Origin: Deltaproteobacteria bacterium
GTDB taxonomy: Bacteria; Desulfobacterota; GWC2-55-46
Assembly: GCA_016182655.1 (NCBI GenBank)
Contig: JACPGB010000017.1
Span: 1-64,000 of the forward strand
Direction of reading: 5' to 3'
DNA length: 64,000 bases
The first letter of the stretch is position 1, and each line of letters begins with the position of its first letter. Both the position numbers and the translations under genes were made by a program. Shown here in pieces: positions 1 to 64,000 of this stretch. Under the pieces are notes generated by a model, which was given only the letters and a program-made list of their open reading frames with translations, did no database searches and was not told the origin of the DNA.

Positions 1-84
1 GTCGGAGAGACGATGAAGGCGACGAAGGGGCAGGCGAACCCTCAGGTGATAAACAAGCTCCTCAAGGAGAAGCTCGACAAGTAA
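1..84 (+). CDS. gatB: Aspartyl/glutamyl-tRNA amidotransferase subunit B, C-terminal end (partial)
   Basis: Frame 1 from position 1 reads VGETMKATKGQANPQVINKLLKEKLDK*, typical GatB C-terminus. Confidence 0.8.
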   Translation, partial: VGETMKATKGQANPQVINKLLKEKLDK

Positions 85-107
85 AATCTACCGATTTTAA
101 AAACCAA

Positions 108-140
108 AAAGGCCCGGCGAAAGCCGGGCCTTTTTGGTTT
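108..140 (+). terminator. Rho-independent terminator after gatB
   Basis: aaggcccggcgaaagccgggcctttttgg: GC stem plus T-tract. Confidence 0.8.
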
Positions 141-476
141 TGGGAATTATTATTGTCTTTTTATTCTTTGTTCTTTTTCAAAAACCCCCGGGCATAGGTG
201 AACGAAGCATAAGGGAGGAAGAAGCGAGCGCGCCGAGGGAGATTAGACGCTTGCGCTCGGCGCGCAAACAACTGGTAAATGAGCGCACAAGGGGCGCGCG
301 AGCGGTCCTCGCCGGACGGGCAAAGTTCATATGCAACGATAGCGGGGTATTTAGGTTATAAATCGTCTCCGGATACTCTTGCCCTGCGCCGAGCAGCCAC
401 CCTCCCCTCAGTCCCCTCCCATCGAGGGAGGGGAAGTTTAGAGAAATTCTCCGCAGTCTCTGCGGGTATTGCATTT

Positions 477-656
477 TTACGCTCTGTTACGCGCCTCCCA
501 AATTCCCGCTAACACCAACGCCCCGCCGCCGATAAAGAGAGCGAAGAGAAATACGCCCGGGGCAAGCCCTGCCTTGAGCCCCAGAAGGGCGTTCAGGAAC
601 CCGAGCCCCAGGAGAACGGAGCCGAAGAATTTCTTTCCCGCGCCTCTCCGCCTCAT
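477..656 (-). CDS. Small hydrophobic (probable 2-TM) protein, 59 aa
   Basis: Minus-strand ATG at 656 overlaps the stop of the radical SAM gene (ATGA overlap); MRRRGAGKKFFGSVLLGLGFLNALLGLKAGLAPGVFLFALFIGGGALVLAGIWEARNRA*. Absent from the supplied ORF track, apparently because of its length. Confidence 0.55.
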   Translation of the reverse strand: MRRRGAGKKFFGSVLLGLGFLNALLGLKAGLAPGVFLFALFIGGGALVLAGIWEARNRA

Positions 657-1849
657 CCCCTGTACCTCGATTTAAGTTCTGCCATCACATCAGGCGTTAT
701 CTCGGAGAGCCCCTTCGCCTTTGCGTATCTCTCGACGCCCTTCTTGACCATCGGCCTTAAAAATGCGGGGACCTTCGCAAGTCTCTCGATAGCTTCCCCT
801 GTCCACACAGGCTCGCTCTTATCCAAGTCGGCCCTGGGCTTCGGCTCATACGAGCACCATCCGTCCTCGCCCATGATATCGCCGGAATCGGAGAGAGCGC
901 GCGCCCTGCACCCGCCGCAGGTCTCGGCAAACTCGCAGTCCCTGCACCGGCCCTTGAGCGAGGGAGCGGAGAGTAGCCTGAACGATGCGTCCCCGGCGAT
1001 TATCTCCGCGATGGTGAAATCCCTCAAGCTCATCGATTGTCTTGTCACAGGCATGTACGGGCACGGGGTCACGAGACCGTCGGGAGATATCCTCAGATAT
1101 CCTTTTCCTGCGATGCACCCCGATGTGCCTGTTGAGAGGGCCGATGAAGGTCCAGTGAGCCTCAATATGTGCGGGGCGCACCTCGCTCGCGCCGCGACAC
1201 CGCCTTCATTGGAGAGCTCCACGATCTCTTTGAGAGCCTCTTCGTATTCGGCGGGGGTTATATCGCTCATCTTCTCCCCCCTGCCCGTGCAGACGAGGAA
1301 GAAGAAGTTCACCCCCCGCGCGCCGGTCTCCCCCGCGAACGATGCGAGTCTGCGGAGCCTCCCCCGGTTCTCCTTCGTCACGGTCGCGTGGATCTGAAAG
1401 TCTATCCTCTCGTCCTTAAGATATTGAAGCCCCTCTACCGTCTTTTGCCACGCATCTTTCACGCCGCGAAAGCTGTCATGAAATGACGGCTCTATCGAAT
1501 CGACGCTTACGCCCGCGCCCTTTATGCCGCTTTCACGGATGCGCCGCGCGGCTTCTCTGTCTATGAGCGTCCCGTTCGTGCCGAGCACGACGGTCAGACC
1601 TTTTGAATTTGCGTATGAGGCGACATCATATATGTCAGGCCGGAGGAGCGGCTCGCCGCCGGTAAGTATCAGCATCGCGTCCGGCGCGTCGATTGCTATC
1701 TTGTCAAGAAATACCAAGGCCTCTGCGGTCGAAATGTCGTCCTTGCCCGCAAGCTCCACTGCGTCGAGATAGCAGTGGGCGCACTTGAGGTTGCACCTCT
1801 TCGTGATGTTCCAGGATATGAGAAAGGGCCTTACGGAAGCCTCAGTCAT
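653..1849 (-). CDS. Radical SAM/SPASM protein (AhbD/NirJ-like) with C-terminal PCP_red-like domain
   Basis: CNLKCAHCY radical SAM motif, GGEPLLRPD, SPASM-like CRDCEFAETCGGCRA, C-terminal PAFLRPMVKKGVERYAKAKGLSEITPDVM. Confidence 0.8.
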   Translation of the reverse strand: MTEASVRPFLISWNITKRCNLKCAHCYLDAVELAGKDDISTAEALVFLDKIAIDAPDAMLILTGGEPLLRPDIYDVASYANSKGLTVVLGTNGTLIDREAARRIRESGIKGAGVSVDSIEPSFHDSFRGVKDAWQKTVEGLQYLKDERIDFQIHATVTKENRGRLRRLASFAGETGARGVNFFFLVCTGRGEKMSDITPAEYEEALKEIVELSNEGGVAARARCAPHILRLTGPSSALSTGTSGCIAGKGYLRISPDGLVTPCPYMPVTRQSMSLRDFTIAEIIAGDASFRLLSAPSLKGRCRDCEFAETCGGCRARALSDSGDIMGEDGWCSYEPKPRADLDKSEPVWTGEAIERLAKVPAFLRPMVKKGVERYAKAKGLSEITPDVMAELKSRYRG

Positions 1850-3023
1850 TCCCCATCCGCTCCCTTACCTTGCGCATGTATTGCGGGGTTATTGTCTCCA
1901 CGCCGTCTTTCCGCGCCGCGTCCTCTGCCATCTTCCTTACCATCTGCCGGATGAAAGAGGGGATGGACGAGAGCAATTTCTCTGCCTCGGCGTCCCACTC
2001 CACGCCGGACGCGGCTGTTTGAGGCAATGCCGCCTCTTTTGATGTGATAAGTATGTTGCAGGGCGCTTCGCGGAGGCAGTTCTCTGCAACCGACCCTATA
2101 TCGAGCGAAGGGACCGCGTGCGCGCCGGTACGACCGAGTGCGAGGATAAAAGGCCTCTCAGCATTGCAATGCCTGATTATCTCCGCTGATGCCTTGCCTG
2201 AAAGGAGGGTCGTCTTAAGGGTTATCCCCGCGTCCCCGGCCATCTTCACGGCGCTCTCAAGGTGGCTGGCGTAGATCCTGGCGAGCCCCGAGTCTATTAT
2301 CTCGTCGTGGAGCTTTTCCTGCTCTTTGAAGCGGAAGAGCCGCCCCGCCTCATCGGATAACACCCCGGCTATGGAGCGGAACGCGGTCCTGTGGAAGTCG
2401 GGGTCGAACGCGCTTACGGCCTCGACACCTGTATTGAAAAATTTTGAGAGACAGATAGCCGCGTTCATTGCACCGAATGACGCGGGGCTTCCGTCTATCG
2501 CAACGGCGATATCACCCGAAGGCCCTGAGTAAGACGCATCCTTCATTATAAGAAGGTCGCACTTTATGCGCCTCGCGACGCGTTCGACGACTGACCCTAT
2601 CCTTGAGAACTCCGTCTTTCCGAGCCCGTGCGCGCCCATGACGACGAGGTCGTAGGCGTTCTCTTCCGCCTCTTTGACTATCTCTTCGAAGTTTTTGCCT
2701 TCCCTGCTAATACATAAGGCCTTCAGCCCTGTGCCTTCTGCCCTTGCGAGGAACGGCGCGATGTAGGAGTCAGAGATTATCCTGAGCCCCTTTTCAATGA
2801 GCCCCTCGTGTATCTCCCTCTGCTCCTTAAGCTTCTCTTCTGCCCTGTATTCGGCTGGTAGCCCGCCCTCCATTTCCTTGAACCGCTCGCTGTGGAGCCG
2901 GGCCGCGTAGACATGACAGCCGGCGACGGTCGCGCGCGAGGCCTCGGCGATGCGTAAGCCCGCCTCAACGCCTGAGTTGGCATAGTCCGAATTGTCAAGG
3001 CAGAAGAGTATCTTTCTATACAT
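1842..3023 (-). CDS. Tandem universal stress protein with C-terminal PCP_red-like domain
   Basis: Two USP-like units (MYRKILFCLDNSDYA...VVMGAHGLGK; IAVAIDGSPAS...LALGRTGAH) plus C-terminal PSFIRQMVRKMAEDAARKDGVETITPQYM. Confidence 0.75.
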   Translation of the reverse strand: MYRKILFCLDNSDYANSGVEAGLRIAEASRATVAGCHVYAARLHSERFKEMEGGLPAEYRAEEKLKEQREIHEGLIEKGLRIISDSYIAPFLARAEGTGLKALCISREGKNFEEIVKEAEENAYDLVVMGAHGLGKTEFSRIGSVVERVARRIKCDLLIMKDASYSGPSGDIAVAIDGSPASFGAMNAAICLSKFFNTGVEAVSAFDPDFHRTAFRSIAGVLSDEAGRLFRFKEQEKLHDEIIDSGLARIYASHLESAVKMAGDAGITLKTTLLSGKASAEIIRHCNAERPFILALGRTGAHAVPSLDIGSVAENCLREAPCNILITSKEAALPQTAASGVEWDAEAEKLLSSIPSFIRQMVRKMAEDAARKDGVETITPQYMRKVRERMGND

Positions 3024-3141
3024 AGGGCGCTATATTATCACAACTCCCGCAAACAAAAAAAGCGGGAGCGGCCCCGCTTTTCCAACCCCCTTGCCCGTCA
3101 ATTTTCTACCCTTAACAAGGGGAGGCCGGGTGGGGTCTATT

Positions 3142-4398
3142 TCAAAACAGCTTTATCTGCCCCGGCGTCGCCGGCATCGGCACATTTGCCTTGCCGAATA
3201 TATTTATCTTCCCGAATTCTCCATCAAACCCCGGGGTTATGCCGATGTCCCCGCTACGGACCTTTGCGACGGCGAGCGCGACCTTTTCTCCGGCGAGCCG
3301 CGCGATGTCCGCGACATTCATGTCGAGCAGTATCGCGAACTCGCTTCCCGCCTCGGCGACCAATCTCCTGTACTCCTTCTGCACCTTTTTGGATGCCGGG
3401 CCGACCTCGAATGCCTCGGATAATATCTCTTCGAGCGGCACCATCGCCCGCGAGGGTATCGCATTCGGCGGAGCGTACCCCGCGGGCCTGTCAGAGAGCT
3501 CCGCTACCCTGGACAAGACGCCGATGGTGAGCCCCTTTCCGCAGACCGGGCAGATTTTGTCCGCCGCCTTCGACTCCTGCGGCGAATACAATACCCCGCA
3601 CTCCCTGTGGCCGTCGTAGTGGTACTTCCCCTCTTCGGGGTAGAACTCGACGGTATAGAGGAACCGCTTCGCGTCCTTTGTCCTGATTATCCCGGTTATC
3701 TCGTTGTACGATAGCGCGCAGTCGAAGACGTTGGCCTCCCGCCCGAGTTTCGACGGAGAGTGCGCGTCAGAGTTCGATATGAGCGTGATGTCGTCGAGCG
3801 CGGATAACCTCCAGTTCATCTCAGGGTTAGAGGACAGCCCGGTCTCTATCGCCCTGATATGCTCTGCGAGGGCCCCGAAGCACTCGTCAATGGAATCAAA
3901 CCCTGACTTCGACCCGAATATCGAGAACCACGGCGTCCACGCGTGCGCGGGTATGAGCATGGCGTCAGGAGAGGCGTCGAGGACGATCTTTAAGAGGTCT
4001 TGCGAGGAAAAACCGAAGATGGGCCTGCCGTCGGATTTTATGTTCCCGAGCCTTCCGAATGCCTCGTTCATCTTCCGGACGGCTTCTATCGACGGCGCAA
4101 GGAGGAGGGAGTGCATCTTCCTTACCCTCCCTCCCTGCGAAAAAATATTGCTCACCTCCGCGGTCAGGATGAAGCGCGGCCCATCGCCTTTGTCCTTCTT
4201 AAGCGTAAAAAGCCCGTCCTCGGCTGGCTCAAGCAATTCTTCAATGGATGCGAAGTGCGCCGGGTGGGTGAAGTCCCCGGTGCCGACGACGTCTATCCCT
4301 TTTATCCGGGCCCACTCGGCGATTACTGGGAGCGTCATGTCCCTGCTCGTCGCCCGCGAGTACTTGCTGTGTATGTGGAGGTCGGCTATGACGCGCAC
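3142..4398 (-). CDS. PHP-domain protein, endonuclease Q-like
   Basis: ADLHIHSKYSRATSRDM, GTGDFTHP, Cys cluster CGVLYS...CPVCGKGL. Confidence 0.75.
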   Translation of the reverse strand: MRVIADLHIHSKYSRATSRDMTLPVIAEWARIKGIDVVGTGDFTHPAHFASIEELLEPAEDGLFTLKKDKGDGPRFILTAEVSNIFSQGGRVRKMHSLLLAPSIEAVRKMNEAFGRLGNIKSDGRPIFGFSSQDLLKIVLDASPDAMLIPAHAWTPWFSIFGSKSGFDSIDECFGALAEHIRAIETGLSSNPEMNWRLSALDDITLISNSDAHSPSKLGREANVFDCALSYNEITGIIRTKDAKRFLYTVEFYPEEGKYHYDGHRECGVLYSPQESKAADKICPVCGKGLTIGVLSRVAELSDRPAGYAPPNAIPSRAMVPLEEILSEAFEVGPASKKVQKEYRRLVAEAGSEFAILLDMNVADIARLAGEKVALAVAKVRSGDIGITPGFDGEFGKINIFGKANVPMPATPGQIKLF

Positions 4399-5169
4399 TT
4401 ACAATCCCATTATATTGAAGCCGGAGTCCACATATATAGTCTCTCCGGTCACTCCGCTCGATAATTCGCTCAGGAGGTAGAGCGCGGTCTTCGCGACATC
4501 CTCCTGCGTGACGTTCCGGCGTAGCGGCGACTTGGCCTCCACGACGTCCAGTATCTGCTTGAACCCGGTGATGCCCATGGCCGCGAGCGTCCTTACAGGC
4601 CCGGCGGATATGGTATTTATCCTAATACCCTTGGGGCCGAGATCCGCGGAGAGGTACTTGACGCTTGCCTCAAGCGCCGCCTTCGCGACTCCCATCACAT
4701 TGTAATTCGCTATGACCTTCTCGGCCCCGTAGTAGCTCAAGGTCACAAAAGCCCCGTTCCTGCCTTCCATCAGGGGCGAGGCCGCTTTCGCGAGCGCGAC
4801 GAGAGAAAAGGCGCTCACGTCCATCGCTATCCTGAAGCCTTCCCGCGAGGTGTTCATGAACTCGCCCTTCAACTCCTCCTTCTTTGCAAAGGCGAGCGAG
4901 TGGACGAGCGCGTCGAGCCCGCCCCACTCCTCTCTTATCCTCTTGAATACCGCCTCTATCTCCTCGTCTTTCGTAACGTCGCAGGGCATGATGATCTTGG
5001 AGCCGACGGACTCGGCGAGCGGCACTACCCTGGATTCGAGCGCCTCACCCGCGTATGTGAAGGCGAGCTCCATCCCCTCTTTCCTGAGTATCTGGGCTAT
5101 GGCCCAGGCTATCGACTTTTCATTTGCGACCCCGAATATCACACCTTTTCTGCCGTTCAAGAGCCCCAT
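4399..5169 (-). CDS. fabI: Enoyl-[acyl-carrier-protein] reductase (NADH)
   Basis: MGLLNGRKGVIFGVANEKSIAWAIAQ, SYYGAEKVIANYNVMGVAKAALEASVKYLSADLGPKGIRIN; FabI family. Confidence 0.93.
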   Translation of the reverse strand: MGLLNGRKGVIFGVANEKSIAWAIAQILRKEGMELAFTYAGEALESRVVPLAESVGSKIIMPCDVTKDEEIEAVFKRIREEWGGLDALVHSLAFAKKEELKGEFMNTSREGFRIAMDVSAFSLVALAKAASPLMEGRNGAFVTLSYYGAEKVIANYNVMGVAKAALEASVKYLSADLGPKGIRINTISAGPVRTLAAMGITGFKQILDVVEAKSPLRRNVTQEDVAKTALYLLSELSSGVTGETIYVDSGFNIMGL

Positions 5170-5376
5170 CGGAACCTCCCTTTAGAACATCATTTTCTTC
5201 CATGTTCCCATTTCTCTATCATTTATAGCCGTGCAATTCAACAGCTGATTTCCCGAGCTCTTGCCAGAGCCCCCCTTTTCTGATAAATTTAAAAGGTGCG
5301 TCCATAAGTGTCTGAAAAAGTTGCAAAAGAGGCATCGACGAGCGAAAAACGGGGTAGCCCGACGCGGAGGTTTTCA

Positions 5377-5865
5377 ATGACATTCGAGCATATGGAAGAG
5401 AAAGAGGCCGTAAAGAGGGCGGCGCTTATAGAGGTGAACGGTTACAGGTTCTACCACCTCCTTGCGGAGCGCACCGAGAGCGGCAGGGCAAAGACGGTAT
5501 TCAAGAAGCTCGCCGAGGACGAAAAGAAGCACCTGAAGGTGATAGAGAACAAATACTTTCCCGGGGCCGGGTTCGGCGACCAGGTGACCGACGAGGAGCT
5601 CGTCATAGAGGACTACATAGACAGCATGGGCGCGGCCGACATATTCACGAAGCGGATAAACGTCGAAGACCTTCTCCGCATCGTAGACACCACAAAGAAG
5701 GCGCTCATCGTCGCGCTCGACACGGAGCGCCATTCGGTCAGGTACTTCGAGGACCTCTCGAAGAGGTCGAAGACCGCCGAGGGCAGGTCCATGTACAATG
5801 CGCTCGCCGACGAGGAGAGGGCCCATGTGAGCGAGATAGAAGGCCTCCTCACGCTGGAGGCGTAA
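5377..5865 (+). CDS. Ferritin-like / rubrerythrin-family diiron protein
   Basis: Four-helix ExxxxH-type motifs; ATG at 5377 has a good RBS (gcggagg), ORF extends to 5308. Confidence 0.7.
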   Translation: MTFEHMEEKEAVKRAALIEVNGYRFYHLLAERTESGRAKTVFKKLAEDEKKHLKVIENKYFPGAGFGDQVTDEELVIEDYIDSMGAADIFTKRINVEDLLRIVDTTKKALIVALDTERHSVRYFEDLSKRSKTAEGRSMYNALADEERAHVSEIEGLLTLEA

Positions 5866-5872
5866 CCAAAAG

Positions 5873-6874
5873 ATGCCAGAGCTAAGGCTTAACCTCGTCA
5901 CAAGGGAATGGGTCATCATAGCGACCGAGCGCGCAAAGAGGCCGATGGACTTCAAGAACTCGGTCGATAAAAGGATAATCCCCGAGTTCCTGAAGACCTG
6001 CCCATTCTGCCCCGGCAACGAATCAAAGACACCGACCGAGCGTTCCCGCCTCCCGCTCGAAGGCCCCTGGAGGGTAAGGGCCGTCGACAACAAATACCCG
6101 GCGCTCGGCAAGGGAGAAAAGAAGCTCTCGGCAGACGGGTTCAGGCGTTCTATATCAGGCGTCGGCATACACGAGGTGATAGTAGAGAGCCCCATCCACA
6201 ACCAGACGACCGCGCTAATGGACCTCGCCGACATAGAGGACATATTCCTGACCTACAGGGAGCGGTTCATAGCGGCCCACAACGACCCCCGGGTCGAGCA
6301 CACCATACTTTTCAAGAACCACGGCGAGGACGCCGGCGTCACAATCGAACACACGCACTCGCAACTTGTGGCCGTCCCGGTAGTCCCAATACAGATAAGG
6401 GACCGGGTGCAGGCGGCCTTGCATTTTTTTGACGATACCGGGGAGTGCATGCTCTGCGCGATGATAAAGAGGGAGCGCGAGGAGAAGGTGCGGGTCGTGA
6501 TAGAGACAGACCGCTTCCTGACGTTCGTCCCCTACGCCGCGCTCTCGCCCTTCCACACATGGATATTCCCGAAGAGGCACTCGGCGGCATTCTCCACGAT
6601 AACGGACGAAGAGGTAAAGGAGATAGCCTTTCACCTGAAGGCCCTCCTGTCGAAGTTCTACTTCGGGTTGGAGGACCCGGCCTACAACTATGTAATAAGG
6701 TCGGGCCGCCCGCAGGACGCCGATAACGAATACTGCCACTGGTACTTGTCAATTGTCCCCCGCCTCACCAAGGCCGCGGGCTTCGAGCTCGGTAGCGGCA
6801 TGTTCATCAACACCGTCGTGCCGGAGAAGAGCGCGGAGTTTCTGAGGTCCGTCCGCGTGGAGAGCGCGCGCTGA
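5873..6874 (+). CDS. galT: Galactose-1-phosphate uridylyltransferase
   Basis: [38 protein letters not shown]..., [12 protein letters not shown]. Confidence 0.88.
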
Positions 6875-7299
6875 TGGGGGTCCACAGGAACCCGCTCCCG
6901 ACCGTCGATATCATAATCGAGCTCAAGGGCGGGATAGTCCTTATAAAGAGGAAGAACCCTCCCCCGGGATGGGCCATCCCCGGAGGGTTCGTCGACGCGG
7001 GAGAGTCCCTTGAAGACGCGGCGAGAAGAGAGGCGCTTGAGGAGACCTCTTTGAGGGTGCGCCTCAAGTGCCAGTTGCACGCCTACTCGGACCCGAAGAG
7101 GGACCCGCGCTTCCATACCGTATCAGTCGTATTCGTCGCCGAGGCAGAAGGAACCCCGCGAGCGCAAGACGACGCAAAGAACGTAGCCGTATTCTCCGAG
7201 TCTGATATCCCCAAAAACCTCGCCTTCGACCACGCCAAAATACTCACTGATTACTTCAGATGGAAAAGGGAAGGGTTTGGGGTGTTTGAGATTGGGTAG
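6874..7299 (+). CDS. NUDIX hydrolase
   Basis: Nudix box [22 protein letters not shown]. Confidence 0.9.
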
Positions 7300-7300
7300 C

Positions 7301-7330
7301 TGCGGGTTCAGGTTGTAACCTGAACCCGCA
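7301..7330. repeat. REP palindrome copy 1
   Basis: tgcgggttcaggtt-gt-aacctgaacccgca, 14-bp perfect stem. Confidence 0.85.
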
Positions 7331-7338
7331 AAGGTTAT

Positions 7339-7983
7339 ATGGCCATCAAATATCTGAAGATCATTGGATTAGTGCTCGCAGGTTTTTTTCTGGGAGTGTG
7401 GGTTTGCTCTTATTTGGTACCTGACATTGGGGGAGAGCGTGATAAAGCGGCGCGCCTTGTTATGGAAGACGCATCTGTCTGGTTTATAGAAAAGGGTCTC
7501 TCGGAATATTATGATGGGAAAAGCTTGAAAAAGATCGCAGAGCGATTGGAAAAGAATGGGGCGCATTTGTCTACCTCTATTGTGATAGGCCGGAATGATG
7601 AGATGGCTGAGATAGCGCTTGAATATTATTGGGTCGGTGATTGGGTGCGTTGCTATACGCGAAAAGAATCAAAAGGGAAGATATATGAATATTGGGTAAT
7701 AAAAAGGAGTGCAAGACGCGATGATGTGAAAAAAGAAATATATTTTCTGGTGGCTGCGGCGGATAGTTTGAACAAAAAGAGGGAGATATTGCATCGCTCG
7801 GGAAGATTCTTTTCAAAGTATCTCTTGCCGGATAGGAGTTACCTGAACTTCCCGGTTGATGATGACCGTCAGATTTATAAGCTTAAACCCTGGAGGAGCT
7901 TTCCGGAGGCGTATGCCAATACGGAGCTGGAGGGGATAGAAGTGCGCTTTGAGAATGGCCGATATATCAGAAGGAAAAGGTGA
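7339..7983 (+). CDS. Hypothetical protein with N-terminal TM segment
   Basis: Open frame, N-terminal hydrophobic segment IIGLVLAGFFLGVWVCSYL. Confidence 0.55.
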   Translation: MAIKYLKIIGLVLAGFFLGVWVCSYLVPDIGGERDKAARLVMEDASVWFIEKGLSEYYDGKSLKKIAERLEKNGAHLSTSIVIGRNDEMAEIALEYYWVGDWVRCYTRKESKGKIYEYWVIKRSARRDDVKKEIYFLVAAADSLNKKREILHRSGRFFSKYLLPDRSYLNFPVDDDRQIYKLKPWRSFPEAYANTELEGIEVRFENGRYIRRKR

Positions 7984-8040
7984 TTGATATTCGTTGTGAG
8001 AACATTGGTAGGGGGAGTTAAAAAAAGAGAATACGGATTT

Positions 8041-8066
8041 GTCGGGTTACGCTACGCTAACCCGAC
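8041..8066. repeat. Palindromic repeat gtcgggtta-cgctacgc-taacccgac
   Basis: 9-bp inverted repeat; resembles a palindrome common in many bacterial genomes. Confidence 0.6.
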
Positions 8067-8114
8067 CTACAAGAAAAGGTATTCGCAAGCATGTGAAATA
8101 TGTTTTTGTTCATC

Positions 8115-8384
8115 GCGGGTTCAGGTTTGCAACCAGTAGTGTCCGGTAAAAATTGAAAATTTCTTTGAAAATATGGGGCCTTATCTGGCTCTTTTATTAG
8201 CCGGACAGCATGTAGTAACCCTTAAAATAGCTATAAGAGCCTATTTGCACAAAAGGTTTTTCCGGACAGCATATTTTGCCAAGACCTAACTTCTTGAAAA
8301 ATAAGCAATTTATTTTTCTCGATAAGCCTCTACCGATGAACTTGAAAATTTAACCGGACAGTAGTGGTTTGCAACCTGAACCCG
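8115..8384. repeat. REP palindrome copy 2, interrupted by a 231-bp insertion
   Basis: Left half 8115-8134 gcgggttcaggtttgcaacc, right half 8366-8384 ggtttgcaacctgaacccg. Confidence 0.8.
8135..8365. mobile_element. MITE-like non-autonomous element with inverted termini and 11-bp target duplication
   Basis: Termini agtagtgtccggtaaaaatt / aaatttaaccggacagtagt; flanked by direct repeats ggtttgcaacc (8124-8134, 8366-8376); no coding capacity. Confidence 0.75.
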
Positions 8385-8450
8385 AAAGTTCGTAATTCAA
8401 AACCAGTATGATATTCTAGATTGCAAGTACGACTAAAGAGCGCAAACAAT

Positions 8451-8951
8451 ATGCCTTCAATTAGAATATCAAAAGACGCCGTCTCTGATATTTATTTCCT
8501 TACCTTTACCGTCAAAAACTGGTATTACATATTCGACAGAAACAACCGCTTTGATATTCTAGCCGATTCAATAAAATATTGCCAAGAGCATAAAGGACTT
8601 AAGCTGTATGCTTATGTTTTTATGCTCAACCACATCCATCTGGTCGCCTCTGCGCCGGACATGGTCTCCTTTGCAAGGGACTTTAAAAAGTTTACCTCAA
8701 AGGCGATCCGGAAGAATATAATTGCAACGGAGCCGGACGCGCTCGGCCTTTTTGAGGGCGACAATGGGAAATATGAGTTCTGGGCAAAGACGAACATGCC
8801 CAAGGCCATTGAAAGCGAGCCCTACTTCCTGCAGAAGATCGACTATGTCCACAACAACCCTGTCCGCAAGCAATATGTACAAAGGCCGGAAGATTGGGTA
8901 TGGTCGTCCGCAAACCCTGACAGCAGTATAAAGACCGAGCCGCTATTCTGA
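8451..8951 (+). CDS. REP-associated tyrosine transposase (Y1_Tnp / IS200-like, RAYT)
   Basis: FMLNHIHLVASAPD (HUH motif), YVHNNPVRKQYVQRPEDWVWSSA; ORF can start at 8421. Confidence 0.85.
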   Translation: MPSIRISKDAVSDIYFLTFTVKNWYYIFDRNNRFDILADSIKYCQEHKGLKLYAYVFMLNHIHLVASAPDMVSFARDFKKFTSKAIRKNIIATEPDALGLFEGDNGKYEFWAKTNMPKAIESEPYFLQKIDYVHNNPVRKQYVQRPEDWVWSSANPDSSIKTEPLF

Positions 8952-8984
8952 CAAGGTCGCTGATATGAGGGATTACGAATTATA

Positions 8985-9010
8985 GGGTTCAGGTTACAAA
9001 CCTGAACCCG
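8985..9010. repeat. REP palindrome copy 3
   Basis: gggttcaggtt-aca-aacctgaaccc downstream of the RAYT gene. Confidence 0.85.
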
Positions 9011-9134
9011 CATGGAGACTGATTTAAATATCATTAGAGTCGTTATATAATCCCCCTCAGTCCCCCTTTAGAAAGGGGGGAAAATTTACATCGGACACTC
9101 CCATCAGAGTAAAAGAGAAAAGGGGGGGAACAAG

Positions 9135-9938
9135 GTGCGTGATATGAAGATAGGTTTTCTACAGACAAGGCCGGTATTCGGGGAAATAAAAAAGAACACC
9201 GAGAACGCGGCGGGTGAAATAGAAAGGCTCGATTGCGACCTCATCGTCCTCCCCGAGCTCTTCTCGACAGGATACCAGTTTCGTAACAAGGCGGAGCTAC
9301 TGAAACTCTCCGAGGAGATAGACGGCGGCTACGCCGTGGGGAGGCTCAAGGATATCGCCAAAAAGAAGAATATGCACATCGTAGCCGGGCTCGCGGAAAA
9401 GGAGGGGCGGAGGGCGTACAACTCTTCCGTCCTCATAGGCCCCAAGGGTGTCGTCGGCCTCTACAGGAAGGCGCACCTCTTCTGGGACGAGAGGAAGATC
9501 TTCACTCCCGGCGACAGGCCCCTTTCTGTCCATAAGGCGGGTAGGGCAAGGGTCGGGATGATGATATGCTTCGACTGGGTCTTTCCCGAGGTGGCGAGGA
9601 CTCTTGCGCTTCTCGGGGCGGACATAATATGTCAGCCTTCGAACCTCGTGCTCCCGTACTGCCCGGAGGCGATGAAGACCCGGTCCTTGGAGAACAGGGT
9701 TTTTTCTATCACCGCCAACAGGGTGGGGACAGAGGAGAGGGTGGCCGGCAAGCGTCTTAAGTTCATAGGTTCGAGCCAGATAGTAGCCCCGAACGGGGCC
9801 GTCCTTTACAGGGCCGGGGGGTGGAGGGTTGAAGCGAGGGTGGTGGAGGTAGACCCGAGGGATGCCCGAAGGAAGAAGATAACCCCGTTGAACGACATTA
9901 TTAAGGACAGGAGAGTAGACCTCTTTAAGCTTGGATAG
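9135..9938 (+). CDS. Carbon-nitrogen hydrolase (nitrilase superfamily amidase)
   Basis: LIVLPELFSTGY (Glu), YRKAHLFWDE (Lys), GMMICFDWVFPE (Cys) catalytic triad motifs. Confidence 0.88.
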   Translation: MRDMKIGFLQTRPVFGEIKKNTENAAGEIERLDCDLIVLPELFSTGYQFRNKAELLKLSEEIDGGYAVGRLKDIAKKKNMHIVAGLAEKEGRRAYNSSVLIGPKGVVGLYRKAHLFWDERKIFTPGDRPLSVHKAGRARVGMMICFDWVFPEVARTLALLGADIICQPSNLVLPYCPEAMKTRSLENRVFSITANRVGTEERVAGKRLKFIGSSQIVAPNGAVLYRAGGWRVEARVVEVDPRDARRKKITPLNDIIKDRRVDLFKLG

Positions 9939-9975
9939 GGTCGTTTTTTGTTGGTAGAAGGGCTGGGTTTTAATG

Positions 9976-10264
9976 CGACCCCTCCCAGCCTCCCCTTGTA
10001 AAAAGGGGAGGAGTTTAAACATCCCCTCCTTAACAAGGAGGGGCTAGGGGAGGTCGTATTTAAGGTCTGGATGGCGGGGCTCGTTAGTCCCTCCTATGGT
10101 TTTAATGTTGATGAAAAGGCAGGGATCAATACGACCCCTCCCAACCTCCCCTTGTTAAGGGGAGGAGTTAACTGGATTCCCGCTTTAAGTCCGCGGGAAT
10201 GACAAGATTGGCTTTGAAGGCTTTCACCCTCCCCTCTATCCCCTCCCGTCGAGGGAGGGAGGTT
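9976..10264. repeat. Array of four palindromic intergenic repeats
   Basis: acccctcccagcctccccttgtaaaaaggggagg; atcccctccttaacaaggagggg; acccctcccaacctccccttgttaaggggagg; accctcccctctatcccctcccgtcgagggagg. Confidence 0.75.
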
Positions 10265-10420
10265 TAAAAAGGGCTTTTATCATGAAACCGGCCCCATTGA
10301 TGCCGGAACCGTCTTGGCGTTATCTGCTTATAAAACAAATGGTTACGCCTTGATGTGTCCATCCCGGAGGCACTTCCCGCAGTTTGCTACCCGCAACTGT
10401 ATACAGTATACATTTTCCCC

Positions 10421-10449
10421 TTGACAAATCCTTGCGGTTGTTTTATCTT
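10421..10449 (+). promoter_or_regulatory. Putative sigma70-type promoter of the nuo operon
   Basis: TTGACA - 17 nt - TATCTT, 83 nt upstream of nuoA ATG. Confidence 0.55.
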
Positions 10450-10531
10450 GCCTTCTACCCTGACCGACCTTATCGTAACAATTAGCACTTTTTACAATAC
10501 TCCGTTGTAGAAACGACAAAGGGGTCTTACG

Positions 10532-10897
10532 ATGGTGTTTTCTTATCTCCCAGTGCTCGTGATGATCGGCATCGCGACCGTCATGGCCATCGGGGCCCTT
10601 TTCATGAGCTTCGTATTCCGCCCGAGAAACCCCTACAAGGACAAGCTTTCCCCTTGGGAGTGCGGCATGGAGCCCGTGGGTGAGGCCAACAAGGGCCACT
10701 TCAGGGTCCACTTCTTCGTTATCGCCATACTCTTCATCGTATTCGACGTCGAAACACTCTTCCTTTTTCCATGGGCCGTGATATTCACCGAAAAGGCCCT
10801 TTCCTCGTTTATTTTTGTTGAGATGGTGGTGTTCATCGCGATCCTCGCCGTCGGGCTCATCTACGCCTGGGTAAAGGGCGCGCTCGAGTGGGTTTAG
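10532..10897 (+). CDS. nuoA: NADH-quinone oxidoreductase subunit A
   Basis: FVFRPRNPYKDKLSPWECGMEPVG, VIFDVETLFLFPWAV. Confidence 0.95.
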   Translation: MVFSYLPVLVMIGIATVMAIGALFMSFVFRPRNPYKDKLSPWECGMEPVGEANKGHFRVHFFVIAILFIVFDVETLFLFPWAVIFTEKALSSFIFVEMVVFIAILAVGLIYAWVKGALEWV

Positions 10898-10959
10898 CAC
10901 GGCGTTTTTGTATTATTTTTAAAAACAACCACAACCTTAATATATAAAGCAAGGCTCTC

Positions 10960-11520
10960 ATGGACGAAAGAAACCCGCTCGAGGAGTCTCTACTCTTCAC
11001 GACCCTCGAGTCCATAGCGGACGTCATAAGGAACAACCCGCTCGTCAAGACGGTGAAGCACAACGCCGTAGTAGGCGACGTCGTCAACTGGGGGCGCTCA
11101 TCCGCCCTCTGGCCGATGACCTTCGGGCTGGCCTGTTGCGCCATCGAAATGATAGCGGCCGGGTGCTCGCGCTACGATACCGACCGTTTGGGGATCGTCT
11201 TCAGGCCCTCGCCCAGGCAGTCGGACGTGATGGTCGTCGCCGGGACAATGACCAAGAAGATAGCCCCGGCCGTAAAGAAGCTCTACGACCAGATGCCGGA
11301 GCCGAGGTGGGTCATAGCCCAGGGCGGGTGCGCCTCCGCCGGAGGGCCGTACAACACCTACGCGGTCGTCCAGGGCACGGACCTCGTCATCCCGGTCGAC
11401 GTATACATCCCGGGGTGCCCGCCGAGGCCGGACGCGTTGCTCTTCGGCTTCCTCCAGCTCATGGAAAAGATAAAGAAGGAAAACCCCTTCATACTTGAGG
11501 AGAGAAAGATCTCGTTATGA
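10960..11520 (+). CDS. nuoB: NADH-quinone oxidoreductase subunit B
   Basis: [59 protein letters not shown]. Confidence 0.96.
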
Positions 11521-12026
11521 AGCAGAACGACGAAGACCTCCTCGTAAAGAAGGTCAAGGACAACTTCAGGCACGACATCGTCGAGACGACCGTCTACAAG
11601 GGAGAGGTCACGCACCTCATCGACGTCAAGTCGCTCCGCGCGGTCTGCAACTTTTTGAAGACCGACCCGGACCTCAGGATGAACTTCCTCTGCGATGTCG
11701 TCGGCGTCGATTACTTCAAGGAGACGCCGAGGTTCGAGGTCGTCTATCACTTTTATTCCATCCAGAAAAAGCACCGGATAAGGATAAAGGTGAGGGTCGC
11801 CGAGAACGAAACGGTGCCGTCGGTTACGCACCTCTGGCCCGGGGCGGACTGGCCCGAGCGCGAGGTCTACGACATGTTCGGGATAGTCTTCGAGGGGCAC
11901 CCCGACCTTAAGAGGATATACCTGGCCCACGACTGGGTGGGGTATCCGCTAAGGAAGGACTATCCGTTACGGGGATACAAGGACAGGTATAACCCCTACG
12001 GCGAGGAGAAGCCGGAGGAGATCTGA
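11517..12026 (+). CDS. nuoC: NADH-quinone oxidoreductase subunit C
   Basis: [28 protein letters not shown]. Confidence 0.94.
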
Positions 12027-12172
12027 GATTCAGGGTGGCGAGCCTCCCCCTCACCCCCACCCTCTCCCGCAAGGGGAGAGGGAGATTGAAAGAGGAGAAG
12101 CCGGAGGAGATATAAGGCCCGGGATGGGCAATCTCCCCCACAACCCCGCCCTCTCCAGGGGGAGAGGGTGAT
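12003..12172. repeat. Duplicated nuoC 3' end with two palindromic repeats
   Basis: gaggagaagccggaggagat at 12003-12022 and again at 12092-12111; each followed by a ctcccccXXCccctctcc...ggggagaggg palindrome. Confidence 0.8.
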
Positions 12173-12342
12173 AAAAATAGGGGCTGGCAAGAGAAGCACT
12201 GAAAAAAATAGATAGGCAATTCAAATATCGAAAGCCTGTTTTGCGAGAGCGGCAAAGGTCTTGTTTTTGGCATCAGAGCCCTTGAGATTGCTTCGTCGTG
12301 GAAAACCGCTCCTCGCAATGACGAAATAAAAAATTATATAAA

Positions 12343-13533
12343 ATGACGGAACGCGAAGAGATAATAGCTACACGGGAAGTGACCCTGCACATGGGGCCGC
12401 AGCACCCGTCCACCCACGGGGTCCTTCACCTCATCCTCGACCTCCAGGGTGAAAAGATACTCAATGTGGAGCCGGATATCGGTTACCTCCATAGGGGGAC
12501 CGAAAAGATAGCCGAGAACCTCCTTTACCATCAGTTCGTCCCGTATACCGACAGGCTCGACTACATGTGCGCGATGTCGAACAACCTCGCGTACGTGATG
12601 GCGGTTGAAAAGCTCCTCGGGATCGAGATAACCGAGCGCGCGAAGTACATAAGGGTGATCTCCGCCGAGCTCTCAAGGATCGCCGGGCATCTTCTCGCAT
12701 TAGGCGCGTGGGCGCTCGACCTGGGCGCCATGTCCATCCTCCTCTACGCCATGAGGGAGAGGGAGATAGTCCTCGACATATTCGAGGAGATCTGCGGCGC
12801 GAGGATGACCTTGAGCTATCTCCGGGTCGGCGGCGTCAGGTACGACTTTACGGATTCCATCAAGGAGTCCATTAAGAGACTCCTCGAGATCCTCCCAAAG
12901 AGGATGGACGAGTACGAGAAGATACTCCTCGGAAACAGGATATGGATACAGAGGAACAGGGGTGTCGGCGTCATCACAGGCGAGGACGCGATCTCGTTCG
13001 GCCTTAGCGGTCCGGCGCTCCGCGCGAGCGGCGTAAAATGGGACATAAGGAAAGACGAGCCGTATCTCGTCTACGACAGGTTCGACTTCGATACTCCTTT
13101 GGGAGAGAACGGCGACTGCCTTGACAGGTATAACGTGAGGTTCGAGGAGATAAAGCAGTCGATGAGGATAATAAAGCAGGCGCTCCGCGACCTGCCCGAA
13201 GGCCCGTTCAACGTGGACATGCCGAGCCTCGTGCCTCCGCCGAAGCCGGACGTCTACAAGAACATGGAGAACCTCATCCACCACTTCAAATATGTCTCTC
13301 AGGGGTTCAAGGCCCCGAAGGGCGAGGTCTACTCGGCTATAGAGGCGCCCAAGGGCGAGCTCGGGGTGTATATCGTGAGCGACGGGTCTGAAAAGCCCTA
13401 CAGGCTGAAGCTCCGCGTACCGTCGTTCCACAACCTTCAGACCATAAACCACATGTCGAAGGGCAGATACCTTGCCGACGTCATCGCGATTGTGTCGAGC
13501 CTCGACCCGGTCTTCGGCGAGTGCGACAAGTAA
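12343..13533 (+). CDS. nuoD: NADH-quinone oxidoreductase subunit D
   Basis: MGPQHPSTHGVLHLILDLQGE, DIGYLHRGTEKIAE, C-terminal DPVFGECDK. Confidence 0.96.
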   Translation: MTEREEIIATREVTLHMGPQHPSTHGVLHLILDLQGEKILNVEPDIGYLHRGTEKIAENLLYHQFVPYTDRLDYMCAMSNNLAYVMAVEKLLGIEITERAKYIRVISAELSRIAGHLLALGAWALDLGAMSILLYAMREREIVLDIFEEICGARMTLSYLRVGGVRYDFTDSIKESIKRLLEILPKRMDEYEKILLGNRIWIQRNRGVGVITGEDAISFGLSGPALRASGVKWDIRKDEPYLVYDRFDFDTPLGENGDCLDRYNVRFEEIKQSMRIIKQALRDLPEGPFNVDMPSLVPPPKPDVYKNMENLIHHFKYVSQGFKAPKGEVYSAIEAPKGELGVYIVSDGSEKPYRLKLRVPSFHNLQTINHMSKGRYLADVIAIVSSLDPVFGECDK

Positions 13534-13555
13534 GGCATATACAAAGGTAAAGGCC

Positions 13556-14026
13556 ATGCTTTCAGAGGAAGCTAAAAAAGAGATAGAAAAGGCGCTCAGG
13601 AAGTACCCGAACAAGCGCTCCGCCGTGATGGACGCGCTCCGCTCCGCCCAGAAGGCGCGCGGGGGGCACCTCGAGAAGGCCGACATGGACGAGATAGCCG
13701 TCATCCTCGAGATGCAGGCGGTCGAGGTCAACGCCGCCGCGGCCTTCTATACGATGTACAATATCGACAAGCCCGTGGGCAAGTACCATATACAGGTATG
13801 CAGGAACATCTCGTGCTCGCTCATGGGCGCGGAGCACATCATAAAGCACATGGAGAGGACCCTGAACATCAAGACCGGCGAGACGACCGGGGATAAGAAG
13901 TTCACGCTCTCGACCGTCGAGTGTCTCGGCTCCTGCGGGACCGCTCCGATGATGCAGATAAACGACGACTTTCACGAGAACCTGGACGAGGCGAAGGTCG
14001 AAGAGATACTGAAGGGCCTCGAATAG
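13556..14026 (+). CDS. nuoE: NADH-quinone oxidoreductase subunit E
   Basis: CRNISCSLMGA...TVECLGSCGTAPMMQI; ATG at 13556 in the ORF 13472-14026. Confidence 0.94.
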   Translation: MLSEEAKKEIEKALRKYPNKRSAVMDALRSAQKARGGHLEKADMDEIAVILEMQAVEVNAAAAFYTMYNIDKPVGKYHIQVCRNISCSLMGAEHIIKHMERTLNIKTGETTGDKKFTLSTVECLGSCGTAPMMQINDDFHENLDEAKVEEILKGLE

Positions 14027-14054
14027 GCCGGATATCCATAGACAGAGCCATTAA

Positions 14055-15314
14055 ATGGAAAAAGTCATCTTAAAAAACCTGGGCAAGCCCGACTCGCACA
14101 AGCTGGAGAACTACGTCGCCAGCGGCGGGTACAAGGCCATACAGTCTGCCTTGAAGATGAGGCCCGACAACATCGTCCAGATGGTCAAGGACTCGGGGCT
14201 CAGGGGGCGCGGAGGCGCGGGCTTCTCTACCGGGCTCAAGTGGTCCTTCATTCCCAAGGACCCGACGATACAGAAGTACCTCTGCTGTAATGCGGATGAG
14301 GGAGAGCCCGGGACCTACAAGGACAGGGGGATAATGGACAACGACCCCCACATCCTCCTCGAAGGCATGATGATAACGAGCTACGCCATAGGCGCGTCCG
14401 TCGGCTACATCTACATAAGGGGCGAGTTCGTCTTCGGGGCCAAGAGGCTGGAAGCCGCGATAGACGAGGCCTACGCAAAGGGGTATCTCGGGAAGAACAT
14501 ATTCGGATCGAACTTCTCTCTCGACATATACATACACAGGGGTTACGGCGCATACATCTGCGGCGAGGAGACGGCGCTCCTTGAGTCCATTGAGGGTCTC
14601 CGCGCACAGCCGAGGAAGAAGCCGCCGTTCCCGGCGCTCGCCGGACTCTACGGCAAGCCCACGGTCATAAACAACGTGGAGACTCTCGCCTGCATACCGG
14701 CGATCATCGAGAAGGGGCCGGAGTGGTTCTCGAAGATGGGGCCCGAGAAGAGCCCCGGGCCGAAGATATTCTGTGTGAGCGGGCATGTTAAAAAGCCCGG
14801 TCTCTACGAGCTTCCGATGGGGACGACCGTAAGGGACCTGATATACAACCACTGCGGCGGGATGCTGACGGACAAGCCCCTTAAGGCCGTGATACCGGGA
14901 GGCGTGAGCGCCCCGTTGCTCACCGCAAGGGAGCTGGACACGGCCCTTGACTTCGATTCCCTCGCGGCAAAGGGGTCGATGCTCGGCTCGGGCGCGGTCG
15001 TCGTGATGGACGAGTCCGCATGCATGGTGAAGTCGGCCTATATAATAAACAGGTTCTTCAGCCATGAGTCGTGCGGCAAATGCACGCCGTGCAGGGACGG
15101 CACGCCGTGGCTTACGAGGGTGCTTAAGAGGATAGAGCACGGCGAGGGGAGACCCGGCGACATAGAGCTCCTCGAGAGCCTCTGCACCAACATATTCGGC
15201 AGGACCTTCTGCCCGCTCGGCGACGGCGCGGTGATGGCGCTAAGAGGGCATCTCAAGAACTTCAGGGAAGAGTTTCAGTTCCACATAGACCACAAGCGGT
15301 GCATGGCGTCGTAA
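14055..15314 (+). CDS. nuoF: NADH-quinone oxidoreductase subunit F
   Basis: LRGRGGAGFSTGLKWSF, NADEGEPGTYKDR, ESCGKCTPCRDG. Confidence 0.96.
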   Translation: MEKVILKNLGKPDSHKLENYVASGGYKAIQSALKMRPDNIVQMVKDSGLRGRGGAGFSTGLKWSFIPKDPTIQKYLCCNADEGEPGTYKDRGIMDNDPHILLEGMMITSYAIGASVGYIYIRGEFVFGAKRLEAAIDEAYAKGYLGKNIFGSNFSLDIYIHRGYGAYICGEETALLESIEGLRAQPRKKPPFPALAGLYGKPTVINNVETLACIPAIIEKGPEWFSKMGPEKSPGPKIFCVSGHVKKPGLYELPMGTTVRDLIYNHCGGMLTDKPLKAVIPGGVSAPLLTARELDTALDFDSLAAKGSMLGSGAVVVMDESACMVKSAYIINRFFSHESCGKCTPCRDGTPWLTRVLKRIEHGEGRPGDIELLESLCTNIFGRTFCPLGDGAVMALRGHLKNFREEFQFHIDHKRCMAS

Positions 15315-15324
15315 ACAGGGGCAA

Positions 15325-17731
15325 ATGGTTACCGTAAAGATAAACGGAAAAGAGATAACCGTAGAGGATAATACCCTTATCCTCGACGCGGCTCGCCACG
15401 CGGGATACGAGATACCGACCTTCTGCTATCAGGCCGACCTCGTCGGCATAGGTTCCTGCAGGATGTGCCTCGTGGAAATTGAGGGGCAGAAGAAGCTCCA
15501 GCCCTCTTGCGTCACGCCAGTCCTCCACGGCATGTCGATAAACACCGAGACGTCGACGGTAATGTCCGCGCGCGCCTCGATGCTCGAATTTTTGCTCGCC
15601 AACCACGCGCTCGACTGCCCGGTGTGTGACAAGGGCGGAGAGTGCGAGCTCCAGGACATGGTCTACAAGTACGGCCCGCACAAGGGGAGGCACGCCGAAC
15701 CCAAGTTCAAGTTCCAGGAAAAGGACTACGCCTTAAGCCCCGTCATCATAAAGAACTCGAACAGGTGCGTGCAGTGCATGAAGTGCGTCCGCGTCTGCAG
15801 GGAGGTCGTCGGAGCGAATGTATTGGGCGCGCTCGGCAGGGGAGACCACCAGGAGGAGACGAGCTTTTTCCGGCACTTTTTGGACTGCGACCAGGACGGC
15901 AACTGCATAGAGGTCTGCCCGGTCGGCTGTTTCATGCGCCTGCCGTACAGGTACAAGACGAGGCCGTGGGACCTTAAGGGCGCGGATACCGTCTGCCAGT
16001 GGTGCGGAACCGGTTGCAGGATGGTGATAGAGGAGAGGGACGGGATACTTATAAGGTCAAAGGCCCAGATGGGCGTTGGGTTGAACAGCGAGACGCTCTG
16101 CGCGCGCGGCAGGTTCGGCAACGACTTCATGACCCGCGCCGAAAGGCTTAAGACCCCGCTCGTCAGAAGGTTCGGGAAGTTGGAGCCAGCCTCATGGCAG
16201 GAGGCGCTCGCCGTAATAAAGGAAAACGTGCCATCAGACGGCGAGAGGATCGGAGGCATCGCATCGCCCCGGCTTACGAACGAAGAGCTCTATCTCTTCC
16301 AGAAGCTTTTCAGGACCATATTCGGGTCCGCCAACATAGATTCGAGCTCGCGCTGGGGCTCAGACGCGGTAGAGGCGTTCGCAAAGGCGGCCTCGATGGA
16401 CGCGGGCGGCGTATCGGTATTCGACTGCATGGAGACCGACACAGTCCTTATAATAGGCTCCCACGTATCCGACGAGAACCCGGTAACGGACTACATTATC
16501 GGGCAAGGAAGGCGCGCTCCTCGAATCGATCATACTCTTCCTTAACGCATCGAAGGTCGAAGGCGCAGGGGAGCTTGGGAACATCGCGGCAGGCAGGCTC
16601 TCTTCCGTAACGGCGGAGGCGGGTGTCTCAGGCGAATCCGTTGAGTCGCTCGCCAGGAAGCTCAAGTCGTCCGAATCCGTCGCCATAATGGCAGGGACGG
16701 ACTTCTTAAGATACCCCGAGGGGATCGCGAAGCTCGGGCTCCTGAAGGACCTGCTCAAGTCCTTGGGCAAGAAGGTATCGGTTCTGCCGCTCCTCGACAG
16801 GGCGAACCAGAGGGGCGCCTGGGAGATGGGCGTACACCCGTCGCTCGGACCTGCGTATTCGAAGGCCGGAAAGTTGGGCCTCGATACCGACGGGATGCTG
16901 GAAGCGGCTGTGAGCGGCGCGCTCGACTTCCTTTTTATCGCGGGGTCTGACGTCGCCTCCATGTACCCTGACGAGGGTTCCGCGAGGGCCGCCCTCGGAA
17001 GAGTCAAGTTCCTCGTCGTCCAGGATACCTTCATGACCGAGACAGCCAGTTTCGCGCATGTGGTGCTCCCGGGCGCGGCTTTTGGAGAGAAGGAAGGGAC
17101 GTTCACGAACCAGGAGGGCAGGGCCCAGGTAATAAGGAGGCTCATGAACCCTCCGGGCAAGGCGAAGCCCGACCTCGACATAATAAGGGCTATAGGCGAG
17201 AGGTTCGACCCGTCCTTCGGCCCGAAGAACTTCGTGCTGGCGCTCGACGAGATACGGAACGGGAATTCGATGTACTCGAAGGTCTCGCTCGCCTTCAACA
17301 ACAAGAGGAACAGCGACAACAGGCTCGACATAAAAGAAGCGCTCGTGCAGGCCTCGAACGCCGCCTCTCTCTCATCAAAGGAGTTCGCGGCAAAGGCCGC
17401 GTCCGTTAGCGGAGAATACCCGTTCAGATTAATAACCGGCAACCACCTCTTCCACTCCGGAAAAGGCACGATGAGGTCCGAGACACTCTCAGGGCTCCTT
17501 AAGGCGGCCGTCGTCGAGATAAGCGAAGAGGACGCGGTCTCCCTCGGGCTTAAGAACGGGGACAGGGTAAGGCTTAAATCAAAGGACTACGAGGCGGTAG
17601 TTACATTAAGGACCGCGAGGGGCTCGAAGAACGGCCACGTCTTCCTCGCCGAGAATTTCGAGGACTGCCAGGTCAACAGGTTCCTCCGGCGGGGCGAAGG
17701 CCCGCCGATGGTGTCCATAACGAAGGCCTGA
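15325..17731 (+). pseudogene. nuoG: NADH-quinone oxidoreductase subunit G, frameshifted
   Basis: N-terminal ORF 15325-16545 (2Fe-2S and 4Fe-4S motifs) and C-terminal ORF to 17731 in the next frame; removing one G from GGG at 16501-16503 restores ...YIIGKEGALLESIILFLNASKVEG... Confidence 0.85.
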
Positions 17732-17885
17732 GGACCGGGCTTAGAGGACCGGGCCGGGGCTGAAAACCGAAGGCCCCGGGCAGATAGGCAACTGACGCAT
17801 CGATCGCGTTCGCATATATCTATCAAATCAGGTCTTAAGAGAAGCGCAATAGGCGGCCTGTCCGCCTGAAATCGGAGGGACTGTC

Positions 17886-18356
17886 ATGGTAGACCCCAAG
17901 CTTTTGAGGGAGCTGGCTTTTTTCTCGGACCTTTCTGACAACGAGCTCACGACCGTATCGAAGGTCGTGAAGAAGAAGGACTTCAAGCTCGGAGATACGA
18001 TATTCAAGGAGTCCGAGGACGGCGCGTCCATATACATCATAAAGAAGGGCGAGGTGAAGGCCTGCAAGATAGCCCCGGACGGGGAGCTCTTCACTCTCAC
18101 CATAATGAAGGACGGAGACATATTCGGCGAGATGAGCTTCCTTGACGGGAGGCCCCGGTCGGCGACGGTAGTCGCGGTCTCGGACCTCGAGACCTACATG
18201 ATGGAGAAGGCCGACTTCGAAACGCTCGTCGACGGGAACCCCAGGATCATATACAAGCTACTTAAGAACATAGTCTTCACCATACACTCGATAGTCCGCG
18301 GCATGAACTCGCGCTACATAGAGATGATCAACTACATGTGGGGCAGGAGAAGGTAA
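17886..18356 (+). CDS. Cyclic nucleotide-binding domain protein (Crp/cNMP-type), no obvious HTH
   Basis: IYIIKKGEVKACK, GDIFGEMSFLDGRPRSATVVA; 156 aa. Confidence 0.85.
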   Translation: MVDPKLLRELAFFSDLSDNELTTVSKVVKKKDFKLGDTIFKESEDGASIYIIKKGEVKACKIAPDGELFTLTIMKDGDIFGEMSFLDGRPRSATVVAVSDLETYMMEKADFETLVDGNPRIIYKLLKNIVFTIHSIVRGMNSRYIEMINYMWGRRR

Positions 18357-18434
18357 AGGGGCCTGAAAGGACGCAGTCAGCAACGGGGCAAGGCGCGGAA
18401 AGACAAGACGTAAAAGGGCTCAACCAGGGACACG

Positions 18435-19469
18435 ATGCCGGATACATCTACCATACTGGAATTCATACTCATAATAGTGAAGGCGGGGGCCATCGCAATG
18501 GTCCTCTTCGGACTGCCGTTGCCCCTTACCTGGCTCGAAAGGAAGATAGCCGGGCACATACAGGTGAGGCTCGGGCCCTGGAGGGTCGGCCCCCACGGAC
18601 TCCTTCAGCCCTTCGCGGACATGATAAAGCTCCTCATGAAGGAGGACATCATCCCGTACAAGGCGGACAAGTTCCTCTTTGTCATAGCGCCGCTCCTCGC
18701 GATGGTGCCGGCGTTCGCCGTCTTCGCGGCGATCCCGTTCGGAGAGAAGGTATTGATACCGGGGCTCGACTACGAGCTTACGCTGTATCTTTCGGACATG
18801 AACGTCGGCATCCTCTACATACTCGCGATGTCCGGGCTCGGCATATACGGCATAATACTCGGCGGCTGGGCGTCCAACAGCAAGTACTCCCTTTTGGGAG
18901 GGCTCCGCTCCTCCGCCCAGATGATAAGCTACGAGATAGCGGTGAGCTTCGCGGTCATAGGCGTCGTCATGCTCTCGAACTCTTTAAGCCTCCTGGACAT
19001 AGTAAGGGCGCAGGGCGGGAACCTCCTCCACTGGAACTTCCTGTACCTCCCGGTCGGGCCGGTCTGGTTCTTCATATTCATCATAGGGTCGACCGCCGAG
19101 ATAAACAGGATACCCTTCGACCTCCCCGAGGACGAAGGGACGCTCGCGGCCGGTTTCCACACAGAGTACAGCGGCATGAAGTTCGCCTTCTTCATGCTCG
19201 CCGAGTACATCGCAATGGTGACGGTATCGGTCCTCGCGGTGATACTCTTCTTCGGAGGCTGGAACGCGCCGTTCAGCATCCCGTTCCCGATACCGCCTAT
19301 ATTCTGGTTCGTAGGGAAGGTGGCGTTCTTCATCTACCTCTTCATGTGGGTGAGGTTCACGCTCCCGAGGTACAGGTACGACCAGCTCATGAACATAGGA
19401 TGGAAGATACTCTTGCCGCTCTCGCTCGTAACAGTGCTCGTAACCGGCCTCATGAGGCTTTATCTTTAA
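18435..19469 (+). CDS. nuoH: NADH-quinone oxidoreductase subunit H
   Basis: LTWLERKIAGHIQVRLGPWRVGPHGLLQPFADMIKLL, EINRIPFDLPEDEGTLAAGFHTEYSGMKF. Confidence 0.96.
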   Translation: MPDTSTILEFILIIVKAGAIAMVLFGLPLPLTWLERKIAGHIQVRLGPWRVGPHGLLQPFADMIKLLMKEDIIPYKADKFLFVIAPLLAMVPAFAVFAAIPFGEKVLIPGLDYELTLYLSDMNVGILYILAMSGLGIYGIILGGWASNSKYSLLGGLRSSAQMISYEIAVSFAVIGVVMLSNSLSLLDIVRAQGGNLLHWNFLYLPVGPVWFFIFIIGSTAEINRIPFDLPEDEGTLAAGFHTEYSGMKFAFFMLAEYIAMVTVSVLAVILFFGGWNAPFSIPFPIPPIFWFVGKVAFFIYLFMWVRFTLPRYRYDQLMNIGWKILLPLSLVTVLVTGLMRLYL

Positions 19470-19478
19470 GGACAGGTA

Positions 19479-20051
19479 ATGGCGGAAGACAAGGGAAGCA
19501 TACTTGAGCTTATAAAGAAGGTCCTCTTCACGGATTTCGTGAAGGGCCTTACGATCACGCTCGGGTACAACGTGTCGAGGTCGATCACGCACAAGTACCC
19601 GGACGAGGAGAAGTGGGTCCCCTACAGGCGTTTCAGGGGCGTCCACACGCTCAACAGGACCGAGGACGGACGCGAGCTCTGTGTCGCATGCGAGCTATGC
19701 TCCAAGGCCTGCCCGACACAGTGCATAACCGTCATCCCCATGGAGGACGACACAGGCAGGGGCATCGCCGACAGGGTCGCCAAGGTCTGGAAGGTCGACC
19801 TCGTAAGGTGCCTGTATTGCGGGTACTGCGAGGACGCCTGCCCCACCCGCGCGGTACGGTTGAGCAGGGAGTACGAGCTCGCCTGCACGGACTTGAGCTG
19901 TACCGTCAGGCAGAGGGAAGAGCTCCTGAAACCCGTCCAGGTGCCTGAGTCGTTCGAGGGCGGGGTGGTGGCGAAGTCCGAGTTCCTCCGCTCCAAGAGG
20001 GGCATAAAAGTGAAGGTGGACCTCTCAAGCACGAGGAAGAGGCCGCTTTAA
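19479..20051 (+). CDS. nuoI: NADH-quinone oxidoreductase subunit I
   Basis: Two 4Fe-4S motifs CVACELCSKACPTQC and CLYCGYCEDACPT. Confidence 0.95.
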   Translation: MAEDKGSILELIKKVLFTDFVKGLTITLGYNVSRSITHKYPDEEKWVPYRRFRGVHTLNRTEDGRELCVACELCSKACPTQCITVIPMEDDTGRGIADRVAKVWKVDLVRCLYCGYCEDACPTRAVRLSREYELACTDLSCTVRQREELLKPVQVPESFEGGVVAKSEFLRSKRGIKVKVDLSSTRKRPL

Positions 20052-20228
20052 CGGTTGCAAGAACTGATTTTGTTCAGGTTGCGTAAAAAGCATCGGACGC
20101 GAGGCGTCGAGAAGCGAGTAGTCGAGGGACCGGGGAGCGAGGCGTATTTATTTGCATGTCCTCGGGACTGAGTAAGAAGACAACGGAGCAGACTGGTTTT
20201 TTCGGCGGCCTGCCAAGGAAAGAGAAGG

Positions 20229-20750
20229 ATGATAGAGCAGTTTTTCTTCTATATGTTCGCCATCGTGGCGGTCGTCACGGCGGTGCTGGTGATCTCGGTG
20301 AGGAACCCGGTCCACAGCGCCTTCTACCTTATCGTCTGCTTCCTGCAGGTCGCGGCGATATTCATTCTCCTTCGCTCGCCGTTCCTGGCCGCCGTGCAGG
20401 TCTTCATCTACGTCGGCGCGATAATGGTATTGTTTCTATTCGCGGTACTCGTGCTCGACATCGGGCGGGAGCAGTTCAGGGAGCACTTCCACGGACAGAC
20501 TGTCACGGCTCTTGCCGCCTTACTCGCGCTCTTCGTCGTAATGGGCATACTCCTCGTCTCCGGAAAGATAACCGCGCCGCTCGGGCCATTTGACGAGCCT
20601 GCGCTCATGAAAAACACCGAGGTCATAGGAAAGTCGCTCTACACGAGCTACATATTCCCGTTCGAGATAGTATCCATCCTGCTTTTGATAGCGCTTATCG
20701 GCGCGGTCGTCCTCGTCATGAGGGGGCAGGGCAAGGAGAGCAAGGACTGA
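20229..20750 (+). CDS. nuoJ: NADH-quinone oxidoreductase subunit J
   Basis: NPVHSAFYLIVCFLQVAAIFILL, QVFIYVGAIMVLFLFAVLVLD. Confidence 0.94.
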   Translation: MIEQFFFYMFAIVAVVTAVLVISVRNPVHSAFYLIVCFLQVAAIFILLRSPFLAAVQVFIYVGAIMVLFLFAVLVLDIGREQFREHFHGQTVTALAALLALFVVMGILLVSGKITAPLGPFDEPALMKNTEVIGKSLYTSYIFPFEIVSILLLIALIGAVVLVMRGQGKESKD

Positions 20751-21055
20751 TGGCGCTTACCCTCACACATTACCTGGTCTTGAGCTTCATCCTCTTCCTC
20801 GTGGGAATGGCAGGGGTGCTGCTCCGCCGTAACATCATCATAGTGCTCATGTCGCTCGAACTCATATTCAATTCCGTGAACATCAGTCTCGCGGCGTTCT
20901 CGTACTTCCTCCAGAACCTGAACGGGACGATCTTCGTCGTCTTTAATATCACGATAGCCGCGGCAGAGGCCGCCATAGGCCTTGCCATACTCGTCGCCGT
21001 TTACCGGAGACGCCAGACCGTCTATGTCGACGAGCTCGACGAGATGAGGGGTTAA
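20750..21055 (+). CDS. nuoK: NADH-quinone oxidoreductase subunit K
   Basis: GMAGVLLRRNIIIVLMSLELIFNSVNISL, AAAEAAIGLAILVAVYR. Confidence 0.95.
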   Translation: MALTLTHYLVLSFILFLVGMAGVLLRRNIIIVLMSLELIFNSVNISLAAFSYFLQNLNGTIFVVFNITIAAAEAAIGLAILVAVYRRRQTVYVDELDEMRG

Positions 21056-21057
21056 CG

Positions 21058-23079
21058 ATGGAATTCACTTTCCTCATACCGCTGCTGCCGCTCCTGGGCG
21101 CGACCGTAAACGGGGTGATTGGGTCCAAGCTCACCAAGAGGACGGTAGGGCTCATCGCGTGCCTCGTCATGGGCGCGGCCTTTGTCGTGTCGGTCTGCAC
21201 CTTCTACAAGCTCATGCTGTTACCCGCGCCCGAGAGGTCTGTCGTCGTCTCCTTCTTTAACTGGATCTCGAGCGGCGCCTTCAGCGTCGACATCGCATTC
21301 CTCATAGACCCGCTCTCGGCTCTCATGATACTTATCGTAACCGGGGTCGGGTTCCTCATACACGTATACTCGACCGGCTACATGCATGACGACAAGGCGT
21401 ACTGGAGGTACATGTGCTACCTGAACCTCTTCGTCTTCTTCATGCTGATGCTGGTCCTCGGTTCCAACTATCTTGTCATGTTCCTCGGCTGGGAGGGCGT
21501 GGGTCTGTGCTCCTACCTCCTCATAGGCTTCTGGTACGAGAAGAAGGCGGCCTCGAACGCCGGAAAGAAGGCGTTTGTCGTCAACAGGATAGGCGACTTC
21601 GGGTTCATCCTCGGCCTCTTCCTCCTTTACTGGAGCCTCTCGGACCTGGGGGCGGCCTCACTCGACTATAAGACCGTCTTCGAGAACATCCATCATATCG
21701 ACCCGGCGATACTGACGATAATCGGCCTGCTCCTTTTCGTAGGCGCGACCGGCAAGTCCGCTCAGGTGCCCCTTTATGTGTGGCTCCCGGACGCGATGGA
21801 GGGCCCGACACCGGTGAGCGCCCTCATACACGCGGCGACGATGGTCACCGCGGGCGTCTATATGGTGGCGAGAAACAACGCCCTTTATTCGCTCATCCCG
21901 CACGTGGGCAACATCATAGCCGCTGTAGGCATATTCACGGCGCTCTTCGCCGCTACCATGGGCCTCGTACAGAACGACATAAAAAAGGTGCTCGCGTACT
22001 CAACCGTGAGTCAGCTCGGCTATATGTTCGCGGCCGTCGGTGTGGGCGCGTACACGGCAGGCGTCTTCCATCTTATGACGCACGCCTTCTTCAAGGGTCT
22101 AATGTTCCTTGGATCGGGTTCCGTGATACACGCGATGGGCGGCGAGCAGGACATGAGGCGGATGGGCGGGCTGCACAAGCACATGAAGATAACCTCGACC
22201 ACCTTCATAATAGGCGCGATCGCCATAGCCGGCATACCGCCATTCAGCGGCTTCTGGTCGAAGGACGAGATACTCTGGGAGGCCTTCGAGAAGGGGCACA
22301 TAGTGATATGGGCCGTCGGGCTCCTTACGGCCGGCATGACCGCCTTCTACATGTTCAGGCAGGTCTTCATGACCTTTACAGGCGAGTGCAGGGCAGACGA
22401 CCACACCAAGCACCACCTGCACGAGTCTCCGTCCTCGATGACGGTCCCGCTCATCATACTCGCGGTGCTCTCGGCCATAGGCGGCATCGTCGGCATACCC
22501 TTCTTCGAGGAGGGCACAGCCGCGCACCAGTTCCTGAACCCGGTATTCGGACATGCGGCCCACGAGGCGCATGCCGAGGCCGCGGGCGCGGGACACGGCT
22601 CGCTGGAGTTCATACTCATGGGCGTATCCGTCGCGGTCGGTCTTACCGGCATATTCCTCGCCTCGCTCCTCTACTACGCGCCGATGAAGAAGTACGCGCC
22701 GTCGTTCTGGAGGCCGGAATCAATAGCGAACGGCTTCAAGGGGCTCCACAGGCTCCTCTTCAACAAGTACTACATAGATGAGATCTACGACTACCTCGTC
22801 GTGAACCCGATAAAGAGGTTCTGCGACTGGTGCCTGTCCTTCGATCTCGGCGTCATAGACTGGTTCGTCAACTTCACGGCGTGGTTCATGAGGCTCACCG
22901 CATGGGCGTCGCACAAGTTCGACATCTACGTCGTCGACGGGCTCGTAAATTCCATGTCCACGCTCGTCACATATAACAGCACGATATGGCGGAGGCTCCA
23001 GACCGGGTACCTCCAGAACTACGCCCTCGTCTTCGTCGTCGGCGTGCTCCTAATAATAGTAAGGGTCCTCCTGGGCTAA
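21058..23079 (+). CDS. nuoL: NADH-quinone oxidoreductase subunit L, with extended lateral-helix region
   Basis: FLGWEGVGLCSYLLIGFWYEKKAASNAGKKAFVVNRIGDFGF; C-terminal RRLQTGYLQNYAL; 673 aa. Confidence 0.95.
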   Translation: MEFTFLIPLLPLLGATVNGVIGSKLTKRTVGLIACLVMGAAFVVSVCTFYKLMLLPAPERSVVVSFFNWISSGAFSVDIAFLIDPLSALMILIVTGVGFLIHVYSTGYMHDDKAYWRYMCYLNLFVFFMLMLVLGSNYLVMFLGWEGVGLCSYLLIGFWYEKKAASNAGKKAFVVNRIGDFGFILGLFLLYWSLSDLGAASLDYKTVFENIHHIDPAILTIIGLLLFVGATGKSAQVPLYVWLPDAMEGPTPVSALIHAATMVTAGVYMVARNNALYSLIPHVGNIIAAVGIFTALFAATMGLVQNDIKKVLAYSTVSQLGYMFAAVGVGAYTAGVFHLMTHAFFKGLMFLGSGSVIHAMGGEQDMRRMGGLHKHMKITSTTFIIGAIAIAGIPPFSGFWSKDEILWEAFEKGHIVIWAVGLLTAGMTAFYMFRQVFMTFTGECRADDHTKHHLHESPSSMTVPLIILAVLSAIGGIVGIPFFEEGTAAHQFLNPVFGHAAHEAHAEAAGAGHGSLEFILMGVSVAVGLTGIFLASLLYYAPMKKYAPSFWRPESIANGFKGLHRLLFNKYYIDEIYDYLVVNPIKRFCDWCLSFDLGVIDWFVNFTAWFMRLTAWASHKFDIYVVDGLVNSMSTLVTYNSTIWRRLQTGYLQNYALVFVVGVLLIIVRVLLG

Positions 23080-23082
23080 GGC

Positions 23083-24714
23083 ATGATAGAAAACGCACTC
23101 GGCATACCGATACTCTCGATACTGATACTCATCCCGCTTCTGGGCGCAGGCGCGCTATTCTTTTTCCCCAACGGGCAGAAGGAGGCGATACGCTCGACCG
23201 CCTTCGGGGTCGCGCTCGTCAACTTCGTCATCTCGCTGATACTCCTTTTATACTTCGACTCTTCGACCTACAAGATGCAGTTCGTGGAAAAGGCGGCCTG
23301 GATACCGGGGATAGGCGTTGAGTACTTCCTCGGCATGGACGGGATAAGCCTCCTCCTCGTGCTCCTCACGACCTTTACGAGCTCGATAGCGATACTCGCC
23401 TCGTGGTCGGCGATAGAGGAGAGGGTCAAGGAGTACATGATACACCTCCTTATCCTCGAAGCCGGGATGATAGGCGTCTTCGTCGCTCTCGACATGATCC
23501 TCTTCTTCGTATTCTGGGAGATAGGCCTTATACCGATGTTCTTCCTCATCGGAGTCTGGGGCGGCCCGAGGAAGCTTTACGCGAATATCAAGTTCTTCCT
23601 CTACACGCTCTTCGGTTCGGTCTTCATGCTCGTCGGGATACTGGCCCTTTACTACGCGCACGGGTCCGCGACCGGCGAGTATACATTCAACCTCCTTAAA
23701 TTATACGAGGTCTCGTACCCTTACAACCTCCAGTGGTGGGTCTTCCTGACGTTCTTCCTCGGCTTTGCCATAAAGGTGCCGGTATTCCCGTTCCATACAT
23801 GGCTGCCTGACGCGCACGTCGAGGCCCCGACGGCCGGCAGTGTAATACTTGCCGCCGTGCTCCTTAAAATGGGCACCTACGGGTTCGTAAGGTTCAACCT
23901 GCCATTGCTCGCGGATGCCAGCAGGGCCTTTACGCCCTTCATACTCGTCCTCGCGGTCATCGGCATAGTCTACGGCGCGTTCCTCGCCATGGCCCAGAAG
24001 GACATAAAGAAGCTCGTCGCGTACTCGAGCGTGAGCCATCTCGGCGCGGTCATGGCCGGGCTCTTCGCGTTGAACCAGCAGGGCATCGACGGCGGCGTGC
24101 TCCAGATGATAAACCACGGTATATCGACCGGCGGGCTCTTCCTCGTAATAGGCATGATCTACGAGAGGAGGCACACGAGGCTCATCTCCGACTTCGGCGG
24201 CATAGCAAAGGTGATGCCGGTATACTCGGCCCTCGTGCTCATTATAGTATTTTCGTCCATCGGGTTGCCCGGCACCAACGGGTTCATAGGAGAGATACTG
24301 ATACTCATGGGCCTCTTCAAGATGAGCGCGCTCGCCACGGTCTTTGCGGCCACCGGCGTCATACTCGGCGCGGCGTACATGCTCTGGATGACGCAGAGGG
24401 TGGTATTCGGGAAGATCACGAAGAGGGAGAACCTTGACCTAAAGGACATAAACGCGAGGGAGGTCCTGACCCTTCTGCCGATAATCGGCCTCATACTCTG
24501 GATAGGGATATACCCGAAGCACTTCCTCTCGCTCTCTTCGGCCTCGACGGCCCGCATAGCCGAGATAGTCGAGAGGAACGCGCCCAAGACGGAGCGCGTT
24601 GTGCACGCGGAAAGCGCCGCCCACGCGGAAGGCGCCGCCCATGTGGAACCGGCCGCGCAACACGCCGACGCGCACGCGCCCGTCCACGCAGAAGCTCACG
24701 GAGGTACGCATTAA
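23083..24714 (+). CDS. nuoM: NADH-quinone oxidoreductase subunit M, copy 1, with His/Ala-rich C-terminal tail
   Basis: YFLGMDGISLLLVLLTTF, FHTWLPDAHVEAPTAGSVILAAVLLKMGTYGFVRF; tail HAESAAHAEGAAHVEPAAQHADAHAPVHAEAHGGTH. Confidence 0.93.
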   Translation: MIENALGIPILSILILIPLLGAGALFFFPNGQKEAIRSTAFGVALVNFVISLILLLYFDSSTYKMQFVEKAAWIPGIGVEYFLGMDGISLLLVLLTTFTSSIAILASWSAIEERVKEYMIHLLILEAGMIGVFVALDMILFFVFWEIGLIPMFFLIGVWGGPRKLYANIKFFLYTLFGSVFMLVGILALYYAHGSATGEYTFNLLKLYEVSYPYNLQWWVFLTFFLGFAIKVPVFPFHTWLPDAHVEAPTAGSVILAAVLLKMGTYGFVRFNLPLLADASRAFTPFILVLAVIGIVYGAFLAMAQKDIKKLVAYSSVSHLGAVMAGLFALNQQGIDGGVLQMINHGISTGGLFLVIGMIYERRHTRLISDFGGIAKVMPVYSALVLIIVFSSIGLPGTNGFIGEILILMGLFKMSALATVFAATGVILGAAYMLWMTQRVVFGKITKRENLDLKDINAREVLTLLPIIGLILWIGIYPKHFLSLSSASTARIAEIVERNAPKTERVVHAESAAHAEGAAHVEPAAQHADAHAPVHAEAHGGTH

Positions 24715-26289
24715 ATGACCGGGCTCACGGGCTTTCCGATACTTTCGACGATAACTTTTCTGCCTGCGCTCGGCGCGCTCGTCATCATCCTCTTTTACAA
24801 GAAGGATTGGGCCGACCTCATAAAGTGGACCGCGCTCGGGACCTCGGCCGTCACGTTCCTGGTCTCGCTCTATCTGCCGCTAACCTTCGACATGGCCGAC
24901 CCCGGCCTCCAGTGGGTCGAAAAGACCGTCTGGATTGAGAGGTTCGGGATCTCGTACTACATGGGGGTGGACGGCATAAGCCTACTCCTCGTGCTCCTTA
25001 CGACCTTCATGACGATAATCTGCGTGCTGGCCTCGTGGAGGGAGATAAATACGAAGCTCAAGGGCTACATGGCCCTGTTCCTTTTGACCGAGACGTTCTC
25101 GCTCGGCATCTTCATGGCCATGGACCTTTTCCTCTTCTACATCTTCTGGGAGGCGGTCCTTATCCCCATGGTCTTCATAATAGGGATATGGGGCGGCGTG
25201 AGAAAGTTCTACTCGGCGATCAAGTTCTTCATATTCACCTTCGTGGGGAGCCTCTTCATGCTCCTCGGCATCCTTGCCATCTACTTCTACCACGGCAAGG
25301 TCACGGGGGTGTATACCTTCGATTCCACGATACTCTCGCTCTCTCCAGCGGCCCCGGCCGTGCAGTTCTGGGTCTTCATAGCGTTCTTCCTCGGGTTCGC
25401 GGTAAAGGTGCCGATGTTCCCGCTCCACACATGGCTCCCTGACGCGCACACCGACGCGCCGACCGCCGGCTCTATCGTCCTTGCGGCCGTGCTCCTTAAG
25501 CTCGGTACGTACGCGTTCGTCAGGTTCACGCTTCCGATGCTCCCGAACGCCTCGATGCTCTTTGCTCCGCTCATGATAGGCATATCAATTTTCGCCATCA
25601 TCTACGGCGCGCTCGTCACTATTGCGCAGAAGGACATAAAGAAGCTCATCGCCTACTCGAGCGTGAGCCACATGGGCTTTGTCATGCTCGGCATATTCGT
25701 ATTCAACATAGAGGGGCTCAAGGGGAGCGTCATGCAGATGCTGAACCACGGGGTGTCCACAGGCGCGCTCTTCCTTTTGGTCGGCATGATATACGAAAGG
25801 ACTCACACGAGGATGATAGGCGACTACACCGGCCTCTTCAAGGAGCTCCCGGTCTACGGGGTATTCTTCCTGATAGTCGTCCTCTCCTCCATGGGCATGC
25901 CGACTACCAACGGGTTCATAGGCGAGCTCTTCGTCCTCATAGGCGCGTTCAAGGCCCACTGGGTCTACGCGGTATTCGTCGCATTCGGCGTCCTTCTGGG
26001 CGCGGTCTATCTCCTCTGGCTCTTCCAGAGGGTCTTCCTCGGGAACTTTCACTACGCCGGAGGCCACGGGCTCAAGGACCTGGGGCTCCGCGAGATAATA
26101 GAGACGGCGCCGCTCATAATACTCATTTTCTGGATCGGGCTATATCCCAAGCCGTTCCTGAACGTCATGGACGCTTCGCTTACGAAGCTTGTGGCGCAGG
26201 TGGAGACGAATTACAAGAAGGGCAACGGGGAGGCGGTCTCTCCTCGGGCCTCGCTCGATGCCGCAGCCGTCGAAAGGAAGGTTGAGTGA
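24715..26289 (+). CDS. nuoM: NADH-quinone oxidoreductase subunit M, copy 2
   Basis: YYMGVDGISLLLVLLTTFMT, LHTWLPDAHTDAPTAGSIVLAAVLLKLGTYAFVRF; paralogous to copy 1. Confidence 0.93.
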   Translation: MTGLTGFPILSTITFLPALGALVIILFYKKDWADLIKWTALGTSAVTFLVSLYLPLTFDMADPGLQWVEKTVWIERFGISYYMGVDGISLLLVLLTTFMTIICVLASWREINTKLKGYMALFLLTETFSLGIFMAMDLFLFYIFWEAVLIPMVFIIGIWGGVRKFYSAIKFFIFTFVGSLFMLLGILAIYFYHGKVTGVYTFDSTILSLSPAAPAVQFWVFIAFFLGFAVKVPMFPLHTWLPDAHTDAPTAGSIVLAAVLLKLGTYAFVRFTLPMLPNASMLFAPLMIGISIFAIIYGALVTIAQKDIKKLIAYSSVSHMGFVMLGIFVFNIEGLKGSVMQMLNHGVSTGALFLLVGMIYERTHTRMIGDYTGLFKELPVYGVFFLIVVLSSMGMPTTNGFIGELFVLIGAFKAHWVYAVFVAFGVLLGAVYLLWLFQRVFLGNFHYAGGHGLKDLGLREIIETAPLIILIFWIGLYPKPFLNVMDASLTKLVAQVETNYKKGNGEAVSPRASLDAAAVERKVE

Positions 26290-27728
26290 TGCCAGCCGGA
26301 CTCAACATAAACTTCTACGCGGTAATGCCGGAGATACTCGTAACGGCACTCGCGCTCATCGTCCTTATACTCGACTTCTTCATAAGGAAGAACAAGGCCG
26401 CGCTCGGGTGGGTGTCGATCGTCGGGCTCCTCTGCATATTGCCGGTGGCGGCGTATACTAACGAGCCGTACCCGGTATTCGGCGGCACGGTCATAGCCGA
26501 CAGCTTCTCGGCCTTCTTCAACGTCATTTTCATTATTGCCGCGATATTCTCAATCCTCATCTCGATGGACTATCTCAAGAAGATAGGCGTCGACAGGGGC
26601 GAGTACTACCATATAATCCTGTTCGCGACCGTCGGCATGATGGTGATGGGCGCGGCTAACGACCTCATTAACGTCTACGTCGGGCTCGAACTCATGGCCC
26701 TTTCCTTCTACATACTCGTAGCATACAGGGTGACGAGCGCGAGGTCCGTGGAAGGGGCCCTTAAGTACTTCGTCCTCGGCGCGCTCTCTTCGGGCATACT
26801 CCTCTACGGCATGTCTTTCACCTACGGCGCGGCCGGCTCAACGAACTTCATGGAGATAGCGGCCGAATTGGGCAAGGGCGACAACACCTACCTTACGCTC
26901 GGCATAATCCTCATGGCCGCAGGCTTCGGCTTCAAGATAGCGGCGTTCCCGTTCCACCTCTGGGCACCGGACGTCTACGAGGGCGCGCCGACGCCGGTGA
27001 CCGCGCTCCTTTCCGTAGGCTCGAAGGCCGCGGCCTTCGCGGCGTTCCTCCGCGTCTTTACCGCCGCGTTCCCGGCGTTCCAGGCCGACTGGTCCTCTAT
27101 GCTCTGGGTCGTCTCGGCCGCCACGATGATTTTCGGGGCCGTCGTAGCCATCTCCCAGAAGAACATCGTAAGGATGCTCGCGTACTCGTCGATCGCGCAC
27201 GCCGGGATAATAATGATAGGCCTCCTCGCCTTCAACGACACTGGGCTCTCGGGTGTAGCCTATTACCTCCTCGTCTACGCCTTCATGAACATGGGCGCGT
27301 TCACGATCGTCGCGCTCTTCAGGAACAAGGGCAGGTTCGAGAACATCGACGAGTACAGGGGGCTGGCTTCCACAAGGCCGCTCCTTGCGTTCCTCATGGC
27401 CCTTTTCCTCTTGTCCCTTGCGGGCATCCCGCCGACCGGGGGCTTTGCGGCCAAGTTCTTCGTCCTGTCCGCCGCGATAGACGCCAAATACTACTGGCTC
27501 GCGTCCATAGGTGTCGTGTCCACGGCGATATCGCTTTTCTTCTACGCCAAGGTCATCTTCTACATGTACATGCGGGACCCGGAGCCGGGCGCGGAGATAG
27601 CGCCGTCATCCGGGGTGATCTATAACATAGTGCTTTTCTGCACGGCGATAGGGACGGTCCTTCTCGGGGTGTACCCGGCGCCCTTTATCGACATGGCTAT
27701 AAGGGCCGTAAGGCCCTTATTAATGTAA
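26286..27728 (+). CDS. nuoN: NADH-quinone oxidoreductase subunit N
   Basis: FKIAAFPFHLWAPDVYEGAPTPVTALLSVGSKAAAFAAFLR. Confidence 0.95.
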   Translation: MMPAGLNINFYAVMPEILVTALALIVLILDFFIRKNKAALGWVSIVGLLCILPVAAYTNEPYPVFGGTVIADSFSAFFNVIFIIAAIFSILISMDYLKKIGVDRGEYYHIILFATVGMMVMGAANDLINVYVGLELMALSFYILVAYRVTSARSVEGALKYFVLGALSSGILLYGMSFTYGAAGSTNFMEIAAELGKGDNTYLTLGIILMAAGFGFKIAAFPFHLWAPDVYEGAPTPVTALLSVGSKAAAFAAFLRVFTAAFPAFQADWSSMLWVVSAATMIFGAVVAISQKNIVRMLAYSSIAHAGIIMIGLLAFNDTGLSGVAYYLLVYAFMNMGAFTIVALFRNKGRFENIDEYRGLASTRPLLAFLMALFLLSLAGIPPTGGFAAKFFVLSAAIDAKYYWLASIGVVSTAISLFFYAKVIFYMYMRDPEPGAEIAPSSGVIYNIVLFCTAIGTVLLGVYPAPFIDMAIRAVRPLLM

Positions 27729-27739
27729 CGGAGCGCAAT

Positions 27740-28045
27740 ATGGCAGGCCACGACGACAACCACGGACACGGGCACGACGATAACGCTTCCCACGGGCATG
27801 GCGGACACGGGGACGAGCACGACGACCTCCTCCTCCACGGAGGCCACGACGAGCACGGCTCCCACGATGCGCATGCGCACGACGAGCCCGCGCAAGCCCC
27901 GCAGCCGCCGGACACCGGCAACAGGAACTGGTGGAGGCTGCCGTTCGACGCGACGACAAACTTTTCGCTCCTCGGGTTCTTCCTCGGCGGCGCGCGCTGG
28001 GAGAGCAACGAAAGGAAGCGCATAGACTTCAAGCTTGATGAGTAG
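27740..28045 (+). CDS. His/Asp-rich small protein of unknown function
   Basis: MAGHDDNHGHGHDDNASHGHGGHGDEHDDLLLHGGHDEHGSHDAHAHDEP...; overlaps ispE start. Confidence 0.7.
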   Translation: MAGHDDNHGHGHDDNASHGHGGHGDEHDDLLLHGGHDEHGSHDAHAHDEPAQAPQPPDTGNRNWWRLPFDATTNFSLLGFFLGGARWESNERKRIDFKLDE

Positions 28046-28895
28046 CCTCACCCTCTCGTCCCCGGCAAAGGTAAACCTCTTTCTTAAAGTCCTCCGAAAA
28101 AGAAGCGACGGATACCACGACATAGCCACACTCATGCAGGCTGTCTCCCTATTCGACCGCATTTCGGTCGAGGCCGTTGAGGGAGACGGCGTTTCGATAT
28201 GGTGCTCTGATCCGTCCTTACCGGCGGACTCTACCAACCTCGCCTGCCGTGCCGCCGACCTGTATCTTAAGACAACAGGCATAAGAAAAAAAATATCGAT
28301 ACGGATCGAGAAGAATATCCCGATAGGCGCGGGGCTGGGCGGCGGGTCCTCGAACGCCGCGACTGTTTTAAAGGCCCTTGACGAGCTCGAAGGCGGGAGG
28401 CTCGGGAAGGAGGCGCTACTGGACCTTTCCGCTTCTCTCGGGTCGGACTGCCCGTTTTTTATTTCAGGAAAGGCCGCGTATGCCGAGGGAAGGGGAGAGA
28501 GGCTTCAATCGGTTGATTTGCCCAAGTTCGCGTATATATTGGTAAATCCAGGTTTTCAGGTTTCCACGGCCTGGGCCTACAGCAATTTGGACTTGACAAA
28601 GAAGGGTGAAGATAATATCCTGATTTTTTCCGGAAAGGCCCCTTCCAAGGCAGTGGACCTGAAGGCTATCCTTGTGAACGACCTCGAGGAAGTCACTCTC
28701 CGGAAACACCCGGTCATATCCGATATTAAAAAGGCGCTCTTAGGCTCCGGCGCCGTCGTTTCACTCATGTCCGGGAGCGGCCCTACGGTCTTCGGTGTTT
28801 TCGAGGATAGAGACGCCGCCGAAAGGGCGTTAAGCCCGCTCAAAAAGAGGTTCCCGGATAATTTTTTCGTCTCCCTCGCAGAGGGGCTGTGTTGA
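28035..28895 (+). CDS. ispE: 4-diphosphocytidyl-2-C-methyl-D-erythritol kinase
   Basis: LSSPAKVNLFLKVLRKRSDGYHDIATLMQ, NIPIGAGLGGGSSNAATVLKAL, LMSGSGPTVFGVF. Confidence 0.94.
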   Translation: MMSSLTLSSPAKVNLFLKVLRKRSDGYHDIATLMQAVSLFDRISVEAVEGDGVSIWCSDPSLPADSTNLACRAADLYLKTTGIRKKISIRIEKNIPIGAGLGGGSSNAATVLKALDELEGGRLGKEALLDLSASLGSDCPFFISGKAAYAEGRGERLQSVDLPKFAYILVNPGFQVSTAWAYSNLDLTKKGEDNILIFSGKAPSKAVDLKAILVNDLEEVTLRKHPVISDIKKALLGSGAVVSLMSGSGPTVFGVFEDRDAAERALSPLKKRFPDNFFVSLAEGLC

Positions 28896-28998
28896 GACAG
28901 GGGCTGTGTTGAGACAGGGGCTGTGTTAAGACAGGGGCTGTGTTGAGACAGGGGCCGTGTTAAGGCGGGGGGCATGTTGAGACAGGGACCATGTGCGG
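28883..28998. repeat. Degenerate 17-bp tandem repeat overlapping the ispE stop codon
   Basis: ggggctgtgttgagaca repeated about 5 times clearly, then decaying. Confidence 0.85.
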
Positions 28999-29202
28999 CG
29001 GGGTTGAGTCGTCGCGAATAAAATGTTCTGTAGCCCGGTGCAATCGAGGTTATGTTGAGAGGCCCTGGCAACAGGTTTGATTTTTACTGTTTTTGACGTT
29101 GAGCCGAGGGCTCTGTTGAGCAGAGGGGCTTAAGGACATTGCTTGGCGTAACGGCTTGGAGTGGGAGCGTGGGGCGTTCAAATGGGACCCTCCGCATCTG
29201 AT

Positions 29203-29277
29203 TGGGGCGTCGCCAAGCGGTAAGGCACGGGGTTTTGATCCCCGCACCCGGAGGTTCGAATCCTCCCGCCCCAGCCA
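29203..29277 (+). tRNA. tRNA-Gln (anticodon TTG)
   Basis: tggggcg...ggttttgatcccc...ggttcgaatcc...cgcccca-g-cca; complete cloverleaf with encoded CCA. Confidence 0.93.
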
Positions 29278-29303
29278 CAAAATGATAGGACGGAAGTGTC
29301 GCG

Positions 29304-30239
29304 ATGGACAGGATAAAGGTATTCACCGGTAACTCCAACAAGGGACTCGCGCTTGAGATCTGCGAGCACCTTGGCATACAGCTCGGCAAGTCCGAGGTGA
29401 AGAGCTTCAGCGACGGAGAGGTCTACGTCGACATACAGGAGAGCGTGCGCGCCGTAGAGGTCTATGTCGTGCAGTCGACCTGCATGCCTACCAACAACAA
29501 CCTCATGGAGCTCCTCATAATGCTCGACGCCTTCAAGAGGGCGTCGGCGTCATCCGTCACGGCCGTCATCCCGTATTACGGTTACGCGAGGCAGGACAGG
29601 AAAGTAGCCCCGAGGACGCCGATCTCCGCAAAGCTCGTCGCGGACCTCATAACGGTCGCCGGAGCGACCCGTGTCGTATGCGTGGACCTCCACGCCGGGC
29701 AGATACAGGGGTTCTTTAATATTCCCGTCGACCACCTCTACGCGACCCCGGTACTCCTCAATTATATAAAGGAGAACTTCCAGGACGACTTAGTCGTCGT
29801 CTCGCCGGACGCCGGAGGCGTTGAGAGGGCGAGGGCTTTTGCAAAGAGGCTCTCGGCGAACCTCGCGATAATCGACAAGAGGCGTCCGCGCCCGAACGTC
29901 TCCGAGGTGATGAACATCATAGGAGATATCGAGGGCAAGACGGCCATAATACTCGACGACATGATAGACACCGCCGGGACGATCACCCAGGCCGCCGAGG
30001 CGCTGAAGATCAACGGCGCGAGGCAGGTCTACGCGTGCTGTACCCACGCGGTACTCTCCGGCCCAGCCATAGAGAGGCTCGAGAAGTCCCCGATAAAGGA
30101 GCTCGTGGTAACGAACACGATACCCAAGAGGGAAGAGGCGACCTCTGAGAAGGTCAAGAGGCTTTCGGTCGGCCCGCTCCTCGGAGAGGCTATAAAGAGG
30201 ATACACTTCGGAGAGTCGGTAAGCTCGCTCTTCGTTTAG
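29304..30239 (+). CDS. prs: Ribose-phosphate pyrophosphokinase
   Basis: [50 protein letters not shown]. Confidence 0.95.
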
Positions 30240-30277
30240 GTTTACAGGTCGACGCAAGAATTAAAATATCAGATATC

Positions 30278-30299
30278 AGAGCGTCTGAAGAGACGCTCT
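30278..30299 (+). terminator. Hairpin between prs and rplY (terminator-like or attenuator, no T-tract)
   Basis: agagcgtct-gaag-agacgctct, 9-bp perfect stem. Confidence 0.4.
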
Positions 30300-30323
30300 G
30301 AGACATTACGGAGGAATAATAGC

Positions 30324-30980
30324 ATGGAACAGATTAACCTTTCGGCCCAGCCGAGGAACGAGATCGGAAAGGGCCACGCCGGGAGGATCCGCGCGGCGGG
30401 CTCGGTGCCTGCAATCCTTTACGGCGCGTCCATAAAGGGCGCCATAGCCCTGAAGCTCAACGGCAAGGAGCTCGACAAGGTGCTCCATACCGCCGCCGGA
30501 GGCAACGTCCTTGTGAACCTCTCCATAGAAGGGGACAAGAAAGCCCGGATGGCAATGTTCAAGGAGCTTACGCGCCACCCTCTCAAGGGTTCGATAGAGC
30601 ACGTCGACCTCATGGAAATACTCATGGACCACATGATAGTGGTCGAGGTCCCGTTGCATGTGATAGGCAAGGCCGCCGGGCTCGCATACGGCGGAATAGT
30701 CACACAGGAGCTCAGGAGACTCAAGATCGAGTGTCTGCCGACGCGGATACCGGATTCCATTGACGTGGACGTTACCCCGTTGAACGTCGGCTTCTCGATC
30801 CACGTGAAGGACCTGGTCCTCGCGGAGGGCTTGAAGGCCGTAGGCGACCTGGACTCGACTATCGTTTCAGTCGTAGCGCCGACCGCCGAGGTCGCGCCGA
30901 AGACCGCGGAAGAGGTCCAGGCCGAGCTCGCCAAGTCCTTCGAGGAGAAGGAAGAGGCAGGGAAGAAAGAGGAGGAATAA
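30324..30980 (+). CDS. rplY: 50S ribosomal protein L25/general stress protein Ctc
   Basis: RNEIGKGHAGRIRAAGSVPAILYG; acidic C-terminus EEKEEAGKKEEE. Confidence 0.92.
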   Translation: MEQINLSAQPRNEIGKGHAGRIRAAGSVPAILYGASIKGAIALKLNGKELDKVLHTAAGGNVLVNLSIEGDKKARMAMFKELTRHPLKGSIEHVDLMEILMDHMIVVEVPLHVIGKAAGLAYGGIVTQELRRLKIECLPTRIPDSIDVDVTPLNVGFSIHVKDLVLAEGLKAVGDLDSTIVSVVAPTAEVAPKTAEEVQAELAKSFEEKEEAGKKEEE

Positions 30981-31027
30981 GCCTCCTTTGCCCGTATGCC
31001 TTACGGGCGGGCCTGATATAGCTATTC

Positions 31028-31068
31028 CAAAGAGGGGGGATTCCATGAGGATTCCCCCTCTTTTTTTG
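31028..31068 (+). terminator. Rho-independent terminator after rplY
   Basis: aaagagggggattccatgaggattccccctctttttttg. Confidence 0.85.
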
Positions 31069-31120
31069 TCAGGCGGGTTTAGGGCCGGGGGCTGTTAATC
31101 TTATTTCAGGAGATGGCGCA

Positions 31121-31678
31121 TTGTTCGTAATAGCTGGTCTTGGAAATCCGGGAGCGGAGTACGAGGATACCCGGCACAACGTCGGTTTCATGCTCGTCGA
31201 CAGGGCGGCGCTGGAGTACGGCATAAAGCTCAAGAGGTCGGGGAAGGCGCTTTCAGGGAGAGGCTCGATAAAGGGCGTTGAGGTCGCGCTTTTAAAGCCT
31301 CTGACCTATATGAACCTCTCCGGCGAGGCAGTAAGGGCGTTCGTCGAATCCAACGCCGTTTCCGCCGAATCGATCATGGCCGCATACGACGACTGCGACC
31401 TGCCGCTCGGCAGGATCAGGCTCAGGAAGAACGGCGGTAGCGGCGGCCACAGGGGCGTGGAGTCGATGGTCCGCTGTCTCGGGACCAATGATTTCAAGAG
31501 GATGCGCCTCGGCGTCGGCAGGCGCGAGGGCGTCGATACGGCGGAGTATGTACTGAGCCCGTTTGAGCCTGAGGAGAAGGCGGCGGTCGAGGAGATGTTG
31601 TCCAAGGCCCTCGCCGCGCTGGAGGCCGTCGTCGCCGAAGGGATGGATTTAGCCATGAACAGGTTCAACTCGGTCTGA
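31121..31678 (+). CDS. pth: Peptidyl-tRNA hydrolase
   Basis: VIAGLGNPGAEYEDTRHNVGFMLVD, LKPLTYMNLSGEAV, GGSGGHRGVESM; TTG start. Confidence 0.94.
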   Translation: MFVIAGLGNPGAEYEDTRHNVGFMLVDRAALEYGIKLKRSGKALSGRGSIKGVEVALLKPLTYMNLSGEAVRAFVESNAVSAESIMAAYDDCDLPLGRIRLRKNGGSGGHRGVESMVRCLGTNDFKRMRLGVGRREGVDTAEYVLSPFEPEEKAAVEEMLSKALAALEAVVAEGMDLAMNRFNSV

Positions 31679-31791
31679 GCCCGGCCTTTTTTCCCTCCCC
31701 ATCCTTTGTTCTCTCTCATGGTCTGATACCCGGTGGCGTGCCTTTTCAATCACCTCTCCCTTGAAAGCGGAGGCTGGGCGAGGTGAAGCGT

Positions 31792-32052
31792 GCCGGGCGG
31801 GCAAATTCGTAACTAACGGCAAAGGATTCTATTTACCGCGCCGGCTCCGTTCGAGCTTTGGTCGCGCGCCGAGCCCTTGCCGGGCGGGCAAATTCGTAAC
31901 TAACGGCAAAGGATTCTATTTACCGCGCCGGCTCCGTTCGAGCTTTGGCCGCGCGCCGAGCCCTTGCCGGGCGGGCAAATTCGTAACTAACGGCAAAGGA
32001 TTCTATTTACCGCGCCGGCTCCGTTCGAGCTTTGGCCGCGCGCCGAGCGCCG
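31792..32052. repeat. Three tandem copies of an 87-bp repeat
   Basis: gccgggcgggcaaattcgtaactaacggcaaaggattctatttaccgcgccggctccgttcgagctttggccgcgcgccgagcccttg at 31792, 31879, 31966. Confidence 0.95.
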
Positions 32053-32245
32053 AGCGCCCTCAATCCCCTCCCATCGAGGGAGGGGAAGTATTGGAAGATG
32101 CCCCGAAGCTTGCGGCGGGGTAGTTCAGTTCATTCCATTAGATACCTGATATACATTCATTTGCCACTTCTGCTGTTTGCGGGTATAATGGCGTCAGTCC
32201 GGCTCCTCGGACTGATCTCGGTCTTCCCACCTTAAAGGAGTGCTT

Positions 32246-34264
32246 ATGGACTTCCTTACCTCTGTCTCGCCGCTCGTGGGACTTGGCGGGCTCGTAATGA
32301 CTCTCTTCATCTATCTCCATGTAAGAAGATTGCCTGAAGGAAACGAACGGATGAGGGAGATAGCCTCTCTTATCCACCGCGGCGCGATGGTCTACCTGAA
32401 GAGGCAGTACTCTATCCTTGCGGTCTTTATAGCGGCCGTTGCCATAGCCGTCTGGGCCTTTATAGGGCCGTACACGGCGCTGGCCTACATAGCAGGGGGG
32501 CTCTCTTCCATGTTCGCCGGGTTCATAGGCATGAAGGGCGCGACAAAGGCGAACGTGAGGACCGCCGAGGCGGCGAGGGCGCATAAGCCGTCGATGGCGG
32601 AGGCCCTTTCCACGGCGTTTTTCGGCGGCTCTATAATGGGGCTCGCGGTCGCAAGCCTCGGGCTCATCGGCGTGGGCGTGCTGTTCCTGATATTCGGGGA
32701 CCCGGCGACGGCCTCGGTAATAAACGGATACGCGATGGGGGCGTCCTCCATCGCACTCTTCGCAAGAGTCGGGGGCGGCATATACACGAAGACGGCGGAC
32801 GTCGGAGCTGACCTCGTCGGGAAGCTCGAGGCCGGGATACCCGAGGACGACCCGAGGAACCCGGGCGTTATAGCCGATAACGTCGGCGACAACGTCGGGG
32901 ACGTTGCCGGGCTCGGGGCGGACATATTCGAATCATACGTGGGGTCGATAGTCGCCTCGATAGCCCTCGGGGCCACGGCCATATCAGGCGGCGCGATAGG
33001 GGCGCTCGGGAGCGCTTACGCGCTCATGTCTTATCCGATACTCCTTGTGGCAGCAGGGCTTGTCTCGTCGATGACCGGGATATTCATCCTCCGCATGATC
33101 CAGGGGATCGGCCCGGCCGAGGCGCTAAGGTACACGACACTTGCGACGACGGCTGTTTTCCTCGCCCTCGGGTACTTCGTCACGACGGCTACAGGATTGA
33201 GCATCAAGGTCTATCTTGCGGTCGTGGCCGGGTGTCTTGGCGGCAGTCTTATCGGCCTGATTACCGAGTACTTCACCTCCGCCGGGCCGGTCAGGCGTAT
33301 CGTAGAATCCTCCCAGACCGGGCCTGCCACCAACATAATCACGGGATTGGCCGTGGGGCTCGAATCCACGGCCTTGCCGCTGATCTCCATTTGTGTGGCG
33401 ATATGGATAGCAAACTACGCGGCAGGGATATACGGGATAGCGGTTGCCGCCGTCGGGATGCTCGCGACGACCGGGATCATAATGAGCGTCGACGCCTACG
33501 GCCCGATAGCCGATAACGCCGGGGGGATAAGCGAGATGAGCGGCCTCGGTGCAGACGTAAGGGCCATAACGGACTCGCTCGACTCGCTCGGCAACACGAC
33601 CGCGGCCATAGGCAAGGGGTTTGCCATAGGCTCGGCGGCGTTGACGGCGCTCGCTCTCTTTTCCGCTTACGGCGAGACCATAAGCGTTGCTACAGGCAGG
33701 CCCTTTAACGTGTCGCTCACAAGCCCCGGAGTCGTCATAGGCATGCTCTTGGGCGGGGTGATACCGTTCTTCATAGGGGCGCTTACCATGACGAGCGTCG
33801 GAAAGGCCGCCTTCAAGATGGTCCAGGAGATAAGGCGGCAGTTCAGGGAGATACCGGGGCTCCTCGAAGGCAGGGAGGGCGCGAAGCCCGACGTCGATAA
33901 ATGCATAGACATATGCACCAGGGCGGCGCTTCGGGAGATGATAATCCCTGGCATGCTCGCGGTCTTCGCGCCGGTAGTCGTGGGGTTCGTCCTCGGCCCG
34001 GAGTCGCTCGGCGGGATGCTCGCCGGCGCAACCGTTACGGGCGTGCTCCTCGCCGTATTCATGGCCAACGCCGGGGGCGCGTGGGACAACGCCAAAAAAT
34101 ACATAGAGAAGAGCTCCGGGGGCAAGGGGTCCGACGCGCATAAGGCCGCGGTCGTCGGAGACACCGTCGGCGACCCGTTCAAGGACACATCGGGGCCCGC
34201 GATGAACATACTCATAAAGCTCATGTCTATAGTCGCGCTCATAATCGCTCCTCTCATAATTTAG
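32246..34264 (+). CDS. hppA: Membrane-bound proton/sodium-translocating pyrophosphatase
   Basis: [80 protein letters not shown]. Confidence 0.95.
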
Positions 34265-34294
34265 ATTTATTCTTCCGCATAAATATTGTATTAT

Positions 34295-34332
34295 GGAAGA
34301 CAAGGCAGGTGAAAACCTGCCTTGTCTTTTTT
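34295..34332 (+). terminator. Rho-independent terminator after hppA
   Basis: agacaaggcaggtgaaaacctgccttgtctttttt. Confidence 0.9.
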
Positions 34333-34487
34333 GTATTTCTTGCCGTTCCCAGGGGCCGTTCAGCCTTCCTTTGGGTTGAGGGAACAATTTTTCACCCTCC
34401 CCTCCATCCCCTCCCGTCAAGGGAGGGGAAGTTTTTTTGGTGGATCACGCGGGGCTACGGAGGTTGTATTCAGCGAACCTTATTTGT

Positions 34488-34790
34488 AAAGGCGGACAAA
34501 TCTTATTGTCCGTCTTTTTGGGGAGCAAAACCCTCGCCTTCAGGCGAAGACTTTCAGTACGCCCGAAGGGGCGGGAGTCGGAATATCCTCCGTCTAAAGC
34601 CGGAGGTTTTATCGAAAAGGTCTGAACTACCACCATCTGAAGATGGTGGTTTCTTACGGGCAGCCGAAGTCGAATTCATTCGACGAGGCGAGTATGCCCG
34701 TCAAGCCATCGACTTTAGCCGATGGTAAGGAGCTGACTTCATAACACGAGCATCGGCTCGTTTCTGAAGGATCCACGGCGGTAAGCCGTT
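34488..34790. other. Dense array of short hairpins (possible structured RNA or decayed IS200/IS605-type ends)
   Basis: ggcggacaa..ttgtccgtc+T5, tcgcct..aggcga, cctccg..cggagg, accaccatct-ga-agatggtggt, gtcgaa..ttcgac nested in acgggca..tgcccgt, ccatcg..cgatgg, cgagc..gctcg, acggc..gccgt. Confidence 0.6.
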
Positions 34791-34822
34791 GGTATATATT
34801 TCACGAAAGGAATTGCCTAGAG

Positions 34823-35914
34823 ATGGGATTCAACTGCGGCATCATAGGGCTCCCGAACGTCGGGAAGTCCACCATATTCAACGCCATGACGGCGGCCGGG
34901 GCAGAGGCCTCGAACTATCCGTTCTGCACCATAGACCCGAACATCGGGATGGTGCCGCTTCGCGACGACAGGATGCAGAAACTTGCCGCTCTGGTAAAGC
35001 CGGAGCGGGTCTTGCCGACGGCCGTCGAGTTCGTGGACATCGCGGGTATCGTCAAGGGGGCGTCCAAGGGCGAGGGGCTCGGTAACCAGTTCCTCGGGAA
35101 CATCAGGAGCGTAGACACCATTGCGCACGTCGTAAGGTGCTTCGAGGACCCGGGGATCGTCCACGTAGACGGAAGGATCGACCCCAGGGGCGACATAGAG
35201 GTGATAGAGACGGAGCTCATTCTCGCGGACATGGACTCGGTCGATAAAAGGCTCGATAAGGCCGCGCGTCTGGCCAAGATCGGGGACAAGGCCATGGCAG
35301 AGGCGCTTCCCGTATACAACGAGCTCAAGGCGGCGTTCGAGGCAGGGCGGCCGGCGAGGTCGGTCCTGACAAAAGAGACCGCGCTTATCGTGAAAGACTT
35401 GAACCTCCTTACGGCGAAGCCGATCATCTATGTCGCGAACGTGGGCGAGGACGACCTTGCCGGTACGTCGGAGGCGGCAAAGGCCGTAAGGGATGTCGCG
35501 GAAAAGGAGGGCGCGGGCTTTGTCGTGATATGCGGCAAGATCGAGTCCGAGATCGCCGAACTCTCCGAAGAGGAACGCGCCGAGTTCCTGAAAGGGCTCG
35601 GACTTAAGGAGTCCGGCCTCGACAGGCTGGCCGCCGCGGCGTACGGGTTGCTCGGCCTCATAACCTACTTTACGGCAGGCAAGAAAGAGGTGAGGGCCTG
35701 GACTGTCGAGCGCGACTCGAAGGCCCCGAAGGCCGCCGGGGTCATCCACAGCGACTTCGAGCGCGGTTTCATAAGGGCCGAGGTCATGGCGTACGAGGAC
35801 TTCGTAAAATACGGGTCTGAAGCCGCGTGCAAGGAAAAAGGGGTGTTGAGGGTAGAGGGCAAGGACTACATAGTCAAGGACGGCGATATAATGCACTTCA
35901 GGTTCAACGTGTGA
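34823..35914 (+). CDS. ychF: Ribosome-binding ATPase YchF
   Basis: MGFNCGIIGLPNVGKSTIFNAMTAAGAEASNYPFCTIDPNIGMV. Confidence 0.96.
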   Translation: MGFNCGIIGLPNVGKSTIFNAMTAAGAEASNYPFCTIDPNIGMVPLRDDRMQKLAALVKPERVLPTAVEFVDIAGIVKGASKGEGLGNQFLGNIRSVDTIAHVVRCFEDPGIVHVDGRIDPRGDIEVIETELILADMDSVDKRLDKAARLAKIGDKAMAEALPVYNELKAAFEAGRPARSVLTKETALIVKDLNLLTAKPIIYVANVGEDDLAGTSEAAKAVRDVAEKEGAGFVVICGKIESEIAELSEEERAEFLKGLGLKESGLDRLAAAAYGLLGLITYFTAGKKEVRAWTVERDSKAPKAAGVIHSDFERGFIRAEVMAYEDFVKYGSEAACKEKGVLRVEGKDYIVKDGDIMHFRFNV

Positions 35915-35961
35915 GGCCCAGCGACCGAGGCTTGTAGATATGACCTGTATAGTCCTTTTCA

Positions 35962-35995
35962 GAAGCCCCCTGCTTGTTCAGGGGGTTTTTTTTTG
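35962..35995 (+). terminator. Rho-independent terminator after ychF
   Basis: agccccctgcttgttcagggggttttttttt. Confidence 0.85.
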
Positions 35996-36046
35996 GCGGA
36001 GGCACCCATTCGTATGAATATTTTCGTGCCGATAATTCCATTTTTC

Positions 36047-36074
36047 TTGACTTTATAAAATAATAATGTATAAT
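36047..36074 (+). promoter_or_regulatory. Putative sigma70-type promoter upstream of the phage cluster
   Basis: TTGACT - 16 nt - TATAAT inside an AT-rich island (approx. 36030-36120). Confidence 0.6.
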
Positions 36075-36249
36075 AATATGTAAATTTTATATAATTATAA
36101 AGAATTTTGCTAATTTTCAAGCGCCTCATTCTCGGAACCGCCCTCCCAAGTTTCCCTGCTCTGATAAATTCCATAACCGGTCTCAAGAGGGACCGCATGC
36201 GCCCAATGGGGCGCACGGGTTTTCTATTTTTTTAAAGGGGGCTCAAAGC

Positions 36250-36513
36250 GTGGACAAGATAAGGATAGACCCGGACAAGTTCTATGGCGCTCTCAAGGGG
36301 AGCGGCGCCGAGGTAAGGCACCTTTTATGGCCGCTTGCCGACTTAAACCCCAGGGAGAGGTCCGTCTTTACGGAATACCATTACTGGAACACCCACATGA
36401 AAGTGATCGCTACGAGCCACAGAATCTCACTCGGGAGGGCATATGAGATACTCTACAGGGCAGAGGAGAAGGTCGCGTCTTCAAGGACACAGGAGGAGGA
36501 GAAGGACCTTTGA
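36250..36513 (+). CDS. Sigma-region-4/ArpU-like HTH protein, possible phage transcription regulator
   Basis: LNPRERSVFTEYHYWNTHMKVIATSHRISLGRAYEILYRAEEKV. Confidence 0.55.
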   Translation: MDKIRIDPDKFYGALKGSGAEVRHLLWPLADLNPRERSVFTEYHYWNTHMKVIATSHRISLGRAYEILYRAEEKVASSRTQEEEKDL

Positions 36514-36514
36514 G

Positions 36515-36763
36515 GTGAAGGCTGAAAAAGCGGGCGACGGCAAGATGGGCTGGCTCGAGTACAAGACCATGAGGCAGTACCAGTCGATGGGCGACATGCT
36601 CGGGGAGATGAAGGTGTACGGGTTCGGCGGAGGGGTCGAGAGCATGATAGAGAGAAGCGCTTTCTTGGCGGCTGAGAACGGCTATGGCTGGCTTACCGAG
36701 GACCCGCAGGACAATGAGATGCGGCACTTGCCGGATAGGGGACGGAGAGGCTTCAAGGATTAA
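36515..36763 (+). CDS. Hypothetical phage protein
   Basis: GTG at 36515 with strong RBS (aggaggaggagaagg), MKAEKAGDGKMGWLEYKTMRQYQSMGDML... Confidence 0.5.
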   Translation: MKAEKAGDGKMGWLEYKTMRQYQSMGDMLGEMKVYGFGGGVESMIERSAFLAAENGYGWLTEDPQDNEMRHLPDRGRRGFKD

Positions 36764-36971
36764 AGAAACTTCGCCAGGGCACATAAGGGAGAGTGTCCGC
36801 TAGTCGCGTATGCAGAAGCGGGAAGTTTAAAAACTGATTTTTTCGGTTGAAAGGCCGGGCGAAATGCCCGGCCTTTTTTATTTTATCTAAAGGGTTTGAT
36901 ACCTCGCGGCTTGCCGCGTGATTTTAAATCGCCGCTCCCTTGAGAGGGAGGCGGGGTGGGGGTGAAGCCCT

Positions 36972-37093
36972 GCCGGGCGGGCAAAGTTCATATCCAACGA
37001 TAGCAGAGTGTTCAGATTATTGTCGTCTCCGGATACTTTGGCCCTGGCCGAAGTCACCCTCCCCTCGATCCCCTCCCGCCCAGGGAGGGGAAG
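36972..37093. repeat. Composite intergenic repeat, second copy of the one at 311-437
   Basis: gccgggcgggcaaagttcatatccaacgatagc...gtcgtctccggatact...ccctcccctcgatcccctcccgcccagggaggggaag matches 311-437 along its length. Confidence 0.85.
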
Positions 37094-37258
37094 CATAAGG
37101 TGATACCCCGTAGGCTTGCTACGGGGTAGTTCATTTTCAGGTTCATGGGGCTTCAAGAATAAAAAAGCGGGTTTCTTCTTTCAAAATCGTGAGGATTGCG
37201 CCGCAGGGGTAGAAAAAAGACCACACTAAGTAAAATCACACCTGGAGGGGGAGCGGCG

Positions 37259-37432
37259 ATGGAGATGAGCCTTGGTACGAAGTCGGCGGATTTCGGAAAG
37301 TGGACGGGCGGCGGAAGGGGAAGACGGGTGCTTCTGAGAGAACCGGAGCGCTGTGCCGAGTGCAACAGGGTGTATATAAGCCTCTACCCCTTGAGGAGGT
37401 GCGAGGAGCACGAAGGGCTGGACGAGGTCTAA
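37259..37432 (+). CDS. Small phage protein with CxxC..C motif
   Basis: MEMSLGTKSADFGKWTGGGRGRRVLLREPERCAECNRVYISLYPLRRCEEHEGLDEV. Confidence 0.5.
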   Translation: MEMSLGTKSADFGKWTGGGRGRRVLLREPERCAECNRVYISLYPLRRCEEHEGLDEV

Positions 37433-37461
37433 GAGGGCGACAAAGACCGGGGGTCAAGGGA

Positions 37462-37899
37462 GTGGCTATAGACTGGAAGGCGGTCAGAAGGGGATTCGAA
37501 GCGGGCGAGACGGCGATAAGGCTGGCAAAGGCGCACGGATGTCATGAGAGCACGATAAGAAGGCGCGCCAGGAAAGAGGGATGGGTAGCAGAAGACCCGA
37601 AGGGGCGGGATGGCGAGGCAATACACGATGAGATACTCGTCGACCACAGGGACCTCTGGAAAGGCGTTAAGAAGAGGCTTGTAAGGGGCCTTAGCAACAA
37701 CGACGCGAAGGTAGGGCTCGAGGAGCTTAAGGTCGCCAAAATAGCCGGAGAGGTGCTCTCCAGCGTTATCAGGGGAGAGCGCATGGCCTGGGGGCTTGAG
37801 GAAGGGCCGGGGACGACGGATGACGCAAAGGATATTGCCGCGGAGATGGCACGAGTTACGGTTCAACAGGGAGCAGGCGAGGCTCCTATCGGAGAATAA
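37462..37899 (+). CDS. Phage terminase small subunit-like (HTH)
   Basis: IDWKAVRRGFEAGETAIRLAKAHGCHESTIRRRARKEGW; immediately upstream of TerL. Confidence 0.65.
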   Translation: MAIDWKAVRRGFEAGETAIRLAKAHGCHESTIRRRARKEGWVAEDPKGRDGEAIHDEILVDHRDLWKGVKKRLVRGLSNNDAKVGLEELKVAKIAGEVLSSVIRGERMAWGLEEGPGTTDDAKDIAAEMARVTVQQGAGEAPIGE

Positions 37900-39085
37900 G
37901 AGGTTTGCGGTAGTGCCGGCCGGGAGAAGGAGCGGGAAGACGGAGATAGCCAAGCGTAAGCTCGTCATGTCGCTCCCGATAAAAAAACCATGGAGCGACC
38001 CGAGGTACTTCGCGGCCGCGCCCACGAGGGACCAGGCAAAGAGGATATTCTGGAGGGACTTGAAGGCCCTCGCTCCTCCGGACTGGATAAAAAAAGTATA
38101 CGAGACCGACCTCTGCATCACGACCGTCTTCGGGAGCGAGCTCCGGGTAGTGGGGCTCGATAAGCCGCAGAGGATAGAAGGCACGCCCTGGGACGGCGGG
38201 GTCCTTGACGAGTACGCGAACATGAGGACAGAGGCGTGGGCGGAAAACATCAGGCCCGCGCTCTCGGACAGAGGCGGCTGGTGCTGGTTCATAGGCGTGC
38301 CCGAAGGGCTCGATCATTATAAGGAACTCTATGACTATGCGAGGAGCGGCGCGGACGAGGATTGGGGGGCGTACTCCTGGCGATCATCCGAGATACTCCC
38401 GCCCGAAGAGGTAGAGGCGGCAAGGAGAGTGCTGGACCCGAGGACTTTCCGTCAGGAGTACGAGGCGAGTTTCGAGGGGGCCACAGGCAGGGTCTATTAC
38501 GCATACAGGGCGGATGTCCACGAGGATGAGTCGATACAGATAGTCGAGCGCCTGCCCATATCCATATGCTGTGACTTCAACGTCGACCCGTGCATATGGG
38601 AGATAGCGCAGACGGACGGGAAAAGGGTCTGGGCAGCCGACGAGATAGTCTTCCGTGACACGAATACCGCCGAGATGGGGAGAGAGGCGTTTGCGAGGTA
38701 CGGGGACCACAAGGGCGGGGTCGTGATATACGGGGACGCGGCAGGCTCGGCCCGCTCGACAGCCGGAAAGAGCGATTACGCGATCCTCTTCGAGATGGGG
38801 TTCAGGACACAGAGGCTGAAGCGAGCGAACCCGGCTGTAAAGGACAGAGTGAACGCCGTGAACGCGCTCTTAGGGAGCGCCGGGGGTGAAACGAGATTAC
38901 GGCACCATCCGAGGTGCGCCGCGCTTCGAAAGGACTTCGAGACGATAGAATGGGCCGGTTCAAACGGGATGGATAAGACGAAAAAAGAGCTTACCCACGC
39001 GTCCGACGCCCTGGGGTACTTCATCGAGTACGAATTCCCCTTGAGGGTACTAAGGCCCGACCCGGCGTCAAGATTCTACAAATAA
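37796..39085 (+). CDS. Phage terminase large subunit
   Basis: VVPAGRRSGKTEIAKRKL (Walker A-like), GVLDEYANM (Walker B), nuclease IYGDAAGSARSTAGKSDY. Confidence 0.9.
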   Translation: MRKGRGRRMTQRILPRRWHELRFNREQARLLSENKRFAVVPAGRRSGKTEIAKRKLVMSLPIKKPWSDPRYFAAAPTRDQAKRIFWRDLKALAPPDWIKKVYETDLCITTVFGSELRVVGLDKPQRIEGTPWDGGVLDEYANMRTEAWAENIRPALSDRGGWCWFIGVPEGLDHYKELYDYARSGADEDWGAYSWRSSEILPPEEVEAARRVLDPRTFRQEYEASFEGATGRVYYAYRADVHEDESIQIVERLPISICCDFNVDPCIWEIAQTDGKRVWAADEIVFRDTNTAEMGREAFARYGDHKGGVVIYGDAAGSARSTAGKSDYAILFEMGFRTQRLKRANPAVKDRVNAVNALLGSAGGETRLRHHPRCAALRKDFETIEWAGSNGMDKTKKELTHASDALGYFIEYEFPLRVLRPDPASRFYK

Positions 39086-39107
39086 CCGGGAGAGGCACGG
39101 AGAAGAG

Positions 39108-40454
39108 ATGACGAGAGAAGAATTCGACAGGAAGCACCCGTATTATGAGGAGCTCGTCGACGAGTGGAGGTTCCATATACGCTCGTACTTCGGGGGGAGG
39201 ATGTACAGGGAGGGGAATTATCTTTTGAAGCACCCCTTCGAGAGCGAGGCCAATTACGCGCGGAGGAAGGAGACGAGCTACTTCTACAACTACTGCGGCC
39301 CGATAGTAGACACATTCGTCTCGCACCTCTTTAGAAATGACGCGAGGCGGGAGTTCGGGCCCTTGAGCGCCGACCAGCTCTTTGCCGCGTTCCTGAAGGA
39401 CGCGGACCTTGATGGGAACACGTTCAGGCACTTCATGCGTGAGGCGCAGAGGTTCGCCTCGATCTACGGGAGGGTATCGATAATCGTTGATAAGCCGAGA
39501 GGCGGGACCATTACAAGGGCAGAGGCAGAGGCCCTCGGCGTCAGGCCGTACGTGGCGCTCGTGACCCCTGAGAACCTTCTCGACTGGTCGTTCGGCAGGG
39601 ACTCGACCGGCAGGATGGCGCTCGAGATGATAAAGGTGAGAGAGTCCCTGGGCGCGCACAGGGTGTGGACCAGGGAGGGTTGGGAGCTCTGGCAGGAGGG
39701 GAGCGACGGCGAGGTGTTTTTAACGGATTCCGGCGAACACGGGCTGGGTGAAGTGCCGGTTGTGAACCTTTATAACAAGCAGTCCGGGATAAGGATGGCC
39801 GGGGTCTCGGACTTAAACGACATAGCCGACATAAACAGGAACATCTACTACCTATGCTCGGACGCGAGAGAAATAATCGAGAACACGGCCTTCCCCATGC
39901 TCGCGATACCGTACTCGCGGGGGGCCGACAGGGGAGACAAAGAGGTCGGCCCGCACAACATCCTCCAGTTCGACCCGGAGCTCCCTAATGGGAGGCCGTA
40001 CTGGCTCGAGGCGCCGCACTCGTCCCTGACCGAGATAAGGGAGTGGGTGAGAAACGACATAGCCGAGATATACAGGATTGCTAGGATGGGAGGGGCGAGG
40101 GCGACTGAGGATTCAAGGCAGGCGAGGTCCGGCGCGGCGCTCGAAGTGGAGCAGAGGCAACTCCACTCGGCATTGAGCGAGAAGGCCGATAACCTCGAAC
40201 AGGCGGAGACGAGGGTCCTTGAGCTCTGGGCGAAGTGGGAGGGGAGGGCGTTCGAAGGGACGATAGACTACCCCGACGACTTCTCCGTCCGCGATCTCGA
40301 AAGCGACATCGGCGCGGCAATAAGCGCGCAAACTGCGCGGGTAGACTCGGAAACATTCAAAAAAGAGCTTCAGAGGAAGATAGCGTTCGCGGTCCTGCCG
40401 AAGCTCGACGAAGGCGTGAAGGCCCGCATAAACGAAGAGATAGCCGGTGCGTAA
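39108..40454 (+). CDS. Phage portal protein
   Basis: Follows TerL; EANYARRKETSYFYNYCGPIVDTFVSHLF; portal-like size and order. Confidence 0.75.
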   Translation: MTREEFDRKHPYYEELVDEWRFHIRSYFGGRMYREGNYLLKHPFESEANYARRKETSYFYNYCGPIVDTFVSHLFRNDARREFGPLSADQLFAAFLKDADLDGNTFRHFMREAQRFASIYGRVSIIVDKPRGGTITRAEAEALGVRPYVALVTPENLLDWSFGRDSTGRMALEMIKVRESLGAHRVWTREGWELWQEGSDGEVFLTDSGEHGLGEVPVVNLYNKQSGIRMAGVSDLNDIADINRNIYYLCSDAREIIENTAFPMLAIPYSRGADRGDKEVGPHNILQFDPELPNGRPYWLEAPHSSLTEIREWVRNDIAEIYRIARMGGARATEDSRQARSGAALEVEQRQLHSALSEKADNLEQAETRVLELWAKWEGRAFEGTIDYPDDFSVRDLESDIGAAISAQTARVDSETFKKELQRKIAFAVLPKLDEGVKARINEEIAGA

Positions 40455-40686
40455 TCGCAATATGCGCGCGGATTTCGGGATGGACGCGGAGGCCCCTGAC
40501 AAGATCGCAAGGCGCGTCCTTCTTGAGGCAAGGAATTCGATCATAGATGCCATGGGCGCGGGCGAATGGAACAGGCTTACGACCAGGGAGAAGGCATATG
40601 TCTGCCGCAAGGCGGCAAAATGTCTCCATGATATGGAGAGGGTTTTGGAGTTCATGTCGTACGAGACGGACGAACGCCGCCTGTAA
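40447..40686 (+). CDS. Small phage protein
   Basis: Overlaps portal stop; conserved operon spacing. Confidence 0.5.
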   Translation: MRNRNMRADFGMDAEAPDKIARRVLLEARNSIIDAMGAGEWNRLTTREKAYVCRKAAKCLHDMERVLEFMSYETDERRL

Positions 40687-41400
40687 ATGCCAGAACCCCG
40701 GGGCATGGCGCGGCGGACGGAAACGAGGGGGGAGGAGGGATTCGATATGCAGGTTGACGAACTTAAAACGGTATCAACGGACTCGAACGCCGGGGACGAG
40801 GGCAGGATCAGTTTTCAGCCGGAGCAACAGGCGAAGGTCCAGGCGCTCATAGACGAGGCGTACAGAAAGGCGTACGCCAAGGCCTCGAAGCGGCCGTCGT
40901 CGGAAGAGGTCGAGAGGCTGAAAACCGAGGTCGAAAGGCTGAAGGAAGATAAGAAGTCTGCGGTGCTCTTAAGATCGATTTCCCGGCACGGCGTCGTCGA
41001 CGCCGAAGAGGTCGCCGAGCTCCTCAAAAGGCGCTTAAGGCTCGACGAGGGCGGCGAGGCCATCGTCACAAACGACTCGGGGGCGACGATGGTGAACAGC
41101 ATGGGAGGGCCGATGTCCGTAGACGAGTTCGTCTCCGGCTGGCTCTCGGAGAGGCCGCACCACTTAAGGCCCGCCTCTACCGCCGGGGCCGGGTCGCAGG
41201 GCGCGAGGTTCTCGTTCGGCTCCCGGAGGCACAACCTCTCGGACCCGCTCTCCTGGAGGGAGATGCCGAGGGAAGACCTCGACAGGCTCTTGAAGGACGG
41301 GGTCTCCGTGCAGGGCTCGGCGGGGCAGAGTTACGGGTTCAGGGACATAAAGAACCCGTTCCTCGAGGCGAGGAAAAGGAAGTTCCAATCGGCGGTTTAA
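40687..41400 (+). CDS. Probable scaffold/head assembly protein
   Basis: Coiled-coil-rich EEVERLKTEVERLKEDKK, immediately upstream of capsid gene. Confidence 0.55.
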   Translation: MPEPRGMARRTETRGEEGFDMQVDELKTVSTDSNAGDEGRISFQPEQQAKVQALIDEAYRKAYAKASKRPSSEEVERLKTEVERLKEDKKSAVLLRSISRHGVVDAEEVAELLKRRLRLDEGGEAIVTNDSGATMVNSMGGPMSVDEFVSGWLSERPHHLRPASTAGAGSQGARFSFGSRRHNLSDPLSWREMPREDLDRLLKDGVSVQGSAGQSYGFRDIKNPFLEARKRKFQSAV

Positions 41401-41419
41401 AAAAGAAGGAGGTTCATAG

Positions 41420-42283
41420 ATGGCAAACGAAGTGACATCGGCAACGGGTTCCGCTGGGGAGCTCATAGCCGCGGAAATAGTATCGAGGCTTGTAATAGAC
41501 GCGGCGTACGCAGAGGCCGTGATGCCGCCGCTCGTAAGGGTCGCGGACATAAGCGCGGACGGGACCCTCTCAGTCGAGTTCCCGAAGTGGCCGCTTCTGT
41601 CGGCCTCGGACCTGACCGAGGCGACAGACATGTCGAACACGGCGGTCAACACGGCCTCAGCCGTGGTCGTAGCGGACGAGGCCGGGATAATGATCACGGT
41701 AACGGACATGCTCCTGAACGGCGCGGGGCTCGGCGGCCTTGAGCCGTTCGCGATCGAGCTCGGAAAGGCGCTGGCGAACAAGATAGACGCGGACCTTTTG
41801 TCGAGCGCGTCAAGCTTTACGAGTTCCGTGGGGACTTCCGGCGCGGATATGACGGAGGCGAATTTCTTATCCGCCATATACTCGCTCGAATTGGGGAACT
41901 CCAAGGGGCCGTTCGTGGCGGTGCTCCATCCGTACCAGGTGAGCAACTTGAGGTCCTCGATAGCCTCGACTACCGGCGCGGTATGGGGCGGGCCCACTGC
42001 TCCGGCGAGAGACATAGGGTCCATGGGCGCACTTTACGGCGTGGACGTCGTCCAGTCGACGAACTGCGCGTCAGTGAACGCCAACGCTGACAGGCAGGGT
42101 GTCATGATGCCGCTCGGCAATCAGTCCGGACTCGCTTATGTGCTGAAGACCGGAGCGAAGACCGAGTTCCAGAGGGACGCATCGTTGAGGGCGACCGAGA
42201 TAGTAGTGACCGCCATATACGGCCACGGGTGCGTGAACAGCGCGGCCAACGGCGGAGTGAAGATAATCACCAAGCACGAGTAA
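41420..42283 (+). CDS. Phage major capsid protein
   Basis: Follows scaffold-like gene; MANEVTSATGSAGELIAAEIVSRLVIDAAYAEAVMPPLVR..., capsid-like composition. Confidence 0.75.
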   Translation: MANEVTSATGSAGELIAAEIVSRLVIDAAYAEAVMPPLVRVADISADGTLSVEFPKWPLLSASDLTEATDMSNTAVNTASAVVVADEAGIMITVTDMLLNGAGLGGLEPFAIELGKALANKIDADLLSSASSFTSSVGTSGADMTEANFLSAIYSLELGNSKGPFVAVLHPYQVSNLRSSIASTTGAVWGGPTAPARDIGSMGALYGVDVVQSTNCASVNANADRQGVMMPLGNQSGLAYVLKTGAKTEFQRDASLRATEIVVTAIYGHGCVNSAANGGVKIITKHE

Positions 42284-42340
42284 GGCGGCAGAGGAGGGGC
42301 TTAAACGCCCCTCCTGCCTTAAACCATAATTCATAAAAAG

Positions 42341-42727
42341 ATGGCCATAACCATAGGTTCGTATATCAAACGGGGGTACATCCCGCTTGCAGTCAACAGG
42401 TACGCGGGTATCGCCTGGCAGGGTGAGCCGCTCCATGAATTTTGGATGTGGAACAGGCAGTTCGTGGAGGACTCGGCAGGTTTAAGGATGATTCAGACCG
42501 TCAGGGTCAATGACGTCAAAGAGGCGGCCGTAAGGTATTTCCGCGACGGGTGGGTGCCGATCAAGAGAATTGACGATACGCTTCTGAGAAGGATGGAGGC
42601 GGCTCTAAGGAAGTGCGGGGCTGTCAAGGGGGAGATGTACTCAGGGGAGTTCCTTAAGATGCCCGAGCCCCTGCCTGAGGAGTTTTTGAGCCCAGCATTG
42701 AAAAAGATGGCGGGAGGCCAGCGGTGA
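42341..42727 (+). CDS. Hypothetical phage protein
   Basis: Open frame in co-directional cluster. Confidence 0.5.
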   Translation: MAITIGSYIKRGYIPLAVNRYAGIAWQGEPLHEFWMWNRQFVEDSAGLRMIQTVRVNDVKEAAVRYFRDGWVPIKRIDDTLLRRMEAALRKCGAVKGEMYSGEFLKMPEPLPEEFLSPALKKMAGGQR

Positions 42728-42882
42728 GGGAGAGAAGGGCCGTTGAAAGGCTTATAGAGAGGATATACAAGGACCGTCTCAAAAAGACCGGGAGGCTTCC
42801 TTCGGGCAAGGAAACGAAAGAGATAGAGGCAAAGGCGAAGAAGGCGGCGATCGATACGGATAATAGGGGTAGCCGTAAATAA
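42724..42882 (+). CDS. Small basic phage protein, 52 aa
   Basis: GTG at 42724 overlapping the previous stop; VRERRAVERLIERIYKDRLKKTGRLPSGKETKEIEAKAKKAAIDTDNRGSRK. Confidence 0.4.
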   Translation: MRERRAVERLIERIYKDRLKKTGRLPSGKETKEIEAKAKKAAIDTDNRGSRK

Positions 42883-42884
42883 GG

Positions 42885-43112
42885 GTGATCATAATGCTCT
42901 GCAAAACAACAGGCGGCGGCTCCATAGCCGTGCAGGAGATAGACGGCTCGCCGTCCATAACGGGCGTCAAGACGCTCAAGTTCAACAACGGCTCGGTGAC
43001 CGATTTGGGCGGCGGCGCGGTGCAGGTGAAGATAAACGACAACTTTGACGGTGGAAATTTCGCGGACACGTACATCGCGTCTGCCGCCGATTGGGACGGA
43101 GGTAGTTTCTAA
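42885..43112 (+). CDS. Small phage structural protein
   Basis: VQVKINDNFDGGNFADTYIASAADWDGGSF. Confidence 0.5.
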   Translation: MIIMLCKTTGGGSIAVQEIDGSPSITGVKTLKFNNGSVTDLGGGAVQVKINDNFDGGNFADTYIASAADWDGGSF

Positions 43113-45307
43113 TGGCTCTATGGCAGGCTAAGAGAGGGACGAAGGCGCAACTTCCGAACCCGCTTCAGCAGGGCGAGTTCGGCTGGTGTACCGACACGAA
43201 GGAGCTTTACCTCGGGACAGGCACCGCAAACGACAACCAGAGGGTCTACGGCGCGGCCATTTCTACCCCGTTCACTATCTATGTATGCACGACGGCATTG
43301 GGCGGAAGGCTTAAATCCGCAGGCGCGAACGGCCTTGCCATGAGGTCATCGCAAGCGACCTCGACCATTGCCAATAAGCTCGTCGATTCGGGGGCGTCGT
43401 TTGACTCGACCTATCTAAACAAGACCGTCTACAACAAGACCGACGACACCTGGGCGAAGGTGACGACTGTGGTCTCTACGACACAGCTCACCCTCGATGC
43501 CGATATCATGGCTTCGGGTGAAAGCTACGACATAGCGAACGCCCTATCGACCGTGGCGGAAGGCTTTGCCGAAGTCCCGAACCCGTTCTACGCCAACATC
43601 ACGGTGCGCGTCTCCCCAGGCACGTTTGCCGAGTCCGTCGCCTTTGTCGGCAAACTCGCGGCAGGGAGCTTTGACAATATCCTCCAGGGCTCGACGACCG
43701 GGACTACTACCATATCGAACGGGACTGCGAATGTCTCGCAGAAACTCACCGTTAACAATATCACATTCTCGGGCGGGAAGATAAACCTCAACCCCGGCGC
43801 GATACTTACATGGTCGAACTGTCCCCTTACGAATGTCCGCGTGAACGCATACAACACGGCGGACGCGACCTGGGACAACTGCGACATGACGGGGACCTCC
43901 AAGCTCTATACCTACATCGGCTCGCGGTCCCTCATCAAGAACTCGACCGTGACCGTCGGCAACGACCCCACGAACATCACGGCCGTCTCCTCGACTATCA
44001 CGAGAGGGTACACGCTCTATGTGGCCTTGAACTCGGGTCCTTTTTATGGCGGTAATGACGCCATGGCAGATGGCCTCCAGATAGCGGCTGGGACCGCTAC
44101 TTCGACGACGGCGAACAAGCTCATTGATTCCGCCGCCTCCTTTACATCCGACATGGTCGGGAAGACCGTCTATAACTCGACTGACGACACATGGACTTAT
44201 ATAACCGCAGTGGACTCAACGACTCAGCTCTCGCTCTATCAAAACATCATGGCCTCCGGGGAGGCGTATGTAATAGCCAACGCCTTTGTCACGGTGAACG
44301 CGGCATTAGCCGCAGTGCCAGGCACATTCAACTGCAATACGACCTTGAAAATCTCGGACGGTACTTTCACCGAGAATGTGGTCGTGCAGGGCAAGGCACC
44401 GGGCGGGCCTTATACGCTCACACTCGAGGGGACGCTCACGCTCCTTGATTCTCTCACGGCATCTTCCGGCGCACAGGGCTCAAGCGCGACTCAGGGGACG
44501 GTCGTAAGGAACTCTGGCACGTGGACGGCGAACCAGAGGGCTAATAAGCTTGTGACTATAACCTTGGGCGATAACAACGGACTCTCCAGAATAATCGACT
44601 CGAACGATACGACGACCTTGACGATTGCGGGATGCTGGATAGCAACTGTGGGGACGTCGACTTTCAAAGTATTCGATTGGGGGACGGTGATAGACGGCTC
44701 TTCGACCGGCACGGGGATAAAGCTTGCCTCCGGACAGAGGGCGGTTGCGCTCAAGAAGCTCAAAATGACGAACTCGGCCGGGGCGTACCCGGATTATGAG
44801 TCGGTCTACATGGATACGGGTTCGCAGGCGGAGTTTCATGACTGCTGGTTCTATGTAGGGTCCGGCCCGATTTACGGGATATATCAGGAGCCCTACAGCA
44901 AATCGTTCATATACAGGTGCTTCTTCGGAGATTCCAACGCCAGGGGCATCTTCTGCGTGACTGCGGCTTCCGACATCTGGCAGTCGAAGTTCTACAACGC
45001 CACGGCGGGCAACACCCATGTCGGGATAAGGTCTACGCAGTTAGGCAAGGTAATCGTCTCCAGGGGTACCATCATCGACAACTTCGACAATACTGTAGGC
45101 GGGGGGTGCTACGCCGACCAGAACAGTATCCTTGTCTTCTATACGGCCGCGGCCGACGGGTTCAGCATCGTGCGGAATTGCGGCACCTACGGCATAGCGG
45201 CAACCGAGGGGTCGAGGATAAAGTTCAACCAGTCCGCGACCTATGTGACCTATTCCGGCAACGGCACGAACACCTACGCCGACGCCTCATCGACAAAGGA
45301 TTACTAA
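43112..45307 (+). CDS. Phage tail fibre-like protein, repeat-containing
   Basis: Start MALWQAKRGTKAQLPNPLQQGEFGWCTDTKELYLGTG typical of phage fibre; beta-rich; duplicated internal module. Confidence 0.7.
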   Translation: MALWQAKRGTKAQLPNPLQQGEFGWCTDTKELYLGTGTANDNQRVYGAAISTPFTIYVCTTALGGRLKSAGANGLAMRSSQATSTIANKLVDSGASFDSTYLNKTVYNKTDDTWAKVTTVVSTTQLTLDADIMASGESYDIANALSTVAEGFAEVPNPFYANITVRVSPGTFAESVAFVGKLAAGSFDNILQGSTTGTTTISNGTANVSQKLTVNNITFSGGKINLNPGAILTWSNCPLTNVRVNAYNTADATWDNCDMTGTSKLYTYIGSRSLIKNSTVTVGNDPTNITAVSSTITRGYTLYVALNSGPFYGGNDAMADGLQIAAGTATSTTANKLIDSAASFTSDMVGKTVYNSTDDTWTYITAVDSTTQLSLYQNIMASGEAYVIANAFVTVNAALAAVPGTFNCNTTLKISDGTFTENVVVQGKAPGGPYTLTLEGTLTLLDSLTASSGAQGSSATQGTVVRNSGTWTANQRANKLVTITLGDNNGLSRIIDSNDTTTLTIAGCWIATVGTSTFKVFDWGTVIDGSSTGTGIKLASGQRAVALKKLKMTNSAGAYPDYESVYMDTGSQAEFHDCWFYVGSGPIYGIYQEPYSKSFIYRCFFGDSNARGIFCVTAASDIWQSKFYNATAGNTHVGIRSTQLGKVIVSRGTIIDNFDNTVGGGCYADQNSILVFYTAAADGFSIVRNCGTYGIAATEGSRIKFNQSATYVTYSGNGTNTYADASSTKDY

Positions 45308-46543
45308 ATGGTAAAGATACTCGCAATAGGTCACTCGATAGTGATGGGGGACGAGGACAACATCGATTCCCCGTACAGGGCGGACTCGTCAACGGCCCCG
45401 CACATCCCCGAGGGCGGCTGGAGGTATCAGAACTTTCAGGTCGCGCCGAGATGGGGGCAGAGGAACCAGAACCCGGCCGAGGGCGTGGGCTGGGCCGTGC
45501 GCGCCCTCGACTATCTGCCTGCGGGCTCGATACAGGTATGGAACGAGGGTGTCTCCGGGGTCGTCTCGTATGACTGGGCCACGACCGGCAATGATTTCAT
45601 AGGCCAGATATTTACGAGGGGGTTTGAACAGCTCCCGGCAGACCTCGCCTACGCGGTCTACGCCATCTACGCGAACGACGCCCCGGCATCGGTGACAAAG
45701 GCCAACTGGAAGGCGCGGGTCGAGACGGTAATCCAGTACCTTGATGCAAGGAACATAAAGACCATTCTTGTTAAGGACTGGCACAGGGGCGACGGAGATT
45801 ATTCGTCATATTACGCAAATTACAACGCGGCGGTCGACGAGCTTATCGCGGCCTATGGTCTCCCCCCGGCATTTGACATGTACACGGCCTCGCTTGATAA
45901 CTTCAACGGGGCAAAGGATTGGTACAGTGTAGATAACGTCCACCCGGTCGTGGCAGGCCACCAAGGGGTTGCTAAGCTCTTTGCGAATTACCTCGTCACG
46001 AACCACATCGTCGCGGACTCGACGGCAAAGAGGATAATAGCGCATGGGGAGACGGGAGCCGTCGTCTACTGCACGGTGACGAGGGAGGCGGACGGCTATA
46101 TCCTCGACGGATATTCCGGGGAGTTTGCGGCCTCAAGCGACTACCCTTATACCTTCCTTCAGGAGCATCCGACGATAAAGGGCCGCTACGAGATAGCCGA
46201 GACAAGGACCGCGTGGAACGACGGGAAGTATGTCGTGACGGTCTATAAGCAAGCGGGAGCGGACCCGGCTCCGGTGAGCGATGCCGTCATTGCGAGTGGG
46301 GAGATGAAGGTCGAGAACGATATCGAGGTCGAGGAGATAACCCTCTCCGAGATCGAGGGGTCGGCGGTGCTGGCGAAGGAGGGGACGATAGCGTTCATAG
46401 AGAAGTGGGTCTTGAACAGGCTCTCCATAACCGTGAACGGCGACGGCACAGAGACCGTCAGACTCTATGACAACGACGGCTCGACCGTATTGAAGACATG
46501 GACATGGGACCCGGCGACGAAGACGAGGGCGATGGCAGTATGA
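45308..46543 (+). CDS. SGNH/GDSL hydrolase-type virion protein
   Basis: ILAIGHSIVMG (block I-like), NDAPA, DNVHPVVAGHQGVAKLF (DxxH). Confidence 0.7.
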   Translation: MVKILAIGHSIVMGDEDNIDSPYRADSSTAPHIPEGGWRYQNFQVAPRWGQRNQNPAEGVGWAVRALDYLPAGSIQVWNEGVSGVVSYDWATTGNDFIGQIFTRGFEQLPADLAYAVYAIYANDAPASVTKANWKARVETVIQYLDARNIKTILVKDWHRGDGDYSSYYANYNAAVDELIAAYGLPPAFDMYTASLDNFNGAKDWYSVDNVHPVVAGHQGVAKLFANYLVTNHIVADSTAKRIIAHGETGAVVYCTVTREADGYILDGYSGEFAASSDYPYTFLQEHPTIKGRYEIAETRTAWNDGKYVVTVYKQAGADPAPVSDAVIASGEMKVENDIEVEEITLSEIEGSAVLAKEGTIAFIEKWVLNRLSITVNGDGTETVRLYDNDGSTVLKTWTWDPATKTRAMAV

Positions 46544-46950
46544 CGGGTGTCTGGGCATGGGGGTACGGCGAAGGGGTTGAAGGCACGGCGTTCTGGGGCT
46601 GGATCGAGATGCTTGAAAAGCCCATACATGCCTGGGCAAAGGCCGTAAGGGTATGCAGTCCGTCGAGGGTCACTGATAACAGGGTCGTATACAGGTCGGT
46701 TGAAGGCAGAGGCGCTTACCACTTAAACGCAGTCCATGAGAGACGGGGCGGGTTTTCGGAGCCAAAGCGCTCCTCGAAATGGCTTGGGCGAGTTGAGAGT
46801 GCAAAGTCCGCGGACAGGGCCTGGACGGCACGGAGCGTCCGTGACAAGGCAAGTAAGAGCGCATTTGACGGGGCCAGGCAGAAGGTTCAAGGGGTAGAGA
46901 CCGGCACGGATACGGCAAAGGCACTGGCGCGGAAAAACGGAGGCATATGA
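46540..46950 (+). CDS. Hypothetical phage protein
   Basis: ATGA overlap with previous gene; MTGVWAWGYGEGVEGTAFWGWIEMLEKPIHAW. Confidence 0.5.
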   Translation: MTGVWAWGYGEGVEGTAFWGWIEMLEKPIHAWAKAVRVCSPSRVTDNRVVYRSVEGRGAYHLNAVHERRGGFSEPKRSSKWLGRVESAKSADRAWTARSVRDKASKSAFDGARQKVQGVETGTDTAKALARKNGGI

Positions 46951-47834
46951 AGCAACAGTTCATCGTCAATACATCGGATACATTCAAGACCTGGATCTAC
47001 GAGAACAACAGGAGGCTCGCGCCTTCATCGGCGCGTATCACCGTATTCCGGCCGGGCGGGGACTCAAAGCTCGTAGACGACGGGGCGATGGCTATCGCCT
47101 CGGACGGGCTACTTTCGTATGACTTGACAGCCTCCCAAAACTCGGAGCCTGCCGAGAACTACAGGGCCGCGATAACATATGTGCATAACGGCGCGACCTC
47201 CTACGCGACTCTCTTCTACGACGTCGTGAAGACGAGGCTCGTGAAGGTCATAACCGACGACGACCTCGCGTCCGAACTGCCTCAGTTGAAAGACAGGGGG
47301 TGGAGGGTGAGGGGGACGGCGGACTCGGGGACCGCATCATCTATAGTGGACGCCGAGTTAAAGAGGTACGAGGACGACTACTTCACGGGCGGGACGGCGT
47401 ACTCCTTCGACAAGGACGAGACGAGGGAGGTAACGGCCTTCACACGCTCGACCGGCACGGTTACTGTCGAGGCGTTCTCATCGGCCATAGCAACCGGGGA
47501 GAAGTACCTGCTTACGCGGTCGTTCTCAAGGGAGATACAGCGGGCGTTCGAGAAGGCGGAGGAGCGGATAACGAGGCTCGGCAGGAGGCCGCACCTGATA
47601 CTCGACCCTTACGACCTAAGGGAGGTCCACATATACCAGTCGGTCGCGGAGGCGTGCAAGGGGCTCATAAACGATAACGAGTCCCTCTGGCGCGAGATGT
47701 GGAAGGAGTACGAAAAGAAGGCCGAGGACTCTTTCAGGAACATCAATTTCAAATACGATTCATCGGGCGACGGCCATATAGGCGCCGGAGAGGCCGATTC
47801 CGCGATGAGCGTCATAAGGACGGCGCGGGTATGA
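46947..47834 (+). CDS. Hypothetical phage head-tail region protein
   Basis: Overlapping start/stop; operon context. Confidence 0.5.
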   Translation: MKQQFIVNTSDTFKTWIYENNRRLAPSSARITVFRPGGDSKLVDDGAMAIASDGLLSYDLTASQNSEPAENYRAAITYVHNGATSYATLFYDVVKTRLVKVITDDDLASELPQLKDRGWRVRGTADSGTASSIVDAELKRYEDDYFTGGTAYSFDKDETREVTAFTRSTGTVTVEAFSSAIATGEKYLLTRSFSREIQRAFEKAEERITRLGRRPHLILDPYDLREVHIYQSVAEACKGLINDNESLWREMWKEYEKKAEDSFRNINFKYDSSGDGHIGAGEADSAMSVIRTARV

Positions 47835-48259
47835 GCTTCGAAACCGTAAGGGCGATAACCGATAACATGAGGGCGGCTCTCGAATCTTTGGGGCTCAGGT
47901 TCGCCGTGGGCGCGGTTGAGAAGGACAATGCGACGGCGGCGTCAATGCTCCCTGCGGGGAGGATTTCCTACGAGGGCGAGTCATTCGAGCCGACTCATGG
48001 GGAGAGGCCGGGTTATTCGGAGGCCGAGTTCGGGATAACGGTGGAGATACGGGCCGGAGACCCGGCAGAGGCTGTAACCGAGGAGCAGAGGTGGGCGCAT
48101 GCCGTAAGAGGGTCCATCACAGTCGACGCATTGAACGCCGGAGGGCTTGCGGCTACAAAGCGCGTCAGCAGGGTAAGGGTGCCGAAGGCGAGTGTCGCTA
48201 ACAACAAGGAGAGCGTCTCACTTTCCGTCAGGGCGCTTGTGAGATACAGGGTGGATTAG
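47831..48259 (+). CDS. Hypothetical phage head-tail connector-like protein
   Basis: ATGA overlap, precedes tail tube-like gene. Confidence 0.5.
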   Translation: MSFETVRAITDNMRAALESLGLRFAVGAVEKDNATAASMLPAGRISYEGESFEPTHGERPGYSEAEFGITVEIRAGDPAEAVTEEQRWAHAVRGSITVDALNAGGLAATKRVSRVRVPKASVANNKESVSLSVRALVRYRVD

Positions 48260-48277
48260 AGGATAGCAGGAGGGGAG

Positions 48278-49366
48278 ATGGCCAATAACAAGATATACAT
48301 CGCTATAGGGGAAGAGGCGGCGAGGGGGACGAAGGAGTCGACGACCGTCGGGTTCGTGCCTGTTTTAAGCCCGTCTATCCCGAAGTTCGAGTTCGACGAG
48401 AAGAAGCGGAGCGAGTTCAGGGGAGAGGAATCGGTAAAGGGCGCGTCGTCGTACGAGCGCATGGGGCAGAGGTGGAGCTCCTCTCTCGATATGCCCTTCT
48501 ATACCGAGTCCGGCTCCACAAAGGGGATGGTGGGGAAGATATTGAGGCACTTCTTCGGCAAGGTGACATCCGGGCAGAACGGGGCGACGGGCCAGTACTA
48601 TCATATGGCTTACCCGGAGGCAGACCCGTTTTCGGACGCGAACCTCGGGACAAAGGCCCTGACGCTGAACTTCAACATAAACGAGGGCGCGGCGATGAAG
48701 AACTGGCCGTTTGTCGGCGGCAGGGTCAAGGCCCTCTCGTTTGTCCAGGAGGCCGGAAGCCCCCTTAAGCTTACGGCAGAGCTCTTCGGGCAGAAGAGGG
48801 ATACGCCTTCCGCTGAAGTCGGAACCCCCGTATTCGCTGACGAGGCTTTAAGGTGCGACTACAATAACCTTACGGTCTATACCGGGGCGATCACCCGGAC
48901 AGGCGCGGCCCCTGACTTTACAGGGTTCTCGTTCGGCTCGGCGACTATCATAAAGCCTGACAAGATAACGGTCAAGATAGAGAACGGGATGAAGGACGTC
49001 TTGAGGATCGCGGGCGTCGATTATCCGGACAAGACCCGGATGGGGCAGTTCAAGGTGACGGCGGAGCTCACGATAGATTGGGAGGACCCGGCATCGGGGT
49101 TTTCGTCGATATCCGAGTTCAACGACTGGGCGGCGGGGGGGAGCTCGACGAACCTCTTTCTCAAGTGGGACACCGGCACGCAGGCCGGGGCCGGGGATAG
49201 CCACGGGCTCTTTATCGACCTCCCGGCTTTAAGGAGGCTCGGCGGCTCGCCCGATTACGGGACGGACAAGGACCCGATGATAACGCTCAAGTACGAGGGA
49301 TTGTTGAGCATTGACACCGGGTACATAGCCGGGGTCATGCTCAAAAATACCGTGGCGGTTATATAG
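48278..49366 (+). CDS. Major tail (tube)-like protein
   Basis: MANNKIYIAIGEEAARGTKESTTVGFVPVLSPSIPKFEFDEKKRSEFRGEESVKGASS; position upstream of chaperone frameshift pair. Confidence 0.65.
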   Translation: MANNKIYIAIGEEAARGTKESTTVGFVPVLSPSIPKFEFDEKKRSEFRGEESVKGASSYERMGQRWSSSLDMPFYTESGSTKGMVGKILRHFFGKVTSGQNGATGQYYHMAYPEADPFSDANLGTKALTLNFNINEGAAMKNWPFVGGRVKALSFVQEAGSPLKLTAELFGQKRDTPSAEVGTPVFADEALRCDYNNLTVYTGAITRTGAAPDFTGFSFGSATIIKPDKITVKIENGMKDVLRIAGVDYPDKTRMGQFKVTAELTIDWEDPASGFSSISEFNDWAAGGSSTNLFLKWDTGTQAGAGDSHGLFIDLPALRRLGGSPDYGTDKDPMITLKYEGLLSIDTGYIAGVMLKNTVAVI

Positions 49367-49377
49367 AGAGTAAAAAC

Positions 49378-49530
49378 TTTTTAACCCCCACCCTCGCCCT
49401 CCCCAAGGGGGAGGGGAAAAACAGTTCATAATCCCCCTCAGTCCCCCTTTAGAAAAGGGGGAAGAGAGAAGTCCAGTCCCCTTTCCATCGAGGGAGGGGA
49501 GGTAAAGTGAAGAGGGAGGGGAAGTGAAAA
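49378..49530. repeat. Stacked palindromic intergenic repeats inside the phage operon
   Basis: cccccaccctcgccctccccaagggggagggg; aatccccctcagtccccctttagaaaaggggg; gtcccctttccatcgagggaggggagg. Confidence 0.75.
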
Positions 49531-49548
49531 GCAAAAAGGAGATAACCG

Positions 49549-49923
49549 ATGGCGATAATATCGTTCGACAAAGAGGCCCTTATAGATTATGTACCCGCGT
49601 ACGCGGGGAACAGGGAGAGCGCGGACCCGTGTGTCGTGAAGCTTAAGTTCTGCCCGTACTCGCGGGTGCAGCATTACTCGCGCCTGATAGCAACGAGGGC
49701 CAAGGGCGGGGGCGACAACCTCAAGCTCGCCGAGGTCGGGCAGGAGATCCAGAAGAGGCAGTTCGTCGAGAACGTGGAGGGGGTCTCCAACTACTTCGTC
49801 GAAGGTGTCGAGGTGCGCGACCCCGAGAGATTCTATGATACGGCGGACACCGACCTCATACTCGAGGTGATAAAGGCGATGGAGTCTGGCGCGAAGCTCT
49901 CAGAAGGTCAAATAAAAAACTGA
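49549..49923 (+). CDS. Tail assembly chaperone, zero-frame product (gpG-like)
   Basis: 124 aa, ends at slippery A_AAA_AAC directly followed by TGA. Confidence 0.75.
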   Translation: MAIISFDKEALIDYVPAYAGNRESADPCVVKLKFCPYSRVQHYSRLIATRAKGGGDNLKLAEVGQEIQKRQFVENVEGVSNYFVEGVEVRDPERFYDTADTDLILEVIKAMESGAKLSEGQIKN

Positions 49924-50339
49924 CAGCGGGCTTCCGCCTGAGCCTGCTGGCGGCAAGGGACGGAAGCCCATTCGATTGCGGGAGATGCGGCCCCAGGGAC
50001 CGGACGCAGAGAAATTGCGGAAACTCGCTGGGTTTGTCGGAGGCGGCAAAGGCGGTCTTCAATTACACGGAAGATGTCGCCGGGGAGCTCAAGGCAAAGG
50101 GGGCCGAGAAGGTCTTCAGCCTCCGGGGCTTGAGGCTATACGAGTGCCCCTTGAGCTTTATTACCTGGGAGACTCGGGAGATGATAAGGGCGGTCTACCT
50201 GATGGAAAGCGGGGGAAGGCTCTTTTTCAGCGGCGGGTGGGGCGACCAGAGCGCGTGGCTTGTCGAGGCGTTCGAGATATTCAGGGCAGAAAATGCGGCG
50301 TTCAGGAAGGATGTGGCGGATGGCGAAAGGGCAGGATAG
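49549..50339 (+). CDS. Tail assembly chaperone frameshift fusion (gpGT-like), -1 PRF at 49914-49920
   Basis: -1 frame is open from 49920 to 50339 (LTAGFRLSLLAARDGSPFDCGRCGPRDRTQRNCGNSLGLSEAAKAVFNYTEDV...); stem 49928-49936/49961-49969. Confidence 0.75.
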
Positions 50340-51240
50340 TCTCAGTAAGGACAGCGGTTACGAGGAGGCGACCGGGGTCGTGCTCGGGTACGAGGCCGCG
50401 CTTGCATTGGTTGAGGAGAGGTATTACATGGCGAGCGCCGCAGTTGAACAATTCAACACTGCAACCGAGAAGACCAAGTCCTCGCTTGACGGTGAATTGT
50501 CGGGATTCGGCTTTGATTCACTTGGAAGAGGCGAATCGATATACGAAATATTGGAGGATTTAAAAAAAAGAAAAGCGGAGATCGCAAATCAAAATGATGA
50601 GATTGAGAAACAAAATGAGCTCAAGAAGTATGGAATAGATTTAGATACCAAGGCGGCTCATGAGTTAGCGAGCTACACTAAGCTCCGCGAAGAGGCATCC
50701 AAATCCTTACAGTCTATAGAGACAAAGGCGTACCAGGCCCTCGGGAATGAGCTTTTGAAGCTCGTCGAGATACACAAGTTCTCGATAGGCGAGTTTGCCA
50801 AGGCAATGGCCGAGCAGGTAAAGATAGAGCTTACCGGTCTTGCCGCGAAGGCCGCGATATGGGCGATATATGAGACCGCCATGGGGCTTAAGGATTTGGC
50901 CATGGGTTCACCGGGGACGGCGGGGATGCATTTTGCGGCGGCTGAGGAGTTTGGAGTGATAGCCGGGGCCTCGCTTGCGGCGGCGGCCGGGGTGCAGGCG
51001 CTTGTGCCGGGGGATAGCGAGGAGCCGTCGTCTTCTTCGTCTTCGTCGTCGGGGAGTTCTTCGTCCTCGTCTTCGGTGCAGGCGTATGATTCGAGCTCGA
51101 CTGGCGCGACCCAGCAGGTAACCGTCAATATCTACAACCCGCTTTCCGAGCAGAACTGGCAGAAGATAGTGGAGGAGAGCATAGTGCCTGCACTTAACAA
51201 CGCGGCTGAGAAGAATATAACGATTTCAGTCAATAAATAA
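50320..51240 (+). CDS. Short tail tape-measure-like protein with Ser-rich linker
   Basis: Follows chaperone pair; helical/Ala-rich C-terminal region FAAAEEFGVIAGASLAAAAGVQAL; SSSSSSSSGSSSSSSS. Confidence 0.55.
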   Translation: MAKGQDSLSKDSGYEEATGVVLGYEAALALVEERYYMASAAVEQFNTATEKTKSSLDGELSGFGFDSLGRGESIYEILEDLKKRKAEIANQNDEIEKQNELKKYGIDLDTKAAHELASYTKLREEASKSLQSIETKAYQALGNELLKLVEIHKFSIGEFAKAMAEQVKIELTGLAAKAAIWAIYETAMGLKDLAMGSPGTAGMHFAAAEEFGVIAGASLAAAAGVQALVPGDSEEPSSSSSSSSGSSSSSSSVQAYDSSSTGATQQVTVNIYNPLSEQNWQKIVEESIVPALNNAAEKNITISVNK

Positions 51241-51245
51241 ACAAT

Positions 51246-51277
51246 TTGTTGAATATATGTTTTTTATGGTATATTAT
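51246..51277 (+). promoter_or_regulatory. Possible moron promoter upstream of lipoprotein A1
   Basis: TTGTTG - 18 nt - TATATT in AT-rich intergenic sequence. Confidence 0.35.
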
Positions 51278-51310
51278 GGGTGTCTACATTAAATGATTTT
51301 GGAGGGTAAG

Positions 51311-52057
51311 ATGAAAAAAATAATATTATTGATGGTTTTTCTTTTGACAACAGCCGGGTGCACGGTAACTCACAAGATCATGATAGGCGAGCGGTTTGCG
51401 GCGGTGGTCCCTGAGAAGGTCTTATTTATTAAAGAACCAGCTACGGATGGCAAGGGGTTCGTTGCTTTGAAACCTGTATTGTTTGAAATCGAAGGGGTTG
51501 AATGCGGTCAGGGCAAAAAAGATGTGGAGTGCATATTAGAGTTGGATGAGAAACAAAATTTGAAAGATGCAGATACGATATTTTATAAAATAAAAATCGA
51601 GCGTAAAGATACCGGATATATCACGGCAGACTATTTTTTCGACCATAGATTTTCCAGGTATCTTCTGCCGCTTGGTCCTAAAAACCAGATCGGATATTTT
51701 GCCCGAGCGGCTACCGCCTTTGATATCAAGACCGATTACGACACGATGTGGAGGGTCGTCGTGGACAGTATCGATGAGCTCGGGTATGTGTCTGCCCAGA
51801 TGAAGAAAGAGGACGGATACATAGAGACCTATATAAAAAATGACGGGGACACGAGGAGCAAACTGAGCGCGAGGGTCTCAAGACAGGATGAGTACATGTT
51901 AGTCATCGTAAACGCCAATTCAGAGAATCTGTTGAAGACAAAGGAACACAAGCTCTGGTACGACAACGGCCAGAGCGGCATTTATGCGGAAAGGCTTCTG
52001 GACAAGATACGGTTGAAGTTCTTTGTGATGCACAGGATGAATGAATCAAAGCCGTAG
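51311..52057 (+). CDS. Lipoprotein A1 (novel prophage-encoded paralogue family)
   Basis: MKKIILLMVFLLTTAGC lipobox; IMIGERFAAVVPEKVLFIKEP; BamC-like C-terminus YDTMWRVVVDSIDELGYVSAQMKKEDGYIET. Confidence 0.75.
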   Translation: MKKIILLMVFLLTTAGCTVTHKIMIGERFAAVVPEKVLFIKEPATDGKGFVALKPVLFEIEGVECGQGKKDVECILELDEKQNLKDADTIFYKIKIERKDTGYITADYFFDHRFSRYLLPLGPKNQIGYFARAATAFDIKTDYDTMWRVVVDSIDELGYVSAQMKKEDGYIETYIKNDGDTRSKLSARVSRQDEYMLVIVNANSENLLKTKEHKLWYDNGQSGIYAERLLDKIRLKFFVMHRMNESKP

Positions 52058-52123
52058 AGGACTTTTATTAAGAGGAGACAAAAAGGCGCAAACCTTTCAT
52101 GTCATAAGAACAGGAAGCCGAAT

Positions 52124-52894
52124 ATGAGAAAACTTATATTATTATGCGCTGTTTTTTTGATCCTTATCTGCTCGTGCACATATATTCCGACTATTCCGAC
52201 TCATAACTTTATGATCGGGGAGCGGTATGCGGCTATCGTGCCTGAGAAGGTCCTTTTCTTCAAAGGACCTTCAAATAATACAGAACCTTTCAGGATGGAG
52301 AAACCTGAAGAGTTTGTAATCGAAGGGGTGGAGTGTACCATAAGGACAGAGAAAGGGGATTGTCCATTCGATTTCAATATACGGGCGGGCATGCCGAATA
52401 ACGCTTGTGATGTTTTTTATAGGGTCAGGCTTGAAGAGGAAGGGACGGCTTATTTAAGCGCTCTCTATATTTTCAGCCAAAAAATATCAGGGTTTTTGCT
52501 CCCGCTCGGGCCAAAGAGGGAGCAGAGCTGGGGAGACGATACTTTCGAGGTAAGGGCCGGTTTTGATGAGATGTGGGATATTGTGATAAGGGCGGTCCAC
52601 GACCTCGGATATACGATATCCCAAGTGAGAAAAGAGGATGGATATTTATCAACCCATACCCAAGACGAGGGTGAATTCAGGAGCCGCATGGCTATCTGGC
52701 TTACAATGAACGGAGATTACTCGAGGATAGAGGTAGATGCCACATCGGAACAGCGATATCGTACAAAGGACAAGATTACCGGCGAGGTGCATGTTTCCTG
52801 GTACGGAGGAGGCAAGTCAAGGTACTATCAATATCAATTTCTGGATAAGGTACGGCAGAGGCTGTGGGCGTCTTATAAAGAGGCTAAGAAATAA
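52124..52894 (+). CDS. Lipoprotein B1
   Basis: MRKLILLCAVFLILICSC lipobox; FMIGERYAAIVPEKVLFFKGP; FDEMWDIVIRAVHDLGYTISQVRKEDGYLST. Confidence 0.75.
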   Translation: MRKLILLCAVFLILICSCTYIPTIPTHNFMIGERYAAIVPEKVLFFKGPSNNTEPFRMEKPEEFVIEGVECTIRTEKGDCPFDFNIRAGMPNNACDVFYRVRLEEEGTAYLSALYIFSQKISGFLLPLGPKREQSWGDDTFEVRAGFDEMWDIVIRAVHDLGYTISQVRKEDGYLSTHTQDEGEFRSRMAIWLTMNGDYSRIEVDATSEQRYRTKDKITGEVHVSWYGGGKSRYYQYQFLDKVRQRLWASYKEAKK

Positions 52895-52914
52895 AATATG
52901 GGAGTGAACGATGG

Positions 52915-53023
52915 CCAAGCGCTTCATTATAAACAAAGGTTACTGGACAGGATACTGGGGAAGTTTTTTGAGCTACACAGGTCGGCTGACCCCAAGCCGC
53001 AGAGGGCCGATCAGGTAGATTAA
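52915..53023 (+). pseudogene. Truncated A-type lipoprotein remnant (C-terminus)
   Basis: DGQALHYKQRLLDRILGKFFELHRSADPKPQRADQVD* matches A2 DGWAFQYKERLLDKIKWKFFELHRMDEAAQ. Confidence 0.75.
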
Positions 53024-53071
53024 GCCTTTCTGATCGTTAGGCAGGACCTTTAAACGATTTTGGAGGGTAAG

Positions 53072-53824
53072 ATGAAAAAAATAATATTATTGGCTATTTT
53101 ACTTTTAATCTCCACCGGGTGCTCGATTACTGTAACCCATAAAATGATGGTAGGCGAGGAGTTTGCCCTGATCGTCCCAGAGAAGATCGCTTTCAGCAAA
53201 ACCCCATCTGCGGATGGAGAGACTTTTTTTGCCTGGAAACCTGTAAGTTTCGTAATAGAGGGGGTTGAATGCGGCCAGGGCAAAAAGGATGGGGAATGCA
53301 TCTTGGATTTGGATGAGAACAAAAGACTCAAAGATGTCAAAACCGTTTTCTATAAAATAAAGCTTGAAAACTGTATACCCGGATATATCGCGGGGGATTA
53401 TTTTTTCGACCCTGATTCGTTGAAGTATTTCATCGATATCGGGCCGAAATATCAGATCGGGTACGCCGCGCGCCAGACCAATTATTTTGATGTCAAGACC
53501 AGTTACGACAGAATGTGGCGGGTCGTCAGGAACAGTATAGACGAGCTCGGGTATGTCATGTCCCAGATGGACAAAGAGGACGGGTACATGACGACAAATA
53601 TTAAAAATGACGGGGACACGAGGAGCAAATTGAGCGTCTGGCTATCAAAACATGGTGAGTACATTGAGGTCACTGTGGGCGCCAGATCGGAGCATCTGTT
53701 TAAGACGCAGCAATATAAACGATGGGAACCCGATGGCTGGGCGTTTCAGTATAAGGAAAGGCTGCTGGACAAGATAAAATGGAAGTTTTTTGAGCTTCAC
53801 AGGATGGACGAGGCGGCGCAGTAG
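53072..53824 (+). CDS. Lipoprotein A2
   Basis: MKKIILLAILLLISTGC lipobox; paralogue of A1 along its length. Confidence 0.75.
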   Translation: MKKIILLAILLLISTGCSITVTHKMMVGEEFALIVPEKIAFSKTPSADGETFFAWKPVSFVIEGVECGQGKKDGECILDLDENKRLKDVKTVFYKIKLENCIPGYIAGDYFFDPDSLKYFIDIGPKYQIGYAARQTNYFDVKTSYDRMWRVVRNSIDELGYVMSQMDKEDGYMTTNIKNDGDTRSKLSVWLSKHGEYIEVTVGARSEHLFKTQQYKRWEPDGWAFQYKERLLDKIKWKFFELHRMDEAAQ

Positions 53825-53859
53825 GAATTCCTAAGGAGAGCCACCTGGCACAAGACACT

Positions 53860-53894
53860 GGATTCCCGCTTAAGGCACGCGGGAATGACGAAAT
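53860..53894. repeat. Chromosomal-type palindromic repeat ggattcccgctt..gcgggaatgac
   Basis: Same element as 10173-10205. Confidence 0.7.
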
Positions 53895-53996
53895 AGTTTT
53901 GCGGATCAATTCCTGAGTAGGATTATGTAAAGGTCTTTTTAAGAGGTGGAATAACAAGGCGCAAACCTTTCATGTCATAAGAACAGAAAGCCGAAT

Positions 53997-54749
53997 ATGA
54001 GAAAACTTATATTATTATGCGCTGTTTTTTTGATCCTTATCTGCTCGTGCACATATATTCCGACTATTCCGACTCATAACTTCATGATAGGAGAGCGATA
54101 TGCCGTTATCATACCCGAGAAGGTCCATTTGCTAAAGCGGCCCTCGGCCAATGCAGAACCTTTCGAGGTGGAGAGGCCCGAAGAGTTTGTAATCGAAGGG
54201 GTGGAGTGCACCATTAGGACTGAGAAAGGCGATTGTCCGTTAGATGCCAAAACCTCCAAAGACGTTTTCTACAGGATCAGGTTTGAAGGGGGAGAGGAGG
54301 CCTTTTTAAGAACTTTTTATATTTTCGGGCGGGGGACATCAGGCTATCTGCTCCCGCTCGGGCCAAGAAGGGAGCAGAACTGGAAAGGAGAGGATACCTT
54401 CGAGGTAAGGGCCGGTTTTGATGAGATGTGGGATATTGCGGTCAGGGCGGTCCATGACCTCGGTTATACGATAACCCAGATGAGAAAAGAGGATGGTTAT
54501 CTATCGACCGATACCAGAGAAGAAGGCAACAGCAGAAGCCGCCTGGCCGTCTGGCTTTCGATGGACCGGTTTTACGCGAGGGTAGAGGTCGATGCCACAT
54601 CGGAGTATCGAAGTCGGACAAAGGACAGGACGACCGGGCAGGAGCAAGTCTCTCCCTGGTACGAAGGCGGCAAGTCATATTACCAATATCAATTTATGGA
54701 CAGGATACGGCAGAGGTTGTGGGCGTCTTATAAAGAGGCGAAGAAATAA
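53997..54749 (+). CDS. Lipoprotein B2
   Basis: Signal peptide identical to B1; paralogue along its length. Confidence 0.75.
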   Translation: MRKLILLCAVFLILICSCTYIPTIPTHNFMIGERYAVIIPEKVHLLKRPSANAEPFEVERPEEFVIEGVECTIRTEKGDCPLDAKTSKDVFYRIRFEGGEEAFLRTFYIFGRGTSGYLLPLGPRREQNWKGEDTFEVRAGFDEMWDIAVRAVHDLGYTITQMRKEDGYLSTDTREEGNSRSRLAVWLSMDRFYARVEVDATSEYRSRTKDRTTGQEQVSPWYEGGKSYYQYQFMDRIRQRLWASYKEAKK

Positions 54750-54765
54750 AACTTCGGGGTGAACG

Positions 54766-55620
54766 ATGGCTTCATGGGCGAAGGTAAAAATATATTACGA
54801 CACGCTCCTCGGGCAGAAGGGGGCGGCGCTTACGGCCTCGACTGAGGCCTCGGAGGGGGACTCTGTTGAGAACATAACAGGTATGACCGAGACTACGATG
54901 TGGAAGGCGGCGGACCTTACGGACCCGCACTATATAACGCTAGACACCGGGCTCGGGGCGGTCCGGTCGTCGGCGGACTACATCGCCATTTACGGACACA
55001 ACCTCGGGACTGCGAGCGCGGAGGTCACGCTACAATATTCGGAAGACGGGGTGAATTATACGGACGCTTTCCAGGCTACATGCGTAAGGTCGGACAAGGC
55101 CTTCCTGAAGGAGTTTACGAACCCCGGGGCGAAGAGGTACTGGAGGGTCAAGATAACCGGCCACGGGGTGGAGCCGTGTATTTCGATATGCGCGTGGGGG
55201 GTGGCGACAGAATTGGATTACGCGAGCTCAAGCTACGACCCCAATGAGGAGGAGGCCGTGGCCGAGGTGAATCTCAGCTACGGCGGGCATGTCGCGGGCA
55301 TACATTCGAGGTACACGGAAAAGTCGATGTCCCTTAAGTTCGAGGACGTGGACGTGAGGCCCAGCGGGTACTTCGCCGACGGCGCGTACAGGGCCGACGG
55401 GGCGATCACGGCAAAGGGGTCTGATACGGTGACCCTGTACGAAAAGGTAAGGCGCTGGTGGGACATATCCGGCATGAGGAACTTTTTTGTCGGGTGGGAT
55501 ACCGCCGGAAAACCGGCGGAGGTCTTCCTCATGAGGCCGGAGGGGAAGTTCAAGAACCCCTTAAAGGGCGGCGGGTGCTACAGGGACATTTCCATTAAAC
55601 TCAAGGGGCGGAAGGAGTAG
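54766..55620 (+). CDS. Phage tail/virion protein (discoidin-like fold possible)
   Basis: MWKAADLTDPHYITLDTGLGAVRSSADYIAIYGHNLGTASAEVTLQYSEDG. Confidence 0.55.
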   Translation: MASWAKVKIYYDTLLGQKGAALTASTEASEGDSVENITGMTETTMWKAADLTDPHYITLDTGLGAVRSSADYIAIYGHNLGTASAEVTLQYSEDGVNYTDAFQATCVRSDKAFLKEFTNPGAKRYWRVKITGHGVEPCISICAWGVATELDYASSSYDPNEEEAVAEVNLSYGGHVAGIHSRYTEKSMSLKFEDVDVRPSGYFADGAYRADGAITAKGSDTVTLYEKVRRWWDISGMRNFFVGWDTAGKPAEVFLMRPEGKFKNPLKGGGCYRDISIKLKGRKE

Positions 55621-55623
55621 TGC

Positions 55624-57279
55624 ATGGCGGACCAGAGGATACAGTACACAGAGGAGCTCGTAGGCGCGAACCACGCGACCAAGTCGGACACCATAAACAG
55701 GCTCTCGCTCGTAGAGCACAATAACGACGGGACCCACAAGAGTGCGAACATTTATTCGGACCTCGTCGCAAAGAGGCCCTGGGTGGATGTAAGGGCGTTC
55801 GGGGCAACCGGCGACGGGGCGACCGACGACACGGCGGCGATACAGGACGCGATAAACTACGCGGCCGCAAACGGCCTCAATGTATACGCGCCCGAGGGGC
55901 ACTACAAGTTCACGAACCTCTACTTCCACTACCACGCGACAAGCAACCCCGGCTGGCCGCAGACCGCCGGGTTTGAGGGCAAGCTCGCCTTCTTCGGCGA
56001 CGGCGCGGTATCGGGATACAACTATGCGAACGACGTCTGGAAGCGGACGGTGCTGGAGTCGACCGACGCAACGGGCCCGGCTATCATGATAGACGGCTCC
56101 GGGGTGGGTGCGAGACTGTCGAACTTCAAGATATCGGGGATGTCGATAATCGCGAACAACACGACCTCGGTCTTCGACATCGACGTAGGCAACTACTACT
56201 TCATCCTCGAGGAGCTCTTCATAGGCCAGAAGGGGGCCGGAGGCGGGATACTCGCCGAGGGCATATACACGAACTTCTGGAGGGACGTGAGGATATACGG
56301 CGCGGGGAAGACTGTCTCCGGCTGTGGTCTTACCGTACGCTCCGTCGCCGGGCAGAACGGGGGCGGAAACAACATATTCATAAACGTCTCGACATATAAC
56401 TTCGAGAGAGGCTGGGAGATCGGGCACGCCACATACGGCTCAGGGGAGATAATAACGACCGTCGATTGCATAGGGTGCGAGGCCTCGACGCACAAGACCT
56501 ACGGCGTACTCGTGGGGCACGGGGCCAAGAACTTCAACTGGATAGGGTCGTACATAGAGAAGATACAGGACGGGGCGAGCGGGGGCATAGGCATGCTGGT
56601 AAAGCACCGCGCACAGTGCACGCTCGTAAAGGGTTCCTGGTTCTCGGATAACGACATCGGCCTTCAGCTCGGGACGAACGACGCTGACGCGAACCAGAGG
56701 GCCTTCGACATGGCCGCAGTCGAAGGGTGCAACTTCCAGAACATCCTCGTCGACGGCGTGCGCAAATACTCGGGCCTCTACAGCATAGGCGGGATAATAA
56801 GAGGGAACAAGTTCGGACAGAGCGCCTCGGCCCCGGGGGCGACATCGGGCGTCTGGGCGGAGGACGCGGCCCACAGGGGATTATCGGTTGAGGACAACGA
56901 GTTCTCGACGGGGCTTACTACCCCTATCGTCAACGCGCACAGGGTTAATGTGCTTAAGAACCAGAGCGCCAACCGGACCTCGGTAATAAAGATGAGCGAC
57001 GTAGTGTCTTTTGCGGCGAACGACGCGACCCCGGACGTATCCGACGGGAGGGTATTCAAGACGGCGAACACGGCGACTACCGTGATCACTGCCCTGGACA
57101 ACGGCATCGCCGGGCAGGAGGCGATAATCATCTTCGGGGACGCCAATACCACGGTGGACTTTACGGGAACTAACCTCAAGGGCAACGGCGGGACGGATTT
57201 TACGGCGTCCTTCGGGGACACCATGAGCGCCGTATTCGACGGGACTAACTGGTATTGCGCGGTAGCCAACAACACATAA
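55624..57279 (+). CDS. Tailspike-like protein with pectate lyase/right-handed beta-helix domain
   Basis: WVDVRAFGATGDGATDDTAAIQDAINYAAANGLNVYAPEGHYKFTNLYF. Confidence 0.85.
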   Translation: MADQRIQYTEELVGANHATKSDTINRLSLVEHNNDGTHKSANIYSDLVAKRPWVDVRAFGATGDGATDDTAAIQDAINYAAANGLNVYAPEGHYKFTNLYFHYHATSNPGWPQTAGFEGKLAFFGDGAVSGYNYANDVWKRTVLESTDATGPAIMIDGSGVGARLSNFKISGMSIIANNTTSVFDIDVGNYYFILEELFIGQKGAGGGILAEGIYTNFWRDVRIYGAGKTVSGCGLTVRSVAGQNGGGNNIFINVSTYNFERGWEIGHATYGSGEIITTVDCIGCEASTHKTYGVLVGHGAKNFNWIGSYIEKIQDGASGGIGMLVKHRAQCTLVKGSWFSDNDIGLQLGTNDADANQRAFDMAAVEGCNFQNILVDGVRKYSGLYSIGGIIRGNKFGQSASAPGATSGVWAEDAAHRGLSVEDNEFSTGLTTPIVNAHRVNVLKNQSANRTSVIKMSDVVSFAANDATPDVSDGRVFKTANTATTVITALDNGIAGQEAIIIFGDANTTVDFTGTNLKGNGGTDFTASFGDTMSAVFDGTNWYCAVANNT

Positions 57280-57288
57280 GAGGCCGGG

Positions 57289-58893
57289 ATGGGACTTACG
57301 GAGAGATATCTCAAGGAACTGAAGGAAAACGTGAATGTCCCGAACGTAGTCCTCGAATTCGAGCTGGACTCGGGGATGAGGAAGTTCGGGTTTCACACTG
57401 GCGGGTTTTTCGATATCGTCCCGTGTCTCAAGTCCGTATCCTCGTTCCAATCCAAGCTCGACACGAAAAAGGGCTACACGACGAGGGGCGAGATAACGGC
57501 GGTGATCACCGGGAGGGAGAACTTCCGGGGGCTTCTTAACGGCGAATACCTCAAAAACCGGAGGGTGACGAGGAAGGACGGCTTTGTCGCGGAGGGGTTC
57601 CGCTACTCGGATTACACGGCGACATATTCCGGGATAGTCTCGGACTGGTCGAGGAAGGGCGACGATCTCACGGTTACCATTTCAGACGACCTTATCGACG
57701 CCACAACGAAGATACCCGAGGAGAAAGAGGACAACACCCAGTACATAAGCTATCTCGGGATGAACCCGGCCGACATCATGGCGGACATGCTCGTAAACCG
57801 GCTCGGGGTCTCAGGCGCTTGCGTGGATACGGCAAAGTTCGCCTCGGAGCGCGACCTCTGGCTGAACGGCTGGAAGTTCTCGCGCGTCATTACCGAGCCC
57901 GAGGCCGCGAACGAGTACCTTAACGAGCTCCAGGCCGAGACGAATTCCTTCATAATACACGACGGGGAGAGGATATCGCTTAAGGTCTACGCGCCGCCGA
58001 TGCCAGGAGAGACGGTCGAGGAGTGGACGGATAAAGAGATACTGGATGAGAGCTTCTCGCAGAAGAGCGGGTACAGGGACAATTTCTACAACAGGGTCGT
58101 CGTCTACTACGACTACGACGAGTCCGGGAGCGGCGGGACAGAGAACTTCGAATCCGCCGTGATAGCGTTGGACGCGGCTTCGGAGGACTCGACCCAGTGG
58201 GACGAGTCCTCCACGAAAACTGTGAAGGCGAAGTGGATCAGGTCTTATACTTTCTCGCAGGCCTCGAACATCACGGGAGTGGTGGTGTATCACGCCTCAA
58301 AGTCCAACGGCGAGGGGAGCGGCACCCTCTCGTACAATAAGGCGGGAAATACCCTCCAATGGACTCCTCCTGGAGGCACGGCTGGGACAGCGGTCGAGGT
58401 CGCTGAGAGCGGAAGGTATGACGTAAGCGGCGCGGACGGCTCGATGCTTATAAGGGTAATAGTGGACGCCGGGGCGCTCCCTGCCTCTGACGCAACCGAC
58501 TATATAGCGATATCGCCCTTGAACGGTCCGGCGCTCGCTTCGTCTGTAGCGAATAAGCTCCTGAACTTCTACCGCGACCCGTCTTCGACGGTCTCCTTCG
58601 AGGTGGATATCAACAACGGGACCTCGAACGGGCGGTTCATAAGGCCGGCGGACCTTAAGGAGATAACCACCGACGAGGCGTCCGACAAGGGTTTGTCGAG
58701 CTGGAAGCGGGAGCGCGTGATGATAACGTCCGTAAGGCCCGATATCGCGGCCGGCAAAGTGGCGGTCGAGGCGATGAGGGCGAAGATGATGCGTAACTAC
58801 GGGTTCGTGGCGCAAGCGTCCACCGTCGATTTCGGGGCGGCCTCGAAGGAGACGCGCGCATACGGCTTCGTGGCAAGGTCACATATCTGGTAG
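57289..58893 (+). CDS. Phage tail baseplate/hub-like protein
   Basis: YLKELKENVNVPNVVLEFELDSGMRKFGFHTGG...; position after tail genes. Confidence 0.6.
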   Translation: MGLTERYLKELKENVNVPNVVLEFELDSGMRKFGFHTGGFFDIVPCLKSVSSFQSKLDTKKGYTTRGEITAVITGRENFRGLLNGEYLKNRRVTRKDGFVAEGFRYSDYTATYSGIVSDWSRKGDDLTVTISDDLIDATTKIPEEKEDNTQYISYLGMNPADIMADMLVNRLGVSGACVDTAKFASERDLWLNGWKFSRVITEPEAANEYLNELQAETNSFIIHDGERISLKVYAPPMPGETVEEWTDKEILDESFSQKSGYRDNFYNRVVVYYDYDESGSGGTENFESAVIALDAASEDSTQWDESSTKTVKAKWIRSYTFSQASNITGVVVYHASKSNGEGSGTLSYNKAGNTLQWTPPGGTAGTAVEVAESGRYDVSGADGSMLIRVIVDAGALPASDATDYIAISPLNGPALASSVANKLLNFYRDPSSTVSFEVDINNGTSNGRFIRPADLKEITTDEASDKGLSSWKRERVMITSVRPDIAAGKVAVEAMRAKMMRNYGFVAQASTVDFGAASKETRAYGFVARSHIW

Positions 58894-58905
58894 GAGGAGG
58901 GGAAA

Positions 58906-59436
58906 ATGGCTTATCCGAGCAAGACCTTTACGACTATTTCCGATTCGGCGATCGACGCGGATAGCCCCATTGACGTCTCGCTCATGACGTCGTTTCGGGA
59001 TAACGACATACATTTGAAGGAATGGCTCGGCCGCGATTATTCGGCAGAGCCGAATCACAGCCACGACGGCGTTAACAGCAAATCGATCTCAGGAGGAGAG
59101 ACCCTCCTCATGGACAGGGACGCAATGACGATCTCGCAGTCGTTCGTGACAGTCGATACCGTAATGCTTTACATACCCGCTGACCTGACCGCGCTCTCAT
59201 ACTGCGCGAGGACAAAGGTGGAGCTCGCTGGCCGCGCCGACATGAGGCTTAAGATCGGGGCGACGGACGGGACCACGGTTCAGGGGACGCCGGACTCGAC
59301 GGTGTACGCCTGGTACGGCCCCGGAACGATAGACGTATCCGCCTTGAGCGGATGGCAGGCATTTGAGGTACAGCTATCGCATTCTGCCGGGAACTATAAC
59401 GCGTACATCGACAAGGCCGTCGGCAGGATGACTTAG
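58906..59436 (+). CDS. Phage virion protein
   Basis: MAYPSKTFTTISDSAIDADSPIDVSLMTSFRDNDIHLKEWLG typical of tail-associated protein. Confidence 0.55.
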   Translation: MAYPSKTFTTISDSAIDADSPIDVSLMTSFRDNDIHLKEWLGRDYSAEPNHSHDGVNSKSISGGETLLMDRDAMTISQSFVTVDTVMLYIPADLTALSYCARTKVELAGRADMRLKIGATDGTTVQGTPDSTVYAWYGPGTIDVSALSGWQAFEVQLSHSAGNYNAYIDKAVGRMT

Positions 59437-59447
59437 GGGAGGTCGGG

Positions 59448-59771
59448 ATGGAAGAAAGACTCATAAGGGTGGAAGAGGGGCTTAAAGCCGTTTCCGGGGA
59501 CCTCTTCGAGATAAAGGAGGCGCTGAAAGACATCGCGGTCTCCCTTAAGACGCTTGCGGTACTCGAAGAGCGGCATAACGCCGTTACGGACTCGATAAAG
59601 CGGGCCTTCAAGCTCATAAGAAAAAACACCGAGCGGCTGGATTCGGTTGAGAAGGCCCTTCCGAGCCTCGTCATGGCCTCAGGGTGGGTCTTCAAGGCCG
59701 TTATCTATGTCATGGCGGTCCTCGGGCTTGGCGCAGTGGGGACCATAATAAGCGGCGTGCTAAAGGCCTAA
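59448..59771 (+). CDS. Hemolysin XhlA/holin-like protein
   Basis: Coiled-coil N-terminus plus single C-terminal TM VFKAVIYVMAVLGLGAVGTIISGVL. Confidence 0.6.
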   Translation: MEERLIRVEEGLKAVSGDLFEIKEALKDIAVSLKTLAVLEERHNAVTDSIKRAFKLIRKNTERLDSVEKALPSLVMASGWVFKAVIYVMAVLGLGAVGTIISGVLKA

Positions 59772-59781
59772 AGAGGGAGAG

Positions 59782-60210
59782 ATGCAGATAACCGAGAACT
59801 TCAGCCTCGAAGAGCTGACTAAAACATCGACGGGGCTTCCGAACCTGCCAGGCAAGGCGGAGACGGAAAAGCTCCTGCTGACCGCGGCATACCTGCTCGA
59901 GCCCGTCAGGAAAAGGTGGGGAAAGATAAGGGTTACAAGCGCGTTTCGCTCTGAAGCCGTTAACGCGCGCGTCGGCGGCTCATCAACGAGCCAGCACGTG
60001 AAAGGGGAGGCCGCCGACATCGTACCGGTCGACGCGGACCTGGACGAAGTCTTCGGGTGGATTGCGAAAGACGGGGGGATATGCTTCGGGCAGGCGATAC
60101 GGGAGAAGAAGGGCGGCTCTGACTGGATACATTTGTCGCTCCCGAGGGTCGGAGGGCCGAACCAGCAGAGGCTCGTCTATGACGGCAAGGGGTATGCGCC
60201 GTATGTGTGA
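59782..60210 (+). CDS. Peptidase M15-family endolysin (DD-carboxypeptidase fold)
   Basis: TSAFRSEAVNARVGGSSTSQHVKGEAADI..., DWIHLSL. Confidence 0.85.
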   Translation: MQITENFSLEELTKTSTGLPNLPGKAETEKLLLTAAYLLEPVRKRWGKIRVTSAFRSEAVNARVGGSSTSQHVKGEAADIVPVDADLDEVFGWIAKDGGICFGQAIREKKGGSDWIHLSLPRVGGPNQQRLVYDGKGYAPYV

Positions 60211-60394
60211 CGGGGTGCGGTTATCGCCTGATGAAGCGGATAGGGGACGGTTCAATGGTGATAAGGCGGGGGGGAATGCCTTTTTACCCTCCCCTCAATC
60301 CCCTCCCATCGAGGGAGGGGAAGTATTAGAAGATACCCGGCTTCTTGCGGCATGGTAGTTTATTTTTGCGGATGAAATCAAGGAGGCAGGTGAG

Positions 60395-60817
60395 ATGACG
60401 CCGGTCATAGGGGACCTGATAACTAATACAGTCGGCAAGGTCGTGGGGAAGCTTGCGGACAGGTATCTGCCTTCCACGATGGGCGAGGTCGAGAGGGCCG
60501 AGTTCCAAAAAGAGGCTGAGAGGCTCGCACTCGAGGAGTACAAGACAGCCGTACAGGATGTTGCTACGGCGAGGGAGCTTGCAGGAAAGGAGAGCGACGG
60601 CGCGCCTGGCTGGACGAAGGTGCTGACGGTTACTCACAGGCCGGCGTGGAGTTTCCTCGTGCTCGGGATATTCGCCTGGACCATAGCCGCGCCGTACGCG
60701 GGTTTTCCGGCCTTTCCGTTGACAGAGGTCCACAAGGAAGTCATGCAGACGGTCATCATATTTTATTTCGGCGGCAGGTCGATTGAGAAGGCGGCCGGGA
60801 TTGTGTGGGGAAAATAA
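60395..60817 (+). CDS. Phage holin (3-TM family-like)
   Basis: GAPGWTKVLTVTHRPAWSFLVLGIFAWTIAAPYAGF... VIIFYFGGRSIEKA. Confidence 0.7.
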   Translation: MTPVIGDLITNTVGKVVGKLADRYLPSTMGEVERAEFQKEAERLALEEYKTAVQDVATARELAGKESDGAPGWTKVLTVTHRPAWSFLVLGIFAWTIAAPYAGFPAFPLTEVHKEVMQTVIIFYFGGRSIEKAAGIVWGK

Positions 60818-60834
60818 CTTATAGAGGGTCATTG

Positions 60835-60872
60835 AAGGCAGGCGGGGCTCAAGTCCCGCCTGCCTTTTTTGA
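60835..60872 (+). terminator. Rho-independent terminator closing the phage cluster
   Basis: aggcaggcggggctcaagtcccgcctgcctttttt. Confidence 0.88.
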
Positions 60873-60997
60873 TGGGCGGCTGTTTATGGAGAGCGATATA
60901 GCCTGTGCGGCCTGCCATATAATGAGGTTTTTTAAGCCCGATTGACAGGACTGTCTTCTTAAATTACAATCGAATATGCAGTGGAGAGCGTTGCCGT

Positions 60998-61204
60998 ATG
61001 GGCAGAAGCCTTATAATCATCGGAATTGTAATCGTAATCGTCGGGATAATCTTCACACTAGCTCCGAAGGTCCCGTTTCTCGGCAGGCTTCCGGGCGACA
61101 TCTTGATAAAAAGGGACAACTTCGTATTCTACTTCCCGCTCTCAACCTCCATAATAGTCAGCGTGGTACTCTCCCTCATATTTTACTTCTTCACAAGGCG
61201 CTGA
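60998..61204 (+). CDS. DUF2905-family membrane protein
   Basis: MGRSLIIIGIVIVIVGIIFTLAPKVPFLGRLPGDILIKRDNFVFYFPLSTSIIVS. Confidence 0.85.
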   Translation: MGRSLIIIGIVIVIVGIIFTLAPKVPFLGRLPGDILIKRDNFVFYFPLSTSIIVSVVLSLIFYFFTRR

Positions 61205-61318
61205 GCCGGGACGGGGAAATGTTGCAAAAAAGAGATTTATACCCGGTCTGTTGCATTTATAATACAAATTTGAGCGTTATTGGTTTTACTAACTCTTTGA
61301 ATTGATTGGACTCTGACT

Positions 61319-62278
61319 ATGGCACATATATTGCTTAATATATCCGGCATGAACGGCATCAGGATGCAAAAAACGATAAACAATAAGATAGAGTTCTCCG
61401 GCATAGGCCTTCACACCGGGCATGAGATACGTGTGCGGATATTGCCTGCCAACGAAGATACCGGGATAGCATTCGTCAGGACTGACGTCCCCTCATCCCC
61501 CGTCATAAGGGCGGGCGCTGAGAACGTCGTGGCCACGAGCTACGCGACGACACTCGGAAGAAAAGGCGTGACGGTCTCGACTGTCGAGCACCTCCTTGCC
61601 GCGTTCTACGGGCTCGGGGTAGACAACGCCCGTGTCGAGCTCGACGGCCCCGAGGTGCCTATCATGGACGGCTCGGCCTCCGAGTTCATCTCCATGATAG
61701 AGTCTGCGGGTCTTAAGGACCTTTCATCCCCGAAGAAGTATCTCGTCATAAAAGAGCCGATAAGGGTCGCCGACCGCGACAAGTTCGTCGAGATAGCGCC
61801 TTCCGAGGACGACGAGTTCACGGTCGACTACTCGATAGACTTCGCCCATCCGTTCATCACCAAGCAGTCGTTCTCAGGGCTATTCTCAGGGGACGTCTTC
61901 AGGGAAGGTGTGGGCAGGGCCAGGACCTTCGGGTTTTTGAGCGACTACGAGATGCTCAAGAAAAACGGGCTTGCCAAGGGCGGCTCCCTCGATAACGCCA
62001 TAGTCATTGGAGACAACGAAATACTGAACGAAGAGGGCTTGAGATACCCGGACGAGTTTGTAAGGCACAAGGTATTGGACCTCATGGGCGACATCTCCCT
62101 CCTCGGTTTCACGGTGATAGGGCAACTCAAGGCCCACAGGTCAGGGCACGCACTCAACTTCAAGCTCGTCCAGGAGATACTCAAGTGGCCCGAGAGCTGG
62201 GTCTTGACCGAGGCCCCCTCTAAAGAAGAAAGCGCGCGCGCCGCATGCCCGCTTGTCGAGAAGATGGCGACCGTCTGA
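61319..62278 (+). CDS. lpxC: UDP-3-O-acyl-N-acetylglucosamine deacetylase
   Basis: IEFSGIGLHTGHEIRVRILPA, TVEHLLAAFYGLGVDNARVELDGPEVPIMDGSA, DEFVRHKVLDLMGD. Confidence 0.95.
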   Translation: MAHILLNISGMNGIRMQKTINNKIEFSGIGLHTGHEIRVRILPANEDTGIAFVRTDVPSSPVIRAGAENVVATSYATTLGRKGVTVSTVEHLLAAFYGLGVDNARVELDGPEVPIMDGSASEFISMIESAGLKDLSSPKKYLVIKEPIRVADRDKFVEIAPSEDDEFTVDYSIDFAHPFITKQSFSGLFSGDVFREGVGRARTFGFLSDYEMLKKNGLAKGGSLDNAIVIGDNEILNEEGLRYPDEFVRHKVLDLMGDISLLGFTVIGQLKAHRSGHALNFKLVQEILKWPESWVLTEAPSKEESARAACPLVEKMATV

Positions 62279-62297
62279 AGCGCCGCTGATATTTGAA

Positions 62298-62330
62298 TCA
62301 AAGCCCCTTTTCAGGGGCTTTTTTTATTTG
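62298..62330 (+). terminator. Rho-independent terminator after lpxC
   Basis: aaagccccttttcaggggcttttttta. Confidence 0.85.
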
Positions 62331-62492
62331 GTGGAACCCTGGTGGATTGCGGCGTTGCAAGTCCCCCTCGGGGATTGCCGACTAAACCATAAATTGCAAA
62401 ACCACCTGAAATATGTTAATATTTTAGGGCGTTATTAATAAGGATTGCTTTCTAAAAAATCATGGCTTCCATGAAAGCTCCGAACTGATACC

Positions 62493-63512
62493 ATGGCAAA
62501 CAAGGTAAAACCGGGTTTGGACACCAACGGGAAGACAAAAAAACAGCTAAACCTTGAGGACAACTCCGTCGCCCTTCGGCTATTCGGAGAGGGCGGCGAG
62601 AACTTGAGGAGGATCGAGAAAAAGCTCGGGGTGGAGCTCAACACCAGAGGCTCGCTCGTGACCATTTCCGGCGAGAGTAGCAAGCTGGAGCTTGCCGAAA
62701 GGCTCCTCCTTGAGCTCTACGGCCTCCTCGAAAAGGGTTATCCCCTCTACCAGCACGATATCGAATACGCCATCCGCATGGTCTCCGCCGACTCATCCGT
62801 CCGCGTCTCCGACGTCTTCATGGACGCCGTCTATACGTCATACAGGAAAAAGATAATAGCCCCGAAGAGTGTCGCGCAGAAGAGGTACGTGGACTCGATA
62901 CGGAGGCACGACGTCGTCTTCGGCATAGGCCCGGCCGGTACAGGGAAGACCTATCTCGCCATGGCCATGGCTGTGGCGGCTCTCACTTCAAAGGCCGTTG
63001 AGAGGATAATACTCACCCGTCCGGCCGTCGAGGCCGGAGAGAAGCTCGGGTTCCTACCCGGCGACCTCGCCGCCAAGGTCGACCCGTATCTTCGTCCACT
63101 GTATGACGCGCTCCACGACATGATAGATTACGAGAAGGCTGAAAAGTACCTCGAGAGGGGCGCGATAGAGGTTGCGCCTCTTGCCTTCATGAGGGGCAGG
63201 ACGCTGAACGATTCGTTCGTCATACTCGATGAGGCACAGAACACCACGACCGAGCAGATGAAGATGTTTCTTACGCGCCTCGGCTTCGGCTCAAAGGCCG
63301 TGATCACCGGCGACATAACTCAGATAGACCTCCCGCTCGCCAAGCCCTCGGGGCTCGTCGAAGTCCAGAAGATACTCGCAGGGGTCGAGGGGATCGAGTT
63401 CGTGGTATTCTCCGAGGCGGATGTGGTGAGGCACCCGCTCGTGCAGAAGGTCGTCAAGGCATTCGAGAAGGCCGAGTCCAGGAAAAAAGGGACTGTCCTG
63501 GAGGAGGCTTAA
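62493..63512 (+). CDS. PhoH family ATPase (YbeZ-like)
   Basis: [70 protein letters not shown]. Confidence 0.93.
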
Positions 63513-63526
63513 GGCCCTTGACCCCA

Positions 63527-64000
63527 ATGAGCGCGCGCCTCTCAGAATGGTTCTCTTTTTCCGGCCGGGAAGGCGGGATGCACGCCTTATTCAAGAGGCT
63601 CGCCCTCCTTGCCTTCGTAAGCTTTTTTTCAACCATCCTCTTCTTCCCCTCGCTCTCGTTCGTAGGATATTCGTACACACCCGGGGACGTGTCGCTCACT
63701 GACATAAAATCGCCGGTGGCCATAGACTCCGGCGACGTCCATATTAGAAAGGGCGAGATAGTCGTCCGTGACGGCCAGGTCGTAACCGAAGGCGACCTCG
63801 CCAAAGTCGGACTCATAAGCGCGGCCCTTAAGGATAAGTCCAGGTGGCTCCCGGCGATAGGCTTCTTCGCATTCACCGCGATATTCATCTCTGCCGCCGT
63901 CTGGTTCGCGACAAGGAACATCAGAAAGTTCTCGGCGTCCCCCAAGGACCTGCTTTTGATGGGCATGGTCCTCACGGGCGTGCTGATACTTCTAAGGCTC
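63527..64000 (+). CDS. 7TM-HD family (YqfF/PgpH-like) membrane phosphodiesterase, N-terminal part (truncated by window)
   Basis: TM followed by GDVSLTDIKSPVAIDSGDVHIRKGEIVVRDGQVVTEGDLAKV; downstream of phoH as commonly seen. Confidence 0.7.
   Translation, partial: MSARLSEWFSFSGREGGMHALFKRLALLAFVSFFSTILFFPSLSFVGYSYTPGDVSLTDIKSPVAIDSGDVHIRKGEIVVRDGQVVTEGDLAKVGLISAALKDKSRWLPAIGFFAFTAIFISAAVWFATRNIRKFSASPKDLLLMGMVLTGVLILLRL

Follow-up and report, generated by a model that had tools for sequence, protein, structure and literature searches.

A phage structural cluster between host genes

The window analyzed here, a 64,000-nt stretch of a contig from a Deltaproteobacteria bacterium, carries a cluster of phage head, tail, and lysis genes that is flanked on both sides by host genes (Table 1). 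Upstream, the core host genes are prs, rplY, pth, a gene for an H+-PPase, and ychF. We recognized no integrase, repressor, or replication gene within the cluster. In the tail module, the order is tail tube, ORF A, a -1 frame extension referred to here as domain B, and a tape-measure-like gene. The tube gene was identified by its profile match and the tape-measure-like gene (∼307 aa in one relative) by position only, with no significant match among Pfam and PHROG profiles.

Table 1. Features of the window, with the basis for each assignment
Feature	Position	Strand	Basis
Host ychF, upstream flank	34823-35914	+	Pfam; common to family f1 and genome G263
Head-tail-lysis cluster	36250-60817	+	Pfam/PHROG content, gene order
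terS	37462	+	Cluster gene
terL	37820	+	Cluster gene
Portal	39108	+	Cluster gene
Scaffold	40747	+	Cluster gene
Capsid	41420	+	phrog_544 match; weak Phage_capsid_4 match
Major tail tube protein	48278-49366	+	PF18906 Phage_tube_2, E 9e-13
ORF A, 0 frame, 124 aa, putative tail assembly chaperone short form (gpG-like)	49549-49923	+	Directly 3' of tail tube gene
Slippery heptamer A_AAA_AAC	49914-49920	+	0 frame; invariant, 40/40 distinct junctions
0-frame stop TGA	49921-49923	+	Adjoins heptamer 3' end
-1 frame extension, ∼139 aa, putative long-form (gpGT-like) frameshift-only domain B	49920-50339	+	Conserved from residue 1
Stem 5' arm GGGCTTCCG	49928-49936	+	9 pairs, 97.4% of cells paired (39 sequences)
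Stem 3' arm CGGAAGCCC	49961-49969	+	Arm codons limited to pair-keeping ones
Short tape-measure-like gene, 306 aa	50320-51240	+	Position after chaperones; overlaps -1 frame end
M15 peptidase	59782	+	Cluster gene
Holin-like ORF	60395-60817	+	Sub-threshold PF11351 GTA_holin_3TM, 21.6 vs 24.8 bits, E 3e-4
Host DUF2905, lpxC, phoH, downstream flank	60998-63512	+	Pfam; families f1, f4, part of f2

At the head of the cluster, a small ORF (36250-36513) resembles sigma-70 region 4 (PF04545, E 0.002, below the cut-off) and is ∼60 to 79% identical across the order, making it a candidate regulator of the cluster. The interval from 43112 to 46543 holds large genes that resemble those for receptors or depolymerases, among them one that encodes a GDSL-lipase domain; the compact clusters found in other genera lack these genes, and in some genomes the whole cluster is just ∼14.5 kb. 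Four tandem lipoprotein-like paralogues of ∼250 aa (51293-54749) separate the tape-measure-like gene from the tail gene that follows and have relatives in some clusters only. The one that we scanned had no Pfam match.

Distribution and inheritance of the cluster

Of 59 related genomes searched, 33 had a relative of the tail tube gene; of 395 genomes from across the phylum, 8 had a relative of the B region, and these 8 belong to the same order. A GTDB-wide scan with ORF A yielded 27 loci, all from uncultured MAGs and nearly all named "Deltaproteobacteria." Of the order's 48 genomes, 32 carry the capsid gene, almost always as a single copy.

Wherever the contig reaches, the cluster in family f1 lies between ychF and DUF2905/lpxC/phoH, although such synteny is limited by the nature of the hosts, which are MAGs subject to contig joins and variable completeness. 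In four genomes that had seemed to lack the cluster (G396, G397, G322, and G220), the contig ends within it, shortly past ychF, and a fifth, G263, retains a deletion remnant at the same ychF-lpxC site. In this remnant (L152, G263:C14:1-19000, approximately 7930-12172), the head genes up to the N terminus of TerL are followed by the holin, between ychF and lpxC. The host flanks identical across one family and the deletion footprint at the same site both argue against an ordinary prophage that integrates repeatedly, or the remnant of one, as does the absence of an integrase from the window's contig; the integrase-family matches of this genome are on other contigs. An lpxC or phoH flank was also found in G421 (family f4) and in G425, G427, and G422 (family f2), whereas four f2/f5 genomes share another upstream neighbor, a difference in flank that weighs toward a prophage.

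Host and cluster trees, both built with FastTree, have 12 of 25 splits in common, where permutation gave at most 3, and pairwise host and cluster distances are correlated (Mantel r of 0.72, a value reached in 0 of 2,000 permutations). Both results favor inheritance with the chromosome, whereas supported host-cluster conflicts at some deep branches, where nodes are poorly resolved, fit better with a prophage. Among close pairs, dS of cluster genes falls in the same range as that of flanking host genes (mostly 0.4 to 0.7 in both for G000/G395), again unlike the expectation for repeated integration. Values of omega in the cluster are mostly 0.04 to 0.3, indicating purifying selection; dN/dS of the tape-measure-like gene and of the gene at 57289 was excluded for G197/G415 because the alignment failed.

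Some related elements are mosaic and have only the tail module in common with the cluster. They include viral contigs as well as the second copies in G403_C32 and G415_C1, and their existence counts in favor of a prophage and makes some exchange with phages possible. The viral contigs (L071, L075, L076, and L077) carry the same tube, chaperone pair, and tail proteins with other head genes. Taking all of this together, we consider the ordinary prophage an unlikely explanation, though one that retains some weight. The original prediction had passed over this aspect of the locus, which looks like a vertically inherited, GTA-like one. The cluster shows two features of GTAs: its phage structural genes lie in the chromosome unaccompanied by genes for lysogeny or replication, and it is maintained vertically within a group of hosts, with purifying selection acting on it. 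Judged from sequence, the cluster has the pattern of a GTA-like, vertically inherited element in an uncultured order, and it may serve to package and transfer DNA.

A conserved slippery site and stem at the end of ORF A

ORF A, which is 124 aa long in nearly all homologues and has a conserved C terminus (...EGQ(R/I)KN), ends in ATA AAA AAC TGA. From the sequence of the window, the original prediction had described a heptamer in phase before this stop, a 9-bp stem beginning 7 nt past the heptamer, and a -1 frame open from 49920 through an ORF called at 50034-50339, and had read these as a programmed -1 ribosomal frameshift. The coordinates of the heptamer and of both stem arms proved exact. In the -1 frame, no stop interrupts the sequence from 49839 until a TAG at 50337-50339. 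Conservation of the heptamer and stem in homologues, proposed at the time as a check, was found for both, and the frameshift reading is now supported by an invariant heptamer, by covariation in the stem, and by conservation of the protein encoded in the -1 frame.

The forward strand of the window contains AAAAAAC just six times, and the heptamer is in frame at all 40 distinct homologous junctions, a set pooled from genome loci and viral contigs. At these junctions, TGA or TAA follows the heptamer directly or TAG follows one codon on. The Lys codon at the slip is AAA in 40/40, although AAA makes up 30% of Lys codons elsewhere in the same genes, so the heptamer is far beyond chance; the codon preceding the slip likewise has A as its third base in 40/40, compared with 15% of Arg codons elsewhere. 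Because the sequences are related, simply multiplying these codon frequencies would not yield a true probability, although the bias clearly points one way. Among further relatives, AAAAAAC is retained at ∼30% identity (L079) and is present without an adjoining stop in L075; the distant L077 has AAATTTTTTG (A_AAT_TTT) in its place, and the remote L080 has G_GGA_AAC. In most homologues, a Shine-Dalgarno-like GAGG run (49898-49908 in the window) lies 5 to 7 nt 5' of the heptamer. It is possibly a second stimulator, but its significance is ambiguous because it overlaps the conserved EGQ codons.

A stimulatory RNA structure within 5 to 9 nt downstream is expected of -1 frameshift sites, and the 9-bp stem here starts at 7 nt and covaries. 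The segment from 49921 to 49975 has an MFE of -29.1 kcal/mol (z = -3.1), and 1 of 200 shuffles was equally stable. We scored conservation of the stem over 351 pair cells in 39 sequences, with the 3' arm anchored by the protein alignment. Standard pairs filled 97.4% of cells, compared with 95.1% in shuffles and ≤64% when the arms were slid, two-sided changes occurred at three pairs, and the observed value of each of five stem measures was reached by 0 of 500 shuffles. One compensatory change, C-G to G-C, replaces TTC by TTG in one arm and GGA by GCA in the other and thereby alters both encoded amino acids, so that selection on the RNA can be separated from selection on the protein. Further pair changes are C-G to U-A, U-A to C-G, and, in L031, C-G to G-C. 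Codon choice in the arms is restricted in the same direction, with Ser as AGC in 27/27, Ala as GCG in 25/25, and Arg as CGN in 29/29 cases, compared with 30%, 41%, and about 32%, respectively, elsewhere. The suggestion that the stem might form part of a pseudoknot was not borne out: the longest complementary runs between the loop and downstream sequence came to 7.0, compared with 6.9 in shuffled sequence, giving no signal beyond chance.

A conserved protein domain in the -1 frame

The coding part that is reached only by frameshifting spans 49920-50336. Its aligned products read L-x-A-G-F-R-W ... G-S-P-F-x-C-x2-C-x9-C (in RNC)-x-N ... R-L-Y-E-C-P, where the cysteines C20, C23, C33, and C76 are the same in all 41 sequences, and omega of the -1 frame is 0.12 to 0.25 in four close pairs. 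The CGRCGPRDRTQRNC stretch, singled out earlier as unusual, forms the conserved core of this domain. A second copy of the locus in G415 (L065), which is divergent and lies away from the ychF site, has lost the conserved C terminus of the -1 frame, suggesting decay.

These data bear directly on whether B is instead an independent gene, translated from TTG at 50034 or by re-initiation past the TGA with no frameshift. A mechanical ORF finder does return 50034-50339, and the stop of ORF A is near B, but conserved protein, including three invariant cysteines, is encoded upstream of 50034. No ATG or GTG occurs in the -1 frame of the window between the slip and 50181, and 20 of the 40 homologues lack any ATG, GTG, or TTG in the stretch from the slip to RNC; in the rest, such codons are scattered. 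Conservation from the first residue past the slip, the lack of a conserved start, and the low omega together identify the TTG ORF as an artifact, as originally suspected. An independent B would also leave the invariant heptamer and the covarying stem unexplained, and we regard it as very improbable. Equally improbable is transcriptional slippage at the A-run, with frame-shifted mRNAs in place of ribosomal slippage: all homologues have a six-A run at the site, but efficient polymerase slippage would generally call for a longer run than six A's, ribosomal slippage alone accounts for the C that follows, the heptamer phase, the adjoining stop, and the stem at a fixed 7 nt, and the distant relative L077 has another sequence at the site.

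We are highly confident in a programmed -1 frameshift of a tail-assembly-chaperone pair within a vertically inherited, probably GTA-like cluster. From the anatomy, conservation, and covariation of the junction, we infer that most ribosomes on ORF A would end at the TGA and release a chaperone of 124 aa. The 9- to 10-bp stem 7 nt downstream would make a minority pause and slip by -1 on the heptamer, with tRNA-Lys and tRNA-Asn re-pairing with AAA AAA, and these ribosomes would read on to produce a fusion of ∼262 aa that carries the four-cysteine extra domain. On the lambda model, the short product would serve as a coat for the tape measure, with the long one bringing in tube subunits.

AlphaFold predicted domain B with a mean pLDDT of 94 and A with one of 78. 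Neither A nor B, nor B as an alignment, had a significant match among Pfam and PHROGs profiles, and a fold search of the PDB with A and B returned nothing below E 1. A viral fold search with B gave just unnamed partial matches (best E, 0.09), and B matched none of 50,697 phage records. With no profile model and no match to a solved structure, the chaperone role is based on gene order and on the frameshift itself. The four-cysteine domain, with its C-x2-C-x9-C ... YECP arrangement, is possibly metal binding.

Comparison with known systems

Likeness to lambda gpG/gpGT lies in a short ORF between tube and tape measure (here by position) with the slip site at its end and a downstream ORF that lacks its own start, from which low-level production of the fusion is expected. 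The lambda heptamer is G_GGA_AAG. Here, in contrast, the heptamer is A_AAA_AAC, the stem is strong and covarying, the long form has four cysteines, and the protein families are unrelated by available profiles. The proposed match to lambda holds for gene order and mechanism, and sequence comparison with Pfam and PHROGs placed neither A nor B in a described chaperone family; the type of frameshift is already known, and the protein family is one without a Pfam or PHROG model. Conserved -1 frameshifting of dsDNA phage tail assembly genes, including gpG/gpGT, was described by Xu, Hendrix, and Duda (2004, as cited in PMC5009743). By description, the same heptamer as here, A_AAA_AAC, is used in the g-t frameshift pair of the haloarchaeal virus HCTV-2, whose host is archaeal (PMC5009743). 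In E. coli, A_AAA_AAC was reported to be less shift prone than A_AAA_AAG (PMC5009743), and efficiencies of ∼7% are given for two tail-chaperone examples (PMC3711429).

RcGTA and RcGTA-like clusters of Alphaproteobacteria resemble this one in being chromosomal head-tail clusters without lysogeny or replication genes and in being order-wide, mainly vertically inherited, and under purifying selection (PMC11409702, PMC6821227). RcGTA also has two tail chaperone genes, g10 and g10.5, and a putative pair is likewise found here. Homology to RcGTA was not detected: g10 carries PF11836 (PMC11409702), whereas neither A nor B (alone or as an alignment) matches it, and the holin has just a sub-threshold match to PF11351. 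The capsid also differs, matching phrog_544 and only weakly Phage_capsid_4, as does the host lineage. A further parallel is Dd1, which is phage-like and is found in Desulfovibrio desulfuricans, historically a member of the Deltaproteobacteria; the likeness is by description (PMC11409702). Dd1 is among the five GTA types in the literature (PMC11409702), and we found no published description of the present cluster as a GTA in the open-access literature. On sequence grounds, we lean toward a GTA distinct from these five types and vertically inherited in an uncultured "Deltaproteobacteria" order.

Implications

The finding confirms a widespread phage mechanism in a protein family that is new and whose long form carries a four-cysteine domain. 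What is unusual is the preservation of the frameshift signal at a fixed chromosomal locus. Because the gene pair sits in a structural cluster that passes down with the chromosome and keeps its place there, selection acting on the host lineage would maintain the signal, probably for the production of GTA-like particles, and the vertical, purifying-selection pattern implies that the frameshift product is needed. A conserved signal that sets the ratio of two products is useless in a dead prophage, and its preservation at a fixed site argues that this uncultured lineage still assembles phage-like particles. If the cluster is a GTA, a frameshift signal intact across families of the order would be evidence that functional tails are still being built, and conserved signals of this kind could mark functional domesticated particles in MAGs.
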